A stretch of 64,000 bases of DNA from Phycisphaerales bacterium (GTDB taxonomy: Bacteria > Planctomycetota > Phycisphaerae > Phycisphaerales > UBA1924): contig JAHDXL010000007.1 in the NCBI GenBank assembly GCA_023382935.1, positions 124,001 to 188,000 of the forward strand, given 5' to 3'. The notes beneath the pieces were generated by a model. That model was not told the DNA's origin. It was given only the letters and a program-made list of their open reading frames with translations, and did no database searches. How positions within the stretch are numbered: position 1 is the stretch's first letter; each line of letters begins with the position of its first letter. Positions 1-64,000 of this stretch are shown here, one piece after another. The position numbers were made by a program, and so were the translations under genes.

Positions 1-1
1 G

Positions 2-496
2 ATCTGCAAGCCCTGCCACACGCCTCACTTTGCGATGGCGAATCTGCCGCGTCTGTGGAACCACACCATGTCGTCGGCCACCTACACCCTGCACGATGGC
101 TCGGGCGGGCAGGAAGACTTCGATGTGGGTACGCGCATGTGCTTGTCCTGCCACGATGGAACGGTGGCTCTGGACAGTTTTGGCGGGCAAGTTGGGTCCA
201 GTTTCATCCCGGCGCGATTTCGACTTGGAACGGACCTGAGCGACGACCATCCGATCGGGGCCGAGGCTCAATATCCCCCGAGTCCTCAGCCGAGTTGGTG
301 GGCCGGTGCCTTCCGCGACCCATCGCAGATCCCCGCGGCCCTTCCACTCAAGGAGTGGATTGATGGCGGCGGGCAGCCTCGCATGGTGGTCTCGTGCCTG
401 TCGTGTCACAACCCGCACCGTCAGAGCGGGTATCCGCATCTGCTGAACATGCGGAACGTGGCCAGCGCAATCTGCCTGGGGTGCCACATCAAGTGA
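2..496 (+). CDS. Tetraheme doubled-CxxCH cytochrome c, 3' portion
   Basis: The reading frame is open from the window edge, so the signal peptide and start are missing. The visible 164 residues contain four heme sites (CKPCH at the edge, CLSCH, CLSCH and CLGCH), with a C-terminal HIK. The sequence is a close paralogue of the complete cytochrome at 833-1423: both share the PRLWNH, CHDGTVALDS and DDHPIG blocks and end in CHIK. This makes a tandem duplication. Family knowledge (doubled CxxCH cytochromes) implies a periplasmic or surface multiheme electron carrier; the partner is unknown. The 336-bp gap to the next gene contains that gene's own promoter, so the two copies may be transcribed separately. 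Confidence 0.9.
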   Translation: MCKPCHTPHFAMANLPRLWNHTMSSATYTLHDGSGGQEDFDVGTRMCLSCHDGTVALDSFGGQVGSSFIPARFRLGTDLSDDHPIGAEAQYPPSPQPSWWAGAFRDPSQIPAALPLKEWIDGGGQPRMVVSCLSCHNPHRQSGYPHLLNMRNVASAICLGCHIK

Positions 497-636
497 GTGT
501 CGTTCACCCGGGTTTCGTGCCGGAGATATGTCCTGCGCAGATGAGAGAAGGAATCACCCAAAACAGGTGGATTGTGCATGCATGTGAACGTGGGAAAGCA
601 CGTCCTATTGATGAGAGGATTAGTGGGTCAACAATT

Positions 637-650
637 CTCAAATCAGAGAG
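637..650. promoter_or_regulatory. Putative enhancer (UAS) TCTC-AAA-N3-GAGA
   Basis: TCTCAAATCAGAGA is a 14-bp inverted repeat with arms TCTC/GAGA. The same arms, spacing and AAA core recur twice at 11743-11788 beside two other sigma-54 promoters. Its centre lies about 80 bp upstream of the -12 element at 724-725, a usual distance for an NtrC-type activator. Assignment to the regulator at 12551 is inferred. The rest of the gap 497-832 shows no gene. Confidence 0.55.
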
Positions 651-710
651 ATGGGTCTGAAAAAGGGGCGTGGCGGAGGCCCCAGGGCGGGTAAGTCGCC
701 AAAAGGACAT

Positions 711-727
711 TGGCATCCGAGTTGCAT
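711..727 (+). promoter_or_regulatory. Sigma-54 promoter
   Basis: TGGCATCCGAGTTGCAT has GG at 712-713 and GC at 724-725 separated by exactly 10 bases, with a perfect TTGCA -12 element and 5 of 7 matches to the -24 consensus TGGCACG. It would start transcription near 737, giving a leader of about 95 bases before the gene at 833. Confidence 0.75.
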
Positions 728-832
728 GATGGATCTGTCGGACTGGAACGGTGCCGGCAACGAGAAGCGGGAACAGGCACCCAACAACAAACCCTTGGAA
801 GTTCGCAAGCAGTATGAGAAAGAGGTGTGACA

Positions 833-1423
833 ATGAAGGCCAAATCCGTGTTAATGTCCGCAGCGGTCGCCCTGCTGGCTTCGGGTGCAAGCGCCCAAAT
901 CGTCGGTTCGGCGCATGACTTCTCATCGATGGCATGGTCGGGCGGCGAAATCTGCAAACCCTGCCATACTCCGCACTTCGCGATGCCGGGCCTGCCGCGC
1001 CTGTGGAACCACGAGATGTCGACGGCGACCTACACGATGCATGACGCAGCCGGCACTCAGGACGACCTGGACGAACGCAGCCGCCTGTGCCTGTCCTGCC
1101 ACGACGGAACGGTGGCGCTGGACAGCTACGGCGGGATGACGGGCACCAGCTACATCCCGTCATCGGCGAACATCGGGACCGACCTGACGAATGACCACCC
1201 GATCGGTGCGGACGCGATCTATCCGGACACCTCGACACGCTTCCATCCCCCGAGCAGCCTGCCGTCCTCGATGCGCCTGCGTCCATGGACGGACTCGAGC
1301 GGCGTGACGCGCAACGTGGTGTCGTGCGGCACGTGCCATACGGCCCACAACCGTGGCTTCCCGCACATGCTGAACATCAGCAACTCGGCGTCGGCCCTGT
1401 GCCTGGCGTGCCACATCAAGTGA
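833..1423 (+). CDS. Secreted tetraheme doubled-CxxCH cytochrome c
   Basis: A 196-residue exported cytochrome. An in-frame GTG lies six bases upstream, but the ATG at 833 is preferred because AGAGG ends seven bases before it. Residues 1-22 form a Sec signal peptide ending in a SAQ/GASAQ-type cleavage site. Four CxxCH sites follow (CKPCH, CLSCH, CGTCH, CLACH). It resembles the truncated paralogue just upstream, and the first third of the 12-heme protein at 6716. It is preceded by a sigma-54 promoter and followed by a strong terminator, so it is probably a single-gene unit in the local sigma-54 regulon. A periplasmic or extracellular electron-carrier role is inferred from the family. Confidence 0.92.
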   Translation: MKAKSVLMSAAVALLASGASAQIVGSAHDFSSMAWSGGEICKPCHTPHFAMPGLPRLWNHEMSTATYTMHDAAGTQDDLDERSRLCLSCHDGTVALDSYGGMTGTSYIPSSANIGTDLTNDHPIGADAIYPDTSTRFHPPSSLPSSMRLRPWTDSSGVTRNVVSCGTCHTAHNRGFPHMLNISNSASALCLACHIK

Positions 1424-1465
1424 GTTGATTCCGTCGCCAGACGGGTGAAAGCCGATAGGCTTGGG

Positions 1466-1516
1466 GCCGCCCGCGGCAGACCTTACGAGGTCGCCCTGCG
1501 GGCGGCTTTCTTTTTT
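1466..1516 (+). terminator. Rho-independent terminator after cytochrome gene
   Basis: The arms GCCGCCCGC (1466-1474) and GCGGGCGGC (1498-1506) pair perfectly. A second inner stem, GACCT/AGGTC, forms in the loop, and TTTCTTTTTT follows. It lies 42 bases after the stop at 1423. Confidence 0.9.
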
Positions 1517-1632
1517 GCGCCCCGATCCAGTCCCTTCCAGCAGTGACTTGGGGTGCTGCGCGAGCCTGAGCCGATGGACAAGGGCAGGAAGACACCCCGG
1601 TTGACCAGGGGAGTTTGCGCAGATTCACGCAA

Positions 1633-1648
1633 TGGCACGGGATTTGAT
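1633..1648 (+). promoter_or_regulatory. Possible degenerate sigma-54 promoter
   Basis: TGGCACGGGATTTGAT has a perfect -24 element (TGGCACG) but GA instead of the invariant GC at the -12 position (1646-1647). The bases TGGCACGGGAT are identical to those in the promoter at 11688-11703. It lies 33 bases before the start at 1681. Functionality is uncertain. Confidence 0.35.
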
Positions 1649-1680
1649 AACCTCTTTGTCAGCAATTCGGGGAGCCGCAG

Positions 1681-3657
1681 ATGAATGGATGCAGAGGAAG
1701 ATTCTGGAGCGTCGCGGGCCGATTGATGTTGGGGCTGTGCCTTTCGGCACTGTTGGGTGCCGGGGTCGGCTGCGAAACGGCCCAGAAGCCGAAGACTGAA
1801 AAGACCGGGGTGAGCGGGAGTTACGCGTTCTGGCCCTTTGGCAACATCGAGCCACGGGTGCAGTACGTCCGAACCTACGCCACGGCGTTTGATCTGACCA
1901 ACAAGAAGCAGTCGGCCTTTGACAAGGCAGTCTTCGGCGATGAGAACACTCCGGCCACTGCGATCAACAAGCCCTACGGCGTGGAGGCGAAAGACGGGCG
2001 GATCTATGTGTGCGATATCCGGCGCCCCGGGCTGACGGTGCTCGATCTGAAGAAGAAGCAGATGCGACTGGTCGGCGTCACCGGCATGAGCCGGCTGCGC
2101 AATCCCGTGGATGTGGCGGTGGCCGACGATGGAGAGATCTACGTGGCCGACAACTCGGCCAAGATGGTGTTTGTCTACGACCGCAACGAGCGGTACTCGC
2201 GCACGATCGGGCACGAGAAGTTCGAGCCGGTGGGCGTGGCCGTGTTCGGCGATCGGCTGTACGTGTGCGACAAGGAGTCGCAGAAGGTCGAGATCTTCAA
2301 CCGCCTGACCGGAGAGTCGATCAAGGTGTTTGGGGAGGTCGGGGACGGCGACGGGCAGTTCCGCCTGCCTCTGGGGATCGACATGGACAGGCAGGGGAAC
2401 GTGTACGTGTGCGACATGATGCGCTGTCGCGTGCAGAAGTTCGATCCCGAAGGCAACTACCTGGCGGGCGTGGGGCAGATCGGCGATGCGCCCGGGACGT
2501 TTGCCCGACCCAAGCAGATCGCCGTCGATGACGACGGGATCCTGTACGTGGTGGACTCGGCTTTTCAAAACGTGCAGATGTTCAACTCGGACTTCCAGTT
2601 GCTGATGGAGTTCGGGGCCGCTGGGAACTTCGCCGGAGCGATGAACCTGCCGGTGGGCATCTGCGCGGACGATGCGACGATCCAGTATCTGAAGGCGTAT
2701 CTGCACCCCGGCTTCAACGCCAAGCGTGCGATCATCGTAACCAACCAGTTCGGCGATCAGATCGTCAACGTGTACGCACTGGGCGAGCGGAACGAGCAAT
2801 ACACGCTGGCCGACCTGCTGGATCGTCGCGTTGCCATCTCGGAAGGGACGGGTCGCAACCCGGTGATGGCCGAACTGCAATCGCAGGGCGATCAGCCTGA
2901 GCCACTGCCCGAACCGGCGCCCGGTGAGGAAGGCGGAGGGCCGCCCGATGGCTCCGGTGGCGGAGGAGGTGGTGGGGCGCCCTCGGCGGCGTTGCCATCG
3001 GCGACCGGGACGACGGCCTCGCGTACCCGCAGAAGCGGGCGGCCCGGAGGTGCCGCCCCCCGTGGCTTTCGCCAACCGGGCATGAGCCGGGGGCGTGGCT
3101 GGGTGTGGGGGTCTCTGTGTGCGGGGCTGGCAGGGCTGGTGTGGTCGGGCTGTTCAATCGAGAAGAACTACGAACTGCTGAGTTTTTTTTTCGACGGGGT
3201 TCCCAACCCCAACGCTCTGCCGATCATGGCGGCGGCGGGCAACCCGGCGTTCATACGGCAAAGCCCGACGTACTCGGGGCATCGCCCGTATCTGGATGAC
3301 CGGTGTGTGGATTGCCACGGGTCGGGGTTTACGACCGGTGGAGTCACAGCGGCGGTGTGCATGAAGTGCCACGGCGAAGTGCCACAGGAATACCCCCGCA
3401 TGCACGGACCCGTGCCGGCGGGGGCTTGTCTGTGGTGCCATGTACCGCACGAATCGGCGTGGGCGCACCTGCTCAAGGCCCCTTCGCGGGACGTGTGCGG
3501 GCAGTGCCACGACTCGACGCTGCTGAGCAGCAGCAAGGTGCCCGAGCACCAGGACGAAGCGCGTCAGTGTCTTGATTGCCACTACGGGCACGGCGGGACG
3601 AGTGCCTACTTCCTCCGTTCGGCGTCGGACCGCGTCGAACCGAAAGCAAAGGAGTAA
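1681..3657 (+). CDS. NHL-repeat lipoprotein fused to pentaheme cytochrome
   Basis: A 658-residue reading frame made of two parts. Residues 1-400 carry a lipoprotein signal (lipobox GVGC) and five or six NHL-type beta-propeller blades with the recurring IYVCD/LYVVD pattern. Residues 405-465 are a Gly/Pro-rich linker. From about residue 468 a second N-terminus-like stretch begins (Met, Arg, hydrophobic helix, LVWSGC lipobox), followed by five CxxCH sites (CVDCH, CMKCH, CLWCH, CGQCH, CLDCH). The internal Met at 3082 sits in an ATGA, exactly what a translationally coupled second gene would show. Either this is a natural fusion, or a one-base error lies in the G/C runs at 2930-3080. The protein starts the run of genes 1681-8320 and is a likely surface electron-transfer component. 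Confidence 0.85.
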   Translation: MNGCRGRFWSVAGRLMLGLCLSALLGAGVGCETAQKPKTEKTGVSGSYAFWPFGNIEPRVQYVRTYATAFDLTNKKQSAFDKAVFGDENTPATAINKPYGVEAKDGRIYVCDIRRPGLTVLDLKKKQMRLVGVTGMSRLRNPVDVAVADDGEIYVADNSAKMVFVYDRNERYSRTIGHEKFEPVGVAVFGDRLYVCDKESQKVEIFNRLTGESIKVFGEVGDGDGQFRLPLGIDMDRQGNVYVCDMMRCRVQKFDPEGNYLAGVGQIGDAPGTFARPKQIAVDDDGILYVVDSAFQNVQMFNSDFQLLMEFGAAGNFAGAMNLPVGICADDATIQYLKAYLHPGFNAKRAIIVTNQFGDQIVNVYALGERNEQYTLADLLDRRVAISEGTGRNPVMAELQSQGDQPEPLPEPAPGEEGGGPPDGSGGGGGGGAPSAALPSATGTTASRTRRSGRPGGAAPRGFRQPGMSRGRGWVWGSLCAGLAGLVWSGCSIEKNYELLSFFFDGVPNPNALPIMAAAGNPAFIRQSPTYSGHRPYLDDRCVDCHGSGFTTGGVTAAVCMKCHGEVPQEYPRMHGPVPAGACLWCHVPHESAWAHLLKAPSRDVCGQCHDSTLLSSSKVPEHQDEARQCLDCHYGHGGTSAYFLRSASDRVEPKAKE

Positions 3658-3664
3658 GTTTTCG

Positions 3665-5689
3665 GTGGATGCGTCGCGGTCTCAGCAACGGCTCCTGGCG
3701 GGTGCTGTGATGTGCCTTGTGCTGCGTGCCGGGTATGCGCAGTCCATCGAGGATGAGGGACCGATCGTCCTGGGACAGAAGGAGGGACTCAAGGGCTTCA
3801 GGCTGGAGCGTGTGGACGTGGCGCTGCGTTTTGACGGGCGGTGGCGCGAGGAGAAGATCCGGCAGAGCGGGGAGCCGACGCGCAAGAACACAGAAGACCA
3901 GTACGAGGAGTGGGTGGATATTTCGACGCGATCGTACATCGGACATCGCAACCTGTGCGACCTGACGGCGGACCTGAGCCTGGGATGGCAGAACATTGAG
4001 GCGACGAACGAGCTGACCGGGCTCGACCAAAGCGACTCTGGCACGCTGTCGACGTACAACATCAGCGCGCTGCTGCTGGGCGAGAGTAAGGCGCCGACGA
4101 CGGTGTACGCCAACCAGAGCCGAACGCTGTTCGACCGCGAATTCTCCGGGTCGTACGACAGCACGCTGAGCGAATACGGCGCCATCGTGACCACGTTCAT
4201 GGACACGGCGCCCACGACGTTTCAACTCTTCCACCGCGAGCAGGATGATGACGAGCAGTTCGGATTGGCCGACTATCACCTGACGCAGGACACGCTGTCG
4301 GTGCACAGCGACTGGTCGCCGACGGAGCGTCAGAACCTGCTGATCGACTACGCACTTGACCGGGTCGACGAAAGCCGGGGAAGCATCTACACCAACAGTT
4401 ACGATCGGCACGATGCCACCATCACGCACACCCTGAGGTTCGGGCCGGAAGATCGTCACAGCCTGCGGTCGTCGCTGCGCATCTACGACCAGAGCGGAGA
4501 CTATGCCCAGAGCACATATCGACTCGATGAAATCCTGCGCCTGCGGCACACCGACCGGTTCGAGACGCGCTATGACCTGACCGGCGAGCAGCGAACCACG
4601 GGGGGACGCGACCAGAACCGGTATCGGCTCAGCGGACTGGCGCGACACAAACTGTTCGACAGCCTGGTCACGACGTTTAGCCTTGGCGCTTCGCAGACGA
4701 CCATGCCGGACGAAAACTTCACGTCCGACGAGTACTTCACCACGCTGAACTTCGACTATGTCAAGCGCGTGCCGTACGGGCAGTTCAACGCGGGGCTGGG
4801 TCTGAACCTGGACAACATCAAGAACAGCGACCGGGGGGACACCATCCCGTTTCGGGACGAGCGAGTCACCTTCAACGACCCCCTGCCGGTGATCATCGCG
4901 CGGCGGAACATCGTCCCAGAGTCGGTACTGGTCACCAACCTGGCTGGAACGTATGTGTACGTCGAGGGTCTGGACTACACACTGTCGGCCTTCCCCGACC
5001 GCATCGAACTGCGGCGCGTCGTCGGCGGGGCGATCGCCGATGGGCAGACGGTGCTGGTCGACTTCGACCTGGGCCCCGAGCCGGCCAACTCGATCGATTC
5101 GTTCACGCACACCATCGTGCTGCGTTACACGATCCAGGAGGGCAGGCTGCGCGGGCTGTCAACGTACCTGACCTACAGCGACGTGAGCCAGGAACTCGAT
5201 GCGGTCGACCCCTCGCTTTTCACCCTCAACGACCAGACGCGGCTGCTGCTGGGGACCGAACTGCGTCGCGGACCGGTGACGCTGACGGCTGAGCACGAGG
5301 ATGTGTCTTCGGATATCTCACCGTACACGCTGCTGCGGCTGCAGGCACGCTACGACCAGCGGCTGGGGGCGCGTTCGTGGGTGTCGCTGGAAGCGACGCA
5401 CGAAGAGGTCGATTACGGGCAGACTGACCGGTCGGTGGAACTGAACCGCCTGACGGGCGAAATCGGGCGGATGCTGGCGCCCGGGCTTCACGGACGGCTG
5501 CGCCTTCGCTACCGTGACGAAAGCGACAACATCGGGGGAGATACGCGGGGTTTCGAGGAGTTGGCCGAGTTGAAGTACACCCGCGGACAGACGGACCTGT
5601 ACGCGACCGTGCGATATTCGCAGTTGGAAAGCGATGCCACCGATACCCAGTCGCAGTTGTTTTCATTTGGACTTCGTCGTGCGTTCTAG
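3665..5689 (+). CDS. Outer-membrane beta-barrel protein (porin-like)
   Basis: A 674-residue protein. The GTG at 3665 is chosen because AAAGGAG ends about ten bases earlier and a signal peptide (hydrophobic core AGAVMCLVLRAG, then YAQ) follows at once; an upstream ATG at 3572 lies inside the previous gene. The mature part is rich in alternating polar/aromatic strands (for example the RYRLSGLARHKL and LRLRYRDESDN stretches) and ends in Phe, as expected for a Bam-inserted barrel. It lies between two NHL lipoproteins and multiheme cytochromes, the arrangement of porin-cytochrome conduits of MtrB or OmbB type. I see no sequence motif that proves homology to those families; the role is inferred from context. 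Confidence 0.8.
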   Translation: MDASRSQQRLLAGAVMCLVLRAGYAQSIEDEGPIVLGQKEGLKGFRLERVDVALRFDGRWREEKIRQSGEPTRKNTEDQYEEWVDISTRSYIGHRNLCDLTADLSLGWQNIEATNELTGLDQSDSGTLSTYNISALLLGESKAPTTVYANQSRTLFDREFSGSYDSTLSEYGAIVTTFMDTAPTTFQLFHREQDDDEQFGLADYHLTQDTLSVHSDWSPTERQNLLIDYALDRVDESRGSIYTNSYDRHDATITHTLRFGPEDRHSLRSSLRIYDQSGDYAQSTYRLDEILRLRHTDRFETRYDLTGEQRTTGGRDQNRYRLSGLARHKLFDSLVTTFSLGASQTTMPDENFTSDEYFTTLNFDYVKRVPYGQFNAGLGLNLDNIKNSDRGDTIPFRDERVTFNDPLPVIIARRNIVPESVLVTNLAGTYVYVEGLDYTLSAFPDRIELRRVVGGAIADGQTVLVDFDLGPEPANSIDSFTHTIVLRYTIQEGRLRGLSTYLTYSDVSQELDAVDPSLFTLNDQTRLLLGTELRRGPVTLTAEHEDVSSDISPYTLLRLQARYDQRLGARSWVSLEATHEEVDYGQTDRSVELNRLTGEIGRMLAPGLHGRLRLRYRDESDNIGGDTRGFEELAELKYTRGQTDLYATVRYSQLESDATDTQSQLFSFGLRRAF

Positions 5690-6719
5690 CCTGGCTTCCA
5701 TCCTGATGCTGATGCTCGCGTTGGGCGTGGGCTGTGCTTCCAAGCCGGGCGAGTTGTTCGCCAGCCCAGGGATCAGGCCGTCGTGGCCCGCGCCGCCGGA
5801 GCGCCCGCGCGTACGCTACGTGGGCGAGTTGGCACAGGACATCGACCTCAAGCCCGGGCGCAAGCCAATGGAGGGGTTGCGGCGGGCGCTGTTCGGCAGG
5901 GAGTCTCCGCGGGAGATGGTCCGTCCGCTCGACGTCTGCTCGGACGGGGGCCAGCGCGTGTTCGTGGCTGATCCGGGTGGGCGGGCGGTGCATGTGTTCG
6001 ACCTGGGGACTCGGGCGTACGGCCTCTGGGCTCCGCCGAAGCAACCGATCGGTTTCCGGCTCCCGGTCGGGCTGGCGTGGGATCCACGTGGCCGGCTGGT
6101 CGTGTCTGACTCGGAGGCCAAGGTGCTCTTCGTGTTCGACGCGAGGGGAACGCTGTTGGGGACGCTGGGGGAGAACATGCTGGCCAGGCCCTGCGGCGTG
6201 GCGGTCGATGCCGGGCGTGATCGCATCTATGTCGCCGACGCCGGGGCGCACCAAGTCGTGGTAATAAGCGCCGACGGCACGGAGATCGGGCGGATCGGGC
6301 GCCGCGGCACAGGACCGGGCGAGTTCAACTTCCCGACCGACGTGGTGCTCGGGCCTGACGGGTCGATCGTGGTGAGCGATTCGCTGAACTTCCGCGTGCA
6401 GGTGCTCGATTCGGGAGGGGGATTCGTGCGCCAGATCGGGCAGAAGGGCGACATGCCGGGCTACTTTTCGCAGCCCAAGGGCGTGGCCATCGACCCCGAG
6501 GGACACCTGTACGTGGTGGACGCAAACTTCGAGGCTGTGCAGGTTTTCAGCCCCGACGGCGCGCTGCTGATGAGTTTCGGGCGTGAGGGTCGCAGGGCCG
6601 GCGAGTTCTGGCTTCCGTCGGGAATTTCGATCGATGCGAGCGCGCGGATCTGGATTGCCGATTCGTATAACAAGAGAATCCAAGTGTTCGAGTATCTTCC
6701 GGAGGGGGTCGAGCCATGA
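5679..6719 (+). CDS. NHL-repeat beta-propeller lipoprotein
   Basis: A 346-residue protein starting at GTG 5679, which overlaps the barrel stop by 11 bases. The ATG at 5706 is an alternative but would shorten the signal peptide. The signal ends in GVGC, the same lipobox as the protein at 1681. About six NHL blades follow (repeats of the IYVADAG, IVVSDS, LYVVDAN and IWIADSY type). It is homologous to the first half of the 1681 product. NHL propellers are binding scaffolds; here the partner is probably a cytochrome or the barrel. It is translationally coupled to the next gene through ATGA. Confidence 0.88.
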   Translation: MRSSLASILMLMLALGVGCASKPGELFASPGIRPSWPAPPERPRVRYVGELAQDIDLKPGRKPMEGLRRALFGRESPREMVRPLDVCSDGGQRVFVADPGGRAVHVFDLGTRAYGLWAPPKQPIGFRLPVGLAWDPRGRLVVSDSEAKVLFVFDARGTLLGTLGENMLARPCGVAVDAGRDRIYVADAGAHQVVVISADGTEIGRIGRRGTGPGEFNFPTDVVLGPDGSIVVSDSLNFRVQVLDSGGGFVRQIGQKGDMPGYFSQPKGVAIDPEGHLYVVDANFEAVQVFSPDGALLMSFGREGRRAGEFWLPSGISIDASARIWIADSYNKRIQVFEYLPEGVEP

Positions 6720-8320
6720 GGCGCGTTGCCGGAGTACTTGCGTGGGCGATGCTGGGCAGCGCTGCGGGCGCCCAGTTCAGCAGCGTGGTGGACAGTCCGC
6801 ATAACCTGTCCACTTCCGGGCCCGGGGCGATCCGGGCGACGAGCGAGGAAGAGGTTTGCATCTTCTGCCACGCGCCGCACAACTCGACGCCGATCCGTCC
6901 GTTGTGGAACCGGGCGATGCCGCTGGAGGCTTACACGGTCTACACGAGCCGTGCGCTGGACGCCGAGCCTGGGCAGCCGACGGGTGACTCGAAGATGTGC
7001 CTGTCATGTCACGATGGAACGATTGCGCTGGGGGCGGTGGCTTCACGGTCGATGCCGATCAGCATGATGGGCGGCGTGACGACGATGCCAGTCGGCGCTG
7101 GGTTGATCGGCACTGACCTGCGCGATGATCACCCGATTTCCTTCCGCTTTGACGCCGGCCTGGCGGCCACGGACCCAAAGTTGCGCCACCCGGCCCAACT
7201 TCCGCCCGAGATTCGGCTGGACGTCAACAGCGAGATGCAGTGCACCACCTGCCACGATGCGCACAACAACGCGCGCGGCAAGTTCCTCGTGCTCGACAAC
7301 ACCAGTTCGCAACTGTGCACCTCCTGTCACCAGGTGGGCACCACGACGATCACCGAGCACCAGGATTGCAACGCCTGTCACCAGCCGCACTCGGCCCCGA
7401 GCGGGCCCTATCTGCTTCGCTCCGCGACCGTGGCCGATACTTGCCTCAACTGCCACGACGGAGCCCATGGTGCGGTGGACATCGCCAGCGTCTTGCGGCG
7501 TGCATCTGTGCACGAAACTTTCGAGGGGGTGGATCAGCCTGATCCATACCAGCAGCACGCGACCTGTTCGGACTGCCACGAGCCGCACACCATGTCTCAC
7601 GGCACGGGCACCGCACCGGTGATCCACGACAACTTCGGGCGCGTGAAGGGTGTTTCCTCTTCCGGTGTGCTGCTCGCCGCGGCCAACTACGAGTACGAGG
7701 TCTGCTTCCGCTGCCACGCCGAGGGAGCGACGGTCCAGCCGTATCTCCCGCGACGTATCGTGCAGAACAACACGCGGCACGAGTTCAGCCCGACGGCTGT
7801 GTCGTTTCACCCCGTCGCCGGGCCGGGGCGCAACCCCGACGTACCCAGCCTCAAGCCGGGCTGGAGCGAAGCAAGCGTGATGTACTGCAGCCACTGTCAC
7901 GGCACGGACAATGCCGGCGCCGGCATGGGGCCGCAGGGTGTGCACGGGTCCAACTTCCGCCCGATCCTGGTTGCCAACTACGACATGGCGGACCACACCA
8001 GTGAAAGCGCCCAGGCCTACGCGCTGTGTTACCAATGCCACGATCGCGCCAGCATCCTCAACAACGACTCTTTCAGCGGGCACCGGCGGCACATTGTTGA
8101 GGAACGCACTCCCTGCTCTGCCTGCCACGACGCGCACGGCATCTCCTCGCTCCAGGGTAACGCCACCAACAACTCGCACCTGATCAACTTCCGCACCGAC
8201 ATCGTCTTTCCCGAACCAAGTACGGGGCGCCTGGAGTTTCGCGACACAGGGGCGAACAGCGGAACTTGCACGCTGCGATGCCACGGCGAAAACCACCTCG
8301 ATGAGAGGTACCCCGACTGA
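6716..8320 (+). CDS. Secreted dodecaheme cytochrome c
   Basis: A 534-residue exported protein whose ATG overlaps the previous stop (ATGA at 6716). A Sec signal peptide covers residues 1-20. I count eleven CxxCH sites (CIFCH, CLSCH, CTTCH, CTSCH, CNACH, CLNCH, CSDCH, CFRCH, CSHCH, CYQCH, CSACH) and a final CTLRCH of the CxxxCH type. The N-terminal third resembles the tetraheme proteins at 1-1423. As the last gene of the 1681-8320 unit it is the best candidate for the wire through or outside the barrel at 3665, but this is inferred from position. Confidence 0.92.
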   Translation: MRRVAGVLAWAMLGSAAGAQFSSVVDSPHNLSTSGPGAIRATSEEEVCIFCHAPHNSTPIRPLWNRAMPLEAYTVYTSRALDAEPGQPTGDSKMCLSCHDGTIALGAVASRSMPISMMGGVTTMPVGAGLIGTDLRDDHPISFRFDAGLAATDPKLRHPAQLPPEIRLDVNSEMQCTTCHDAHNNARGKFLVLDNTSSQLCTSCHQVGTTTITEHQDCNACHQPHSAPSGPYLLRSATVADTCLNCHDGAHGAVDIASVLRRASVHETFEGVDQPDPYQQHATCSDCHEPHTMSHGTGTAPVIHDNFGRVKGVSSSGVLLAAANYEYEVCFRCHAEGATVQPYLPRRIVQNNTRHEFSPTAVSFHPVAGPGRNPDVPSLKPGWSEASVMYCSHCHGTDNAGAGMGPQGVHGSNFRPILVANYDMADHTSESAQAYALCYQCHDRASILNNDSFSGHRRHIVEERTPCSACHDAHGISSLQGNATNNSHLINFRTDIVFPEPSTGRLEFRDTGANSGTCTLRCHGENHLDERYPD

Positions 8321-8644
8321 GCAGCCAGTGTGCCGGGCTCTCGGGTCGACGACTTGGCATTCAAGTCCGGTCGAAACGGCGCACCCAAGTGCGGAGGCCT
8401 GAGCGGGCATGTGGTCCTCGGTCGAGGGCGTGAAGGCGCAAGACTGAGCCCTCCCGTTCGCTCGGACTTCCATCTCGTTGGCAGTGGCCCGGGCGTCTGG
8501 CTCGTGTCCCATGCGCCGTCGACGGCGCGTCGGGCTTGGCGCGAAGTGCGGCAACGCTGCGACCGGCGATTTGCGAGCCGAGCGTCGGCACGCCTTGCAG
8601 AAGACGCACCAGGCGCCGCACCCGCGTCGGCGCGGGCCTCGGAT
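8321..8644. other. Intergenic region between convergent cytochrome genes
   Basis: This 324-base stretch lies between two convergent genes. I see no convincing gene. It contains a perfect 16-bp palindrome, GCGCCGTCGACGGCGC (8513-8528), without a T run, and frames open on several strands because of high GC. It may be a dispersed repeat or a bidirectional terminator; neither can be shown here. Confidence 0.5.
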
Positions 8645-10102
8645 TCAGTCCGGCATGGCGCCGCCGTCGGATGCGCTCTGCCCGTCTCCGTTCGCCGGTT
8701 CGCCCGTCGGCTCGGGAGTCGGATCCGGCGTCGGGGCGACTCCGGGCTTCGGGGTATAGGGCGCGATCTGCTTGACCAGGGGCGGGCCCCCGCGGTCGTA
8801 ACTCTTGGCAGTGTGACAGCCCGAAGCACATGACCCGCCGACTTCCGTCTGCTTGAAGTTCAGCGGGATGCGCCACTGTCCGTAGGGCACCGATTCGACG
8901 ATGAGCGGCTTGGTCTCCGCGGCGTGGTTGTTGTGGCAGGCGACGCACCCTCGCCCCTGCTCGGGCTCGGTGACGTGGACGTAGTGCAAGTTGCGCGTGC
9001 CGTCGCGGAAGTTGGTGCCGGTCGTCGTTTCCTTCTCCAGCGCCAGTTCTTTCAAGTGGCACGTGAAGCACAGCGCGTACGACTCGAGATTGAAGGGCTG
9101 GTAAAACCGGTCCGAATAGGACGCCTTGAGCAGGAAACTCAACTTCGACCCGTGCGGGTAGTGGCACCCGGTACAGGTCTGATCCTTGATCGGGCCGTGC
9201 AGGAAGTGCTTCTCGGCCCGTACTTCGGCGACAGACTGCACCACGCGGTTGTCGGTCAGTTTGATCGGCTGGTCGTGACAGTCGAGGCAGGCGCCCACGC
9301 CGTCTTCAGCGATGAGTTTCTCGTGCGAACTGGCATGCGGCTGGTGGCAGTTCAGGCAAGCGCGGTCCTCGAACACCGCCGAGTGCTTGTGCTCGGCCGC
9401 CAGGGCCTCCTGCTCCTGCCGCTCGTGGCACGAGACGCACAGGGCCTTGGGCTCCATCGTCAGCGTGTGCGGAAACTCGGAGGAGTGTGGCAGGTGGCAC
9501 TTGAGGCAGTCTTCGGCTGCCGGCTCGTGCACGTCCTTGGCGTGCTCGATCTTCATCGCCACCGGCTCGTGGCAACTCAGGCAGAGTTTGCGGCTGGGCA
9601 TGGTGAGCAGCCTGGGCTCATCAGCGCTGTGTGAGCGGTGGCACTCGTTGCAGCGTCCTTCAGCCGCGGGCGCGTGCTTGAACGAGCCGTGCGAGGTGTC
9701 CTCGTGGCAGGTGATGCACAGGTCGCCGACGACCCTGGTTTTCATCAGCGTGCGCGTCTCGCCGCCGTGGGGGTTGTGGCACGTGGCGCACTGGCCCTTT
9801 CCGAATGGCTCGTGGACGACCGGACCGTCGGGTCGGACCTTGTCGATGTGGCAGAAGGCGCACAGGTCGGTGCCGGTGTTCTTGAGTTTGAAGGTGTGCT
9901 TCTCGGGCAGGTCGTACACGTGGCAGACGTCGCAGGCGCCCACGGCCGCGGGCCCATGCACGAACTTGTGGTCCACGACTGGCGCGTGGCACCCGCCTTC
10001 GGTGCAGTTGAGCACGCGAATGGTGGGGGGCGTCGCGGGGTCGGGCTGGGCACGCGCCAGCGTGGCGGCCGACGCGAGCAGGATGAAGGCGATGCGTCTC
10101 AT
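8645..10102 (-). CDS. Secreted multiheme cytochrome c, 13 to 15 hemes
   Basis: A 485-residue protein. The start is the ATG at 10102, which forms ATGA with the stop of the upstream NapC-type gene; a signal peptide (MRRIAFILLASAATLARAQ) follows. Thirteen CxxCH sites are present, plus a CTEGGCH (Cx4CH) near the N-terminus and a CASGCH (Cx3CH) near the C-terminus. Most repeats have the form CxxCHxPH, as in doubled-CxxCH cytochromes. The Pro-rich C-terminal tail is probably disordered. It is co-transcribed with the NapC-like protein from the sigma-54 promoter at 11703, so it probably takes electrons from that inner-membrane quinol-linked cytochrome. Confidence 0.92.
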   Translation of the reverse strand: MRRIAFILLASAATLARAQPDPATPPTIRVLNCTEGGCHAPVVDHKFVHGPAAVGACDVCHVYDLPEKHTFKLKNTGTDLCAFCHIDKVRPDGPVVHEPFGKGQCATCHNPHGGETRTLMKTRVVGDLCITCHEDTSHGSFKHAPAAEGRCNECHRSHSADEPRLLTMPSRKLCLSCHEPVAMKIEHAKDVHEPAAEDCLKCHLPHSSEFPHTLTMEPKALCVSCHERQEQEALAAEHKHSAVFEDRACLNCHQPHASSHEKLIAEDGVGACLDCHDQPIKLTDNRVVQSVAEVRAEKHFLHGPIKDQTCTGCHYPHGSKLSFLLKASYSDRFYQPFNLESYALCFTCHLKELALEKETTTGTNFRDGTRNLHYVHVTEPEQGRGCVACHNNHAAETKPLIVESVPYGQWRIPLNFKQTEVGGSCASGCHTAKSYDRGGPPLVKQIAPYTPKPGVAPTPDPTPEPTGEPANGDGQSASDGGAMPD

Positions 10103-11604
10103 GGCCGGTCCGCTTCCGGGGCTTGGCGAGCCTGGGCGAGTTTGCCCTGCGCCTGTTCGAGGAGGCTCTGGGTGTACGTCGGGTTGTGCACGCCCCAACT
10201 CCCGTCGACCTTGACGATGTTGATCAGGCCGCGCGCCTGCGCCACCAGGGCCTTGGCCTCGTCGCTGGTGGCGAGTGGCTCGGTCTCGGCCAGCGCCTTC
10301 TCGGCCGCCGCGTAGAGCGCCTTGGTCGCGTTCTGCCACAGCGGGACCATCTTTTCGCCGAAGCCGGGCTGGTGGCAGCGGTTGCACGCCTCTGGCGTGG
10401 CGGCGTGCACGCGGGCCGGACTGGTCGGGTTGGAGTGCAGTTCTCGCGCGCTGATGTGGCACCCGTTGCAGTCGACGTGCGCGAGGAACATCGGATTGAT
10501 CGCCTCCTCGGGGCGTCCGGTGGTCGCGCCGGCCAGGGCATATTCGCTGCGCTGGATCGAGTGCTGGTCGATGTGGCACTGGCTGCAGTCAAACTGCTCG
10601 AGCGACATGGTCTGGGCTGCCGGGCCGTGCTTGATCGTGCCATGGCAGTTGAAGCACTCGACCTTGTGCCGACCGAGCGAGTGGATGCGATGCATGTCGA
10701 TCGAGTCGGTCACCCGCTCGACGCCGAAGTTATGGCAGACCAGGCACGAGCCGTCCTCGATCGCCGGGGGCGTGGCGGTCACGCTGCGGTGGCACGACAC
10801 GCACGCGGCCCCAAAAGACAGAAACTCGCTGTGGTTGACCTCGATGCCCTGATACTGCACCAGCGTGTTGGGCGCATCGTGGCACGCCGTGCAGTGGTTC
10901 GGGGGCACTGGTTCGGCGCCGGGCGGCGTGGGCGGACGAGTCACCATCAGCGATGCGTCGGAGACAGCCGGCAGGCCCGCGGTGATCTCGGCAATCACCG
11001 GACGAACTTCCATGCGGATCGACGGCGTCAGGTCCTGCCCAGTGCCCGTGGCGCGCAGTTGGATCTCGATCGGAGCCGTCTCGATCAGGTGGCAGGTGAT
11101 GCACACGCCGGTGTTGACTTCAAAATGCTGGTCGCCCTTGACGTGCGAGTGGCAGGTGGAGCACGAAATCTCGACGCCGAGGTGGTGAGCGCCCAGGTGC
11201 TTGTCATGCCGGAACTTGAACCGGTCGGTGACGATGGCCTTCGTGTTGAGGGTCTCGATGGTGTGGCAGCCCGAGCGCGTGCAGGAGAGCACGTTGACCG
11301 AGGCCGACGGCTTGGTCGAGGTGCGGTTGAGCACGTCATCGACGACCTGGCCGAGACCATTGAGTTTGGCGGCCACGAAGTTGCTGGCGCCGGGGCTGAT
11401 GTGGCACTTGACACAGGCAACATTTTTATGCGAGCCGGTCGCCCAACTGTCGTAGTAGGGTCCCATGATGTGACAGGTGTTGCAGAACCCGCTGGACGAG
11501 GTCAGTTCGACCAAGGCGATGTTGCCGACGACGAATATGACCAGCGCGATAGGGACCAGTCGCTTCCATTTCTTGACCCAGAGCCAACGAAATGCTCGAC
11601 GCAT
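10099..11604 (-). CDS. NapC/NirT-type membrane-anchored multiheme cytochrome c
   Basis: A 501-residue protein with one N-terminal membrane helix (about residues 16-35), followed by the NapC/NirT-like start of the heme domain (CNTCH then HIMGPYYDSW, CVKCH). In all there are eleven CxxCH sites and one CTRSGCH (Cx4CH). Classical NapC is about 200 residues with four hemes, so this form is extended. The family oxidises quinol in the inner membrane and passes electrons to periplasmic partners. The start at 11604 has AGAAAGG eight bases upstream. The C-terminal 90 residues are helical and lack hemes. It is the first gene of a two-gene unit under a sigma-54 promoter. Confidence 0.9.
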   Translation of the reverse strand: MRRAFRWLWVKKWKRLVPIALVIFVVGNIALVELTSSSGFCNTCHIMGPYYDSWATGSHKNVACVKCHISPGASNFVAAKLNGLGQVVDDVLNRTSTKPSASVNVLSCTRSGCHTIETLNTKAIVTDRFKFRHDKHLGAHHLGVEISCSTCHSHVKGDQHFEVNTGVCITCHLIETAPIEIQLRATGTGQDLTPSIRMEVRPVIAEITAGLPAVSDASLMVTRPPTPPGAEPVPPNHCTACHDAPNTLVQYQGIEVNHSEFLSFGAACVSCHRSVTATPPAIEDGSCLVCHNFGVERVTDSIDMHRIHSLGRHKVECFNCHGTIKHGPAAQTMSLEQFDCSQCHIDQHSIQRSEYALAGATTGRPEEAINPMFLAHVDCNGCHISARELHSNPTSPARVHAATPEACNRCHQPGFGEKMVPLWQNATKALYAAAEKALAETEPLATSDEAKALVAQARGLINIVKVDGSWGVHNPTYTQSLLEQAQGKLAQARQAPEADRP

Positions 11605-11687
11605 GCGGCGGGCACCTTTCTGTTCCCCTGAGTCGGGGATGTGTTCAAGTCGGGCGCGCGCACCACACGCCCGGCGGTCCAATCTGC

Positions 11688-11703
11688 TGCATATCCCGTG
11701 CCA
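11688..11703 (-). promoter_or_regulatory. Sigma-54 promoter for the NapC-like operon
   Basis: On the minus strand, TGGCACGGGATATGCA has a perfect -24 element and an ATGCA -12 element, with GG and GC exactly 10 bases apart. Transcription would begin near 11677, about 70 bases before the ATG at 11604. Two TCTC-N6-GAGA repeats lie 40 to 85 bases upstream. Confidence 0.8.
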
Positions 11704-11740
11704 TTTCCGGACCTGTGAGAAGCGAGGGATCGCAGAAGCG

Positions 11741-11758
11741 GTTCTCAAACCGGAGAAC
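11741..11758. promoter_or_regulatory. Putative enhancer inverted repeat GTTCTC-N6-GAGAAC
   Basis: GTTCTCAAACCGGAGAAC is an inverted repeat with perfect six-base arms. It contains TCTC-AAA-N3-GAGA, the same core as at 637-650 and 11775-11788. It lies between the two divergent sigma-54 promoters and could serve both. Confidence 0.65.
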
Positions 11759-11773
11759 AAGATCCATAAGTAC

Positions 11774-11789
11774 GTCTCAAATTTGAGAC
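11774..11789. promoter_or_regulatory. Putative enhancer: 16-bp perfect palindrome
   Basis: GTCTCAAATTTGAGAC is perfectly palindromic and contains the shared TCTC-AAA-N3-GAGA core. Its centre is 32 bases from that of the neighbouring repeat, about three helical turns, so two activator dimers would bind on one face. It lies about 80 bases from each of the flanking -24/-12 promoters. Confidence 0.7.
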
Positions 11790-11852
11790 AATCAGAGAGA
11801 ACCTACGGCAGGAGAGGTGAAGGGACCGGGTACCCACACAAAGACCCATCCC

Positions 11853-11869
11853 GGGCACGCCGTTTGCAA
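11853..11869 (+). promoter_or_regulatory. Sigma-54 promoter for the regulator operon
   Basis: GGGCACGCCGTTTGCAA has GG at 11854-11855 and GC at 11866-11867, 10 bases apart, with a perfect TTGCA and 6 of 7 matches at -24. It faces the gene at 11924 and the response regulator at 12551, implying positive autoregulation. Confidence 0.8.
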
Positions 11870-11923
11870 CGTAGAGTCTGAAGAACAGGATGCCGCTCCG
11901 GCGGCTTGGCGAAGGAGTGAGCC

Positions 11924-12526
11924 GTGACACGAATTGTCGCATTGACGTCGGTTGCCCTTTTGGTGGGGGTGGTCGGCGGGATTCAGCAGAGCAAGCAAAC
12001 CCAGCCCGGGAGCGTGCCCCCCGGCCATCCGGCGATTGGTGCCGAGCCGCCGCCGGCCGAGCCGTCACCCCCGGCCAAGCCGGAGGACGTGGCGTCGATC
12101 GATGCGATCATCGGGGCGTACTACGCCGCGTCGTCGGCCGCGGCCGGCGAGCCTCGACAGTGGGAGCGTCTGCACTCGCTGTTCAAGCCCGACGCGCGGA
12201 TGATCGCCTGCCGTCCGATTGACAGGAAGGCCGACGTGTGGCTGCTGCCGATCGGCGATTACATCGCCTTCAACGCCGCGTACATGCAGAGCGGGGGTTA
12301 CTTCGAGAAGGAAGTGGCGCGGCGGGTGGAGAGTTTCGGGCACATCGCGCAGGTGTGGAGCACGTATGAGGCGCGCAAGTTAGCCGATTCTCCCGAGCCG
12401 TACTCGCGGGGCATTTACAGTTTCCAGTTGCTCCATGACGGGGATCGGTGGTGGATCATCAACGCCTACTGGGACTACGAGCGCCCCGAGTCGCCGATCC
12501 CGGAGAAGTATTTGCAGACGCCTTGA
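11924..12526 (+). CDS. Small secreted NTF2/SnoaL-like protein
   Basis: A 200-residue protein with a GTG start preceded by GAAGGAG. An N-terminal hydrophobic segment (about residues 5-20) is a signal peptide or anchor, followed by a Pro-rich linker (residues 27-52). The remaining part (AIIGAYYAASSA, WERLHSLFKPDARMI, then strands ending in DRWWIINAYWD) has the pattern of a cone-fold NTF2-like domain. Neither substrate nor activity can be read from the sequence. It lies between the sigma-54 promoter and the regulator gene, 24 bases upstream of the latter, and could be a periplasmic ligand-binding or sensory accessory. Confidence 0.75.
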   Translation: MTRIVALTSVALLVGVVGGIQQSKQTQPGSVPPGHPAIGAEPPPAEPSPPAKPEDVASIDAIIGAYYAASSAAAGEPRQWERLHSLFKPDARMIACRPIDRKADVWLLPIGDYIAFNAAYMQSGGYFEKEVARRVESFGHIAQVWSTYEARKLADSPEPYSRGIYSFQLLHDGDRWWIINAYWDYERPESPIPEKYLQTP

Positions 12527-12550
12527 ACGGGGTTTCCGGGTGAGGACGCC

Positions 12551-13936
12551 GTGAGCAAGTCGATACTCCTGGTCGAGGACGAGAACCTGCTGCGCGAGTC
12601 GCTGGCCGAACTCCTGCGCGAGGAGCGCTACGAGGTCGTCGAGGCGAGCAACGGAAAGCAGGCGTATGACCTGGCGATCGAGCGCGGGTTTGACCTGGTG
12701 GTCACGGACATCCGCATGCCGGAGATGGACGGGATGGAGTTGCTCGGGCACCTCCAGCGCATCGCGCCGCAGACGCCGGTGGTGGTTATCACCGCGTTCG
12801 GCACCGTGAACAGCGCCGTCGAGGCGATGCGGGTAGGGGCGGCCGATTTCCTGCTCAAGCCCGTGCAGTTCGAGGACGTGCTGGTGCGCGTGCAGCGGGC
12901 GCTGGAGTTCGGAGAACTGCGACGAGAGCGGCGCGTGCTGACCGAGCAGTTGGCCGCCCAGAGCACGTTTCACAACCTGATCGGCGAGTCGCCCACCATC
13001 CTGCGGATGTTCGACTCGGTGCGCAAACTGTCGACGGTGCGGTCGAGCGTGCTGGTGGTGGGCGAATCGGGCACGGGCAAGGAACTGTTCGCGCGGGCGA
13101 TTCACTACAACGGGATCACGCGCGACAAGCCGTTCGTGGCCGTCAACTGCGGGGCGATCCCCGAGAGTCTGATCGAGTCGGAACTGTTCGGACACCGCAA
13201 GGGCGCGTTCACGGGCGCGGTGCGAGATCGGATCGGATACTTCGAGGCGGCCAACGGGGGCACGCTGTTCCTGGACGAAATATCGACTCTGCCGCTGGCG
13301 GTGCAGAGTTCGCTGCTGCGCGTGCTCGAGGAGCGCGTGGTCGTGCCGGTGGGCGACACGCGGGCCAGGCCGGTGGATGTTCGCATCATCGCGGCGACCA
13401 ACCAGGAACTGAAGGACCTGTGCCGCGAGGGACGCTTCCGCGAAGATCTGCTGTTCCGGCTGGACGTGGTGCGCCTGCACATTCCGCCGCTGCGTCAGCG
13501 CCGGCAGGACATCCCCCTGCTGGTTCATCACTTCCTGGACAAGTACACGAAGGAGATGAACAAGAACGTGCTGGGGGTGACCAACGCGGCGATGCGGGCG
13601 CTGCTTAACCACGACTGGCCGGGCAACGTGCGTGAACTGGAAAACGTGATCGAGCGGGCGGTGATTTTCGCGGAAGGACGCGAGGTGGATGTTTCAGACC
13701 TGCCGTTCGCCGCCCCGGAGGGCGACGAGGACACCGGCGAGGATCTGAAGCAGGCTCTGTCGCAGTATGAGCGACAGCACATCATTTACTCGCTGCGTCG
13801 CCACAATTATGACAAGGCCGAGACCGCCAAGCACCTCGGCATCGGCATTTCGAGTCTGTATCGGAAGATGGATGAACTGATGATCCCGAAGGATCTTCAG
13901 CAGTTGGATGCGTCGATGTCGCGGACGGGAACATAG
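12551..13936 (+). CDS. NtrC-family sigma-54-dependent response regulator
   Basis: A 461-residue protein with GTG start. An N-terminal receiver domain (residues 1-120) carries phospho-acceptor Asp53 in [12 protein letters not shown]. The AAA+ domain has Walker A GESGTGKE (171-178), the sigma-54 contact loop GAFTGA (218-223), a GGTLFLDE Walker B region and RFREDL. The C-terminal helix-turn-helix (about 410-445) is of the Fis type. All residues needed for sigma-54 activation are present. It precedes two sensor-kinase genes and is surrounded by four -24/-12 promoters, so it most likely controls the cytochrome genes and ResB/CcsA. Confidence 0.95.
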
Positions 13937-13995
13937 CGCGGCGTCGGGTCCGGGGGCCGCCACGGCCGGCGGTATCACGACCGAGGAGGCTGTTC

Positions 13996-15006
13996 ATGCT
14001 CCGGCGCAAACTGCTTGCACGACTTGGCGTGCTGGTGCTGGGCTTTGTCTCCATCGCGATTGTCTCGATCGCGCTGCTCCAGGGGATCCTCTCGGATCTC
14101 AACCAACTGGGGGCGCAGGCGGTCCAGCTGATCGCCAAGGTGCAGGATCTCGGCGACCTGGCCGACGAACTGCCCGTAAGCGCGGGTGACGAGCGGGATC
14201 GGATCGTTGCGAAGATGATCGGGTTGCACGCCGACCTTGCCGCTCAACACGTGATGCATGAAGGTCAGCCGGGCTTCGAGGCTCACGATCGGATCGGGCA
14301 GACGCTGGCGGGCCTGCAGGCCGGGGGCGACACCAGCGGTGAAATGCTCGACGCGCTGCATGGCGACGTGGTTGAACTGCGCAACGTGGCGCGCGACTCG
14401 GTCGCGTCCGAGCAGTGGCGCGTCAGCCGCAACCTGCGTGTCCTGATCATCGGCCTGACGGCAGCGGCTCTGGTGATGGTCAACCTGAGCGTGATCGTGC
14501 TGCTGCGGACGGGCACGATGATCCTGCGTCCGGTGTCGGCGCTGCTGGAAGGGAGTCGGCAACTGGCGGCCGAGCGTTTTGATCATCGGGTCCGGGTGGA
14601 GCAGGCCGACGAGTTTGCCGAGTTGGCCCATGCGTACAACGCGCTGGCAGAACAGTTGGGGGCCAATGAGCAGCGCAAGGTCGAGACGCTCCAGCAGTTG
14701 GCCATTACGCTCAACCACGAGTTGAACAACGTGATCAGTGTGATCGAGTTGCAGTTGAAGTTCCTGGACCGCAAGGCCGGGGGCGACCAGGCGCTGGGTG
14801 GGCACCTGCGCCAAATCCGCGAGAGTCTGGGTAAGATAGCAGTGACGGTGGCGTCGCTGAAGGACGTGCGCCGGATCGTGGTGACGGACTACATCCCTGG
14901 GCTCAAGATGCTCGACCTTCCCAAGTGCACCGGGGACGAAGGAGGGTCCGACGAGGAGAAGGGCGTGGTCGAGGTTCGGAGTCTTCCCCGGCCGGTTCGA
15001 TCATGA
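13996..15006 (+). CDS. HAMP sensor with histidine-kinase-like helix but no ATPase domain
   Basis: A 336-residue membrane protein. Two transmembrane helices (about 8-30 and 150-172) enclose a helical periplasmic sensor domain; a HAMP domain follows (about 173-230). The next helix contains an H-box-like LNHELNN with His241, followed by a dimerisation-like segment and a short tail (YIPGLKMLDL). There are no N, G1, F or G2 boxes, so it cannot phosphorylate itself. The next gene starts inside its stop codon (ATGA at 15003) and supplies a complete catalytic core. It may be a sensory partner or decoy substrate for that kinase. GAGGAGG precedes the ATG. Confidence 0.88.
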   Translation: MLRRKLLARLGVLVLGFVSIAIVSIALLQGILSDLNQLGAQAVQLIAKVQDLGDLADELPVSAGDERDRIVAKMIGLHADLAAQHVMHEGQPGFEAHDRIGQTLAGLQAGGDTSGEMLDALHGDVVELRNVARDSVASEQWRVSRNLRVLIIGLTAAALVMVNLSVIVLLRTGTMILRPVSALLEGSRQLAAERFDHRVRVEQADEFAELAHAYNALAEQLGANEQRKVETLQQLAITLNHELNNVISVIELQLKFLDRKAGGDQALGGHLRQIRESLGKIAVTVASLKDVRRIVVTDYIPGLKMLDLPKCTGDEGGSDEEKGVVEVRSLPRPVRS

Positions 15007-16337
15007 CGGGTCAGTCCCGCGACGTGTTCGCTTCCATGCTGCGTGAGGAGTTGCGTTGGATCATGCAACTCCGGTGGGCGGCCGCTGCCACGGTCGTGCT
15101 GCTGGGCATGCTGCACGCGCTGCTCGGTCCGCTGTTCGAGCACAAGGTTGAGATCATCGCGGTAGGGCTGGCGATGCTGGCTTGGAACACCTGCTTTGCG
15201 CTGGCGGCACCGAGGCGGAGGAACAGAGATGGAATCCCGCTGGCGCTGGTGGCGTGGGCCCACCTGGGTGTCGACTTGGTCTGCCTGACCCTGCTGACGC
15301 TGTGGACCGGCGGGGCCCTCAGCCCGCTGCTTCCGCTCTACGTGATCCACATGGTTTTTGCCTCGGTACTGCTTCCCCGCGTGCAGGCCTTTGTGGTCTC
15401 GCTGCTGGCCGTCGCCCTTCTGGCGCTGGGTCTGCCGATGGTCACGGGCTGGCCCACCGATCCGAGGCAGAGGGTCATTCTGCTGGGGTGGGCGGTGGCG
15501 CTCCCGTTGTCGGTGTACGTCGTCAATCGCATTACGCGGGAGTTGTTCCGGCTCGAGCACGAGCGATTGCGCACACGCGGGCGCCTGCGGAAGATGCGCC
15601 GTCGGCTCGATGCCCAGCAGCGGGCGATGGTGCAGCATGAAAAACTGGTTTCCATGGGTCAGTTGGCCGCCGGGGTGGCGCATGAAATCTCCAACCCCCT
15701 CGCCGGCATGGACGGGCTGCTGCAACTGATGGCCCGGCACCCTGACAAGCCGCGCCCGGAGGCCATCGCGACCCTCCGAGAGCAGGTGGCTCGCATTCAG
15801 GCGACCGTGCGTCACCTGACCGGCATGGCCCACCCAGATCTGGGCCAGACCGAGGCGGTGGACGCCAACGCCCTCGTGCGGGACGTGCTCGACACCCTCA
15901 GGTTTGACCACCGCTTGCGGAAGGTGCACCTTTCGCTCGAACTGGATGAAGCAACCGGCTCGGCCCAGATCGTCGCCCGGGCTATGCACCAGGTGCTCAT
16001 CAACCTGGTGTTCAACGCCTTGGACGCGATGGAGGGCAAGCCTGACGCCACGCTGGTGTTGCGGACGAAGCGCGAGCGGGACTGGTGCCTGATCGAGGTG
16101 GAGGACAACGGGCAGGGCATTCCGTCGGCCGCCTGGGATCGTGTTTTCAGGCCCTTCTACACGACCAAGCCGGTCGGGAAGGGGACCGGGCTGGGGCTGT
16201 CGATCAGCCGCGGACTGGTGCGCGGACAGGGTGGCGAACTGACATTCCGTAGCGAGGTGGGCAAACGCACGACGTTCAGCGTGCGGGTGCCTGCGGCGAC
16301 GGGTGTTCCGGCATCGCTCGATTCGATGCCGACGTGA
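15003..16337 (+). CDS. Membrane sensor histidine kinase
   Basis: A 444-residue protein with about six N-terminal membrane helices (residues 20-170) and little extracytoplasmic sequence, so it may sense within the membrane or through the upstream HAMP protein. HisKA contains His227 in VAHEISNPL. HATPase motifs are complete: NLVFNALDAM (N box), DNGQGIP (G1), FYTTKPVGKGTGLGLSI (F/G2). The likely target is Asp53 of the regulator at 12551. Translational coupling to the previous gene suggests a fixed ratio of the two membrane proteins. Confidence 0.93.
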   Translation: MTGQSRDVFASMLREELRWIMQLRWAAAATVVLLGMLHALLGPLFEHKVEIIAVGLAMLAWNTCFALAAPRRRNRDGIPLALVAWAHLGVDLVCLTLLTLWTGGALSPLLPLYVIHMVFASVLLPRVQAFVVSLLAVALLALGLPMVTGWPTDPRQRVILLGWAVALPLSVYVVNRITRELFRLEHERLRTRGRLRKMRRRLDAQQRAMVQHEKLVSMGQLAAGVAHEISNPLAGMDGLLQLMARHPDKPRPEAIATLREQVARIQATVRHLTGMAHPDLGQTEAVDANALVRDVLDTLRFDHRLRKVHLSLELDEATGSAQIVARAMHQVLINLVFNALDAMEGKPDATLVLRTKRERDWCLIEVEDNGQGIPSAAWDRVFRPFYTTKPVGKGTGLGLSISRGLVRGQGGELTFRSEVGKRTTFSVRVPAATGVPASLDSMPT

Positions 16338-16380
16338 TCCGGGGAAATCTGCATCGACAAGCGGACAAGCGACTCTTCTT

Positions 16381-16397
16381 TGGCACCCGGCTTGCAT
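16381..16397 (+). promoter_or_regulatory. Sigma-54 promoter for resB-ccsA
   Basis: TGGCACCCGGCTTGCAT has GG at 16382-16383 and GC at 16394-16395, 10 bases apart, with a perfect TTGCA and 6 of 7 matches at -24. The leader before the ATG at 16574 would be about 165 bases. It contains GTTCTCAGAAGTGGGAAC (16506-16523), a near copy of the enhancer repeat, here downstream of the promoter. Confidence 0.8.
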
Positions 16398-16573
16398 AGA
16401 GTTCCAAGACGGAGTGAGAAGTGAACTCGAAAGTCCAGAAGGATGCGAGATGGCGGCTTTCGAGGGCGGGAATCGCGGGCGTTTGAAGAAACATGGCTCT
16501 TGCGGGTTCTCAGAAGTGGGAACGCACGGGCCGACGACGGTCGGCCGACGAGCCGATTGATCGGGGGAACGTG

Positions 16574-18469
16574 ATGAAAGCGCATCGATCGTGGCACAGC
16601 ACGCCGTTCGGACGGGTGGCCCGCTTCCTAGGCGGGCTGAGGCTGGCGGTGCCGGTGCTCGTGCTGACGGCGATCGCACTGGCGTGGGGAACCTACCTGG
16701 ACTCGACGCAGGGCGCCTCGGTGGCGATGCGGGTGGTCTATGGCTCGCCGTGGTTCATCGCGATCATGGCGCTGGTGTGCGTATCGCTGATCTTCGCGGT
16801 CGTGACGCGGTTTCCGTGGCAGCGTCGGCACGTGGGCTTCATCAGCGTCCATGCCAGCCTGATCCTGCTGATCGTCGCGGGCTTCTGGTCCCTCTTCGGG
16901 CGCGAAGAGGGGCGGGTGGCGCTGCAGGAGGGGCAGCAGGAGTCGTTCATGGAAACCACCGAGCAGCGGCTGGAACTGCTCGAGATGATCAACGGCGTCC
17001 CGACCGTGGTGGCGGCGGCGCGGGCCGAGAAAATCTCCGGGCGCGTGCGCCTGGATGACGTGGTGGTGGAAGTGACGGGGCGGTGGGGAAACATCGCCGA
17101 GGAGCAGTACGTAGCCGACGACGGGCCAGAACCGTTGCGGGCGATCGAGTTGATCCCGTCGGCCGGGATGTCGCAGACGATGTGGATCGGGCAGGCCTCG
17201 CGGAGCGGTGGACCAGCGGCGATCGGGGGCATGTCGCTGCGTCTGCTGGGCCCGAACGAGACGTGGGCGCCTCCGGCCGCAGTGGGCGATCAGCGCGGCA
17301 AGTACTTCTTCGTGCGCGAAGGTCAACGCTACGAACTGGGCGAGGTCGGCTCGGAGGTGTTCCCCGGCTGGCGCGTCGCAGAGATCAAGCGGTTCAAGTC
17401 GGCGATGGTGGGGCAGGGCGGGCTGACCGAAGGCGACGGCGACAACCCGGCGGTGGACGTGACAATCACCGATGGCAAGGGAACGGTCGAGCGGCACACG
17501 GCGTTCGAGAAGTTCCCGGACATGGTCATGCCGGGCAAGCGGCTGTCGGGCGACGCAGTGTCGGGCGCGAGTCTGACGCCGGGCGGAAACGCCGGGCAGT
17601 CGCTGGTGGTGCATGGGCCGATCGATGCAATCAAGGTGACGTATTACGGGGCGGACGGGTCGGTGCAGGAAGTGTCACAAGAAGGCCCGCTGCCGTGGAC
17701 TTTTGAGATCGCCGGTCGTCGGATGACCATTGTGAACCAGGTGAGCCGCGCGCGGATGGCCAGCAGGTTCGTCGAAGCACCCGTCGTCGGTGACAACTAT
17801 CGCCCGGCGCTGCTGGTGCGCCTGGCGGGGGTAGAAGGCGACTCGCGGGCGCTGGCGTGGAAGTCCACAATTCCCCTGATCGAACAGGGTCGGACCCGGA
17901 TGCTGAGGTACGGGCCCCGGATCGTGCATCTGCCGTTCACGGTGTACCTCAAGGACTTCCGGAAGATGGACTATCCGGGAACGCAGATGGCAATGGCGTA
18001 TGAGTCGGACGTGCGCGTGGCCGTTCCGGGGCAGGGCGATCAGGATCTGACGATTTTCATGAACAACCCGTACGTGCACGGGCCCTGGAAGGTGTATCAG
18101 TCGGGCTTCGTGGGCGACGACCTCTCGATTTTCAGCGTGATGAAGGACCCGGGGCTGACGTTGACGTACATCTCGTGTACGACGCTGTGCCTGGGAATGC
18201 TGGTGACGTTCTATAGCCGTGCGTTCAGTGCGGGGCATCCGGGGATTGCGATGCCCTTTGCCAAGAAGGAGCAAGGACATGCCTCGTCTGTGTCTGTGGC
18301 TGAGTCTGTTCGTCGCGGTTCTGTGCGGTCCGGTTTGGGCGCAAGGTCAGGACTGGAAGAAGGAGATGGGCTCGATCCCGGTGCAGCACGGGGGGCGGGT
18401 GATGCCGCTGGACACGTACGCGCGGCACCTGGCGGTGCAGTTGACGGGACGGTCGAAGTGGGCGGCTGA
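16574..18469 (+). CDS. resB: ResB-like cytochrome c maturation protein
   Basis: A 631-residue system II cytochrome c biogenesis protein. The ATG at 16574 follows GGGGGAACGTG. Membrane helices near residues 20-40, 55-75 and 85-105 and one near 535-555 flank a large periplasmic domain, the usual ResB/Ccs1 layout. It works with CcsA to deliver heme and attach it to CxxCH sites. The last 65 residues (after PFAKKEQ) are low-complexity Gly/Arg/Ala and overlap the ccsA gene by 191 bases in another frame; they lack visible domain structure. A frameshift near 18270 or a naturally read-through tail are both possible. Confidence 0.9.
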   Translation: MKAHRSWHSTPFGRVARFLGGLRLAVPVLVLTAIALAWGTYLDSTQGASVAMRVVYGSPWFIAIMALVCVSLIFAVVTRFPWQRRHVGFISVHASLILLIVAGFWSLFGREEGRVALQEGQQESFMETTEQRLELLEMINGVPTVVAAARAEKISGRVRLDDVVVEVTGRWGNIAEEQYVADDGPEPLRAIELIPSAGMSQTMWIGQASRSGGPAAIGGMSLRLLGPNETWAPPAAVGDQRGKYFFVREGQRYELGEVGSEVFPGWRVAEIKRFKSAMVGQGGLTEGDGDNPAVDVTITDGKGTVERHTAFEKFPDMVMPGKRLSGDAVSGASLTPGGNAGQSLVVHGPIDAIKVTYYGADGSVQEVSQEGPLPWTFEIAGRRMTIVNQVSRARMASRFVEAPVVGDNYRPALLVRLAGVEGDSRALAWKSTIPLIEQGRTRMLRYGPRIVHLPFTVYLKDFRKMDYPGTQMAMAYESDVRVAVPGQGDQDLTIFMNNPYVHGPWKVYQSGFVGDDLSIFSVMKDPGLTLTYISCTTLCLGMLVTFYSRAFSAGHPGIAMPFAKKEQGHASSVSVAESVRRGSVRSGLGARSGLEEGDGLDPGAARGAGDAAGHVRAAPGGAVDGTVEVGG

Positions 18470-19991
18470 CCGCGGGCCCGCGGGCTACGCCGGACGCGAG
18501 CCGATCGAACTGCTGTGTGAACTGTGGTTCCGTCCGCAGCAGTTCATGAACAATGCGTTCATCGACATCGAAAACCGCCCTTTCAAGAAGGCCGTCGGGC
18601 TTGCGGAGGAGGATCGGTTTTTCACGCCGATGCAGGTGGCCACGGCGCCGGGGATCAACGAGGTGCTGTCGGGGTTTATGCGCCGGCAGCAGGCGGATAG
18701 CAAGGCGCAACCGAAGGGGCACGAGAAGATCGCGCTGGAACTGAGCAGCGCGATTGATCGCATTTCGACTTTCGCGGGCGGGGCGCAGTTGCCCATCGTC
18801 CCGCCGGCCACGGGGAACGTGTATCTCAAGGTCGGGCCGACGGGCGGCGAGCCCGGAACCGAGCAGGTTCGACAGGCGCTGGCGGCGGTGCGAGCGGCGT
18901 TCATCGCCGGTCAGCCGATGGAGGGCCCGGTGGCTCAACTGGTCGAGGCGGTGCACCAGGCCGGGCAGGTAAGCGCAAAGGACATGCGCTCGGTGCGGTT
19001 GGAGGCGTTTTACAACAGCCATCGCCCGTGGCGGATGTCGGCGTATGCGTACGGGCTCTCGATCGTGGTGTTTGGTCTTTCGCGCCTGGTCTTCCGCAAG
19101 CCGCTGTTGATCCTGGCGATCGCGCTGGGGGTGTGGGGGGCCGGCGAGCAGGTGCTCGGGACGGCGCTGCGGACGATGATCCTGCAACGCGCGCCGGTGA
19201 GCAACACCTATGAGGCGCTGCTGTGGATGGGACTGGTGGCGGTGGGCATCGGGCTGATTGCGCAGTTGCTCAACCGCAAGGCGTGGTACCTATTCGCGGG
19301 TGTGTGCGCGGCGTTCGCGTCTGTGCTGTTCGCAGGGCTGGTGCCGCTGGAGTCGCAGACCAACGCGCTTCCCGCGGTGCTGCGGAGCAACTACTGGCTG
19401 GTCGTGCACGTGTTGACGATCACGGCCAGTTACGGCGTACTGCTGGTGGCGTCGGTGCTGGGGCACGCGTACCTGTTCAAGTACGTGATTCTCGGGAAGA
19501 CGGCCGAAGCGGTCGAGGGCGGGCCTCGCGCGTCGCACCCGCTGATCGTGCAGACCTATCGGACGATCCAGGTGGGGCTGTTCCTCCTGACCGCCGGGAC
19601 GATCCTGGGCGGGGTGTGGGCGGCCGACTCGTGGGGTCGCTTCTGGGGCTGGGATCCCAAGGAGACTTGGGCACTGATCAGCATCGTGATCTACTTTGCC
19701 ATTCTGCATGCACGGCACATCCGCTGGCTGCGCGACTTCGGGATGGCGATGTGGGCAGTGCTCGGGTTCATCGCGATCGTGTGGACGTTCTACGGCGTCA
19801 ACTACGTCATGGCGACGGGGCTGCACAGTTACGGATTCGGCAGCGGCGGCGAAGTTTGGGTAGGGCTGTGGGCAATCGCGGAAGTCGCGTTCATGATCGT
19901 CGCCCGCGTGCGCTTCGTGCAACTGCGCAAGGCCGGTCGCATCCCCGATGAGCGTCCGATGAAACTGAAGGCGCCGCCGAAGACGGCGTGA
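18279..19991 (+). CDS. ccsA: CcsA/ResC-type cytochrome c biogenesis protein
   Basis: A 570-residue protein. The ATG at 18279 is chosen because GAAGGAGCAAG precedes it and a signal-like helix follows. Residues 25-250 form a soluble periplasmic domain, followed by about eight membrane helices. The heme-handling WWD-type motif WGRFWGWDPKETW is intact near residue 460, with conserved histidines in VVHV, LHARH and GLHSYG. Together with ResB it forms the heme export and ligation machine. Its place in this locus under sigma-54 control matches the very high demand for heme attachment by the neighbouring cytochromes. Confidence 0.95.
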   Translation: MPRLCLWLSLFVAVLCGPVWAQGQDWKKEMGSIPVQHGGRVMPLDTYARHLAVQLTGRSKWAADRGPAGYAGREPIELLCELWFRPQQFMNNAFIDIENRPFKKAVGLAEEDRFFTPMQVATAPGINEVLSGFMRRQQADSKAQPKGHEKIALELSSAIDRISTFAGGAQLPIVPPATGNVYLKVGPTGGEPGTEQVRQALAAVRAAFIAGQPMEGPVAQLVEAVHQAGQVSAKDMRSVRLEAFYNSHRPWRMSAYAYGLSIVVFGLSRLVFRKPLLILAIALGVWGAGEQVLGTALRTMILQRAPVSNTYEALLWMGLVAVGIGLIAQLLNRKAWYLFAGVCAAFASVLFAGLVPLESQTNALPAVLRSNYWLVVHVLTITASYGVLLVASVLGHAYLFKYVILGKTAEAVEGGPRASHPLIVQTYRTIQVGLFLLTAGTILGGVWAADSWGRFWGWDPKETWALISIVIYFAILHARHIRWLRDFGMAMWAVLGFIAIVWTFYGVNYVMATGLHSYGFGSGGEVWVGLWAIAEVAFMIVARVRFVQLRKAGRIPDERPMKLKAPPKTA

Positions 19992-20017
19992 GACGGCAAG
20001 AACTCTCTTCTCTCTCC

Positions 20018-20052
20018 AAGGCGTGGACGGGTCATAGTGTCCACGCCTTTTT
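20018..20052 (+). terminator. Rho-independent terminator after ccsA
   Basis: The arms AAGGCGTGGAC (20018-20028) and GTCCACGCCTT pair, with a 10-base loop and a TTTTT run ending at 20052. It separates resB-ccsA from the NorC/NorB-like pair. Confidence 0.93.
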
Positions 20053-20131
20053 GCTGCGCGGTGGGGATAGGAGGGGCGCTGTCAGATTCCGGACACCCAG
20101 GTGCTTATAGTGTGCACTCCCGGAGGTGGCC

Positions 20132-20566
20132 GTGGCGCAGAAATCGAATATGGGCGCAGCGAGTGGTCTTGGGCGCGTGCTGGCGCGATCGGGCGTCGTG
20201 GTGGCGGGGTATCTGGTTTATGTCGGCGCGGTCGCGGGGCTGCCGCTCGATGAGCGGGCCAACGAGGATGCCTGGTCGCCCCAAGCGCGGGCGGGGATGG
20301 GCGTGTGGCGTGAGCAGGCCTGTACGGGGTGCCATTCGATCTACGGGCTGGGCGGGCACACCGGCCCGGACCTGACCAATGCCTGGTCGCGCATGGGCGA
20401 GGAGTACATCCGCACGGTGCTGCGTGAAGGCGTGCGGGCCATGCCGGCATTTGAGTTAAGCGAGTCGGAGGTGCAGTCGCTGCTGGCGCTGCTGGCCGAG
20501 ACGGATGGAACGGGCGTGTATCCGCCGCCGAGCAACTTTGCGCCGGTGTTTGGAGTCGGGCGATGA
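20132..20566 (+). CDS. norC: NorC-like membrane-bound monoheme cytochrome c
   Basis: A protein of about 144 residues. The GTG at 20132 is selected because GGAGG lies five bases upstream; another in-frame GTG at 20126 overlaps that GGAGG. One N-terminal membrane helix (about 18-36) is followed by one heme site CTGCH (64-68) in the setting HSIYGLGGHTGPDLTN, typical of NorC, and a distal Met in RAMPAF. It is the electron-entry subunit of a heme-copper nitric oxide reductase. It is translationally coupled to the next gene (ATGA at 20563). Confidence 0.85.
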   Translation: MAQKSNMGAASGLGRVLARSGVVVAGYLVYVGAVAGLPLDERANEDAWSPQARAGMGVWREQACTGCHSIYGLGGHTGPDLTNAWSRMGEEYIRTVLREGVRAMPAFELSESEVQSLLALLAETDGTGVYPPPSNFAPVFGVGR

Positions 20567-21942
20567 GCGGCACGATGAAGCGCGCGTTCGGGCGTGGCGG
20601 GCTGCTGCTGGCCGGACTGCCGATCGCGTGTTTGCTGGGCGTGGTGGCGGTCGGGCTGGTGGTGGGGGTGAAGGCCGCGTTTCCCGAGTGGATGATGGAT
20701 CTGCTGCCGATGCAGGTGCTGCAGCCGTTGCACGCTTTCATGGGCGTGGCGTTCGTGCTCTGCGGGCTGGCGAGCGGGGTGGTGATCGCGCTGCGGCGCG
20801 AGTGCGGTGGCTTCCGCGGCGACGGGTTGGTGGCGCCGGCCATGTTCGTGTTCGTCGTCGGATCCGGCGCCGCCATCGTGCTGGGGCGCGGCAGCGGGGT
20901 GGAATACATCGGCTGGCCGGTGGGGATGAGCGTGTTTCTCGGGCTGGTCTTTCTGGGGCTGGCAGGAGCGGTGCTCTCACGGTTGAGCGCCCTGTCAGCG
21001 CGGACGCCGGAGGGCGCGTGGCTGCTGGTCATCGGGCTGGTGCTGGTGGCCATGGGACTGGGCGAGCGCAGCGCCGAGATCATCGCGCGCCCGGATCTGA
21101 CGCGATCATTGACCATCGAGTGGCACGCGCTCGACACGTTTTTCGCCGGATGGAACGCGGCGCTGTACGGGCTGGGCATGGTGGCGATCATGCGCCCCGG
21201 TGACCAGGGGCGGCGCCTGCGCGGGCGGTGGCTGTTTGTGCTGGCGGTGTTCTGCCTCCTCTCGACGTTCTCGCATCACCACTACATGTCGGCACAGCCT
21301 TCGGTGCTCAAGTGGATCGCGCTGACGGCCAGCATGCTGGCCGCGGTGTCGTTTGCGCGGCATGTGTGGGCCATTGCGATGTCGTGGAGCAGGCACCGCG
21401 GCGGGCCGCCGGAACGCGCGTTCTTCATCGCCGCGGAAGTGTGGACGCTGGTGGCGGTGGGGACGGGGATCCTGCTGGCGGTGCCGCAGTTGAACATCTG
21501 GCTGCACGGGACGACGGCCATCGTGTCGCACTCGATGGGTTCGATGATCGGCGTGAACGTGATGATCGTGATGGGCACGCTGGTGCGCTACGGGTGCCCG
21601 TGCGACGCGGTGCTGGCGCAGCAGATGATCCGGCGTGTGCGCTGGACCGGTGTGACGCTCGTGCTGGTGTGCGTCAACCTGGTGCTGGCGGGCGGTGTGG
21701 AGGGCGTGCTGCGCGTGGACCGGACTTTCCAGGAGTGGGATCCGGCGGTGCGGCAGTGGCTGTCGCCCTTGCCGGTGCTGGGGGTGTTGCTGGGATTGAC
21801 GCTGACGTCAATGTGCGTGGGCGTGTGGCGGTCGCTGCGGACCGGCGAGCAGCCGGAAAGGCGAGCGGCGCGCGCAGCCATCGAGATCAAGCCGGTGCGC
21901 ATGAGCGAGAGGGTGCCCGTGGGTGCGGGCACCGGGCAGTAA
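20563..21942 (+). CDS. norB: NorB-like heme-copper oxidoreductase subunit I
   Basis: A 459-residue integral membrane protein with about 12 helices. Candidate metal ligands are His57 (LQPLHAFMG), His188 (EWHALDTFFAGW), the triple His238-240 (FSHHHYMS) and His315/His323 (LHGTTAIVSHSMG), a set that fits one low-spin heme plus a heme/non-heme-metal site. Length and the NorC partner favour nitric oxide reductase over cytochrome oxidase: no CuA subunit is present. The quinone or cytochrome donor and true substrate are not proved. NO reduction could detoxify NO made around cytochrome nitrite chemistry. Confidence 0.82.
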   Translation: MSGTMKRAFGRGGLLLAGLPIACLLGVVAVGLVVGVKAAFPEWMMDLLPMQVLQPLHAFMGVAFVLCGLASGVVIALRRECGGFRGDGLVAPAMFVFVVGSGAAIVLGRGSGVEYIGWPVGMSVFLGLVFLGLAGAVLSRLSALSARTPEGAWLLVIGLVLVAMGLGERSAEIIARPDLTRSLTIEWHALDTFFAGWNAALYGLGMVAIMRPGDQGRRLRGRWLFVLAVFCLLSTFSHHHYMSAQPSVLKWIALTASMLAAVSFARHVWAIAMSWSRHRGGPPERAFFIAAEVWTLVAVGTGILLAVPQLNIWLHGTTAIVSHSMGSMIGVNVMIVMGTLVRYGCPCDAVLAQQMIRRVRWTGVTLVLVCVNLVLAGGVEGVLRVDRTFQEWDPAVRQWLSPLPVLGVLLGLTLTSMCVGVWRSLRTGEQPERRAARAAIEIKPVRMSERVPVGAGTGQ

Positions 21943-22152
21943 GGCACTGGGCGCCAGCACGGGAAACTGGAAGGCAATCACTTGGGGAACCCGAGCCCTC
22001 TGGGCCAGCACGTGGAACGTGTCGCGCGGTGGTATCTCACTCCCGTTGGCGCGGAATGCTCCGACACAGGTTTGCTTCGTCGCGTCAGGGGCAATCGCGC
22101 TTGCAGAAGTGCCGGCTCGGAGAGCCAGCGCAGGGGGATCATCCCAATCGCG

Positions 22153-24669
22153 TCATTCGACCTTCCACTCGAGCACGCCGGCCGAGTAGTTGTCCTGGAG
22201 TTGCACTTCCAGGCGCAGGGCGTCCGATTCCACCGGTTCGAAGGTGACGGTGTTGAACTGATCTTTGTAGACGCCGAACTCGTCGGTGGTGGCCACCTGG
22301 TGCCAGGTGTCGCCCTGACGAAAACTGAGGCGCCATGATGCAGGCACGCGGCAGAAGCCGTCCGTGCTGTCGTCAAACCAGTAGACTGAGACGGAGCGAA
22401 GGCGGCGAGGCCGGTCGAATGAAGCCTGGAGCCATTCGAGCGTGCCTTTGTTGGGCCAGAACGTGTGGCGCGCGATGACGCGGTCGCCGGAGTGTTCGGG
22501 AACGATGCTATCGGCCGCGGCGGTGACGGTGTCGGTCTCGTGGGTGTGCGAGGCCGAGACGTCAAACTGCTTCTTGAAGGTCTGCTTCGGCTCGGACCAC
22601 CGATGGGCGGCGCTGTCGGTGCTGGCGACAGGGAAGGCGCTGATGCGGATGCGGGCGGCGCCCATGGGGACGAGCCGGACAGTTTCAATGGGTTCTTCAG
22701 TAAAGGCCGGCGAGTCCTGCAACGCGGCCACCAGCCCGTGCTGGTCAATCTTCCACTGCGGGATCTTGCGGGCCTTGACCCAGAGGATGACCGGCGATGA
22801 ATCGGGCGTCCAGGGCGATCCGGTCGCATCTTGGCGTTGTTCGACGCGGATGGATTCTTCTGGCAGCAGCCCGTAGTTCCACGCGCCGGCGGGCAGGATT
22901 TCAAAAGCCGGCCAGAGGCGGTTGAGTTCGGAGACCTCCGCGTCGGTCAGTTGCTTGTTCTGGGCGCCGGCATCCTCATATCGGCGATAGTTTTCGCCGA
23001 TGTCGAGCGAGTACGTGAGCGGGCCTCGATCAACAGACACCGACCCGTGATTGGCTTCCCAGGTGCGGATGCGGACCTGCATGGGCAGCGACAGTTCGAT
23101 CGCGTCGCCATCGGCCCACTCGCGCTCGATGCGGAGCAGTTGACCGGGGCGTGCGGACTCCTGCACGGGCCTGGCGTTGATGCTCAGCGAAGGGTTGTCA
23201 CACCACGCGGGGACGCGGAAGCACAGGGAGAACCGGGCCGGGGCCGCTAGGCGGACGCTGAAGCGCACCGTGTCGTCGAAGGGATAGGCGGTGTGCTGTT
23301 CGATCGTGACCTGCGTGTCGTTGCCGACGCGGGCGGTGACGGTGCTGGCGCTGTAGAGCACGGCCGCCAGCCCGTTGTCGGGCGTGGCGTACCAGAGGTG
23401 TTGGGCGTAGTAGGGCCATCCGTGACCGGCGTTGTGCTGGCAGCAGCGGTGCCGGTGCGGACTCATGAGGAACATGGGACCGCCGTTCTGGATGCCGGGC
23501 GAGTGGTTCTCGGCGTCGGAGACGGGCTGATTGGGCGCGGTGAGATAGCGCAACGCGCCCATGTCCGCGGTGAACGCGGCGGGAAGCATGTTGAACGCGA
23601 CATCCTCACAGCGATCAGCCCAGACCATCTGTCCCGTGATGCCGAGGAGGATCTCGTGGCTGAGCATCTCTTCGACGAGCCCGCAGGTTTCGATGGCCTG
23701 ATGCGGGTCGTCATATCCGGGACGGCAGTTCTCGTCTGAGCCGAACATGCCTCCGGGCACCTGCCCGTACATCTTCCGGACCTGGGTCCAGTTGCGATCG
23801 GCGCCGTCGCGATGGGCGGGATCGTGTGACTGCACCCACCATTGCGTCGGCTCGCGGAAGCCTTGCGCGATGTTGACATTGTGCCAGTCGATGAGCCCTT
23901 CGTCCCAGCGGGCGGTGTGCCGGTGGGTTTTTTCAGCGAGCGCGAGCAGCCAGTCTTCGCCGGTGCGGTTGTAGAGCCAGTGAATCGCAGCCAGTTGGTC
24001 GCCAGCGCGGATTCTGGGCCAGTAGCCGAGCAGGAACTTGTCTTCCGGCAGGCGCTCGAGATACCGGAAGTAGCGCTGCATGAGCGTGATGACGCGCTGG
24101 TCCTGCGTGAGGTCGTAGTAGTCCATCAGGCAGGAGAGCATGATCATGTTGGGCCACAGGTCATCGCGCCCGCGCAGTTTGGTGGCCAATCCGGTGCGGC
24201 CCTCGTCGGGACCGAACCACCCGTCCTCCTGCTGGCTTTGGAGGGCACCCTCGATCCACCGGTGGGCCTCGGCGATCATCTTCTCGTCGTTGAGCACGTA
24301 GGCGCAGTTGAGATAGCCCTTGAGCCAATAGGGCACTTCTTCCCATCCGCGCTCGCCCCGGCCTCGCGGGTCGAGCCAGGCATTGCCCGTGGTGTCGAGA
24401 AAGGGGCTGATCTCGGTGAGATGCCCGTGGAAGCCGTCGGCCTGGAGGCGGAGTTGGTGCGCCAACCAGCCCTGAGGCCTGATCGAACCGATGGGAAGTT
24501 TGATGAGGCGAGAGGGTTCGAGGGGCGGGCGGTTGGAGACGTAGTGGATGTTGCGCATGTCGGTGGCCGGCTCTTGCAGGTGGCGGACGGAGATCGACGG
24601 GTCGGGCTGGGCGTCTGTCGGGGCAGCCAGCGCCAGACAAACGGCGGCGGTGGGGATGGCACGGTGCAT
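22153..24669 (-). CDS. Secreted GH127-type beta-L-arabinofuranosidase with discoidin-like domain
   Basis: An 838-residue exported enzyme. The signal peptide ends near DAQ. The central 500 residues match the DUF1680/GH127 (alpha/alpha)6 barrel, with the metal/catalytic signatures ETCGLVEE and a Cys-Cys pair in HRCCQHN that in characterised members bind zinc and provide the nucleophile. The last 150 residues look like an F5/8-type-C carbohydrate-binding fold. The ATG at 24669 is favoured over 24678 because TACCAT lies seven bases before it. Likely role: removal of terminal beta-L-arabinofuranose from plant or algal glycans. No polysaccharide-utilisation cluster surrounds it. Confidence 0.85.
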   Translation of the reverse strand: MHRAIPTAAVCLALAAPTDAQPDPSISVRHLQEPATDMRNIHYVSNRPPLEPSRLIKLPIGSIRPQGWLAHQLRLQADGFHGHLTEISPFLDTTGNAWLDPRGRGERGWEEVPYWLKGYLNCAYVLNDEKMIAEAHRWIEGALQSQQEDGWFGPDEGRTGLATKLRGRDDLWPNMIMLSCLMDYYDLTQDQRVITLMQRYFRYLERLPEDKFLLGYWPRIRAGDQLAAIHWLYNRTGEDWLLALAEKTHRHTARWDEGLIDWHNVNIAQGFREPTQWWVQSHDPAHRDGADRNWTQVRKMYGQVPGGMFGSDENCRPGYDDPHQAIETCGLVEEMLSHEILLGITGQMVWADRCEDVAFNMLPAAFTADMGALRYLTAPNQPVSDAENHSPGIQNGGPMFLMSPHRHRCCQHNAGHGWPYYAQHLWYATPDNGLAAVLYSASTVTARVGNDTQVTIEQHTAYPFDDTVRFSVRLAAPARFSLCFRVPAWCDNPSLSINARPVQESARPGQLLRIEREWADGDAIELSLPMQVRIRTWEANHGSVSVDRGPLTYSLDIGENYRRYEDAGAQNKQLTDAEVSELNRLWPAFEILPAGAWNYGLLPEESIRVEQRQDATGSPWTPDSSPVILWVKARKIPQWKIDQHGLVAALQDSPAFTEEPIETVRLVPMGAARIRISAFPVASTDSAAHRWSEPKQTFKKQFDVSASHTHETDTVTAAADSIVPEHSGDRVIARHTFWPNKGTLEWLQASFDRPRRLRSVSVYWFDDSTDGFCRVPASWRLSFRQGDTWHQVATTDEFGVYKDQFNTVTFEPVESDALRLEVQLQDNYSAGVLEWKVE

Positions 24670-24908
24670 CGGGGGCATGGTACGGCGATGGGGTGCGCAC
24701 GCCTCCCCAGGTGGCCAGACTACTGCCCGCACACTTCAAGTTCAGCACCACCTCCCGTATCTTTGGGCAGGTGGGGATCTCGGACGCGGTCACCGGGATC
24801 GCCGCGCTGACTGTGTCAAAAAAGGTGCAGTGCAGGGTGCCGGAGTGTGCCGTAAACGTGCCAGATTGGATGCGTGGAGGGGGAGAAGGTGCGTGATGTC
24901 GACGAGGC

Positions 24909-24945
24909 ACAAAAACACGCAAACCCAGCCAGAGGCTGGGTTTGC
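24909..24945 (-). terminator. Terminator after tRNA-Leu
   Basis: Read on the minus strand, CAAACCCAGCC and GGCTGGGTTTG pair across a TCT loop, followed by CGTGTTTTTG. It begins five bases after the tRNA 3' end. The remaining gap from 24670 to 24908 shows no gene. Confidence 0.9.
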
Positions 24946-24948
24946 AAG

Positions 24949-25034
24949 TGCGGATGAGAGGAGTCGAACCTCCACGGGATTTTACTCCCACTAGGACCTG
25001 AACCTAGCGCGTCTGCCAGTTCCGCCACATCCGC
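24949..25034 (-). tRNA. tRNA-Leu (anticodon CAG)
   Basis: The 86-base cloverleaf has acceptor stem GCGGATG/CATCCGC, discriminator A, D-arm GTGGCGGAACTGGCAGACGC, anticodon stem-loop CTAGG-TTCAGGT-CCTAG with anticodon CAG, a long variable arm (class II) and T-arm GGAGGTTCGACTCC. CCA is not encoded. A terminator follows immediately, so it is a stand-alone unit. Confidence 0.96.
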
Positions 25035-25180
25035 GGCAGGGGCAACCTTATTCCCCTCACACGCTCGCGGCAATGCCCCGCCCGGGTCCAGATGCACCGG
25101 ATATCCTGAAAAGTCTCTGGCCGATGGCGCGGTTCTCTCCGGTCTCACAGGTCCGGGCGACGTGGGGTGAGCGGTTGGAA

Positions 25181-25348
25181 TCAGGTACCCGGCCGCGTCG
25201 TCTGCCTGCGGGCCCGGGCGAACAGGTTGACCAGGTCGTTGCGGAAGGCGTCAAGGCTGCGCCCGCGCACCGGCACCCGGCTTGGCGTTGCTCCGGGCTT
25301 GGCCGAATCTGTGCGTGGGGCCTGGATGCGCTTCCCGTGCTGGCTCAT
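25181..25348 (-). CDS. Possible small basic protein, 55 residues
   Basis: The frame from ATG 25348 encodes a basic peptide (MSQHGKRIQAP... ending FRNDLVNLFARARRQ). GGTGGAG lies eight bases before the ATG, which supports translation. I recognise no family. The gap 25035-25503 holds nothing else except the promoter for the next gene. It could be a chance frame in GC-rich DNA. Confidence 0.35.
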   Translation of the reverse strand: MSQHGKRIQAPRTDSAKPGATPSRVPVRGRSLDAFRNDLVNLFARARRQTTRPGT

Positions 25349-25491
25349 GGCGCGAACTCCACCACATAGATGGCACGAAGCGGGTGGAAAGGTACCCCTT
25401 CGCCCGGATGTGGGAGTTCGTGGCACCCGACAGAGCGTCCACTCGACCCGCCTTGACGCTCCGCGCGTCGATAACCGGGGTCGAGGTCGGG

Positions 25492-25497
25492 TATAGT
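25492..25497 (+). promoter_or_regulatory. -10 element of a probable leaderless promoter
   Basis: TATAGT is followed by six bases and then ATG 25504, with no Shine-Dalgarno in between. Transcription would start at or next to the A of the ATG. Confidence 0.6.
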
Positions 25498-25503
25498 CGG
25501 GCC

Positions 25504-26604
25504 ATGCGCTACGCGATGATCATGGCAGGCGGCTCGGGTACGCGGCTGTGGCCCATGAGCCGCAGGGGCACTCCCAAGCAGTTGATCCAGTTCGTCCCCC
25601 GCCCGGACGGCTCGGGCATGGGCTCGCTGCTCGAGTTCGCCGTCGCCCGGCTCGACGGGCTGGTGCCGCCCTCGCACCAGTACATCTGCACCGGCGAGAC
25701 GCACCGTCAGACGATCCTGAAGACGGTGCCCGGTTCGGCCGACGACCGGATTCTCGGCGAGCCGGTCGGGCGCGACACACTCAACGCCGTGGGCTTCGGG
25801 GCCTCGGTGTTTGCGAGCATGGATCCCGACGCGGTGTTTGCGGTTCTGACGGCCGATCATCTCATCAAGCCCGTGCAGACCTTTCACGACGCGATGGAAG
25901 AGGGCTTCCAACTTGTGGAGGCCGACCCGACGCGACTGGTGACGTTCGGCATCAAGCCCACCTTCGCCGCGACCGGGTTTGGTTATATCGAGCAGGGTCC
26001 GGCCATTGGTGAACGCGGCTTCCGCGTGGCACGCTTCGTCGAGAAACCCGACCAGGAGACGGCCGAGCAGTATCTCGCGTCGGGCCGATTCTTCTGGAAC
26101 TCGGGCATGTTCATCTTCCATGCGCGCGAATTCATGGACCTACTGCAGCGCTATCGCCCGGATTCCCACGCGGGCCTGGCGCGGATCGGGGCGGCCTGGG
26201 GAACTCCCAGGCGGGCGGCCGTGCTGGCCGACGTGTACCCCACACTCCCGAAGATCAGCGTCGACTATGCGGTGATGGAGCCGGCCTCGAACGACCCGCG
26301 CGTGAGCATCTGCGGCGTGCGCATGGACATCGACTGGCTGGATGTCGGCTCATGGCCGGCCTTTGGCGAGACGGTCAAGCCCGACGCCGACGACAACCGC
26401 GTAAGCGGGACGGAAAAAGTGGTGGACGTGGACGGCAAGGGCAACCTGGTGGTCAGCACCGGCTCCGGCTCGCACACCGTCGCGATGCTCGGGTGCGAGC
26501 ACCTGGTCGTCGTGCACACGCCGGATGCGACGCTCATCATGCCGAAGGACCGGGCCCAAGATCTCAAGCGCCTGCACGAGCGGGTGCCGGATGAGTTGAG
26601 ATAG
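25504..26604 (+). CDS. manC: Mannose-1-phosphate guanylyltransferase
   Basis: A 366-residue nucleotidyltransferase that makes GDP-mannose from GTP and mannose-1-phosphate. The N-terminal signature MIMAGGSGTRLWPMSR is the nucleotide-binding loop; PKQ, the TADH metal motif, the FVEKP sugar-phosphate site and WNSGMF follow in the family order. It lacks the cupin-type isomerase domain of bifunctional forms. The start is fixed by the TATAGT element six bases upstream. The product feeds polysaccharide or glycoprotein synthesis; no other genes of that pathway are adjacent. Confidence 0.93.
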   Translation: MRYAMIMAGGSGTRLWPMSRRGTPKQLIQFVPRPDGSGMGSLLEFAVARLDGLVPPSHQYICTGETHRQTILKTVPGSADDRILGEPVGRDTLNAVGFGASVFASMDPDAVFAVLTADHLIKPVQTFHDAMEEGFQLVEADPTRLVTFGIKPTFAATGFGYIEQGPAIGERGFRVARFVEKPDQETAEQYLASGRFFWNSGMFIFHAREFMDLLQRYRPDSHAGLARIGAAWGTPRRAAVLADVYPTLPKISVDYAVMEPASNDPRVSICGVRMDIDWLDVGSWPAFGETVKPDADDNRVSGTEKVVDVDGKGNLVVSTGSGSHTVAMLGCEHLVVVHTPDATLIMPKDRAQDLKRLHERVPDELR

Positions 26605-26656
26605 AAAAGAACGAGCGTCCATGCGCCGCGCCGCCGGTGTTTGTGGTGTGGGAAAA

Positions 26657-27559
26657 CTACCAGTCGCGCCCTCGGATGCCGTCTCTGGTCCAAATCAAGT
26701 ATTCCGGGCGGCGCATTTGCTGGATGTTCAGATCGATCTCGGCGTCAGACAGCCCCAACTCCGAGAGCAACGCCCGAAATAGCCCGGGAACCTCCACTCC
26801 GGGCACGCAGTCGATGGAGAGGCGCCAGTCGGCCGAGCCGTCGATGGCGGCGACCATCAAGTGATAGCGGTTCGGATCGGACAAGGTGGCGATGTATTCG
26901 CCGGTCTCGTCGATGACGTGGTAGTAGTCAGGGTCGTGGAGCGGTTCTGACTCGATGAGCATGGCCTTCTGCGAGGGAAACTGGGCGTCGTGAATCGCGT
27001 TGACGTGCAGGAAGCGATCGTCCCAACGATCCATGTTCTGGCTCAGCGCCCTCCCATCGAGAAAGAGAGAATCGGAAAGCACGCGTTCGCCGGTTCCTTG
27101 CACTTCAGACTCGGGGACGCCGAGTTGAGCGGCCTTGCGGGCGCGGTCGCCGAGGCTGAACTGGTCATTTGGACACAACAGCGACTCGTGATACATCGAA
27201 CGCCCGAAATCGTCAAACATGGCGACCGGCCAGTAGTTGGCAATGGCGACCGCGCGAACGGGAGTCCAGATCGCGCCGCCGTTGGACTCGAAGTTGCCGT
27301 CTTCGCGTGGGCGAAGTGGAAACGGGAACCTGCCGTTGCTCTCGCCGCAGTATGTGGTGATCATGATCGCAAGTTGCCGCATCTCGGCCTGACAGACGCG
27401 GCGCCGAGCCTCGGCCTTGGCCCCGGCGATGGCGGGCATCAGCAGGGAAATGATGATCATGACGACGCCGAGCACGACGAGCAGTTCGACGAGGCTGAAC
27501 CCCCGCTCGTTTGGAAAGCGGAACTTGGGAATACGCTTATGCCGGCTTCTGCTTGACAT
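26657..27559 (-). CDS. Prepilin-like protein with N-terminal methylation signature
   Basis: A 300-residue protein. Residues 19-45 have the type IV prepilin pattern (RGFSLVELLVV then a hydrophobic helix), with cleavage expected before Phe and Glu at +5. The rest is a large head domain with a four-Cys set (CQAEMR, YCGES, LCPND, DCVPG). Planctomycetes encode many such H-X9-DG or DUF1559-like proteins, whose function is mostly unknown; pseudopilin or surface-structure roles are inferred. It is divergent from the small gene at 27725. GGCAAGG lies upstream of the ATG. Confidence 0.82.
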   Translation of the reverse strand: MSSRSRHKRIPKFRFPNERGFSLVELLVVLGVVMIIISLLMPAIAGAKAEARRRVCQAEMRQLAIMITTYCGESNGRFPFPLRPREDGNFESNGGAIWTPVRAVAIANYWPVAMFDDFGRSMYHESLLCPNDQFSLGDRARKAAQLGVPESEVQGTGERVLSDSLFLDGRALSQNMDRWDDRFLHVNAIHDAQFPSQKAMLIESEPLHDPDYYHVIDETGEYIATLSDPNRYHLMVAAIDGSADWRLSIDCVPGVEVPGLFRALLSELGLSDAEIDLNIQQMRRPEYLIWTRDGIRGRDW

Positions 27560-27612
27560 GATGACCTTGCCACCTGGCCTGTGAAAATGTGGTGGAAAAC
27601 CTCCGGTGTCGC

Positions 27613-27642
27613 TTGACAGCGTACTGCGAACCGAGGTAGATT
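27613..27642 (+). promoter_or_regulatory. Sigma-70-type promoter TTGACA-N18-TAGATT
   Basis: A perfect -35 hexamer (27613-27618) and a TAGATT -10 (27637-27642) are 18 bases apart. It is one of the few canonical -35/-10 pairs seen in the window. It drives the gene at 27725 through a leader of about 75 bases that carries a tandem repeat. Confidence 0.7.
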
Positions 27643-27647
27643 GCAAC

Positions 27648-27697
27648 GGCCTCGTCGGGGCGAAGGGCCTCGTCGGGGCGAAGGGCTTCGTCGGGGA
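27648..27697 (+). repeat. Tandem repeat, 18-bp unit, 2.8 copies
   Basis: GGCCTCGTCGGGGCGAAG occurs at 27648-27665 and 27666-27683 without change, then as GGCTTCGTCGGGGA up to 27697. It begins at the expected transcription start of the next gene and so fills its 5' leader up to 15 bases before GGAGG. Confidence 0.9.
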
Positions 27698-27724
27698 TGG
27701 TCTTCTTTTGCGGAGGACTGGTCG

Positions 27725-28027
27725 ATGAGGCGATTCAGAAATCACATCGCGTTGCTGGCAATGGTCGCGACACTCGCGTCGGGAACCTGCTACCTGAATG
27801 GGCCCGAAACTCCGTACGACGAGAACGGCGAGCGCACTCCTTGCACCGCATACACGAGCACAGGATCCTGCGGGCAGTATCTGGTGTGCGTGCAGGGCAT
27901 TGTCTGCGTCGATAGCAGCGGTGGCTTTCATCAGTGCAATCACAACACGATTGTGGCGCCCGCTCGAATCTTTATCGACGGCACTCCCGACTATCAGACA
28001 TTCTGTTGCGACGGAGGCCAGTTCTGA
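27725..28027 (+). CDS. Small secreted cysteine-rich protein
   Basis: A 100-residue protein with GCGGAGG eight bases before the ATG. The N-terminus (MRRFRNHIALLAMVATLASG) is a signal peptide, and a Cys follows at once, so a lipoprotein is possible. The mature part has eight cysteines, including a CC pair near the end, consistent with disulfides in an extracytoplasmic protein. No family is recognised. Its own sigma-70 promoter and repeat-containing leader lie upstream, and the gene at 28113 follows closely. Confidence 0.7.
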   Translation: MRRFRNHIALLAMVATLASGTCYLNGPETPYDENGERTPCTAYTSTGSCGQYLVCVQGIVCVDSSGGFHQCNHNTIVAPARIFIDGTPDYQTFCCDGGQF

Positions 28028-28112
28028 AGAATGACCCAACCGCAACTTGCACGATCAAGTGGGAGACGGTGAACGGGGGGTCGTGTCTGGAGCCGGAGCC
28101 ATTTCCGCAGTG

Positions 28113-29111
28113 ATGCCCATGGTCATTCGAACGTGCATAAAGAAGTTGTGTGATGCAGCCCGAATGTGGTGGCTCGCGCCTGCGGTGCTGCTGATGCAGG
28201 CAGTGTGCGTCTCTTTCGGACAGGCAAACGATGAGCGGCTGCAAACGCTGCTCGATCGTGTGCCACTGCCCGCCGCCTATCGGGCCAAGGCGCTGCGTTA
28301 CCTTGACGACGAGCAAGACCCGAGCATGGAGTTTCAGGTTTGGATGGCCCGTGACTGGAGCGTCGGACTGCAATCCATCGCTCAGCCCGGTCTCGGATTT
28401 GTTCCCCTCGACTATTCATACAGCACCAGGCAGGAGTCGTGGCGGTATTCGTTCACAGGTCGGCGCGCGGAACGAACCAACATATTTGCGGAGCGGCATC
28501 ACGCGCCGATGGAGTCCCAGGTTTCTCCCATCAATGTCATCCGGAGGCTCAAGGCAGGAGGCGCTGACGTTCTTGAAGTTGTTTCCGGCCAGGACGGTAC
28601 GACGAAAGCGATATTGGCCAATCGCGGCAACAAGTTCACGACTCATCTCCTGTTCGATGATGCAACCGGGGCGCTCAAGGCGGAGCAGACGGTGAGTCCG
28701 GCCGGCGAGGTGCAGATGGAGTATCGCTTCGAGGACTGGAGAACGTTTCCATCGGGAGCGAGTGCTCCGTATCAGGTGTATGTGGCGGCCAAGGGAGTCC
28801 GAACTGATGACCCTGGATGGCAGGCGACGATGTTGCTGACGGAGGTGGAGGAGATTGACTCTGCGTCGCCACCAGCGCGGCTTCCACTCTCCTCCGAGTT
28901 CACCATCGTCGACGAGATCGAGGGCGTCAGCAAGCGGGCCGACGGCAGTGTGCTTGGTCCGATCGAACGCCAGACGCAGCCCACCGGGATCAATCGCAAT
29001 CCTCCTCCCGGCGCCATCGGGCTTGGTTCGCGCACGGTCATGCTGATCGGCGTCGGACTCATCCTGCTCGCCGGCATTGTCTTCGGTGTCCGGCGTTGGA
29101 AGGGCGCGTGA
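28113..29111 (+). CDS. Exported protein with C-terminal membrane anchor, unknown function
   Basis: A protein of about 332 residues from ATG 28113; in-frame starts at 28047 and 28119 are possible. An N-terminal hydrophobic stretch (about 20-36) is followed by about 230 residues of mixed strand/helix without recognised motifs, and a C-terminal helix (TVMLIGVGLILLAGIVFG) ending in basic residues. It overlaps the MauE-like gene by one base (TGATG), so the two are translationally coupled. No function can be assigned. Confidence 0.7.
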   Translation: MPMVIRTCIKKLCDAARMWWLAPAVLLMQAVCVSFGQANDERLQTLLDRVPLPAAYRAKALRYLDDEQDPSMEFQVWMARDWSVGLQSIAQPGLGFVPLDYSYSTRQESWRYSFTGRRAERTNIFAERHHAPMESQVSPINVIRRLKAGGADVLEVVSGQDGTTKAILANRGNKFTTHLLFDDATGALKAEQTVSPAGEVQMEYRFEDWRTFPSGASAPYQVYVAAKGVRTDDPGWQATMLLTEVEEIDSASPPARLPLSSEFTIVDEIEGVSKRADGSVLGPIERQTQPTGINRNPPPGAIGLGSRTVMLIGVGLILLAGIVFGVRRWKGA

Positions 29112-29545
29112 TGGAGACTCTGCTCGCACTGGCGACGCGCGGGCCGGTGTGGCTGGTCGCGGCGGTCTGGGCGTTTGAGGCCGTTGCAAAGGTCGTCCTG
29201 CCCCCGGACCAGAACTCGTGGGCATCTCAGTTTCCCGGCTGGCTGATGGTGGGCGTGACGCTCCTCGAGGCCGGGACTGCCTCGCTGCTGATCGCCGGGC
29301 GCGTGCGACTGGGGCTTTGGCTGGGTCTCCTGCTGATATTGGCGTTTGTCGTGGCTCTTGTTGCCTGGCCTCCCGTGCCCGGACAGTCGTGCGGGTGCGC
29401 TGGCCGGGTGGAAGTCAGCCTGTCTTCGGCCGATGTGGCTGCCCATGTGTTTGCGTTTGCCGCGCTGCACCTGCTGGCGGCCGCGAGCGGGGCAGGGCTC
29501 GACTTGCGTGGCGCGACGCCCGAGCGCGAGTCGCAAAGTCAGTGA
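29111..29545 (+). CDS. MauE/DoxX-like integral membrane protein
   Basis: A 144-residue protein with four membrane helices and a CGCAG motif on a loop after helix 3, the layout of MauE-like proteins, which are linked with disulfide or redox maturation of periplasmic proteins. It is coupled to the preceding gene and close to a cysteine-rich secreted protein (27725), so a role in disulfide chemistry of that product is plausible but not shown. Confidence 0.68.
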   Translation: METLLALATRGPVWLVAAVWAFEAVAKVVLPPDQNSWASQFPGWLMVGVTLLEAGTASLLIAGRVRLGLWLGLLLILAFVVALVAWPPVPGQSCGCAGRVEVSLSSADVAAHVFAFAALHLLAAASGAGLDLRGATPERESQSQ

Positions 29546-29962
29546 AATGCGGGCCGGGAGCCGATTCGGCACGATAAGCCCCGCCGCAGTGCCTCGCGCA
29601 CATGGGCTTCCGAGCGTTGCGCCGCCCGGGAACCCTCGCCGGCGCGAGAGGCTCTGAAGAGAAATGACGGGCCTCAACCGTCTCCCTCGAAGCAGGCTTG
29701 TCCGAGAACTTGCGCATAGTGCGACGCAGGTTCGTGCGCACGCCATGGGCGCGGGCTTCGTCCTCGGCCCGCCCGGGCGGGAGGGAACGGATCAGCGGCT
29801 CGCGCGTGCTCGGGTGGCTGCGAGTACGGCGGCGTGTGCGGGTTGCAGGCGGCCCCCTCATCGGGAGTGCATCGCCCGCGCGATTTGGGCGGCCGCAGGC
29901 AGGAGCGCGCGCCGGAGTCCCGAGTTTGACCGATTCGGCGCGGGTGTCCGATAGCAGAACTC
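29546..29962. other. 417-bp gap without a convincing gene
   Basis: Several GC-driven frames are open, none with a start signal or domain. The right end carries TAGCAG (29952-29957), five bases before ATG 29963, a probable -10 element for the next gene. No terminator hairpin with a T run was found for the gene ending at 29545. Confidence 0.5.
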
Positions 29963-32809
29963 ATGCGAGGCGTGATGGTCTTCACGGCAGGAATGCTCTG
30001 CGCACATTCTGCGCTGGCGCAGCCCGAGCCGAGGCAGATCAACAGGCCTCGGGCGTCCGAGCGCGTGGTCCGGGTGTTCGATTTTGAAGAGCCGGACAAT
30101 CCGCTGCCGGTCCCCCAGTTCTGGGTTCGCGGGCAGAACGATCCGATGCTGCCGCGGATTCGCCCGAGTTTCCCGGCCTGGAACGGCGCGCAGTTTGACG
30201 ATCGGGTGGCCCATGCCGGGGCGCGGTCGATCTATCTTCCCACGCAGGGGGGGAGCACGAGTCTGTTGCTGAGTGCGGGCGTGCTGCCGGTGCTTCCCGG
30301 CGCCGACTACCGCGTGTCGGCGTGGGTGAAGACGCGCGAGTTGAAGAGAGCGCGCGCGTTCATCGCCGCGCGACTGCTCGATCCCGCGGGGAATCCGATT
30401 CCCGGGAAAGACTCGGTCAGCCGGGCCATCGTGTCGGAGGACGAGTGGACGCTGGTGGACACGATCGTTTCAGCGGGCGGCGGGGCCTATCTGCAATTGG
30501 AACTGCTGGTGCTACAGCCAGTCGAGCATGTGCCGACCGCCTTTGAATTTCCCGAGTTGACGAGGGAAGAAGATGTGCGTGGGGGTGCGTGGTTCGACGA
30601 CCTGATGGTCGTGCAACTCCCGCAGACGGACATGTCGACCGATGCGCCGGGCAACTTGGCGTGGGGAATCTCGCCGCCCAAACTGCGCATCGAAGTGCGG
30701 GATCTGACCGGCGACGACCTGAGCGTGGTGGTGCGCGCCTTTGCGATTGATGGTGTCGAGGTGGACCGGATGCAGGTGCCCTTCGAAGGCGGGCGCATCG
30801 ATCTGGAATGGCAGCCGAAGATCGATCGGTATGGCTGGTACCGCGCGGCGGTGGAGATCAGCGACGGTACGGGAATCGTGGGCTCCGACTACGTGGACTT
30901 TGGCTGGGCGATCGGGGCGAGCGAGATCGTGGGCCAGCCGGGCTCGAGCGCGGGGCCGCGAAGTGAACCGAACGCGCCGGGCGGCGGCAGCACCGATCGG
31001 GCGCGATTCGGCGTGGTGGTGCGGCAGACGGTGCCGGACCTGATCGCGCAGTTGCCGGGTGTGACGGCGCGCATGGGCGCCGGCCTGGTCACGCTTCCGG
31101 CGTGGTGGGACTTTGAGACGGAGGATCCGGTCGAGCAGGTGGACCTGATGATCCCGGTGGTCAGGGCGATGAGGGGCAACCAGCAGCAGGTGTCGATCAT
31201 GTTCGATCGGATGCCGACGAAGGTGGCCGGCGTTCTGGGAATCGACGCACGCGACGTGCTGGGGCTGTTTGCGTCCGACCCGGCGCGCTCCGGACCGCTG
31301 CTCAGGCCCATGCTGGATCGACTCGGTCAGATGGTGCGCCGGTGGCAGATCGGGGACGTGCACGACGAGGAGTTGACGCGCCGCGCCGGCGCGATGGACC
31401 TGCTGCAGTCAATCGAGCGAGAGGTGCGTCGTCCGGTTCCCGAGGCCGAGTTGGCGCTGCCCTGGCCGATTGAACTTCCTGATGCGACGTCGATGCTGGG
31501 CACGCGCGATCGCGTCACGCTGCTGAGCAGGCGGGGTCCGCTCACGCACCACGAGGCGGCCGCTCTGGCCGAATTGTGGAACAGCCGCCCGGGTGATCCG
31601 CTGCATGAGCGAAGCGTGCAACTGGTATTGGAGTGCGAGGATGCCGAGCAGTTGGGCTATCAGGCGTGCGCGGAGGCAATGGCGCGAACCATGATCGAGG
31701 CATGGGCGGCGATGGGACCGCGGCATGACTCGGTCGACGGGCGCGGAGGCGGGGTGGCGCTGATCGAGCCGTGGACGTGGACTTCGCACCGACGCCCGCG
31801 CCTGATGCCGCGACCCGAGGCGGTGGTGATGCGCAACCTCGTGGAGCGGCTGGCCGACCGCACGGCCGTGGGCGAGATGCAGTTGGCGCCCGGCGTGCGC
31901 TGTGTGCTGCTCGAGCCGCGGGCGGGGGCTGCGCCGAATCGCGGCGCGGCGCTGGCGGTGTGGGCCGAAGCCGACACACGCACGCCAGAGGCGATCAGCC
32001 TGCTGCTCGCTGTCGACGACCTCACGCTCGTGGACATCTACGGCAATGAGACGCCGCTGCCGCGATCGCTGGCGGGCGAACTGCAACTTCCCACCCACGA
32101 AGTTCCCGTCGGCTCGGCCCCGGTGTTCGTCGAGGGCGTGGACGCCGGGCTGGTGCGATTCACGCACGCACTGCGACTCGACCCCGGCATGCTCAGCGCC
32201 CGCAACGGGGGCGGGCGGCACAGCGTGGTGCTGGAGAATCCGTGGCCAGTGCCGGTGCGCGGCGAGTTGTACATCGTCGAGCCGGGCGGTTTCAGCAATC
32301 CAAACCAGGGCATCGACCGCTCGTGGCAGATCGGGCCGCGTGTCATCCCATTCACGCTTGATGCCCGCGAGCGGGCGGTGTTCCCCGTGGACATCAGTTT
32401 CAGCCCGTTCGAGGAAGCGGGTCCGCGCGACTTCGTCTTCGACGTGGAACTGACGGCCGACCGCGAGTACGGCACCGTTCGCATCACTCGCCCGGTGGAG
32501 ATCGGCGCGCCCGGACTGCAGATGCGCGCATCGTATCGGCTCGGTCCGGGCGAGGGCGGGCCGCACGTGTACGTCGATGTTGACGTGATCAACACCGGGC
32601 CGGAACCGGTGACTTTCCGCCTGATCGCGCAGGCGTCGGGTTTCCCGCGCGATTCGGCGTCCATCACGGCGCTGGCGCCCAGTCAGACGGCCAGACGGAC
32701 GTTTATCTTCCCCGACGCGGCCGAGAAACTCTCGGGCCTGAACGTCTACGTGAGCCTGAGCGTGCCGGACAGCGACATTCGCCTCAACGACTCGGTGCAG
32801 ATCGATTAG
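29963..32809 (+). CDS. Large secreted multidomain protein of unknown function
   Basis: A 948-residue protein with signal peptide (cleavage near LAQ, residue 19). Residues 30-220 look like a carbohydrate-binding-module-type beta-sandwich (FDFEEPDN, ARSIYLPTQGGS, YRVSAWVKTRE, WFDDLMV). Residues 330-640 are compatible with a TIM-barrel, and the last 300 with further beta-sandwich domains. This order recalls secreted glycoside hydrolases, but I see no catalytic signature, so no activity is assigned. The stop overlaps that of the convergent methyltransferase by four bases. Confidence 0.75.
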   Translation: MRGVMVFTAGMLCAHSALAQPEPRQINRPRASERVVRVFDFEEPDNPLPVPQFWVRGQNDPMLPRIRPSFPAWNGAQFDDRVAHAGARSIYLPTQGGSTSLLLSAGVLPVLPGADYRVSAWVKTRELKRARAFIAARLLDPAGNPIPGKDSVSRAIVSEDEWTLVDTIVSAGGGAYLQLELLVLQPVEHVPTAFEFPELTREEDVRGGAWFDDLMVVQLPQTDMSTDAPGNLAWGISPPKLRIEVRDLTGDDLSVVVRAFAIDGVEVDRMQVPFEGGRIDLEWQPKIDRYGWYRAAVEISDGTGIVGSDYVDFGWAIGASEIVGQPGSSAGPRSEPNAPGGGSTDRARFGVVVRQTVPDLIAQLPGVTARMGAGLVTLPAWWDFETEDPVEQVDLMIPVVRAMRGNQQQVSIMFDRMPTKVAGVLGIDARDVLGLFASDPARSGPLLRPMLDRLGQMVRRWQIGDVHDEELTRRAGAMDLLQSIEREVRRPVPEAELALPWPIELPDATSMLGTRDRVTLLSRRGPLTHHEAAALAELWNSRPGDPLHERSVQLVLECEDAEQLGYQACAEAMARTMIEAWAAMGPRHDSVDGRGGGVALIEPWTWTSHRRPRLMPRPEAVVMRNLVERLADRTAVGEMQLAPGVRCVLLEPRAGAAPNRGAALAVWAEADTRTPEAISLLLAVDDLTLVDIYGNETPLPRSLAGELQLPTHEVPVGSAPVFVEGVDAGLVRFTHALRLDPGMLSARNGGGRHSVVLENPWPVPVRGELYIVEPGGFSNPNQGIDRSWQIGPRVIPFTLDARERAVFPVDISFSPFEEAGPRDFVFDVELTADREYGTVRITRPVEIGAPGLQMRASYRLGPGEGGPHVYVDVDVINTGPEPVTFRLIAQASGFPRDSASITALAPSQTARRTFIFPDAAEKLSGLNVYVSLSVPDSDIRLNDSVQID

Positions 32810-33579
32810 CGCGGACACAGAAGAAAGTTGGCATAGCCCATGCGTGGCGGCTCCATCGGCGACCCATCCATGTCGGTGGTCGCGACCAGTCGCAGCGGCG
32901 AGCGCTCGATCAGCGTGATCCATTCTTCGATGCTGTAGGTGCGCAGGGTGTAGTCGCTGACGCGCTGTTCGACGTGGCCGGGGCGCTCGATGGTCAGATG
33001 GCTGATGACCCGCTCACACCGACCCTCGTGCGGGGGGATGAACTGCACAACCTGCGTGACGGCCGTCTGCCCGCGAGCCCCGCGCCACACGTCCTCGCTG
33101 GGCTGCTCGTGCCCGTAGAGCGAGAGCGACAGCCCGACGCAGTAGCAAGCGCCGGGGGCCAGCGAGCGGGCCATCTGCTCATAGTGAGCGAGCATCTGCT
33201 CGTCGGTGTCGAGGTGGCGGATGGTGTTGATGGGGTTGATGGCGAAGGTGACGGGCCGATCGAGATGATCGGCAAAGTCCGTCAGCGATGCGACGAAGTA
33301 GGTTTCGGTGGCGCTGCCACGTGCACGGCGTGCGCGGCGGTGGGCGTAGTCGACCATGTCGGGGCTAATGTCAAAGCCGATGGCATCGATGCCGCGCGCC
33401 CGTGCGGCGCGCAGATAGCGTCCACTTCCACAGGCCGGTTCGAGCCAGCACCGGCGTCTTCGGCCGGGGGGCGACCAGCGCTGCTCGATCCTGATGAACG
33501 ATTCGACTTCCTCGCCCGTGCCGGGGCTGTGCAGGATGTCGTAGACCATGGGGTCCGAATACAGGCCGGGGGTGCTCAC
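32806..33579 (-). CDS. Class I SAM-dependent methyltransferase
   Basis: A 257-residue protein. The SAM-binding motif I is LEPACGSGRYL, followed by the acidic end of strand 2 (GFDIS) and motif-III-like NPINTIRHL. The substrate is unknown. The GTG at 33579 is preferred over the one at 33585 because TAGCCT lies exactly six bases upstream, as in other leaderless starts here. It is divergent from the DinB-like gene, only 44 bases away. Confidence 0.82.
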   Translation of the reverse strand: MSTPGLYSDPMVYDILHSPGTGEEVESFIRIEQRWSPPGRRRRCWLEPACGSGRYLRAARARGIDAIGFDISPDMVDYAHRRARRARGSATETYFVASLTDFADHLDRPVTFAINPINTIRHLDTDEQMLAHYEQMARSLAPGACYCVGLSLSLYGHEQPSEDVWRGARGQTAVTQVVQFIPPHEGRCERVISHLTIERPGHVEQRVSDYTLRTYSIEEWITLIERSPLRLVATTDMDGSPMEPPRMGYANFLLCPR

Positions 33580-33585
33580 GTGCAC

Positions 33586-33617
33586 AGGCTATGCCGGCGG
33601 GGAAGGAGGCGTACCAT
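33586..33617. promoter_or_regulatory. Back-to-back leaderless promoters in a 44-bp gap
   Basis: On the minus strand TAGCCT (33591-33586) lies six bases before GTG 33579; on the plus strand TACCAT (33612-33617) lies six bases before ATG 33624. The expected -35 position of each overlaps the -10 region of the other, so the two polymerases would compete. Confidence 0.6.
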
Positions 33618-33623
33618 CGGTCC

Positions 33624-34160
33624 ATGCACGACCCGCAGACACTGGCGCGGCTGATCGAAGTCAATGTCCCTTTGTTCGAGCGCTTCTTGGAGGGGTTTGA
33701 CGAGGCAAATCGTGCTTCGCAGGCGCCAGGTTGTCCGAACCATGTCATCTGGACGCTCGGGCATGTGTCGCTGACGATGCACCGCATGGCCGATCGTCTG
33801 CGCGGGAGCGACGAGCCGGGAACGTTGCCCGAGTCTGATTTCTACACCGGCGATGGCCGGGGCGGCGACCGCGATCGCTACGACACCGAGGCGATCTGCT
33901 TCGGCTCGACGCCCTCCCCCCAGGCCGATCGTTATCCGAGTCTGGCACGTGGACGACAGATTTTCCGTGATGCGTGCGCGCGCCTGCGCGAAGAGGCGGC
34001 CGGGGCCGACCATGCCAAACTGGCTCGGATGTCCAGGTGGGGCAGCGGCGAGCAGGCGGTGGGGGATCTGGTCATGCGCGTGGTGCTGCACAACGCGACC
34101 CACGCCGGGCAACTGACCGACCTCCGCCGCGGACTCGGGCTCAAGCGCGTCATCGGGTGA
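33624..34160 (+). CDS. DinB-like four-helix-bundle metalloprotein
   Basis: A 178-residue protein matching the DinB/YfiT-like fold: a His in helix 2 (WTLGHVSLTMHRM) and the pair HNATHAG near the C-terminus form the usual three-histidine metal site. Family members are metal-dependent thiol transferases or stress proteins. It begins at ATG 33624 right after TACCAT plus six bases, and the divergent methyltransferase may share its regulation. Confidence 0.82.
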   Translation: MHDPQTLARLIEVNVPLFERFLEGFDEANRASQAPGCPNHVIWTLGHVSLTMHRMADRLRGSDEPGTLPESDFYTGDGRGGDRDRYDTEAICFGSTPSPQADRYPSLARGRQIFRDACARLREEAAGADHAKLARMSRWGSGEQAVGDLVMRVVLHNATHAGQLTDLRRGLGLKRVIG

Positions 34161-34181
34161 GGGCGGGACACGCCTGCGCGG

Positions 34182-34598
34182 TCACAGGTGCTCCAGCGCT
34201 GCCTGGGCATTGAGCGTGTCGAGCACGCGCAATGTGCGCGGGGTGCGTCCGCCGGGACATTCGGGGAGCACGATCTCTCCCGTGTCCGCTCCGCGATTGA
34301 GCGCGATCAGGTGATGCAGAAATGCGTCGTCCGGCGCGCCGATGGCAACTTCACGCTGCGGAGAGGCCGGTTTCGACACGTCCGGATGCTCCACGATCGG
34401 CGTCGATTCCGGGCCGTTTCGCAGCACCCACGCCAGCGGCGTCAGCGCCAGCAGCACCAGCAGCACACCCGCAGCCTGCCGCGCCTGGCGCACGCGCCGG
34501 CGCCGGCGCACCATCGCGAGCAGCGACGCCGGCGGCGGCGAATCGAGCGGCGCCGACATCTCGTCCAGACGGACGGTCAGCGGATCACGTCTACGCAT
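34182..34598 (-). CDS. Putative membrane anti-sigma factor
   Basis: A 138-residue protein with a short Arg-rich cytoplasmic N-terminus, one membrane helix (about 48-66, AAGVLLVLLALTPLAWVL) and a small extracytoplasmic domain. GGAGGTGG precedes the ATG at 34598, which lies inside the 3' end of the ECF sigma gene. This size, topology and coupling are typical of anti-sigma partners, although no zinc-binding anti-sigma motif is seen. Function is inferred from context. Confidence 0.65.
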   Translation of the reverse strand: MRRRDPLTVRLDEMSAPLDSPPPASLLAMVRRRRRVRQARQAAGVLLVLLALTPLAWVLRNGPESTPIVEHPDVSKPASPQREVAIGAPDDAFLHHLIALNRGADTGEIVLPECPGGRTPRTLRVLDTLNAQAALEHL

Positions 34599-35157
34599 GT
34601 TCCACCTCCTCAGTCTCCGGGTCACGCTCACCCAGCGCGTCTCTCAACGCGCGCAGCGCCTGCCGGTGCCGTCCAGCCGCGGTGTTGCGGCTCAGGCCCA
34701 GCGTCACGCTGATCTGGTCAAAGGTCAGTCCGCACACGTGTTTGAGCACGATGATCTCTCGCAGGCGCCGCGGCAGGAGATCCACCGCCTGACGCAGTTC
34801 TGCGTCAGCGGGCATCGCGGGCGTGGGGTGTCCGGCAGTGGGAGGATGCTCGCGCGCCTGCGTGCGGCCCTCGCGTGCGGCGCGCCGGCGTTGCGCGCGA
34901 ATCTGGTTGATCGCCTCTCGCCGCACCAGTTGCGCCAGCCAGGCCCGCGCGTCGCTCACCTGTGCCAGCGTGCGCCGGTCAAGCGAGAGAACTCGGCAGA
35001 AGACCTGCTGCACGGCGTCCTCGCCGGCGGCCGCGTCGCACAGGAGCGCCCGCGCCAATGCAAGCATGGAGCCGGAATGTCGGCTCCACAACTCGCGGGC
35101 GGCCTGCTCGCTGCCCTTGTGCAACGCGACCAGTAGTTGTGCGTCGCTGCGGTGCAT
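34591..35157 (-). CDS. ECF-type RNA polymerase sigma factor
   Basis: A 188-residue sigma-70 family protein. Region 2 (residues 10-90: LWSRHSGSMLALARALLCDAA, VQQVFCRVL, ARAWLAQLVRREAINQIRAQRR) and region 4 (about 118-172: DLLPRRLREIIVLKHVCGLTFDQISVTLGLS followed by NTAAGRH) are both visible; regions 1.1 and 3 are absent as in ECF sigmas. The start has TAGGAT eight bases upstream. It overlaps the putative anti-sigma gene by eight bases. Its regulon is not visible from this window. Confidence 0.9.
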   Translation of the reverse strand: MHRSDAQLLVALHKGSEQAARELWSRHSGSMLALARALLCDAAAGEDAVQQVFCRVLSLDRRTLAQVSDARAWLAQLVRREAINQIRAQRRRAAREGRTQAREHPPTAGHPTPAMPADAELRQAVDLLPRRLREIIVLKHVCGLTFDQISVTLGLSRNTAAGRHRQALRALRDALGERDPETEEVEHA

Positions 35158-35209
35158 CCTCGCTCATCCTACCGGAACCGCCGGCGCAGCCGATCGTTTC
35201 ATGACGGTC

Positions 35210-36277
35210 TCACTGCCCTTCGAGCGACCGGATAACGTTGGTCAGTCGCGTCCGGAACTTCTGGTCCGTCTCGCCGGCCCGGGTGAAAGACGGCGCGAGC
35301 ACCTTGGCCGACACGCCGAACTCACCGCCAGCCACCCGCTGATTGATCCGTTCCAGTTGCTGGAGCGCATCGGGCTGGCCCCACACGCCGATGATCTGCG
35401 TATACGCCTCGGCGGCTTGCTTCAGGTCGGAGCCGATGGCCTCCGGCCCCTGCTCGATTAGTGCCAAAAACTCGGCCTTGCCGGTGCCCTGCTCGTCGCT
35501 CAACATTTCACCCACTTCGCGCAGCGTCGCCGGGTCGCCGGACACTCGGGCCATCCATGGCAGGAAAATATCGCGCTCGCCCGTGATGGCGTATCTGGAT
35601 CGCCCCGGGTCGTCCTTCGGGAGCGAGCGCAGGGTCGTCGCGATGGTGAGCCTGGAGTCGGCGTCGAGCACGCCCGCCCGCAACAGGCTCTCCGCCTCAT
35701 CCATTGCCTGATTCGTGATCGCCATACCCACCAGCGAGCCGATCAGGATCGGCTCCTCGGCCGCGTGGGAGCCCATGCGCACCATGGCCGCGATGTACTC
35801 GGCGCTCCTGGCGCCGTTGCCCTCGACGGCAGCCTGACGGGCGCACAGCCGAAGCAGGCGAGAGCCGTTGCGCATCGGGCTCAGGTGCGGAATGAGCGCG
35901 AACAAGCCCTCCTCATAGGCGGTCTCGAAGTTGCACTTGCGCAGGCGGCTGGCGCGAACGAGTCCATCAGCGGTGTGGTGCAGCGCGGCAGTATCTTCGG
36001 TGAACCAGGCGGGGATGACGGACCCGTCCACCGAGTCGCCGATCTTCTCCCAGTCCACTGCGCGGAGTTTCTCGCTGGTTTCGCGGTCGATGGTGCTCAG
36101 GTGCTGCCAGTAGAGAATGGCCGCATTGCGGTCTTCCGGCTTGACGAAGTTGGCCGGCTGAGCGGGCGCTCCCGTCGCCGACGACAGGACGGATGCAGAG
36201 GCGGTGGCGGTGCACGCCAGTCCGGCGGCCAGCGCCAGGGCCGGTAGCGTACGAGCGAAGGTCCGAATCGTGGGCAT
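35210..36277 (-). CDS. Secreted protein of unknown function
   Basis: A 355-residue exported protein. GGAAGGAG lies before ATG 36277, and the signal peptide (ALALAAGLACTATASAS) ends near residue 30. The rest is mostly helical, without recognised motifs or a membrane anchor. It lies between the ECF sigma gene and ftsH on the same strand; the ftsH terminator upstream suggests its own promoter or partial read-through. Confidence 0.75.
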   Translation of the reverse strand: MPTIRTFARTLPALALAAGLACTATASASVLSSATGAPAQPANFVKPEDRNAAILYWQHLSTIDRETSEKLRAVDWEKIGDSVDGSVIPAWFTEDTAALHHTADGLVRASRLRKCNFETAYEEGLFALIPHLSPMRNGSRLLRLCARQAAVEGNGARSAEYIAAMVRMGSHAAEEPILIGSLVGMAITNQAMDEAESLLRAGVLDADSRLTIATTLRSLPKDDPGRSRYAITGERDIFLPWMARVSGDPATLREVGEMLSDEQGTGKAEFLALIEQGPEAIGSDLKQAAEAYTQIIGVWGQPDALQQLERINQRVAGGEFGVSAKVLAPSFTRAGETDQKFRTRLTNVIRSLEGQ

Positions 36278-36317
36278 GACTTGCTCCTTCCAGGTGCCGG
36301 CCCGGAGCGGGACGGCA

Positions 36318-36354
36318 CAAAAGAGACACCGCACACGCGGCTGCGTGTGCGGGT
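36318..36354 (-). terminator. Rho-independent terminator after ftsH
   Basis: Read on the minus strand, CCGCACACGC and GCGTGTGCGG pair across a four-base loop and are followed by TGTCTCTTTTG. It starts about 30 bases after the ftsH stop. Confidence 0.85.
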
Positions 36355-36381
36355 GTTCCAAAAAAACCCGTTGTGGATCAA

Positions 36382-38442
36382 TCACGCCGGGCTGGGGATC
36401 ACGTCGGGCGGGAAGTCGGTCTGCCCGTCGCTGCCTCGGGGGGCTGTTCGGTCGCGAGCATTTCGCGTTTCGGCTTCCAGCAGGTCGACCACGCTGGGCT
36501 TGTCCAGTCTTTCGCCTCGCATCAGCGTCTGAACCTCATCGGCCGTCAGGGTCTCGTGTTTGAGCAAGGCTTCGGCCACCGCGACCACCTTGTCCCAGTT
36601 GGCGTCGAGGATCTCCTCGGCGTCGCGGTAGGCATCGTCGATCAGTTGCCGCACTTCCTGGTCGATGGTGCGGGCCGTGTCTTCTGAATAGTCCTTCTCG
36701 GGCAGGAACATCTCGCGAGTGTCGAGTGGCGCGTAGCGCACGAATCCCAGTTTCGGCGACATGCCCCAGTCGAGGATCATCGTGCGCGCCAGTTGCGTGG
36801 CCTGCATGATGTCCTGCGAGGCGCCGCTGCTCACATCACCCATCGCCCGTTCCTCGGCGATGCGCCCTCCGCACGTCACCCGCATGGTGGCAAGCAGCCA
36901 CTTCTTCGAGTATCCCATCCGGTCCTTTTCGGGCAAACTGAACGTCGCGCCGCCGGCGCTGCCGCGCGGGATGATCGTCACCTTGTGCAGCGGGTCGGCG
37001 TCCTTGAGCAGGGCCTGGAGCACCGCGTGCCCCGCTTCGTGATACGCGACCAGTTTGTTCTCTTCCTTCTCGCGGTTGCGGCTCTTGCGGGCGCGACCGA
37101 ACTTGACCTTGTCGCGGGCTTCCTCGAGGTCTTCGTGCTCGATGAAGTCCTTGTTCTGCATGGTGGCTGCGATCGCCCCCTCGTTGATGATCGCGGCCAA
37201 GTCGGCGCCGCTGAACATCGGGGTGCCTCGCGCGATCTTCTCAAGGTCGACATCCTCGCCCAGTTTGACCTTCTTGGCGTGAACCTTGAGGATTTCCAGA
37301 CGCCCCTTGAGGTCGGGTAGCGGAACGGTGATCTGCCGGTCGAAGCGGCCCGGGCGCGTCAGTGCCGGGTCGAGCACGTCACCGCGGTTGGTGGCCGCGA
37401 TGACGATCACGCCGTCGCTGCTGGTGAACCCGTCCATCTCGACGAGGATGGCGTTGAGGGTCTGCTCCCGTTCGTCGTTGCCGCCCCCGCTGAAGCCCCC
37501 GCCGCGACGGCGCCCGACCGCGTCGATCTCATCGAGAAATATGATGCACGGGGCGCTTTCCTTGGCCTGCTTGAACAGGTCACGCACGCGGCTGGCTCCC
37601 ACACCCACGAACATCTCCACGAAGTCAGAGCCGGAAATCGAGAAGAACGGCACGTCTGCCTCGCCGGCGATGGCCTTGGCGAGCAGCGTCTTGCCGCACC
37701 CGGGGTCGCCAATCAGCAGCACCCCGCGCGGAATCCGCCCCCCCAGCCGCGTGAACTTCTTGGGATTGCGCAGGAACTCGATGATCTCCTTCACCTCGTC
37801 CTTGGCCTCGTCGATGCCCGCGACGTCCTTGAACGTCACCCCAGTCATCTCCTTGGTCAGACGCTGGTGACGGCTCTTGCCGAAGTTGCCCAGCATCCCC
37901 GCTCCGCCCGCCGCCCCGCGCAGCCCGCGGCTGACCATCATCCAGATCAGTAGCATGATCAGCAGCACCGGACCGAAGAAGATCAGCAACTGGAACCAGG
38001 GCGACGGCGCACGGGCCAGCATCTCGACTCCGGCCTCCTGCAACTGCTTCACGTACAACTCGCGCGTCGCCGAGTTCATCTGCACGATCACGGTCTGCCG
38101 ACCCGAGCGCGACTCGGGCTGCTGAATCTCGGCGATGATCGCGTCGTCACGTACCAACACCGGCATGTTGGGCACCAGATCCTGTGCCGCCACATGCTTC
38201 ATCAGTTCGTTGAACGTGACCCGGTTCCCGCTCTGAGAGTAACTCAGGAACATCACCATCATCACGATCAGCAGCACGACCGTGATAAACCCGAACAACC
38301 CGTTGCGGTTCGGGGCTCCCGCAGTCGTCTTGCCGCCAGCCTGCCCGTTGCCCGTGCCGGGCTTGCTCTCGGGAGATGACGGTTCCGAAGCGATCAGCCT
38401 CCCGGGATCCGGGGTCTTCTTCTTGGAGTTTCGATCAGGCAT
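36382..38442 (-). CDS. ftsH: ATP-dependent zinc metalloprotease FtsH
   Basis: A protein of 686 residues (690 if translation starts at ATG 38454). Two membrane helices (about 45-65 and 145-165) flank the periplasmic domain. The AAA+ module has Walker A GDPGCGKT (about 245-252), Walker [12 protein letters not shown] and the second region of homology [17 protein letters not shown]. The protease zinc site HEAGH is at about 468-472. It degrades membrane and regulatory proteins as a hexamer. GGAAAG precedes ATG 38442. Length and domain order are normal for the family. Confidence 0.97.
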
Positions 38443-38567
38443 CCATCTTTCCATTCGGTCCGACCGGCCGGCGCGTTCGCACCATTGTCTAGGCAAGCGC
38501 CAACTCCCGTCTACGCTAGGCTTGTGTACGTATCACTTCGCGCTCCGGTTCGTTTCCGATGCATCCC

Positions 38568-39095
38568 CTACCAGTCCGCTCGAAGTTCCGAAACCACGTC
38601 CTCGGCCAGTTCGGAGATCGCGCTGCGCTGCCCAATTTCGGCTCGTTCACCCGTGCCCCGCGCCGGAACGAACACCGACACGGCCGCGAATCTTTCACGC
38701 GATACCAACACCTGCCCGGTCCGGTTGTCCACCCAGTCAAAGCGAATCTCGATGCGCACCGCCTGCTCCTGCACCAGCCCGGAGCCGCGCGTCACTGACA
38801 GCCGATCGTACTCCACGCCCGTGATCGTCCCCTGAAGGGTCGTATCCGCCGATCGTCCGACCGTCACCACCCAAGGCGTCGAACGCTGAATCTGCTTGAC
38901 AAGGGCTTCGGTCAGTTGCGTTTCAAGCCCCGTTGCGTGCGTCTCGTTCTTGAAGATGGGCACCGAGATCGACTGCACGTGACCGGAATAGGTGGAACCC
39001 CACGCGTACCCGCGCGTTGGATCTGAGGCACACCCGGAACAGGCGATGGCTCCCGCGAGCGCCAGAACCCCCAGAGAGGTCTCAAGGCGTCGCAT
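38568..39095 (-). CDS. lptE: LptE-like LPS-assembly lipoprotein
   Basis: A 175-residue lipoprotein with signal ending in CSGC. The body has the LptE-type pattern (VQSISVPIFKNET, LTEALVKQIQ, then two strands and a long C-terminal helix ISELAEDVVSEL). LptE plugs the LptD barrel that exports LPS to the outer surface, so its presence supports a Gram-negative type outer membrane. The start overlaps the end of the BamD-like gene by 14 bases. Confidence 0.82.
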   Translation of the reverse strand: MRRLETSLGVLALAGAIACSGCASDPTRGYAWGSTYSGHVQSISVPIFKNETHATGLETQLTEALVKQIQRSTPWVVTVGRSADTTLQGTITGVEYDRLSVTRGSGLVQEQAVRIEIRFDWVDNRTGQVLVSRERFAAVSVFVPARGTGERAEIGQRSAISELAEDVVSELRADW

Positions 39096-40089
39096 TGGGT
39101 CCCACCTCTTCCCCGCTCGATTCATCAACCTTGTTCGGCTGGTCGAGCAGGCCTCGCTGCTGAAGAATCTTCACCGCCTCGGCTGCGGCCGCGGTCGTCG
39201 GATGCGCGCGGATCAGTCGTCGCAACGTGTACCGGGCCGACTCTTCGTCGCTCTGGCGGAGATACCACCGCGCCGTGTCGAGCAAGTGATCGGCCGCGGA
39301 TTCGTCGACCCAGGTTTCCAACTGCACGGTGACGCCGGCCTGCTCGGCTTCGGCGGGGTAGCGAGCCTGGAAGTCTTCGATCAGAACGCGGGCTTCCGTC
39401 AAACCGCTCTGGTCGTAGCGCGGGCCCTTGTACGAAGCGATGTTGGCGAAAATCTCGCGCAACGCCGCATAGCGTCGGTTCTGACTTTCCGGGTAATTGG
39501 CCACGAAGATGCCATACATGTCCGCCGCCATGCGCATCTCGCGCTTGCCGTAGTAGTAGTCGCCCAGATCCAGCGCCGCAATCTCGGCCAGTTGACTGCC
39601 CGGCATGCGCTCCTGCACCCGGATCATCAACTCCTCACCCAGCGATGTCGCGTTCTCGACTCGCAATCCGAAAAACTTGCGCTTCATTCCATCGAGGTAC
39701 TTCTTGGCGATCTCATGCTCACGCTCCACGGCCTTTGGAAACTCCGGCGAGCCGTAGAACTGCTTGATGATCGCCTCGTAGTCATACAGAGCCTCGTATT
39801 CGTCCTTGAGCGCCAGTTTGGCGTCCCCGCGCAGCAGGTAGCCCTGCGGCACGTCGGGGTTGCTGGTGTACTTGTTGGTGTCCATCCACCGGTTGAGGAT
39901 CTTCAGCGCCACGGCGGGCTTGTCGGCCGCCAGCAGACGCCTCGCCTCGGCCAGCACGGGATCCCCCTGCTCGGCCTGTTCGCCGGTCCAGTCCTGGCCC
40001 TCCAGCAACTGCCCCCGGTCCTGCGCAAGGGCCAAACCGCCTGCACCCAAAGCAGTCACAAACCACCCGATGGCAGCCCATCTTCTCAT
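39082..40089 (-). CDS. BamD-like TPR outer-membrane assembly protein
   Basis: A 335-residue exported protein with signal peptide (cleavage near ALAQ). The body is a row of TPR-like helix pairs (EARRLLAADKPAVALKIL, DYEAIIKQFYGSPEFPKAVE, ALDLGDYYYGKREMRMAADMYGIFVANYP, TLRRLIRAHP), as in BamD/YfiO, although no lipobox Cys is visible. It likely belongs to the beta-barrel assembly pathway, with lptE next to it. A TATGCT element lies six bases before the ATG. Confidence 0.75.
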   Translation of the reverse strand: MRRWAAIGWFVTALGAGGLALAQDRGQLLEGQDWTGEQAEQGDPVLAEARRLLAADKPAVALKILNRWMDTNKYTSNPDVPQGYLLRGDAKLALKDEYEALYDYEAIIKQFYGSPEFPKAVEREHEIAKKYLDGMKRKFFGLRVENATSLGEELMIRVQERMPGSQLAEIAALDLGDYYYGKREMRMAADMYGIFVANYPESQNRRYAALREIFANIASYKGPRYDQSGLTEARVLIEDFQARYPAEAEQAGVTVQLETWVDESAADHLLDTARWYLRQSDEESARYTLRRLIRAHPTTAAAAEAVKILQQRGLLDQPNKVDESSGEEVGPNATP

Positions 40090-40095
40090 GCCGAC

Positions 40096-40101
40096 AGCAT
40101 A
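40096..40101 (-). promoter_or_regulatory. -10 element of a probable leaderless promoter
   Basis: TATGCT on the minus strand is separated by six bases from ATG 40089, without a Shine-Dalgarno sequence. Confidence 0.55.
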
Positions 40102-40244
40102 GTCCGCCCGGACGACTCGCTCCGACAGTACTGCTCATGCACAGGCCCAGGAGCCCAACCCTGCGAATCGGTCTGTGTCGTCCGTCTGGCCGGAGTTCCG
40201 AAGGTTCGACGCTTCTCCTTCGCTCCAGGGGCAGGCGGAGGGAA

Positions 40245-40802
40245 TCACTTCTCGCCGGTGTCGCCCGCGGACATGGACATGCCGGTGATGCGGGTCTCGA
40301 ATGCGATCTGACCGGCAACGATGCCTTGGGCAGCCGTGACGAACCGGCGCGGGCTGTACTTCTCTTCCTTGCAGAGGATGTAAAGGTCATCGCCCGGCTC
40401 GACCGCACGCCGAAAAACCGTGTCGTCCAGGCGCATGAAAACGGCGAGTTGAGGACGCGTGTGACGCGAATTGTACATGAAGCAGGCGACCTGAGCGGCC
40501 GACTCGACCATCAGAACGCCGGGATACATCGGCTTGCCGGGGAAGTGCCCGCGCACCCAGAACTCGTCGTGTCGGACGTGCTTGAGCCCGATGCCGCGCG
40601 CATACCTGTCGTCATGCCAGATGATGCGATCGATCAGGGCCATCTCGTAGCGATGGGGATTGATCTTCGCAATGGTGTCGGCGTCGGCAACGCAGGCGGA
40701 CAGATCGATACCGTCGATGGGGAACAGCAGTTTGGACCGCAGCCCGTCCATCTCAGGCAGACCCCGGGATCCGGGAGATGGTGTCTTCTGGGAAACCGAC
40801 AT
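40245..40802 (-). CDS. fabZ: 3-hydroxyacyl-ACP dehydratase, FabZ type
   Basis: A 185-residue hotdog-fold protein that dehydrates 3-hydroxyacyl-ACP in fatty-acid elongation. The motif NPHRYEMALID and the catalytic block GHFPGKPMYPGVLMVE (His and Glu) are intact. An N-terminal extension of about 40 residues is longer than in typical FabZ. It lies seven bases downstream of the small histone-like gene and probably shares its transcript. Confidence 0.92.
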   Translation of the reverse strand: MSVSQKTPSPGSRGLPEMDGLRSKLLFPIDGIDLSACVADADTIAKINPHRYEMALIDRIIWHDDRYARGIGLKHVRHDEFWVRGHFPGKPMYPGVLMVESAAQVACFMYNSRHTRPQLAVFMRLDDTVFRRAVEPGDDLYILCKEEKYSPRRFVTAAQGIVAGQIAFETRITGMSMSAGDTGEK

Positions 40803-40809
40803 AACCCGC

Positions 40810-40983
40810 TCACGCGTCCGTCCGTACCTCGAGCATTTCCGCGCGGATTTCCTGCGCCAGGTTCTTCACATCCTGCATGGCCTTGCGCACGCGTGTGCCC
40901 GCCGCCTTGTTGCCACCCTTGGCCTTGTTGTAGTCCTCGCGGATGGCTTCGATTGCCTGCTGAAGCTGATCGAGTCGGTCCAC
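40810..40983 (-). CDS. Small histone H1-like (Hc1-type) protein
   Basis: A 57-residue protein. The GTG at 40983 is chosen because AGGAAGGAAACAG precedes it and the helical pattern begins there (VDRLDQLQQAIEAIREDYNKAKGG); longer frames would add unrelated sequence. The lysine/alanine-rich middle (NKAAGTRVRKAMQDVKNLAQEI) resembles the N-terminal domain of chlamydial Hc1-like proteins found widely in the PVC group. DNA binding is inferred. TATGCT at 41080-41075 may be its -10, with a leader of about 85 bases. Confidence 0.7.
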   Translation of the reverse strand: MDRLDQLQQAIEAIREDYNKAKGGNKAAGTRVRKAMQDVKNLAQEIRAEMLEVRTDA

Positions 40984-41094
40984 GGCTGTTTCCTTCCTCA
41001 AGAGATAGGCGCCAAAGACGCTGCACGAGACTGGGGACAGAACTGCCCCACGCCGCCCCGTGGCGACGGTTGACAGCATAGCCCATCCTACCGG

Positions 41095-42102
41095 TCAGCG
41101 GAGCAATTGGTGCCCCAGCGTTTCGACGAGCCGCAATGCTGTTTCCAGATACACGGGGCTTCCTTCGCGCCCCAGGAACGCGGGGGCGCATGAGGCCATC
41201 ATCAATCGCCGAATGTTGGCAAGATCGGCATATTCATCCCCAGTTTTGAGGCCATGCTGCCGTCGCAACTTCGCCATGGCCGAAACCGGCTTGACGCCGT
41301 GCAACATCTGCTCGTGCCCCCAGTACTGCCGCTCCAGGTACACCGCATCCTCGACCCAGTGCCCCGCGTGGACCAGCGCCAAGTCGATCAGCACCACTTC
41401 GCCCTCGCCGCGGTCGGGCCCGCGGTGCATGGCGTTCCCAGGGTGCAGGTCGCCGTGGCACCAGGTGCAGATCGGCCGGCGTCGCCAGCGGTCGATCAGG
41501 TCGGGCAGCCCCCGGTGGACCTTGCGCAGCCCCTCCGACCAGCGCTGCTCATGCTCGATGTGATTGTCTCGAACCGCTTCCCGGGCCCGATCTACCAATT
41601 TCACCCAGTCAGGGGGGGACGGGCGATCGGCTTCTGTCACCGGCTTGATCTCGGCGGCCCGACGGTGGAACTCGCAGGCGGCCTCGAGAAGCGCAGTCAC
41701 CTGCTCCTTGGCCAAATCGTGCCCGAGGGTGCCCCCCCGCAGGCGCTCCACCACCAGCCAGGCCAGGTCGTAGTTGCCCAGTTTGTCGCCCGAGGCCACG
41801 ATGCGCGGGGTGCTATGGCAGACGTGGTTGGAGCCGGGTGTCCAAGAGCCCAAGCGGGTGCTCCAGAAGTGCTCGGTGTAGCCTACGGGGAGTTTGACGA
41901 GCACGTCCATCGACTGCCCGTCGTCAAAGGTCCAGGTGCTCATGCCCGTCGCGGCGCCGCCCATCTGCCAGGTGGAGCGGAACCACTGGATGGGTCCGAG
42001 ACGGCCTTGGCAGGCTTCATGGACGACCGGCGCCAGTTCGCCGGCCAGGGCTTGGGGATCGGCGGACAGCCCGCCACAGTCACTCGCGCGTGGGTGTTTC
42101 AA
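41095..42102 (-). CDS. Aminoglycoside-phosphotransferase-fold kinase
   Basis: A 335-residue protein of the APH/choline-kinase fold. The catalytic loop is TWCHGDLHPGNAM and the metal-binding Asp lies in VVLIDLALVHAG. Substrates of this family range from antibiotics to sugars and choline, so none is assigned. The start is TTG 42102 with AAGGAA ten bases upstream, 24 bases after the ksgA stop. An unusual start, but no better one fits. Confidence 0.82.
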   Translation of the reverse strand: MKHPRASDCGGLSADPQALAGELAPVVHEACQGRLGPIQWFRSTWQMGGAATGMSTWTFDDGQSMDVLVKLPVGYTEHFWSTRLGSWTPGSNHVCHSTPRIVASGDKLGNYDLAWLVVERLRGGTLGHDLAKEQVTALLEAACEFHRRAAEIKPVTEADRPSPPDWVKLVDRAREAVRDNHIEHEQRWSEGLRKVHRGLPDLIDRWRRRPICTWCHGDLHPGNAMHRGPDRGEGEVVLIDLALVHAGHWVEDAVYLERQYWGHEQMLHGVKPVSAMAKLRRQHGLKTGDEYADLANIRRLMMASCAPAFLGREGSPVYLETALRLVETLGHQLLR

Positions 42103-42126
42103 CGCAACGGGTTCCTTGACTCGTGC

Positions 42127-42948
42127 CTACACCATATCGACCGAGGCGGCGACTTTCACGAACTCTTCAGGCGACATCTCGCAGACGCGGCGAGTAGGCT
42201 CCAGATCGGGCGGAAGCGGCAGTCCCAGGGTCCGAGAGGCCGGGGCGATCTGCTTGCGACGCTGCGTGAAAAGTTTCTGGGCAGTCTCGGCCAGCGCGAC
42301 CAGGTCGGGGGTGAGCGGACGGGGGGTTCGCATCAGGGCGATCATGGCGCTGTCGACTTTCGGTCTCGGCCAGAAGCACGCTGGCGGAAGGGTGGCCAGT
42401 CGGTGGACCTCTGCGGCCGCGCGGGCGACCACGCTGATCGACCCGTAGTCCTCGTCGCCCGGACGGGCCATGATGCGTTTGGCCACCTCGCGTTGGATGG
42501 TGACATACATCGCCCGGCACTGGGGGAAGCGCGTCAGCAGGATGAGCAGCAGGGGGGTGCCGGCGCCGTAGGGCAGGTTGGCGACCAGCAGGAAAGGCTC
42601 CCCGGCCAGCGCCTCGACCAGCGCGGGTGAGAGTGATCGCTTGGACGTCAGGCAGTCGCCGCGGATGAGCGTGAAATTGGCGTTCCCGGCAAAGCGGTCG
42701 GCCAGCAGGTCGCACAGCCCGTCGTCGAGTTCACAGGCAACCACGCGGCAGCCGCGATCCAGCAGTTCTTCGGTGAGCGTGCCGGTGCCGGGCCCGACTT
42801 CAAGCACCAGATCGTTCGCCCGCACACCGGAGGCATCGACGAGCCGGCGGATGAGGTTGTGATCGATGAGGAAATTCTGTCCCAAGGACCTCTTGGGTGA
42901 CAGGCCTCGCTGGTCGAGCATGCTTCGGATCTGCGCCAGCGTCTGCAC
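42127..42948 (-). CDS. rsmA: 16S rRNA dimethyladenosine transferase KsgA
   Basis: A 273-residue enzyme that dimethylates two adjacent adenosines near the 3' end of 16S rRNA. Motifs: SLGQNFLID at the N-terminus, SAM motif I LEVGPGTGTLTEEL, and the catalytic NLPYGAGTP (NLPY). The C-terminal domain has KVDSAMIAL. Translation starts at GTG 42948, one base after the stop of the upstream HAD gene, so the two are coupled. Confidence 0.95.
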   Translation of the reverse strand: MQTLAQIRSMLDQRGLSPKRSLGQNFLIDHNLIRRLVDASGVRANDLVLEVGPGTGTLTEELLDRGCRVVACELDDGLCDLLADRFAGNANFTLIRGDCLTSKRSLSPALVEALAGEPFLLVANLPYGAGTPLLLILLTRFPQCRAMYVTIQREVAKRIMARPGDEDYGSISVVARAAAEVHRLATLPPACFWPRPKVDSAMIALMRTPRPLTPDLVALAETAQKLFTQRRKQIAPASRTLGLPLPPDLEPTRRVCEMSPEEFVKVAASVDMV

Positions 42949-42949
42949 G

Positions 42950-43837
42950 TCACCATGCTCCCGCGAGGATCTGGTCGATGGCGTAGGCGACGCCGTCGTC
43001 GGCGTTGGAGCGGGTGATGATGTCGGCGACGGCGCGGGCCTCGGGTGCCGCGTTGCCCATCGCGATGCCCAGAGCCGCTTCGCGCAGCATGGTCACGTCG
43101 TTGACGTGGTCGCCCAGAGCACAGACGCGCGGGTTGAACAGGGCATTCTGCTCGGCGAACCATTGGACGGCCGACCACTTATGGGCGCGGGCGTCGAAGA
43201 CCTCCAGCACATGCACTTCGCGTCCTCCGGCGTTCTGCAGGTCGCTGCTGATGACGGCCGGGAAGGAATGGAGGAGAGCCGACGGACCGAAGTGGTCGCG
43301 CAGGCGGCGCATGAGCGGGACCGAGCGGTGGGCATCGGCGACAATGCTGGCGCGGATGGTGTATTCGGGGTGAGCGTCCTGTTCGAGGGACTGGACGAAC
43401 TTGAGTTCGACCTTAAGGGCCTCGAACCACCAGACCGACACCGGATCAATCTCGTGGTGGTCTGGCCCGGTGACGACCAGGTAGTCAAACCCGGCGGCGT
43501 AGCGGTCCTTGAGGACCAGGGCCGCGTTGCCCTCTTCGTGGAAGGCCTCGACCGCATGAGCGACGGTGCTTGGGCTCATGGCAAAGCGATGAAGCGTCCT
43601 GCCACTGGCCACGTCGGCGATCATCGCCCCGCCCGCCACGGCCACCGGGCCGACATGCCCGATGTCCTCGAGAATGTGCCGACACTCGACCAGCCCTCGG
43701 CCGGTGCATGGGAAGATGGCAAGCCCCGCCTCGCGGGCGCGCTGCACCGCGGCCCGATTCCCGGGCGAAACGGTGCCGTCGGGCCCGAGCAGCGTGCCAT
43801 CGAGATCCAGGGCGAGGATGTCGTAGTGGAGCGCCAC
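42950..43837 (-). CDS. Cof-type HAD hydrolase
   Basis: A 295-residue phosphatase of the HAD superfamily, Cof/type IIB. Motif I is DLDGTLLGPDG with the nucleophile Asp, motif II lies in FPCTGRG, and motifs III/IV are ALGDHVNDVTML. A type IIB cap is located between them. Such enzymes act on sugar phosphates or similar metabolites; the substrate is not predictable. GTG 43837 follows TACGCT plus six bases. It is the first gene of the HAD-ksgA-kinase unit. Confidence 0.88.
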   Translation of the reverse strand: MALHYDILALDLDGTLLGPDGTVSPGNRAAVQRAREAGLAIFPCTGRGLVECRHILEDIGHVGPVAVAGGAMIADVASGRTLHRFAMSPSTVAHAVEAFHEEGNAALVLKDRYAAGFDYLVVTGPDHHEIDPVSVWWFEALKVELKFVQSLEQDAHPEYTIRASIVADAHRSVPLMRRLRDHFGPSALLHSFPAVISSDLQNAGGREVHVLEVFDARAHKWSAVQWFAEQNALFNPRVCALGDHVNDVTMLREAALGIAMGNAAPEARAVADIITRSNADDGVAYAIDQILAGAW

Positions 43838-43843
43838 GGTCTG

Positions 43844-43849
43844 AGCGTA
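43844..43849 (-). promoter_or_regulatory. -10 element of a probable leaderless promoter
   Basis: TACGCT on the minus strand lies six bases before GTG 43837; no ribosome binding site fits between them. Confidence 0.55.
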
Positions 43850-44050
43850 GCCCGACAGTGTTCAGGGCAGAGGACAGGGAGTCTCGCAGGGAAGCGCGCC
43901 GAGGGGCGGAGGAGAGTCGGCGGCCGCGCGTCTTGAGTGAACGCGTGCTCGGCGCCGGTGTGGGGGGGGGTCATGTCCTGACGCTGGAATCCTCTCGCGG
44001 CGGCGCACCGCCGTCGCCTGCCGACGCGTCCGAGTGACGCAGGGCACGGA

Positions 44051-44080
44051 GGCATCTGTCCGCGTGGATGCCGTTTTTCT
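44051..44080 (+). terminator. Orphan terminator-like hairpin in a gene-free leader
   Basis: GGCATC (44051-44056) and GATGCC (44067-44072) pair across a 10-base loop and are followed by GTTTTTCTT. There is no plus-strand gene before it in the 346-bp gap 43838-44183, so it would end a short RNA or act as an attenuator about 105 bases before the gene at 44184. The rest of the gap shows no gene. Confidence 0.6.
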
Positions 44081-44183
44081 TCAAAGGACGTGAGAGATTG
44101 GCGTGCGGGGCGCAGAGAGAGACTGAAGGCCGGAGGAGTCTGGCCTCGGGATACACGCACACCCAAATCAGGAGACCTCCGTG

Positions 44184-44897
44184 ATGATGATGCGCCACGC
44201 AATCCCCGTTCTTGTTTTCGCCGGTCTGGGCGGGTCGGCTCTCGCCCAGCCCCTGACAGGGTCTGGGGCACACCTTCCGTTGTCGACGCCCATCCAGGTG
44301 CCGCAGCCGGGTGTGGCCCACACGCTGAGCAACATCGTGCATCCGACCAGTTTTGACGGGACGTGGTCCGCGCCGGTGCAGTGGGGCTGGCAGGGTACCT
44401 TCACGGCGTTCGGGCCAGTGCCGAACAACACCAACCTGGGTTCAACGCGGTACATCTTTTCCACGCTCAATGCGGGACTTCTGCCTGCGGGTACGTTCTT
44501 CAACTTCGGCGACGTGGACGGGGGGTCGGGCGGGGGCGAGACGTTCTTCCTGAGGGCCTTCGACTCCGGCGGCAATGCGATCACCACGCCGTGGCTGAGC
44601 GTGCCGCAGTACGTGTGGGGCTTCGGTCGCAACGCGGGCAACCCGGACCTGCTCGACATGCCCGGCTGGGTGTTCGACGTCCCGACGGGCTCGTATCTGA
44701 TCGACGGCAATACCGTGAGCGGGTTCAATCCGACGGTGTCGTTCACGCTCGTGTCGCTGACGGGGATCCACACGCTCTTGGTGGAGAAGGGCAGCACCTT
44801 CAATAGTTTCTCGCTGGCGGCGCCGATCGTCCCTTCACCTGCTGGCGCGGCGCTGATGGGCCTGGGCGGTGCGATGATCGCACGTCGCCGGCGCTGA
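44184..44897 (+). CDS. PEP-CTERM-like secreted protein
   Basis: A 237-residue exported protein. GGAGACC precedes a GTG and three ATG codons; ATG 44184 gives the best spacing. A signal peptide ends near ALAQ. The mature part is rich in beta-structure, Gly, Asn and Thr. The C-terminus has a VPSPAG motif, a short hydrophobic helix and a terminal Arg cluster, the layout of PEP-CTERM exosortase substrates. Exosortase is not in the window. Function of the main domain is unknown. Confidence 0.82.
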   Translation: MMMRHAIPVLVFAGLGGSALAQPLTGSGAHLPLSTPIQVPQPGVAHTLSNIVHPTSFDGTWSAPVQWGWQGTFTAFGPVPNNTNLGSTRYIFSTLNAGLLPAGTFFNFGDVDGGSGGGETFFLRAFDSGGNAITTPWLSVPQYVWGFGRNAGNPDLLDMPGWVFDVPTGSYLIDGNTVSGFNPTVSFTLVSLTGIHTLLVEKGSTFNSFSLAAPIVPSPAGAALMGLGGAMIARRRR

Positions 44898-44911
44898 ATC
44901 GGGTGGTTGGT

Positions 44912-44939
44912 GCCCGGTGCAGAGCATGGTGCACCGGGC
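44912..44939 (+). terminator. Hairpin after PEP-CTERM gene, no T run
   Basis: GCCCGGTGCA and TGCACCGGGC pair perfectly across eight bases, 14 bases after the stop. The absence of a U tract makes the mechanism uncertain. Confidence 0.55.
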
Positions 44940-45000
44940 TCGGGCGTGATGTGGAGGCGTGGGGCGTGCGCTGCCCGCGAACAGGCGGGTAGCATGCTCC

Positions 45001-45690
45001 ATGCCCGCATCCACTTCCATTGAGACAAGAGATATCAAAGCCTGCACGTTTGACTGTTTCGGCACGCTGATCGACTGGTCGAGCGGGATTCTGTCGGCCC
45101 TCGGCCCGCTGGCGGCGCGACATGCGCCGGGCATGGGCGAGCGCGAACTGCTGGAGCGCTACGGGCAGTTGGAGCGGGAGGTGGAGGCGGGCGCGTATCA
45201 GTCGTATCGCGCCGTGCTCGCCGAGGTGACGCGACGGATGTTCGGCGACGCGGCCGACACCACGGTCCTGGCGGATTCGCTGGCCACGTGGGAGCCGTTC
45301 GCGGACACTGTTGAGTCGCTGCGGCGGCTGCGCGGGCGAGCCCGGCTGGGCGTGCTGTCCAACATCGACGATGATCTCTTCGAGCCGATTCTCGACAAAC
45401 TCGGGCGTCCGTTCGAGGTGGTGGTGACGGCCAAGCAGTTGCAAAGTTACAAGCCAGGCGAAGCCCTCTTCCGCGAGGGGCTGCGACGGCTGGGGCTTGA
45501 GCCGCACGAAGTGCTGCACGTGGCCGAGAGCCGGTTTCATGACATCGAGCCGGCGCGGCGCTTGGGATTCCGCACGGCCTGGGTCGATCGCGGGCGCAGC
45601 GCCTCCGGGCACGGTGCGGCCGCGGCGGATCTCACGGTGCGGTCGCTGGCCGAACTTGTGGCTCAACTGGGCTTGGATTGGTCCAGGTGA
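45001..45690 (+). CDS. Haloacid-dehalogenase-like hydrolase
   Basis: A 229-residue HAD-superfamily protein resembling type II 2-haloacid dehalogenases: FDCFGTLIDW (nucleophile Asp), LSNIDDDLF (motif II), KPGEALF (Lys, motif III) and a motif IV region around ESRFHDIEPARRLG. Substrates may be haloacids or phosphates. ATG 45001 follows TAGCAT plus five bases. The 3' end overlaps the convergent mprF gene by 28 bases. Confidence 0.87.
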   Translation: MPASTSIETRDIKACTFDCFGTLIDWSSGILSALGPLAARHAPGMGERELLERYGQLEREVEAGAYQSYRAVLAEVTRRMFGDAADTTVLADSLATWEPFADTVESLRRLRGRARLGVLSNIDDDLFEPILDKLGRPFEVVVTAKQLQSYKPGEALFREGLRRLGLEPHEVLHVAESRFHDIEPARRLGFRTAWVDRGRSASGHGAAAADLTVRSLAELVAQLGLDWSR

Positions 45691-48239
45691 AGTTCGCGTG
45701 CCTGCGCGATGCGGACCCTGCTCCCATGATCGACGGCGCGGATCAGACGCATGCACGTCACCAGGGATTCGGCCAGAGTCCAGGGGCCTTGGAACGCGAG
45801 GTAGCGCGGTTCCCAGACCGGGTGGAATTTCTCCTTGTACGCCTTCAGTCCTCGGTAGTTATACACGCGCTCTGCGTGCTGGTAGACCAGTCGGGCGCCG
45901 CGCTCGAACGGGCGTGAACGGCGATAAATCCCCACGTCGGCCAACGGCGCCATGCCGAGACTGAATCGAGTGTGGCCCGTTTCGGCGGCCCAGATCATGG
46001 ACTTGGCGATGCAGTAGTCCATGAGGTTGTCGACCAGGCCGGAGCGGAAACGCATGAGGTCGACGCTGACTTCGGCACGCGTTGCCAGCAAGTTCACGAA
46101 AGCGACCAGTTGTCGCTCGGCATCAAGAACGCCGCCGATGGGGAAGAACTGGAGATATGGTTCTGAGAAATAGCCGAGCGAGAACTGCATCTCGCGCACC
46201 TGCTTGTGTTCGAGCCAGGAATCGCTGACCTGACGGGCTTGCCGGATCAGGTCCGTTGCATGGGGCGGGTGGTACACCTGGAATGCAAAGCCTGCCTTCT
46301 CGACCCGTCGGACGATCTGTCGCATGCCCGACCAGTCACCTCCCTGCATCGTGAAGCCGGAGATCGGGATGACGGCCTCTTCCCCGAGTTTGAAGAACGA
46401 GAAGCCGAACTCATGCAGTGGACCGAGCCAGCGATCGGAGACTTCGTAGAATATCAGATCGAAATCTTCGGTGTCGGTGAAGGTGAGCAGGTTGCGGAGA
46501 AAGTCAACCTCGCGCCCTGGGGTTACGACGGGGTCGGCATATACGATCATCTTGTCCGCGGCACGCTGGTAAACGATCAGGCCGTCGCCGGCGCCGCGCC
46601 AGACACCCTTGTCGCCGGCGCCGACGACGAGGGGCGAACTTGATCCCTCCGAGTCGGAGATGACCTTGACCGCTTCGTTGATCTGATCGGGGGTGGGAGT
46701 GATGCGCTCTTTGACAGGCCGGACAGCCTGGCGAATGAAGAACGCGACGCCGACAAGTGCGGTCAGAAGCGCACCTCGCAGCATGCGCGAGGCCTCAGCC
46801 TTGGGGCCGATGCGGGTCCAGAGATCGGCTGTGTACGGCACTTTCTCGAAAGCCGTCAGCCCCACCACGAGGAAGAACGCGACCGAGCCGCACGTGGCGG
46901 CAATGGCTAGTTCCCAGCCGATTGGCACACGTCCCTTGCGATGAAAACTGCGCATGGCGCCGAGCAGCAGGATGAGCAGTGCAACACTGGCGGTGGCTTC
47001 TTCCCAGTCGCCGCCTTTGAGCGTGTGGGAGATTGCCGAGGTGAGCAGCAGTCCGGCAACGATGAAGGCCGCAGCACGATACCCGCGCAAGACACCTCGG
47101 AGAAGGAAGAGCATCCAGGCGGCAGCGACGACCGCGATGCCGTGCGAGGCGTCAAACACGCCGACGGGCATCCACCGCTCCATCGCGCGGAGGCGTTCAT
47201 GAACGGCCGGGGTGGCGGCGCTGGCAAGCAGGATGATTGCGTTGGCCAGCAGCGCGCCCGCCAGCACACGGCGCAGCCACCGCTCGGCGCTCGTGGAGCG
47301 ACGCACGAGGTAGACGTAGAGCACGACGAGTGAAATGGACCACGGCAAGAGATAGAACAGGCCGCGGAAAACAAGCACGTGCGCGGCCGCGTCGCTGGCA
47401 GCAATATTCAGCAGGGTTCCGAGTTTGAGCCATGTAGCGTCGGCGGCTCCAAGCCCGCCGGGCACCATGCTGGCCATACCAGCGACGTGCCCCAGGATCA
47501 TGGTGCGAGCCAGTTCGGACGCGGGCGTCGCGATGCCAAGGGAACGGGCCGCCAGCACAAAGGCCATGGCGGCGAAGAACCATTCAAGCACGGCGACGAG
47601 CCCGAGGCCGACACACTGTCGCATTGAGCCGGACCACTCACACTTCCAGCGTCTGATCAACAAATTGATGAGCACAACGCATGTGGGTGCGAACACAGTC
47701 GCTAAGACGACGCGCCCCATCGTGCTCGTGCCACCCGTCGGCATGGGAACGAGGACCGCCGCCAGCACTCCGCACATGGCGGACCACATGCCGACGTACA
47801 TGCGCGCGATCCGCACAGCGATGGACTCGGTGGGCACGCCTGCCTGACGGTACAGGAAGAAGCGCAGAGCCGGGCCGCCGATTGGGCCGAGGGTCAGGAA
47901 GTTGGTCCAGGCGAAGCACACGGCGCCGATGTGCCAGCGCCGTGAGACCGGGAGCCCCGCAAGCGCGACGGCGTCGTAGAGTCCCATGCAGACAACCGCC
48001 GCCACGCTCGAGCAGCAAGCCAGCAACAGAATTGGGCGGTTCGCCCGGCCTACCTGGGCGCGTAGTTCGTGGATGCTGAGCGCATGCAGTTCATGCCAGA
48101 TCAGCCAGATCGCCAGCGGGACGCCCACGAAGGGCAGGAGCAGCCGGACCCAGTGGGCCACGCGCATCCAGTCGACGCCGGGCACGGTTGGTTCGTCGCT
48201 TGGGTCTTTCGCCGGGGATGGAATCGCATTGTCATCCAC
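45663..48239 (-). CDS. mprF: MprF-like phosphatidylglycerol lysyltransferase/flippase
   Basis: An 858-residue membrane protein. Residues 25-510 contain about 14 helices: the flippase part with the UPF0104-type motif GGLGAADATW. Residues 530-850 form the DUF2156 aminoacyl-phospholipid synthase domain (GAGDKGVWRGAGDGLIVYQ, GYFSEPYLQFFPIGGV, FSLGMAPLADVG, GLKAYKEKFHPVWEPRYLAF). MprF adds lysine or alanine to phosphatidylglycerol and moves it across the membrane, lowering surface charge and sensitivity to cationic peptides. It overlaps the next upstream gene by eight bases. Confidence 0.93.
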   Translation of the reverse strand: MDDNAIPSPAKDPSDEPTVPGVDWMRVAHWVRLLLPFVGVPLAIWLIWHELHALSIHELRAQVGRANRPILLLACCSSVAAVVCMGLYDAVALAGLPVSRRWHIGAVCFAWTNFLTLGPIGGPALRFFLYRQAGVPTESIAVRIARMYVGMWSAMCGVLAAVLVPMPTGGTSTMGRVVLATVFAPTCVVLINLLIRRWKCEWSGSMRQCVGLGLVAVLEWFFAAMAFVLAARSLGIATPASELARTMILGHVAGMASMVPGGLGAADATWLKLGTLLNIAASDAAAHVLVFRGLFYLLPWSISLVVLYVYLVRRSTSAERWLRRVLAGALLANAIILLASAATPAVHERLRAMERWMPVGVFDASHGIAVVAAAWMLFLLRGVLRGYRAAAFIVAGLLLTSAISHTLKGGDWEEATASVALLILLLGAMRSFHRKGRVPIGWELAIAATCGSVAFFLVVGLTAFEKVPYTADLWTRIGPKAEASRMLRGALLTALVGVAFFIRQAVRPVKERITPTPDQINEAVKVISDSEGSSSPLVVGAGDKGVWRGAGDGLIVYQRAADKMIVYADPVVTPGREVDFLRNLLTFTDTEDFDLIFYEVSDRWLGPLHEFGFSFFKLGEEAVIPISGFTMQGGDWSGMRQIVRRVEKAGFAFQVYHPPHATDLIRQARQVSDSWLEHKQVREMQFSLGYFSEPYLQFFPIGGVLDAERQLVAFVNLLATRAEVSVDLMRFRSGLVDNLMDYCIAKSMIWAAETGHTRFSLGMAPLADVGIYRRSRPFERGARLVYQHAERVYNYRGLKAYKEKFHPVWEPRYLAFQGPWTLAESLVTCMRLIRAVDHGSRVRIAQARELHLDQSKPS

Positions 48240-48591
48240 TGGCAGCGCTCCGGCGTCCTTCCTTATGGAAGGTGTGCATCAGGCGGTGCACGACGGGGGC
48301 GATGATGATGGCAAAAGTGGTGAGAAAAACCAGTCCGCTGAACAAGGCATAGAGCGCAGAAAACACCTTGGAGGCCGGCGATTCCATGCGGTCGACCGGT
48401 CCCATCCCCGTGAGGATCATGCACGCATTGAGGAACGAATCGACCCAGCCGAGCCCGCCGATCCAGTGATACCCCGCCACACCAATCGCAATGGCGCCGG
48501 CGACGACGCCTCCTGCCGCCGCCGTGCTGACCATGAGTCTCCTGAAGAAGGCCGGTCGCGAGATGGTCGGCTCATGTCGGTGTTCAAACAT
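48232..48591 (-). CDS. Small two-helix membrane protein with pore-loop-like segment
   Basis: A 119-residue protein with two membrane helices (about 22-42 and 85-105) and, between them, an amphipathic stretch and ILTGMGPVD that resembles a potassium-channel pore helix with a degenerate selectivity filter (TxGMG in place of TVGYG). Ion conduction is an inference and the filter mismatch counts against potassium. It is coupled to mprF by an eight-base overlap, so it may act in the same envelope process. Confidence 0.65.
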   Translation of the reverse strand: MFEHRHEPTISRPAFFRRLMVSTAAAGGVVAGAIAIGVAGYHWIGGLGWVDSFLNACMILTGMGPVDRMESPASKVFSALYALFSGLVFLTTFAIIIAPVVHRLMHTFHKEGRRSAASG

Positions 48592-48634
48592 GTGGAACCT
48601 CGCGCGTGATCTGGCGGTCTTCTGGCGGGCGTCG

Positions 48635-48640
48635 TATGCT
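48635..48640 (+). promoter_or_regulatory. -10 element of a probable leaderless promoter
   Basis: TATGCT is five bases before ATG 48646; there is no room for a ribosome binding site. Confidence 0.55.
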
Positions 48641-48645
48641 ATGGG

Positions 48646-49308
<663 letters not shown>

Positions 49309-49352
49309 GGCCGGTCGCCGTTTCGGATATGCTGCGCGCGGGAGGTTGCACC

Positions 49353-50882
49353 ATGAAGCCTGTCGCGCTGGTCGTGTTGCTCGCGTTTGTCACGTCTTCG
49401 TTCGCCCAGTCGCTCGATGCTCTGATGCGCCCACGCGACGCGGTTTCGGCGCGCGTCGGCTCGAACCATCCCGAGGCGTGGTCGAACTGGGACAACCGGC
49501 GCGTCCAGCCGGGCGAGACGTACACGCTGGCGGAGATCGAGGGCCCAGGCGTGATCCGGCACATCTGGTTCACGTTCCCCGACTCGGGCCCCAGTTGGAT
49601 CGCCGACAGCGGCTGCGCCGCGCCGGACGAGATTGTCTTGCGCATGTACTGGGACGGGGCGGAACAACCGGCCGTCGAAGTCCCGCTGGGCGACTTCTTT
49701 GCCGCGGGCTTCGGCATTCGCGCGCCGGTGCGATCGGTGCCCGTGCAGGTGCAGGGCGGCGATTCGTACAACTGCTTCTGGGCCATGCCGTTCTTCAAGT
49801 CGGCGAGGATCACCCTGACCAACGAGAGCGAGCGCGTGCTGACGGCCTTGTACTACCAGATCGACTACACGCGCGAGGCGTCGCTGCCGCCCGACACGGC
49901 CTACTTCTGCGCCCAGTATCGCCAAGAGTTTCCGACGCAACTCGGGCGCGACTATCTCGTGGCCGACATCGAGGCGCCCGAGGGCGGGGGGCACTACGTC
50001 GGCACCGTCCTGAGCGTGCGATCGCGCTCGCCACAGTGGTTCGGCGAAGGCGACGACAAGTTCTTCATCGACGGCGAAGGAACGCCGGGCATCTGGGGCA
50101 CCGGCACCGAAGACTACTTCCTCAACGCCTGGGGCATGGAGCAAGAGACCTTTCCATCCTTCGGCGTCTCGCGCTGCGACGGACTGCTGGCTGACCTGGG
50201 CGACAGCGGCACCATGTACCGCTGGCACCTCGACGACCCCGTGCGCTTCCGCAAGTCGCTTCGCTTCGAGATCGAGCACAAGGGCTGGATGGCGGCTGAC
50301 GAAACCACGACGGGCAACGTGGAAGGGCACGTCGAGCGCCAGGACGACTTCGCCAGCGTGGCCTTCTGGTATCAGCGCGGGCAGCCGAAGCGGTTTGCCA
50401 CGATGCCCAGTGCCTCCGAGCGCAAACTCCCCTTCATCGACGCGGTGATTGAGGGGGCAACGCTGCTGGAAGGGGCCGCGATGGCGGCGGGCTCGGCCCA
50501 GTTGCAGGCGGGCGGGCCGTGGACGGGGCAGGGGCAAATCCTGTTCCGTGGGCGGCAGGTCGGCTCAACGCTGACGCTTACGTTCACGGTGCCGGACGAC
50601 CGCCCGCGTGCGCTGGTGCTGCTTCTGACGTACTCGTACGACTTCGGCGTCTATCAGGTCTTGCTCGACGGGCAGCCGATCGGCGATCCCATCGACGCGT
50701 TCAGCCCGGACATCAAGGTCGTGCAGCACCGCTTCGGCGACGGCCCGATTGCTCCGGGCGAGCACACGCTGACGTTGGAATGTGTCGGCATCAACCCCAA
50801 CTCGAAAGGCTATCTCATCGGCGCCGACAGCGTGCGCCTGCGCCAGCGGTGGGAGCACAAGCGCCCCCCCCTGGGGCCATGA
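49353..50882 (+). CDS. Secreted DUF2961/GH172-family glycoside hydrolase
   Basis: A 509-residue exported protein. TATGCT at 49328-49333 and GGAGG six bases before the ATG fix promoter and start; a signal peptide ends at SSFAQ. The body has DUF2961 hallmarks: NHPEAWSNWDN, GPGVIRHIWFTFP, LRMYWDG, DFFAAGFG, GTGTEDYFLNAWG. This family includes GH172 alpha-fructosidases and arabinofuranosidases acting on furanose sugars. The last 120 residues form an added beta-sandwich. With the GH127 enzyme at 22153 it hints at growth on furanose-rich glycans. Confidence 0.85.
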   Translation: MKPVALVVLLAFVTSSFAQSLDALMRPRDAVSARVGSNHPEAWSNWDNRRVQPGETYTLAEIEGPGVIRHIWFTFPDSGPSWIADSGCAAPDEIVLRMYWDGAEQPAVEVPLGDFFAAGFGIRAPVRSVPVQVQGGDSYNCFWAMPFFKSARITLTNESERVLTALYYQIDYTREASLPPDTAYFCAQYRQEFPTQLGRDYLVADIEAPEGGGHYVGTVLSVRSRSPQWFGEGDDKFFIDGEGTPGIWGTGTEDYFLNAWGMEQETFPSFGVSRCDGLLADLGDSGTMYRWHLDDPVRFRKSLRFEIEHKGWMAADETTTGNVEGHVERQDDFASVAFWYQRGQPKRFATMPSASERKLPFIDAVIEGATLLEGAAMAAGSAQLQAGGPWTGQGQILFRGRQVGSTLTLTFTVPDDRPRALVLLLTYSYDFGVYQVLLDGQPIGDPIDAFSPDIKVVQHRFGDGPIAPGEHTLTLECVGINPNSKGYLIGADSVRLRQRWEHKRPPLGP

Positions 50883-51064
50883 GCACGCGGACAGCGCGGG
50901 GGTGCAATACGGGCTTTGAGATTCCGAGTTCGGTGACCGTCGATCTGGCCAGAGCACTCGTCCGCGACATCCTCGACAGTTCGCAGGATCGCGGACGCAG
51001 TCCCCCTCTTGCGTGGCTGGTTGGCGTGGAACAGACGAGATTCCCCCGAGGCGGGAGGCTCTGA
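50879..51064 (+). CDS. Possible small coupled gene, 61 residues
   Basis: ATG 50879 overlaps the stop of the GH172-like gene as ATGA. The peptide (MSTRTARGCNTGFEIPSS..., with VDLARALVRDILDS) has one amphipathic helix and no recognised family. The overlap is the only positive sign, so a chance frame is quite possible. The remaining bases to 51123 show nothing. Confidence 0.3.
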   Translation: MSTRTARGCNTGFEIPSSVTVDLARALVRDILDSSQDRGRSPPLAWLVGVEQTRFPRGGRL

Positions 51065-51123
51065 ATGACGCTCAGGAAGGGTGATGGCGACCGCTGCCAT
51101 CGAAATCGCTTGCGACCACTCGA

Positions 51124-51822
51124 TCAGGGCGTGCTGGTCGGCGGGGTGCCCAGCGGACGGCCGAGTTTCTCCTCGATGTAGCGACGGAACTCGTCCGACA
51201 GGTCGATCTTTCGTACGGCGGTCGGCACGCCCGCCGCGTCGGCGGCCGCCTGCGCCTGTGCGATCACGGTGCGCACTTCGTCATCGCTGACAGCCTCGGG
51301 CTTTTGAAACTCGATATTGTTGTTGCCGGCGTCGTAGGCGATCGGCTTGAGCACCTCATCGAGATCATTCCACTTCACCTTGCCCTCTGTGATGGCCTGT
51401 GCCAGGCGGTCGAAGGTGGTGGCCGCGGCCGCCTTCTCTTCATCGCCGAGTTTCGACCGCGCCACGTACAGCGCCTGGAATTGCAGGGCGGCGCCGGTAG
51501 CCAGCACCGAACTGGTCTCGAAGCCCTGGAAGATGGTGCGGACTTCTTCCAAGGTGATGTGGCCAGCCTTGAAGTCGTCGCGAACCTCGTCGATGATCGC
51601 GTTGATCTCCGGCTTCTCGGAAGCCGGCAGATCGCTCTCCTGAATGAGTGCACGCATGCCCGCGGCGGTCAGATCGGCCGACCAGTTCTTGAAGTTCAGC
51701 GCGACCACGACCCCGGCGACGATGCCCAGCAGCAGGATCACGCCAAGCGCGACCAGGCAACCCTGGATCACGCCGCCGCGACGCTGGGCGGACACCATGC
51801 GAGGCGAATTTCCTTCGATCAT
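51124..51822 (-). CDS. Membrane-anchored helical protein, unknown function
   Basis: A 232-residue protein with a short cytoplasmic N-terminus, one membrane helix (about 20-42) and a helical extracytoplasmic domain without cysteines or recognised motifs. GGAG precedes ATG 51822; ATG 51798 is an alternative. The gene is alone on its strand between the GH172 unit and the M19 dipeptidase unit. No function is assigned. Confidence 0.72.
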   Translation of the reverse strand: MIEGNSPRMVSAQRRGGVIQGCLVALGVILLLGIVAGVVVALNFKNWSADLTAAGMRALIQESDLPASEKPEINAIIDEVRDDFKAGHITLEEVRTIFQGFETSSVLATGAALQFQALYVARSKLGDEEKAAAATTFDRLAQAITEGKVKWNDLDEVLKPIAYDAGNNNIEFQKPEAVSDDEVRTVIAQAQAAADAAGVPTAVRKIDLSDEFRRYIEEKLGRPLGTPPTSTP

Positions 51823-51938
51823 TCTTGAGTCTCCGTGACAGTCGTTCCCCCGGCGCAGCCGAGCGGTTCGGCTTGCCCTCAGGTTCTTCGGAACCGGAGC
51901 GTTCAGATTCTACGGTTCGGGCCAGGCTGGCAGCAGTC

Positions 51939-51944
51939 TACCAT
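51939..51944 (+). promoter_or_regulatory. -10 element of a probable leaderless promoter
   Basis: TACCAT is five bases before ATG 51950, the same hexamer as in front of the gene at 33624. Confidence 0.55.
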
Positions 51945-51949
51945 CGACC

Positions 51950-52990
51950 ATGCAGTGGTTTGACGCACATCTCGATCTGGCGTACCTCGCCGAGTGCGGG
52001 CGCGACATGCACGTCGAGCCCGAAGAGTCGCGCGGACGGAACCAGCCGGCGACCATCACCCTGCCCTCACTGCGAGCCGGCGGCGTGCGGGCCTGTCTGG
52101 GCACGATATTCACCGAAGCCATCCAGAACCCCGCGGCCTCGGACGCCGAGACCGGCTCGTTCGCCTACGCGGCGGGTGACGCACGCGGCGCATGGGTGGC
52201 CGGGATGCGCCAACTCAAGTTGTATCACGCCTGGCGCGACGCGGGCATCATCCGGCTCATGGGTTTGCGCGGCCAGAATGCCGGGGCGGCCCCCTCCGAC
52301 GAGCGCGGGCCGATTCTGCTCGGGGTGCTCATGGAATGCGCTGATCCCATCGAGTCGCCCGATCAACTTCTCAACTGGGTCGAGAACGGCGTCATCGCCA
52401 TCGGCATGGCGTGGTGGCACCAGTCGCGCTACGCCGGCGGCAACGGCACGCCGGGGCACGGCCTGACGCAACTGGGCAAGCAACTCGTCCCTCGCATCGA
52501 CGAACTCGGCGTCGTGCATGACCTCTCGCATCTCTCGCAGAAGTCGACCGAGCAGTTGCTCTCGATGACCAGCGCGAGCGTGATCGCCAGCCACTCCAAC
52601 TGCCGCGCCCTGCTCGAGCCTGACAACGAACGTCACCTGGCCGACGAGACCATCCGCGAGATCGGTCGCCGCGGCGGCATGATCGGGCTGAACCTGGTGC
52701 GCAACTTCATCCGCACCGGCATCGACCGCAAGGATCCGAACGATCGCCCGAGCATCGCCGAGGCCATTCGTCACGTCGAGCACATCTGCGAGGTGATGGG
52801 GCACCGGCGCGGCGTGGGCATGGGATCAGACATGGATGGCGGCATCACGGGCCACGACTTGCCGCGCGGAATTGATCGCCCCCGCGACTTCGAGAAACTG
52901 GCCGAGGAACTGCGCTCCCGCGGCTGGAGCGACGCGGATATCAGGGGCTTTTCCTGGGGCAACTGGGCGCGGTTCTGGGGGGTGTCATGA
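51950..52990 (+). CDS. M19-family membrane dipeptidase-like hydrolase
   Basis: A 346-residue amidohydrolase-fold enzyme. The zinc site is visible: His7 and Asp9 (FDAHLDL), His in VHDLSHLSQKS, His in IASHSNCRAL and Asp in VGMGSDMDGG. The family cleaves dipeptides, including some with D-amino acids, and beta-lactam-like amides. No signal peptide is present, so this member is cytoplasmic. Its stop overlaps the next start (ATGA at 52987), forming a unit with the sulfotransferase-like and aminotransferase genes, possibly an amino-acid salvage pathway. Confidence 0.9.
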   Translation: MQWFDAHLDLAYLAECGRDMHVEPEESRGRNQPATITLPSLRAGGVRACLGTIFTEAIQNPAASDAETGSFAYAAGDARGAWVAGMRQLKLYHAWRDAGIIRLMGLRGQNAGAAPSDERGPILLGVLMECADPIESPDQLLNWVENGVIAIGMAWWHQSRYAGGNGTPGHGLTQLGKQLVPRIDELGVVHDLSHLSQKSTEQLLSMTSASVIASHSNCRALLEPDNERHLADETIREIGRRGGMIGLNLVRNFIRTGIDRKDPNDRPSIAEAIRHVEHICEVMGHRRGVGMGSDMDGGITGHDLPRGIDRPRDFEKLAEELRSRGWSDADIRGFSWGNWARFWGVS

Positions 52991-53739
52991 GCGGAGTTCG
53001 CATCGCCATGTGGTCCGGGCCCCGGAACATCTCGACGGCCCTGATGCGCTCGTGGGAGAGCCGGGCCGACTGTTTCGTGTCTGACGAGCCCCTGTATGCG
53101 CACTATCTGAAGGTGACCGGAGCCGACCATCCGGCGCGGGAGGAGATCATCCGGAAGCACGAGTGGGATTGGCAACTGGTGACGCGCTCGCTGGTCGGGC
53201 CGATTCCGCGCGGCAAGACGGTCTGGTATCAGAAGCACATGAACCATCACCTCACGTCGGACGTGGGGCGGAAGTGGATTCTCGAACTGCGCAACGTGTT
53301 CCTGATCCGCGACCCGGTGGAGATGATCACCAGTTTCATCAAGGTGATTCCGAATCCGACGCCGGCGGACCTCGGACTACCACAGCAGGTGGATCTGTGG
53401 GAATGGATTCGCGCGCGGACGGGGCAAACTCCCCCGGTGATCGACGCCCGCGATGTGCTGGAGAATCCGCGCGGCATGCTGGCGGCCGTGTGCGAGTGCG
53501 TCGGCGTGCCGTTCGACGAAGCAATGCTCTCGTGGAAGCCCGGCCCGCGCGACACCGACGGCGTGTGGGGTCCGCACTGGTACGACAGCGTGTACAGGAG
53601 CACCGGCTTTGGGCCCTACAAGCCGAAGAACGAACAGGTGCCCGGCCGACTCGCGGGCGTTCTCGCAGAGTGCCAGCGGTTGTACGACATCATGGGCGAG
53701 CACAAGATCGCCCTGCGCGCTGCGCCCGGCGAGCCCTAA
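52987..53739 (+). CDS. Sulfotransferase-fold P-loop protein
   Basis: A 250-residue protein. The N-terminal WSGPRNISTALMRSW matches the PAPS-binding loop of sulfotransferase-like proteins, and VFLIRDPVEMITSF matches the 3'-phosphate-binding motif. A DARDVLENPRGML region follows. The acceptor is unknown. In some eukaryotic branched-chain aminotransferase-like proteins a domain of this type is joined to a class IV aminotransferase; here the two are neighbours (next gene at 53837), supporting a shared pathway. Confidence 0.83.
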   Translation: MSGVRIAMWSGPRNISTALMRSWESRADCFVSDEPLYAHYLKVTGADHPAREEIIRKHEWDWQLVTRSLVGPIPRGKTVWYQKHMNHHLTSDVGRKWILELRNVFLIRDPVEMITSFIKVIPNPTPADLGLPQQVDLWEWIRARTGQTPPVIDARDVLENPRGMLAAVCECVGVPFDEAMLSWKPGPRDTDGVWGPHWYDSVYRSTGFGPYKPKNEQVPGRLAGVLAECQRLYDIMGEHKIALRAAPGEP

Positions 53740-53836
53740 CGGTCGAGGAGGCGTCCGGCGCACCGACGTTGCGATACCTCTCTACCCACGCTGGGGGCTC
53801 GTCAGGAAAAAATATCCACTTGGGAGTCCGATCCCC

Positions 53837-54760
53837 ATGCTGCAGACCTTCAACGAAAAGAACCGCGACCTGATCGTCAATATCAACGGAAAACTCGTGC
53901 ACCGCGACCAGGCGGGCATCAGCCCGTTCGATTCGGCCGTGCAGGGGGGAGACGCCGTGTGGGAAGGCCTCCGCCTCTACAACGGGCGCGTCTTCAAACT
54001 CACCGAGCATCTCGATCGCCTGCGATCGAGCGCGCTGGCGCTGGCGTTTTCCCGGATACCCACCCACGCCGAGATCACCGAGCAGATTCGCCGCACGCTG
54101 GAGGCCAACCGCATGCGCGACGGCGTCCACATCCGCCTCACCCTCACCCGCGGCGTCAAAATCACCAGCGGCATGGACCCACGCCTCAACCAGGCGGGCC
54201 CCACGCTGATCGTGCTGGCCGAGCACAAGGCGCCGGTGTACGACGCAGCGCTGGGCTCGCACGGGCTGAGCCTGATCACGTCGAGCGTGCGACGTTTTCC
54301 GCCCGACTGCCTGGACCCGAAGATCCACCACTGTAATCTCATCCAGTCGATCCTGGCGAAGATCGAGGCGAACAACGCCGGGGCCGACGACGCGATCATG
54401 CTCGACAAACATGGCTTCCTCGCCGAGACGAACGCGACTCACGTCTTCATCGTCTCGGGCGAGGGCGAACCGGTGCTGCTGACCAGCCGCCTGGTGGCTT
54501 GTCCCGAGGGCATCACGCGGGCCACGGTGCTCGAACTGTGCCGAACCCACGCCATCGCCCACGAGGTGCGCGACATCTCCATGACCGAGGTCTACCGCGC
54601 CCGCGAGTGCTTCACCACCGGCACCATGGGCGAACTGGCGTGGGTGGGTAAGGTTGATGGACGCCCGATCGGCAACGGGCGGTGCGGGCCCATCACCGAA
54701 CGGCTGGGCCGCCTGTATCAGGAATTGACCAGTACTTCCGGCGAGCAACTCGTGCCGTGA
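53837..54760 (+). CDS. Class IV aminotransferase (branched-chain type)
   Basis: A 307-residue PLP-dependent enzyme of fold type IV. SAVQGGDAVWEGLRLYNG, the lysine in DPKIHHCNLIQSILAK, the glutamate in AETNATHVFIV and the phosphate-binding TTGTMGEL motif are in the usual order. Substrate may be branched-chain or D-amino acids; the neighbours (dipeptidase, sulfotransferase-like) suggest a special amino acid rather than bulk valine/leucine synthesis. GGGAG lies ten bases before ATG 53837; 97 bases separate it from the previous gene. Confidence 0.88.
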   Translation: MLQTFNEKNRDLIVNINGKLVHRDQAGISPFDSAVQGGDAVWEGLRLYNGRVFKLTEHLDRLRSSALALAFSRIPTHAEITEQIRRTLEANRMRDGVHIRLTLTRGVKITSGMDPRLNQAGPTLIVLAEHKAPVYDAALGSHGLSLITSSVRRFPPDCLDPKIHHCNLIQSILAKIEANNAGADDAIMLDKHGFLAETNATHVFIVSGEGEPVLLTSRLVACPEGITRATVLELCRTHAIAHEVRDISMTEVYRARECFTTGTMGELAWVGKVDGRPIGNGRCGPITERLGRLYQELTSTSGEQLVP

Positions 54761-54837
54761 ATCTGGAGGCCCGGGTCAAAAGCGGATAAACTGCTCGTGA
54801 ATAGGCGGGGCGATGGCCTCGTCTGCAGGGGGCAACC

Positions 54838-56115
54838 ATGAAAAAGGTGCTTTTGGCTTTTGTCGCCTGGAGTGCCGGCGTCGCCGGCGCGCAGACCCAG
54901 ATCGTGGCGTTCCGGTGGGGAGAAAACGGGGTTCACGAGTCCGTCACGGCATGCTGGTTCGATTCTGTCTCCAACCTGGTCTGGCTGGCTGGCTCAATCG
55001 ACGACGGCGTGGCCCGCTGGCCGGCAATGTGGACCGTCGATGCGGGCGGCGTCATCGCGGACTACACGGGCGTGCTTCCGGCCGGAGCGTTCGAACGGTT
55101 CGGCTCGTTCAGCGCCAACGGACAGTTCGTGACGCTGCACGTCAGTCAGACCAACTCGGACGCCGGACACGATGACGTCGTGGTGCGGCGGCAGGACTGG
55201 TCGAGCGCCATCACGTTCCCGGGCTCCCGACCCGGCTCGTTCGCCTACCAGATCCAGGCGGTGGGTGATGAAGGCCAGGCGTGCGGGCAAGGCAATCCGT
55301 TCGTGCCCGGCAGCGGCGCGTTTGTGGCGTTGCCGGCGGGCGGCCAGTTCGCCGTGACGTGGCTCGACGACATGCCCGGGGGGATCTGGGCGCCGCTGAC
55401 GTTCTCGATGTCTCGTCATGCGGAAGTGCTCGCGGGCTACTCGTTCGATCAGTTCGGCTTCCTCAATCCGCTGGCGTGGAGCGAAAACGCCGGGCAGTAT
55501 GGAGTGAGCGTGCTCGCTCACCCTGATTTCACCGACGCGATCGCCGGGCGCGTGTCGCCCGATGCACGCTTCATCGCCGGCTCGGTCACGACCCTTGATG
55601 CGCAGTTGTGTGTGTGGAATGAGGGCGTGCCGCACCTGTTTGACCTTGGCGGAAGTCCGTACATGGCCCATCCGCGCTGGGCGCTCGACGACGGGACCAT
55701 CTTCGGCTGGACATGGACCACGCCACGGCGGGCGTTCATCGCCAACGCCGAACTGCTGCCCCAGCCGCAGTTGCTTGAGGATTACTTCGTGTCCTCCGGG
55801 GGCGGGGGCGGGGGCGGGGGCTTTGCCGAGCCGGGCGAGAGTTGGGTGTCGCAGGCCCTTCTGGGCGGCGGGTCGTATCACGTTGTCTTCAACGGGCAGT
55901 CGGGGCGCAGTTACTACCTGCGTGTTCCCGCGCTGGGCGCCGGTGACTGTCGGCCCGATCTCAACGATGACGGTGTGCTCAACTTCTTCGACGTGCAACT
56001 GTTTCTGTCGTGGTTCTCCGCGCACGACGACCGGTCCGACTTCATCGATGACGGCGTCTTCAATTTCTTCGATGTGCAGGCCTTCCTCTCGGCCTTCGCT
56101 GCCGGCTGCCCTTGA
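54838..56115 (+). CDS. Secreted protein with C-terminal dockerin-like repeats
   Basis: A 425-residue exported protein. Signal peptide residues 1-19 end in GAQ. The main domain (about 20-310) is repetitive beta-structure, possibly a propeller, and a Gly run (about 322-330) follows. The last 55 residues contain two EF-hand-like repeats (PDLNDDGVLNFFDVQLFL and IDDGVFNFFDVQAFL) and end in GCP. This ending is common in Phycisphaerae secreted proteins and resembles type I dockerin, suggesting calcium binding and surface attachment. The function of the main domain is unknown. Confidence 0.82.
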   Translation: MKKVLLAFVAWSAGVAGAQTQIVAFRWGENGVHESVTACWFDSVSNLVWLAGSIDDGVARWPAMWTVDAGGVIADYTGVLPAGAFERFGSFSANGQFVTLHVSQTNSDAGHDDVVVRRQDWSSAITFPGSRPGSFAYQIQAVGDEGQACGQGNPFVPGSGAFVALPAGGQFAVTWLDDMPGGIWAPLTFSMSRHAEVLAGYSFDQFGFLNPLAWSENAGQYGVSVLAHPDFTDAIAGRVSPDARFIAGSVTTLDAQLCVWNEGVPHLFDLGGSPYMAHPRWALDDGTIFGWTWTTPRRAFIANAELLPQPQLLEDYFVSSGGGGGGGGFAEPGESWVSQALLGGGSYHVVFNGQSGRSYYLRVPALGAGDCRPDLNDDGVLNFFDVQLFLSWFSAHDDRSDFIDDGVFNFFDVQAFLSAFAAGCP

Positions 56116-56208
56116 ACGTCCTCCCTCTGTGCCGCGCCGACAGGGGCCCGATCGTCGGCTGGTTCCCCGGTCCTCCGGAGCGACGGTGAGTTTCGGAACC
56201 TTGAGATC

Positions 56209-57171
56209 TCACGAGGCCGCTCGGAGCGGCTGGTGTGACTCATCGAGGGCCGTCACGCAGTTGCGTCCCCGGGCCTTGCTCATGTAGAGCGCGCGGTCGG
56301 CGCGGGCGGCGAGAGTTTCGGCGTCGTCATCGGAGCACATGAACGCCACGCCGATGGAGATGGTGACTCGAAGTTCGTGTCCTTCGTGAACGAGCACCGA
56401 CGCCTCGACAAGGGAGCGAAACCGCTCGGCGACGCTGACGATCTGGTCTGGCTCGGCATGGTCCGACACGACGGCGAACTCTTCGCCGCCCCAGCGTGTG
56501 ACCGTGTCGTGCGAGCGGCATGCGTGGGAGAGCGTGCGTGCGACCAGTTGCAGAACTTTGTCGCCGGTGTCGTGTCCATAGGTGTCATTGAACTTCTTGA
56601 AGTGATCGATGTCGATCATCATAAGTGACATCATGTCACCGTATCGGCGAAACTCCGCCAGGCGCGCCTCGATGACCCGGTTGTAGTACCGGCGGTTGGC
56701 CAGGCCTGTCAGGTCGTCAATCAACGCTTCGCGTTCGAGACTCTCCAGTCGCTGCATTGCGTTGGTGCGGTCCGTATCGTCGCTGAAGAGTTCAAGCGCT
56801 CCGATAATGCCGCCGTGCCGGTCGAAAACAGGAACGCCACGGACGTGCACGGGCACGCGGTGTCCGTCGGCGTGCCGCATGAAAACGTGGGCTTGGGTGG
56901 ACTTGCCGTCGCGCATGACCGCCGTGAGCGGGCAATGACTCCCACACAGTCGCATGCCCTCCGCGTTGCAGTGCTCCAGCAGTCCATCCGCGCATCGCTG
57001 TCCGAGAACCCGGTCGGCCGCGTAGCCGCTCAAGCGCTCGGCGGTCGCGTTCCAGAAGATGATCCGCCGACCGCGGTCCACCATGTAGACTCCGTCATGG
57101 AGGGAGTCGAGCACCGCCTCGTACAGGGCTTTCATGTCGATGTTGTTGCCTGATCCGGTTGTCGGGTCCAT
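56209..57171 (-). CDS. PAS-GGDEF diguanylate cyclase
   Basis: A 320-residue cytoplasmic protein. A PAS domain (about 14-125: LHDGVYMVDRGRRIIFWNATAERLSGY) with a CGSHCPL cysteine motif is followed by a GGDEF domain (about 150-310). The active-site motif GGEEF (228-232) and the upstream inhibitory-site RSHD, five residues before it, are both intact, so an active, product-inhibited cyclase is expected. It makes c-di-GMP in response to a PAS signal. GGAGGG precedes the ATG. No EAL or PilZ partner is nearby. Confidence 0.93.
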   Translation of the reverse strand: MDPTTGSGNNIDMKALYEAVLDSLHDGVYMVDRGRRIIFWNATAERLSGYAADRVLGQRCADGLLEHCNAEGMRLCGSHCPLTAVMRDGKSTQAHVFMRHADGHRVPVHVRGVPVFDRHGGIIGALELFSDDTDRTNAMQRLESLEREALIDDLTGLANRRYYNRVIEARLAEFRRYGDMMSLMMIDIDHFKKFNDTYGHDTGDKVLQLVARTLSHACRSHDTVTRWGGEEFAVVSDHAEPDQIVSVAERFRSLVEASVLVHEGHELRVTISIGVAFMCSDDDAETLAARADRALYMSKARGRNCVTALDESHQPLRAAS

Positions 57172-57357
57172 GAGCCCTCCTCGACCGAACGCGATGTGAC
57201 GTCCATCGCCCTGATCGGCTCACCGGGCCCTCAGCCGCACAGGAAGGGTTGGGAGGGATTCCCAGCCGCCTGCCTGACCGGCATAGTCGGCCCGCACGAG
57301 CCTGCCGGACCTCATCGAATCAAGATATGGGGCGTTGAGGATCAACCGCTTCGGCAT

Positions 57358-57723
57358 CTAACTCCCTTCGAGCGCGTCCAATGGAAACGCGGGCCTCGCC
57401 AGCAGCCGCAGAGCCAGCGCGAGCAGTGCCCGCTCGCTGTCGTCGCCGGCGATGCGGTTGGTGCGCAGCAGTCCGCAGCCGGTGCAGCGGTGGATGATCG
57501 CCCATTCGCCGTCGCGGCGCACTTCGATGCCCACCGGCTCCATCGGCGATCGGCAGGGGGCGCGCCGGTCGCCCGGCTCGTCATCGACGTGCCGCGACCA
57601 CAGGCACATCGGGCAGTGATTGCGGTGCCTGGTGCCGAAGGACTGCTGCGGCACGGCGCCGCGACAGTGAACGCAGGAGAAACTCCCGCTCGCAGCGGAA
57701 GCATGACGTGACTTTTGAGACAT
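57358..57723 (-). CDS. RNHCP-domain zinc-ribbon-like protein
   Basis: A 121-residue protein from ATG 57723. FSCVHCRGAVP, the family signature TRHRNHCPMCLWSRHVD and HRCTGCGLLRTNRIAGDD supply three CxxC-type knuckles likely to bind zinc. The family is widespread but its function is unknown. No Shine-Dalgarno sequence is clear; a longer N-terminus would run into low-complexity sequence. The 296-bp gap 57724-58019 upstream shows no other gene. Confidence 0.85.
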   Translation of the reverse strand: MSQKSRHASAASGSFSCVHCRGAVPQQSFGTRHRNHCPMCLWSRHVDDEPGDRRAPCRSPMEPVGIEVRRDGEWAIIHRCTGCGLLRTNRIAGDDSERALLALALRLLARPAFPLDALEGS

Positions 57724-58019
57724 GGAGTACCTGGCCACAAGTCCCGATCGGAGCGGAGGCGTCAAAGCAACTGCTTCGACGAGCCCCGGCCGGGAAAAAG
57801 GGGTTGAAGGAAGCCGAGCGTCGAAGGCAGAATCGACCCGGAGCGTCGGCTCAAACACAACTCGATTTGAAGAGCGGTAGACGACCGTTGCGTCCGCGCG
57901 AAGCATCGACGCCTCCGCCGCCGTGCAGCGGGCGAAGCGACAGGCGACTGGCTTCTCAGCCGGCGCGGACCAATCACATGGCAATGGGCGTGCGCGTCAT
58001 CTGCCGCGAGTATACACCG

Positions 58020-58781
58020 TCAGCCGCGGGCGGCCACCAAAACGATGAAACTGTCTTCCAACTCCTCCGGATCGCGCACCGGCTCGATGTAGATGTTGCC
58101 TTCGTCGTCCTCGGCGTCGGGAAGTTTCTGGAAGACCTCGGTGCGTGCGAAACCGGCGTCAGTCATCGCGTCGCACAGTTCGGGCACGGCCCACAGGCGC
58201 CACTCGTACACGAACGCTTCGGGAAACTCGTCCTCGATCACGCCGCCCTTTTCGACGCGGAAGTGCAGCACATCGGTGACCATCCCCGTGAGCGGGTTGG
58301 CGAAGCGCTGTTCCCAGGTGTATCGAACGCGACGGCCGTCGGGCAGGTTGTGGTATCGATGCACGTGCCCGGTCAGGAACGAACTCTCGCCGCCGTACGT
58401 GTCGCACACGAACACGCCACCGGGGTGCAGGCGCGAACGCGCGTGCCGCAGATACGAGACCAGTTCGCCGCGCGTGTGCATGTATCCGATTGAGAAGTTG
58501 CCGACAAAGAGCACGTCGACTTCGCCCGCCCCCGCACGCACGTCGGCAACGATGCGCTCGATCCGATCGTCACGCCCATGACGCGCCAGCGCGCCGGCGT
58601 CGAGATCGACCGCAATGGCGCGCCCGTCCGGTATGTCCTGCACCCATCGACACGAAAGGGCGGCCGTTCCCGCGAAGTCTTCGCCCAGCACCCGCGGTTC
58701 CCGGCCGTGAATCGCACGCAGCAGCGGCACGAGATGCACGGGCGACTGCACGCATCGTTCGTAGAGGTCGTGACAGTCCAT
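58020..58781 (-). CDS. Class I SAM-dependent methyltransferase
   Basis: A 253-residue protein. Motif I is LGEDFAGTAALS (a divergent GxGxG), followed by AIAVDLDAGAL (acidic end of strand 2) and VDVLFVGNFSIGYM (motif II). The acceptor is unknown. The start overlaps the stop of the ABC permease gene by one base (TGATG), placing it as the last gene of the exporter operon. Confidence 0.82.
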   Translation of the reverse strand: MDCHDLYERCVQSPVHLVPLLRAIHGREPRVLGEDFAGTAALSCRWVQDIPDGRAIAVDLDAGALARHGRDDRIERIVADVRAGAGEVDVLFVGNFSIGYMHTRGELVSYLRHARSRLHPGGVFVCDTYGGESSFLTGHVHRYHNLPDGRRVRYTWEQRFANPLTGMVTDVLHFRVEKGGVIEDEFPEAFVYEWRLWAVPELCDAMTDAGFARTEVFQKLPDAEDDEGNIYIEPVRDPEELEDSFIVLVAARG

Positions 58782-60184
58782 CAGGCCATCCTGATCCAGC
58801 GCCACATCGTGGCGTAGTTGGGCGCCTTGCCGAACTGGAGCAGTCCGACCCGGAAAATCTTGGCCGCCAGCCACACGCACCCGTAGGCAAACACCAGCCC
58901 GATCGCGATGGCCGCGAGCACCTGCCACACCGGCGGCTGCGTGGTCGAACTGAGCCGCACCATCATGACGAAGGGACTGACGCCGGGCACGAAACTCGCC
59001 ACCGTCGCAAACACGCCGTTGGGATCGCGCGCAATCGGAAGCCACAGCAGGTAGGGGATCATCACGATCATCATGACCGGCGTCATCAGTGACTGGGCCT
59101 CGCGCAGGTCATTGACTGCCGACCCGATGGCCGCCATCAGCGAGGCGATGGTCGTGTACGCGATGAAGTAGAAGCAGAAGAACCAGACGATCATCATCGG
59201 ACTGACCATGTTCGACAGCGACATGAGAATCAGCCCGGCAAAGCCCAACGCCCCGTACACCAGGATCAGAAACAGCCCGACGCACATCTGCCCGAAGATC
59301 TTCCCGCCCATCAAACTCATCGCAGAGGTCGACGCCAGCAGTAGTTCGATCACGCGGCTCGACTTCTCTTCGATGGTCGTGGTCAGCAGGTATTGCCCGC
59401 TGATGAACACCGACATCATCAGCAGCAGCATGAACGCAAACTGAAAGAGAATGTTCAACTCGCCCAGAGACTTGCGTTCCTCGCCCGCCGGACCGATCTC
59501 CCTTGTGTCGCCCTGCGAGACGTTCATCAACGCTTCAAGCCGCGCATTGTCCATGCCGGCCGCCTCGATGCGCGTCGTGCGGATGGCGTCGCGTACCTGG
59601 TCACGCACCAGATCGATCACGCGATCGTCCAGTTTCTGCCGCGTGAATATCTGAAAACCGCCGAAAGTCTGCCTGCCCGCCTGCTGATTGACGGCGTCCG
59701 CGTCGATCACCACCAGCGCCATCCTCCCGCCGTCCTCGAGGTTGGTCCCCTCGCCCAGCGGCTGCTTGGCCATCGCCAGATTCTTCTCGTCGGTCAGCGG
59801 CGGTAGCATCTCCACGCCAAGGTCCACACGCAATTCCTCGGCCTTCTGCATCGCCCGGCCGGCCTTGACCGCCCCCTCCAGGCCCTGCGCGTCCTGCGCC
59901 GCCTGCGTTGCCTCGGCCACCACTTGTCCCTGACGCCGCTTCTGCCACTGTTCCACCGCTTCATGTGAAAACCGCCGCTCAATTGCCTGAGTCAGCGCGC
60001 CGGTCTGGTCGATGATCGCCACCGTCCCCCTGATCTGCGGAACCTTCTCGTTCATCAACCGCGGCATGACCAGCGAAATCACCAGCAGCAGCACCAGCGG
60101 AACGATGATGCCGCCGATGATGAACCCCTTGGTCAACGCCGTCGACTTGAACTCACGCAGCGCGATGTGAAAAACCCGCTTCAC
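58781..60184 (-). CDS. ABC-2-type exporter permease (NatB-like)
   Basis: A 467-residue membrane protein with a first helix at 20-42, a large extracytoplasmic domain (about 50-250) and five or six helices at 265-460, the layout of NatB/ABC-2 permeases. It starts at GTG 60184, overlapping the ATPase stop as GTGA. It pairs with the ATPase at 60181 to form an exporter; sodium, drug or lipid substrates are all possible. Confidence 0.88.
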   Translation of the reverse strand: MKRVFHIALREFKSTALTKGFIIGGIIVPLVLLLVISLVMPRLMNEKVPQIRGTVAIIDQTGALTQAIERRFSHEAVEQWQKRRQGQVVAEATQAAQDAQGLEGAVKAGRAMQKAEELRVDLGVEMLPPLTDEKNLAMAKQPLGEGTNLEDGGRMALVVIDADAVNQQAGRQTFGGFQIFTRQKLDDRVIDLVRDQVRDAIRTTRIEAAGMDNARLEALMNVSQGDTREIGPAGEERKSLGELNILFQFAFMLLLMMSVFISGQYLLTTTIEEKSSRVIELLLASTSAMSLMGGKIFGQMCVGLFLILVYGALGFAGLILMSLSNMVSPMMIVWFFCFYFIAYTTIASLMAAIGSAVNDLREAQSLMTPVMMIVMIPYLLWLPIARDPNGVFATVASFVPGVSPFVMMVRLSSTTQPPVWQVLAAIAIGLVFAYGCVWLAAKIFRVGLLQFGKAPNYATMWRWIRMA

Positions 60185-61176
60185 ACGCCCACCTCCTTCG
60201 CCACGCCGGTCTCGCGCACCGCCGCACGCAGGCGCTCTTCCTGCTCCAGCGTTCCCAGGTCATCCCCGCCGGACACGATCTCGATGAACACGTCCTCGAG
60301 CGAGGGGCGTCGCAACTCCAGCCGCGCCGGCGCCACCGACGCCGCCAGCGCCCGCATCACCTCGCCCGCATCCGCATCCTCGCGAATCGATATCTCCCGC
60401 ACCGTCCCCGCCTGCGGCTGCGCCACATGCCGCACCCCAGGCACGCTCGCCAGCACGCTCAGATCGGCCTTCGGGTCAAACGGCTCGAACACGATCGTCC
60501 GAGGGTCGTGCTGCGCCCGAATCGACGCCAGCGTGTCGTCCAGCACCTTCTGTCCGCGGTTGATCATCACGATGTGCTCGCAGATCTGCTCGGCCTGCGC
60601 CATCACGTGCGTCGAAAAGATCACCGTGTGCCCCTCGGCGTGCTGCTCGCGGATCAGGTCACGCAGCAGCCGCATGTTCACCGGGTCGAGACCGCTGAAC
60701 GGTTCATCGAGGATCAGCAGTTGGGGGCGGTTGATGACCGCCGCGATGAACTGCACCTTCTGCTGCATGCCCTTGGACAGTTCCTCGCACTTCTTGTTGA
60801 TGGTCTCGCCCAGATCGACCCGCGACAGCCACGTCCGGATCTCACGCTCCAGCACGGACCCGCCCATGCCCTTGAGCCGGCCCACATAACGCAGGAACGC
60901 CCCCACCTTCATCTTCCGATAGACCCCGCGCTCCTCCGGCAGATAACCCACCTGCGCGCGGGCCTCCACGGCGTTGCGCCGCCCCAGCACGCTGACCGAT
61001 CCCTCGTCGGGGAACAGAATCCCCATGATCATCCGGATGGTGGTGCTCTTGCCCGCCCCGTTCGGCCCGATGAACCCGTACACCCCCCCCGCGGGCACCG
61101 CCAAGTCCATGTGCGCCACTGCGACCTTCTCCCCAAAGGTCTTTCGCACGCCCTTCAGTTCGATCGCATGCTGCAC
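60181..61176 (-). CDS. ABC exporter ATP-binding protein (NatA-like)
   Basis: A 331-residue ATPase. GTG 61176 is chosen because GGAGG lies five bases upstream; ATG 61275 would add 33 Gly/Ala-rich residues and run up to the divergent prfA promoter. Walker A GPNGAGKST (about 37-45), signature LSKGMQQKVQF, Walker B LLILDEPFSGLDP and switch His in STHVMAQAE are intact. The C-terminal 100 residues have the DUF4162-like domain common in NatA-type exporters. Confidence 0.93.
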   Translation of the reverse strand: MQHAIELKGVRKTFGEKVAVAHMDLAVPAGGVYGFIGPNGAGKSTTIRMIMGILFPDEGSVSVLGRRNAVEARAQVGYLPEERGVYRKMKVGAFLRYVGRLKGMGGSVLEREIRTWLSRVDLGETINKKCEELSKGMQQKVQFIAAVINRPQLLILDEPFSGLDPVNMRLLRDLIREQHAEGHTVIFSTHVMAQAEQICEHIVMINRGQKVLDDTLASIRAQHDPRTIVFEPFDPKADLSVLASVPGVRHVAQPQAGTVREISIREDADAGEVMRALAASVAPARLELRRPSLEDVFIEIVSGGDDLGTLEQEERLRAAVRETGVAKEVGV

Positions 61177-61274
61177 GCCCGCCTCCTGCCCGGTGTTCCC
61201 GGCGCTCCCTGCCACCCCGGACAGACCCCCGGCCTCCACGGCGACCCCGCACGGACCCCGGCTTCCGGGTGTCA

Positions 61275-61280
61275 TACCGT
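61275..61280 (+). promoter_or_regulatory. -10 element of a probable leaderless promoter for prfA
   Basis: TACCGT is six bases before ATG 61287. An in-frame upstream codon at 61269 would lie across this element and is less likely as start. Confidence 0.55.
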
Positions 61281-61286
61281 AGCGTC

Positions 61287-62384
61287 ATGCCCGAGGGTGT
61301 TCTCACCGACAGAGTACGGGAAAAACTGGACGCTCTTTCAGCGCAGTACGCCGAACTGGCACGTCAACTGGAAGATCCAGGCGTGCTGTCCGATCATCGG
61401 CAGGTGCGCGATCTGTCCATCCGCCGGGCCGCCCTTGCCCCGGTGGTGGAGGGCTATCAGCGCTACATCCGACTGCGCCACGAGGCCGAGGATCTACGCC
61501 GAACCATCGCAGCCGGTGAAGACGCCGAACTGGTTGCGCTGGCCCGCGATGAACTCCCCGACGTCGAGGCCAAGGCTGAGCAGACCATCGCCGGCGTGAA
61601 GTCGGCCCTGGTCAGTTCCGACGATCGCCAGGTCGGGTCGGTGATTCTCGAGATCCGCGCCGGCACCGGCGGCGACGAAGCCGGGCTGTGGGCGCGCGAC
61701 CTGCTCGATGTCTACCGCCGCTACGCCGCGGCGAAAGGCTGGACCTTCGAAGACATGGAAATCGTCGCCGACCCTTCGGTCGGTGGCATCCGGCACGCCG
61801 TCATCAATCTCCGCGGCGAGGGCGTCTGGCAGGAACTGGCCTTCGAGGCCGGCGTGCATTCAGTCAAGCGCGTCCCCGCCACCGAAACGCAGGGCCGCAT
61901 CCACACGAGCACCTGCACCGTCGCCGTGCTCCCCGAGCCGACCGAGGTGCAGGTCCATATCGACTGGGCCAGGGACGTCGTCGAGCATGTGACCACCGCC
62001 CAGGGCCCGGGTGGGCAGAACGTCAACAAGGTCGCCACCGCCGTCCATCTCGTTCACACGCCCACCGGCGTCGAAGTCCGCATGCAGGAAACCAAGAGCC
62101 AGTCACAGAACCGCGAAAAGGCCCGACGACTGCTCGCCGCCCGCGTCTACGACATCCAGCGCCAGCGGGCCGAGGCCGAAAGGGCCGCCGAACGCAAAGG
62201 CCAGATCGGCACCGGGCAGCGCAGCGAGAAAATCCGGACGTATCGCTATCAGGACAACATCGTCAGCGACGAGCGCGTGGACGTGAAGTTCAACAAGACG
62301 CAGATTCTCGATCGCGCCGACCTCGAGCCGCTCTTCGCCGCTCTGATCGCCCAGGAAACCGCGCGACGCCTGGCCGAACTGTGA
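61287..62384 (+). CDS. prfA: Peptide chain release factor 1
   Basis: A 365-residue class I release factor. The stop-codon recognition tripeptide PAT (197-199) is of the RF1 PxT type, so it reads UAA and UAG. The hydrolysis motif GGQ (242-244) lies in GPGGQNVNKVATAVHL. RF1-specific IRAGTGGDEA is present and the length is normal. In many bacteria prfA is followed by the prmC methyltransferase; here it is not, and the next gene on this strand is a regulator 281 bases away. Confidence 0.97.
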   Translation: MPEGVLTDRVREKLDALSAQYAELARQLEDPGVLSDHRQVRDLSIRRAALAPVVEGYQRYIRLRHEAEDLRRTIAAGEDAELVALARDELPDVEAKAEQTIAGVKSALVSSDDRQVGSVILEIRAGTGGDEAGLWARDLLDVYRRYAAAKGWTFEDMEIVADPSVGGIRHAVINLRGEGVWQELAFEAGVHSVKRVPATETQGRIHTSTCTVAVLPEPTEVQVHIDWARDVVEHVTTAQGPGGQNVNKVATAVHLVHTPTGVEVRMQETKSQSQNREKARRLLAARVYDIQRQRAEAERAAERKGQIGTGQRSEKIRTYRYQDNIVSDERVDVKFNKTQILDRADLEPLFAALIAQETARRLAEL

Positions 62385-62576
62385 CCGACATCGGCCTGCT
62401 TCGGCGCCGCCACGAGCCCAGACCCTTCAAAACGGGTGACTCCGCTTGCCGGACGCCGCGGCTCACGCTCCTGCCATTGTGGAAAACCGGAAGGTTCTCT
62501 CGCGCCCGCTGACACACACATTTGTGTGTTCTGCGCGGACGGTCCCAAGGAGCGCCTCGACCTTCCCAATGCCGGT

Positions 62577-62590
62577 CCACAAAGTTGTGG
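62577..62590. promoter_or_regulatory. Palindrome CCACAA-AG-TTGTGG, possible operator
   Basis: A 14-bp inverted repeat located 64 bases before the -10 TATAGT (62654-62659) of the XRE-type regulator gene. Another purine/pyrimidine hairpin (ACACACA/TGTGTGT) lies at about 62513-62530. Autoregulation by the adjacent gene product is possible but unproved. Confidence 0.35.
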
Positions 62591-62653
62591 ATTGAATCCC
62601 CAATCGTCCCAACGCGGATCCAACGACCTCCTCACGACGGGCAAACAACCCGT

Positions 62654-62659
62654 TATAGT
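62654..62659 (+). promoter_or_regulatory. -10 element of a probable leaderless promoter
   Basis: TATAGT is six bases before ATG 62666, the same arrangement and hexamer as in front of manC. Confidence 0.6.
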
Positions 62660-62665
62660 GTCCCC

Positions 62666-63199
62666 ATGAGCGCCGCCAGTTTGCACGAAAGACTCACTTC
62701 TGTGGCCTCGGGAAAAACCTACCGCTCCATCGCCGACCTCACTGCCACACACCCCGAAACCGTACGCCGATACCTCCAGGGACAGTCGCCCAGCGTCGAA
62801 TTCCTGGCCGCCCTGTGCCGGACTTTGGGCATCAACGCCGACTGGCTCCTGACCGGGCGCGGACCCATGCGCGTCGAAGAGGTCCGCGCCCACGCCCTTC
62901 GGGAAGCCAACCCCACCGAACTTCACGCCGCCATGGCAAGCACCATCAGCGTTCTGGTCGACCGCGTCGATCGACTCGAAACCTATTGCCAGACTCTCGA
63001 AACCCTGCTCCGGGGCTCGCGTACCTCCGTGCCCGCGGCCCCGAGCCTCCACCAGACCACCGGACGTCCCGACGCCGATCAATCCGCGGCGATAACCTCT
63101 GGGAACGATGAGCGACCCGACGCCGCCATCATCCACACCGAGCGCAACCGGCGCATCGCCGACGCTGTTGCCAAACGACCACGTCCGGATGCTGGTTGA
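62666..63199 (+). CDS. XRE/CI-like helix-turn-helix regulator
   Basis: A 177-residue protein. Residues 6-66 form a lambda-repressor-type domain (YRSIADLTATHPETVRRYLQG, then CRTLGINADWLLTGRGP, typical of CI-like regulators). A helical linker (about 85-115) may dimerise. The final 45 residues are low-complexity and overlap the next gene by 92 bases in another frame. No peptidase (LexA-type) motif is present. Targets are unknown. Confidence 0.8.
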   Translation: MSAASLHERLTSVASGKTYRSIADLTATHPETVRRYLQGQSPSVEFLAALCRTLGINADWLLTGRGPMRVEEVRAHALREANPTELHAAMASTISVLVDRVDRLETYCQTLETLLRGSRTSVPAAPSLHQTTGRPDADQSAAITSGNDERPDAAIIHTERNRRIADAVAKRPRPDAG

Positions 63200-63329
63200 A
63201 CTGCTCCGCCCGTGTGGCCCGGAACTGGCTCGCCGCTGGCTGGCGGCCTTGATGCTGGTCCCGCCCGATCAGCGGGCCAGTGTCGTCGATGCCGTCGAGA
63301 GACAGATCGTTCGCGAATACGCGCCCTGA
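63108..63329 (+). CDS. Small helical protein overlapping the regulator gene
   Basis: A 73-residue protein with a Pro/Ser/Thr-rich start and a compact helical body (DHVRMLVELLRPCGPELARRWLAALMLVP, then VVDAVERQIVREY). The body looks like a real folded unit rather than a shadow frame. It starts 92 bases before the regulator stop, an unusually long overlap. No family is recognised. Confidence 0.6.
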   Translation: MSDPTPPSSTPSATGASPTLLPNDHVRMLVELLRPCGPELARRWLAALMLVPPDQRASVVDAVERQIVREYAP

Positions 63330-63334
63330 TGCCC

Positions 63335-63628
63335 TCACCCCCCGATCAGGACTGTCGGGCAGCACGGGATGCCCAGTGACGTGGTCACGGGCACGCCTGT
63401 TGCAGGGTTGGCGCCAGTGACCGTCGAGCCCATTTTGGCCGCCGGTCTGCCCATGATGAGCACCGTGGTGCTGCCCATCGCGACCGCACCTACGCACGCG
63501 GCTCCGCTCACAACGTCGCCCGCGACCGAGGCCGGCATGTTCCCGATCAACACCGTGGCCACCCCGGGACCGGTCACGGGATCGCCCGTCATGCTCGTAT
63601 CCCCAACTCGTGCGGCCGGCATGGTCAT
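63335..63628 (-). CDS. PAAR-domain protein
   Basis: A 97-residue Gly/Pro/Thr-rich protein with repeating short strands and the PAAR motif near the start (MPAARVGDTS), then VLIGNMPASVAGD, VLIMGRPAAKMGS and PCCPTVLIGG. PAAR proteins sharpen the VgrG spike tip of type VI secretion or related contractile systems. GGGAG precedes ATG 63628, and TATGCT (63660-63655) could be its -10. No other secretion gene is in the window, so it may be an orphan tip or lie at the border of such a cluster. Confidence 0.85.
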   Translation of the reverse strand: MTMPAARVGDTSMTGDPVTGPGVATVLIGNMPASVAGDVVSGAACVGAVAMGSTTVLIMGRPAAKMGSTVTGANPATGVPVTTSLGIPCCPTVLIGG

Positions 63629-63740
63629 GCGGAGTCTCCCAGTCAACGAGCGACAGCATACCCGATTTGCTCACGCACAATCCATGATAAAGGATGGACC
63701 GGTCGTGTTTTCGCGCCCGGCAACCGGCCATGTGCCGCCA

Positions 63741-63746
63741 TACGCT
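63741..63746 (+). promoter_or_regulatory. -10 element of a probable leaderless promoter
   Basis: TACGCT is six bases before ATG 63753, the same hexamer and distance as in front of the HAD gene at 43837. Confidence 0.5.
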
Positions 63747-63752
63747 GTAGCC

Positions 63753-64000
63753 ATGAAGCACTTACATCGCATGCTCACCATCGTGGCCGCGACCGGGGCG
63801 CTGACCGTCATCGGATGCGACGAATCCGACACCTCCTCCACCAACCAGGGCATCAAACTGGCCGACGAGCCCAAGTCGCTCGCCGGCCGGTCGGCCGGTA
63901 CGGCGCGTGACCTGGCCGGGCAGATTGCCAATCGTGACGCACAGGCTGGAGCGGCCGCCGATGCGCTGACCGGCGATGGCGGCTCCGTCCAAGCCGGGCC
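63753..64000 (+). CDS. Lipoprotein, N-terminal part, cut by window end
   Basis: The frame from ATG 63753 stays open to the window edge (82 codons). The N-terminus (MKHLHRMLTIVAATGALTVIGC) is a lipoprotein signal with lipobox VIGC; Asp follows the Cys. The visible mature part is Ala/Gly/Asp-rich and likely disordered. No family can be named from this fragment. Confidence 0.7.
   Translation, partial: MKHLHRMLTIVAATGALTVIGCDESDTSSTNQGIKLADEPKSLAGRSAGTARDLAGQIANRDAQAGAAADALTGDGGSVQAG

Follow-up and report, generated by a model that had tools for sequence, protein, structure and literature searches.

The divergent gap and its genes

The window, i.e. the whole 64-kb stretch of DNA analysed here (G000:C7:124001-188000; G+C 65%), comes from a 3.7-Mb draft genome with a single rpoN gene (Sigma54_DBD, E 5e-59). 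A 319-bp gap (11605-11923) separates multihaem cytochrome genes on the minus strand from the genes of a two-component regulatory system on the plus strand. The genes and the sequence elements of the gap are:

8645-10105, minus strand: multihaem cytochrome with doubled CXXCH (PF09699; DmsE-like match below cut-off; 13 CXXCH; start codon not fixed)
10099-11604, minus strand: multihaem cytochrome with NapC/NirT N-terminal region (PF03264; NrfH-like match below cut-off; 11 CXXCH)
11688-11703, minus strand: P-, -24/-12 promoter TGGCACGGGATATGCA, predicted to serve the divergent multihaem cytochrome operon
11742-11757, no strand: operator 1, TTCTCAAACCGGAGAA, inside the palindrome 11741-11758
11774-11789, no strand: operator 2, GTCTCAAATTTGAGAC, a perfect loop-less palindrome 32 bp from operator 1
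11853-11868, plus strand: P+, -24/-12 promoter GGGCACGCCGTTTGCA, predicted to serve the regulator operon
11924-12526, plus strand: small, probably exported protein, first gene of the regulator operon (signal-peptide-like start by eye)
12551-13936, plus strand: NtrC-type response regulator (REC, sigma-54 activation AAA+ and Fis-type HTH domains by Pfam), the proposed activator
13996-15006, plus strand: HAMP sensor with an LNHELNN H-box-like motif (no ATPase domain by Pfam)
15000-16337, plus strand: histidine kinase (HisKA + HATPase_c)

The preliminary description had placed divergent -24/-12 promoters on either side of the gap and, between them, the palindromes GTTCTC-N6-GAGAAC at 11741-11758 and GTCTCAAATTTGAGAC at 11774-11789. 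On re-reading of the sequence both promoters were confirmed, and the positions of the palindromes proved exact, with centres 32 bp apart. P- and P+ have the same GG-N10-GC spacing in a TGGCAC/TTGCW context, with one mismatch each outside GG/GC (A for T in P-, G for T in P+). The palindromes are copies of one site, 79% identical in register. Since they are three helical turns apart, the two operators lie on the same face of the DNA. The pair thus looks like a tandem EBP enhancer (UAS): a repeated palindrome, in phase, within ~200 bp of a promoter.

The response regulator has the attributes expected of a sigma-54 activator. The phospho-acceptor Asp is present in all 26 regulator orthologues compared, and the GAFTGA motif in 22 of them, the other four having GSFTGA. 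The HTH motif SSLYRK is found in 26/26 orthologues, and TTLYKK in four compared paralogues. Among solved structures, the regulator's best relative is the NtrC-family protein 4l4u. When the protein was compared with NCBIfam equivalogs (NtrC, ZraR, AtoC etc.), the best 25 of 120 families all scored below cut-off.

The small protein encoded by 11924-12526, whose gene precedes the regulator gene in most orthologous loci mapped, is probably exported, judging from its N-terminus. It had no Pfam match, and an orthologue matched SnoaL_2 weakly (E 0.021). Foldseek matches of its structural model (mean pLDDT 61, low confidence) were ketosteroid-isomerase/NTF2-like structures, which suggests, at low confidence, an NTF2/SnoaL-like fold. 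The HAMP sensor, standing beside a complete kinase, is possibly a split or accessory kinase; its LNHELNN/LNHDLNN-like box was seen in 18 of 24 orthologous stretches scanned. Both the NTF2-like protein and the HAMP sensor could take part in sensing. As to the minus-side cytochromes, the putative label 'quinol-linked' takes its basis solely from the NapC/NirT region; a NapC-type search of 31 relatives gave a match in 14.

Chance levels and operator matrix

Among 4000 Markov-shuffled stretches of 165 bp, a 6-N6-6 palindrome occurred in 6%, a perfect 16-mer palindrome in 0.5% and both in 0.25%. The 64 kb contain four exact GGCAC-N6-TGCA matches, of which P- and P+ make up two; they are also two of the four window sites scoring at least 20, where Markov shuffles gave an expectation of 0.8. 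An exact -24/-12 match at 63389 lies inside ORFs. Counts of looser motifs over the whole window were near chance (23 vs 16.9 expected and 32 vs 27.7 expected). It is conservation and recurrence that raise the observation well above chance.

A 16-bp operator matrix was built from 18 sites of 10 orthologous gaps (consensus ~TTCYCR-N4-YGRGAA). In the 64-kb window scores above 10.4 were obtained at four positions only: 16507, 11774, 11742 and 635.

Conservation in orthologous gaps

A search of 163 genomes of the family revealed regulator orthologues of at least 64% identity in 25 other genomes, and a cut-off orthologue in G025. With the source genome this makes 27 regulator-bearing genomes, leaving 136 without the gene. 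The gap that precedes the small exported gene could be read, and was examined, at 22 of the 27 loci; the others were L060, where the contig begins within that gene, and the distant L075-L078, where the small gene is absent. In a first alignment of 11 gaps the conserved parts were the promoter boxes and the two operator blocks. Additional half-sites beside the palindromes (TGAGAAGCG near 11716 and GAGAACC near 11797) matched no conserved block of the alignment, and were not counted.

The preliminary description read the palindromes as a single activator array that could control the cytochromes as well as the regulator operon, and named lack of their conservation in orthologous gaps as a refuting result. 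Twenty of the 22 gaps contained P+ together with an operator pair of summed score at least 15. The palindromes are thus conserved, and this sequence-level result supports the proposed single array. The two remaining gaps, in G147 (L073; regulator at 73% identity) and G102 (L079), contained neither operator nor promoter. The second operator was very weak in L061 (score 3.6) and L070 (4.7).

P- could be compared between gaps with and without divergent cytochrome genes; L079 was omitted because its left-hand gene was not identified. P- (score at least 18.5) was present in 13 of the 16 gaps having divergent cytochromes, whereas it was found in none of the five in which the left-hand gene points in the same direction (Fisher p 0.003). 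Loss of a promoter along with its gene is what is predicted for a real promoter. These counts bear on the alternative that only one of the promoters is real and enhancer-coupled, the other -24/-12 match driving little or nothing. In favour of such a reading, P- was weak or absent in 3 of the 16 cytochrome-flanked gaps, and L066 has a P+ candidate that scored only 16.5. We nevertheless consider it quite unlikely, given the 0/5 versus 13/16 distribution of P- and the two groups into which its distances from the operator fall (see below).

Tandem spacing and helical phase

Spacings of 29-35 bp between operators were tested, and tandems were found at 30-33 bp: there were 22 in 506 kb and none in 1.52 Mb of Markov shuffles. 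The natural NRI sites of glnAp2 are spaced by ~32 bp.

The distances between P- and operator 1 fall into two groups, 53-56 and 63-66. Those between operator 2 and P+ form groups at 54-55 and 65-66 and a loose third one at 74-79, with 69 and 82 as off-phase outliers. In L058 a site 39 bp from the first operator outscores the one at 33 bp; if it is used, the plus-side distance becomes 63 instead of 69. Helical clustering, tested against uniform distances with the best period between 9.8 and 11.5, had p 0.002 on the minus side (n=11) and p 0.015 on the plus side (n=13); in this test relatedness was handled at the genus level, by collapsing same-genus repeats.

Recurrence of the operator module

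The other two operator positions of the window belong to a conduit-like cytochrome cluster and to cytochrome c maturation genes:

602-617, no strand: weak operator (score 8.4), 33 bp from its partner at 635
635-650, no strand: operator TTCTCAAATCAGAGAG (score 15.7)
711-726, plus strand: -24/-12 promoter TGGCATCCGAGTTGCA, ahead of the cytochrome 827-1423
827-1423, plus strand: tetrahaem cytochrome (4 CXXCH), heading the conduit-like cluster
1681-3657, plus strand: NHL-repeat + cytochrome, one ORF as read (five CXXCH)
3572/3707-5689, plus strand: barrel-like protein (no match in Pfam search)
5634-6719, plus strand: NHL protein of the conduit-like cluster
6716-8320, plus strand: 11-CXXCH cytochrome of the conduit-like cluster
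16381-16396, plus strand: -24/-12 promoter TGGCACCCGGCTTGCA before ResB/CcsA, the top score in the window
16507-16522, no strand: single operator TTCTCAGAAGTGGGAA, starting 126 bp downstream of the promoter start and lying before the putative ResB start
16574-18469, plus strand: ResB-like cytochrome c biogenesis protein (Pfam; start putative)
18273-19991, plus strand: CcsA/CcsB-like cytochrome c assembly protein (Pfam, NCBIfam)

A strict tandem pattern had no match in the source genome. Since real sites deviate from such a pattern, a sequence-only tandem model (R1) was used instead. R1 comprised 21 of the 22 tandems, the L067 tandem at 12704 being omitted as it lies inside the ResB coding sequence. 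At E<=3, R1 detected three tandems only in the source genome (150 of 177 first-look candidates scored), all on one contig and within 13 kb: the gap, the 602/635 pair and C7:122631, just upstream of the window. The C7:122631 tandem adjoins a minus-strand -24/-12 site, which is followed by genes with CcmE, CcmF, CcmB, ABC-transporter and cytochrome-assembly domains. This ccm-type operon, with a further multihaem cytochrome, occupies L080 10907-17622. Maturation genes of both kinds, System I-like and ResB/CcsA-like, are therefore present in this genome. Two further matches to the operator consensus in the source genome, C2:186202 and C5:224195, were taken as chance, the 6.5 kb around each having no -24/-12 site of at least 18.5. 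Nine strict -24/-12 matches were found in the source genome; at eight such loci an operator was present within 250 bp only at ResB, so the operator is not a general companion of sigma-54 promoters in this genome.

In the conduit-like cluster a terminator-like stretch (~1465-1516, by eye) stands between the cytochrome 827-1423 and the remaining genes. Because of this stretch, control of the rest of the cluster (1681-8320) by the 602-726 module is something that we infer. In G117 the NHL-cytochrome gene directly follows the counterpart of the tetrahaem cytochrome. The neighbouring and similar cytochrome genes 35-496 and 827-1423 look duplicated, and the operator module is found at the second only; a promoter-like site before the first copy (L080 17710) has no operator. 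The sequence at 1633-1648, TGGCACGGGATTTGAT, before the NHL-cytochrome gene, is a near -24/-12 match (GA for GC at -12). Full -24/-12 sites stand ahead of the NHL-cytochrome gene in L063, L064 and L071. Of these, L071 was the locus with enough upstream sequence to reveal an operator, and its promoter at 352, directly before this gene, has none. The NHL and cytochrome halves of 1681-3657 correspond to separate matching segments in some relatives. Judging by gene content, the cytochromes may serve in extracellular electron transfer, but this is a guess.

The same classes of target recurred in relatives. Ccm-type targets were found in G039, G011, G113, G058 and G152, and the tetrahaem cytochrome counterpart was a target in G117, G058 and G152, and, with weak sites, in G039. 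In L075-L078 the promoter of the tetrahaem cytochrome is preceded by weak operator-like sites at ~-82 to -85 and -114 to -117. At L189 3688-3933 (G024:C189) an operator-promoter module precedes a cytochrome gene on a contig different from that of the regulator.

For the operator at 16507-16522 a tandem partner was not found. L065 and L059 show the downstream layout again, with operators at +87 to +151 followed by a gene whose product contains CXXCH (by eye). In both loci a sigma-54 promoter and tandem operators lie between the kinase and ResB genes (reverse complement; L065 11753-12100, L059 11764-12000). FleQ of Pseudomonas and FlbD of Caulobacter are activators with sites downstream of sigma-54 starts at flagellar targets; the ResB/CcsA operator can be likened to these sites, except that its targets are cytochrome-related, not flagellar.

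The ResB-side site, lying within the predicted transcript leader, and the inverted-repeat form of the sites would suit RNA hairpins or terminators as well as DNA operators. For the gap palindromes such a role is very improbable. They lie upstream of both predicted starts and are therefore absent from both predicted transcripts, one of them is a perfect palindrome with no loop, and a tandem spacing of 30-33 bp is no property of hairpins.

Association of the operator with the regulator gene

The matrix was applied to a held-out set of 15 regulator-orthologue loci, mostly minus-strand loci, that had contributed no site to it; L188, L189 and L192, which were brought in by the operator search, were excluded. 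In these loci 18 of 26 operators had a -24/-12 site within 180 bp (expectation 1.17, p 7e-19), and the other eight were away from any promoter. At least one operator-promoter pair was present in 12 of the 15 loci. There was none in L060, L073 and L075; L075 had three operators, none of them near a promoter scoring 19. In 77 EBP loci (854 kb, mostly from other phyla) none of nine operators was near a -24/-12 site.

R1 was also run, with stricter filters, over the 163 genomes of the family. At E<=0.1 matches were obtained in 15 of the 27 genomes with a regulator orthologue vs 1 of the 136 without; the former figure is partly circular because 14 of the 15 genomes had supplied R1 rows, the latter is not. 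At E<=0.5 the numbers were 16/27 and 6/136. The R1 matches in G038, G057, G066, G138 and G145 had no -24/-12 site of at least 18.5 nearby, and the match in G141 had one of 18.5 at ~60 bp. Co-occurrence of operator and regulator gene and the invariant HTH motif of the orthologues point to the neighbouring regulator as the probable binder.

Alternatively, the palindromes may bind another transcription factor, such as a redox regulator encoded elsewhere, and merely happen to lie between two sigma-54 promoters. The regulator gene and the operator might be inherited together with the cluster, and the ResB operator, being downstream of its promoter, occupies a position that is also open to a repressor. 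We regard this explanation as unlikely, since in various operons and genomes the operators adjoin -24/-12 sites, since they occur along with the regulator gene, and since their distances to both promoters are helically clustered, as looping would predict. In the distant clade, moreover, some operators lie between the regulator and kinase genes.

Proposed mechanism

On comparison of the sequences we think it very probable that the gap functions as a sigma-54 enhancer shared by two promoters and acting in both directions, at which the 12551-13936 product binds the operators and activates both promoters by looping. In the sequence of events that we envisage, the adjoining sensor kinases would respond to a signal by phosphorylating the response regulator, and the phosphorylated regulator would occupy both palindromic operators and assemble there into an active AAA+ ring. 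DNA looping would then bring the operator-bound regulator to sigma-54 RNA polymerase at either flanking promoter, turning on the multihaem cytochromes leftward and the regulator's own operon rightward. As the regulator operon would be among its own targets, we infer a self-amplifying circuit. Through its copies elsewhere the operator would also place ResB/CcsA, the ccm operon and the cytochrome that heads the conduit-like cluster under this regulator.

Discussion

By analogy with known systems, every element of this arrangement has a precedent: NtrC enhancers, the divergent orp operons and the loop phasing of qrr. Among the systems closest to the gap is orp of Desulfovibrio vulgaris, in which two divergent sigma-54 operons are served by one EBP (DVU2106) with palindromic sites in the common upstream region (PMC3897727). 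As in orp, one putative site array lies between divergent sigma-54 operons; in the gap it is conserved with both genes. In orp the gene for the EBP is transcribed from a sigma-70 promoter and is subject to repression by the EBP itself (PMC3897727); in the gap, by contrast, the regulator operon is predicted to be among the two sigma-54 targets, which also include multihaem cytochromes. Reconstitution of orp in E. coli required IHF, and in D. vulgaris orp expression was unaffected by deletion of the IHF-alpha gene (PMC3897727).

As at the glnAp2 NtrC enhancer, for which tandem NRI sites are named (PMC4740811), tandem sites of one activator would stand upstream of a -24/-12 promoter; unlike there, the operator sequence is a different one and the pair lies between two promoters. 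In the same paper 61 putative qrr enhancers (Vibrio, LuxO) are described with loop lengths clustering at ~11-bp steps (PMC4740811), which is a precedent for the distance clustering observed here. LuxO/qrr has a single promoter per enhancer, whereas in the gap the clustering appears on both sides of one enhancer.

Sigma-54 has been connected with cytochromes in other bacteria. In D. vulgaris EBP genes are divergent from sigma-54 targets that include the octahaem cytochrome ohc operon (DVU3142; PMC4641369). DVU3142 is listed there among one-component EBPs, unlike the two-component regulator described here, which is from another phylum. In Geobacter RpoN was linked to extracellular electron transfer cytochromes by prediction and by means of an RpoN-overexpressing strain (PMC2725144); the parts of that paper drawn on here name no operator or EBP of the present type. 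Porin-multihaem clusters of Verrucomicrobia have been proposed to function in electron transfer (PMC5615132). The main text of a survey of Phycisphaerae genomes (PMC11266412) contains neither 'sigma' nor 'two-component'. In the literature, mostly non-subscription and represented by titles and the starts of abstracts, neither the present operator nor a planctomycete sigma-54 regulon was found among the matches listed.

A more far-reaching reading is that a single tandem enhancer serves both promoters simultaneously, each side being constrained by helical phase. A single assembly of the activator would then couple an uncharacterised planctomycete electron-transfer chain to the activator's own production and, by way of module copies of which some lie downstream of the start, to two cytochrome c maturation systems. 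As a whole we hold this only tentatively, as a possible but rather doubtful extension.

For a multihaem-cytochrome system of the Phycisphaerales, few of which have been cultured, the analysis provides a concrete candidate operator and candidate regulon. The gap and its orthologues offer a natural set of enhancers for studying helical phasing on both sides of the same site. If the proposal is true, these bacteria would build an electron-transfer chain and its maturation machinery together, under one regulator.
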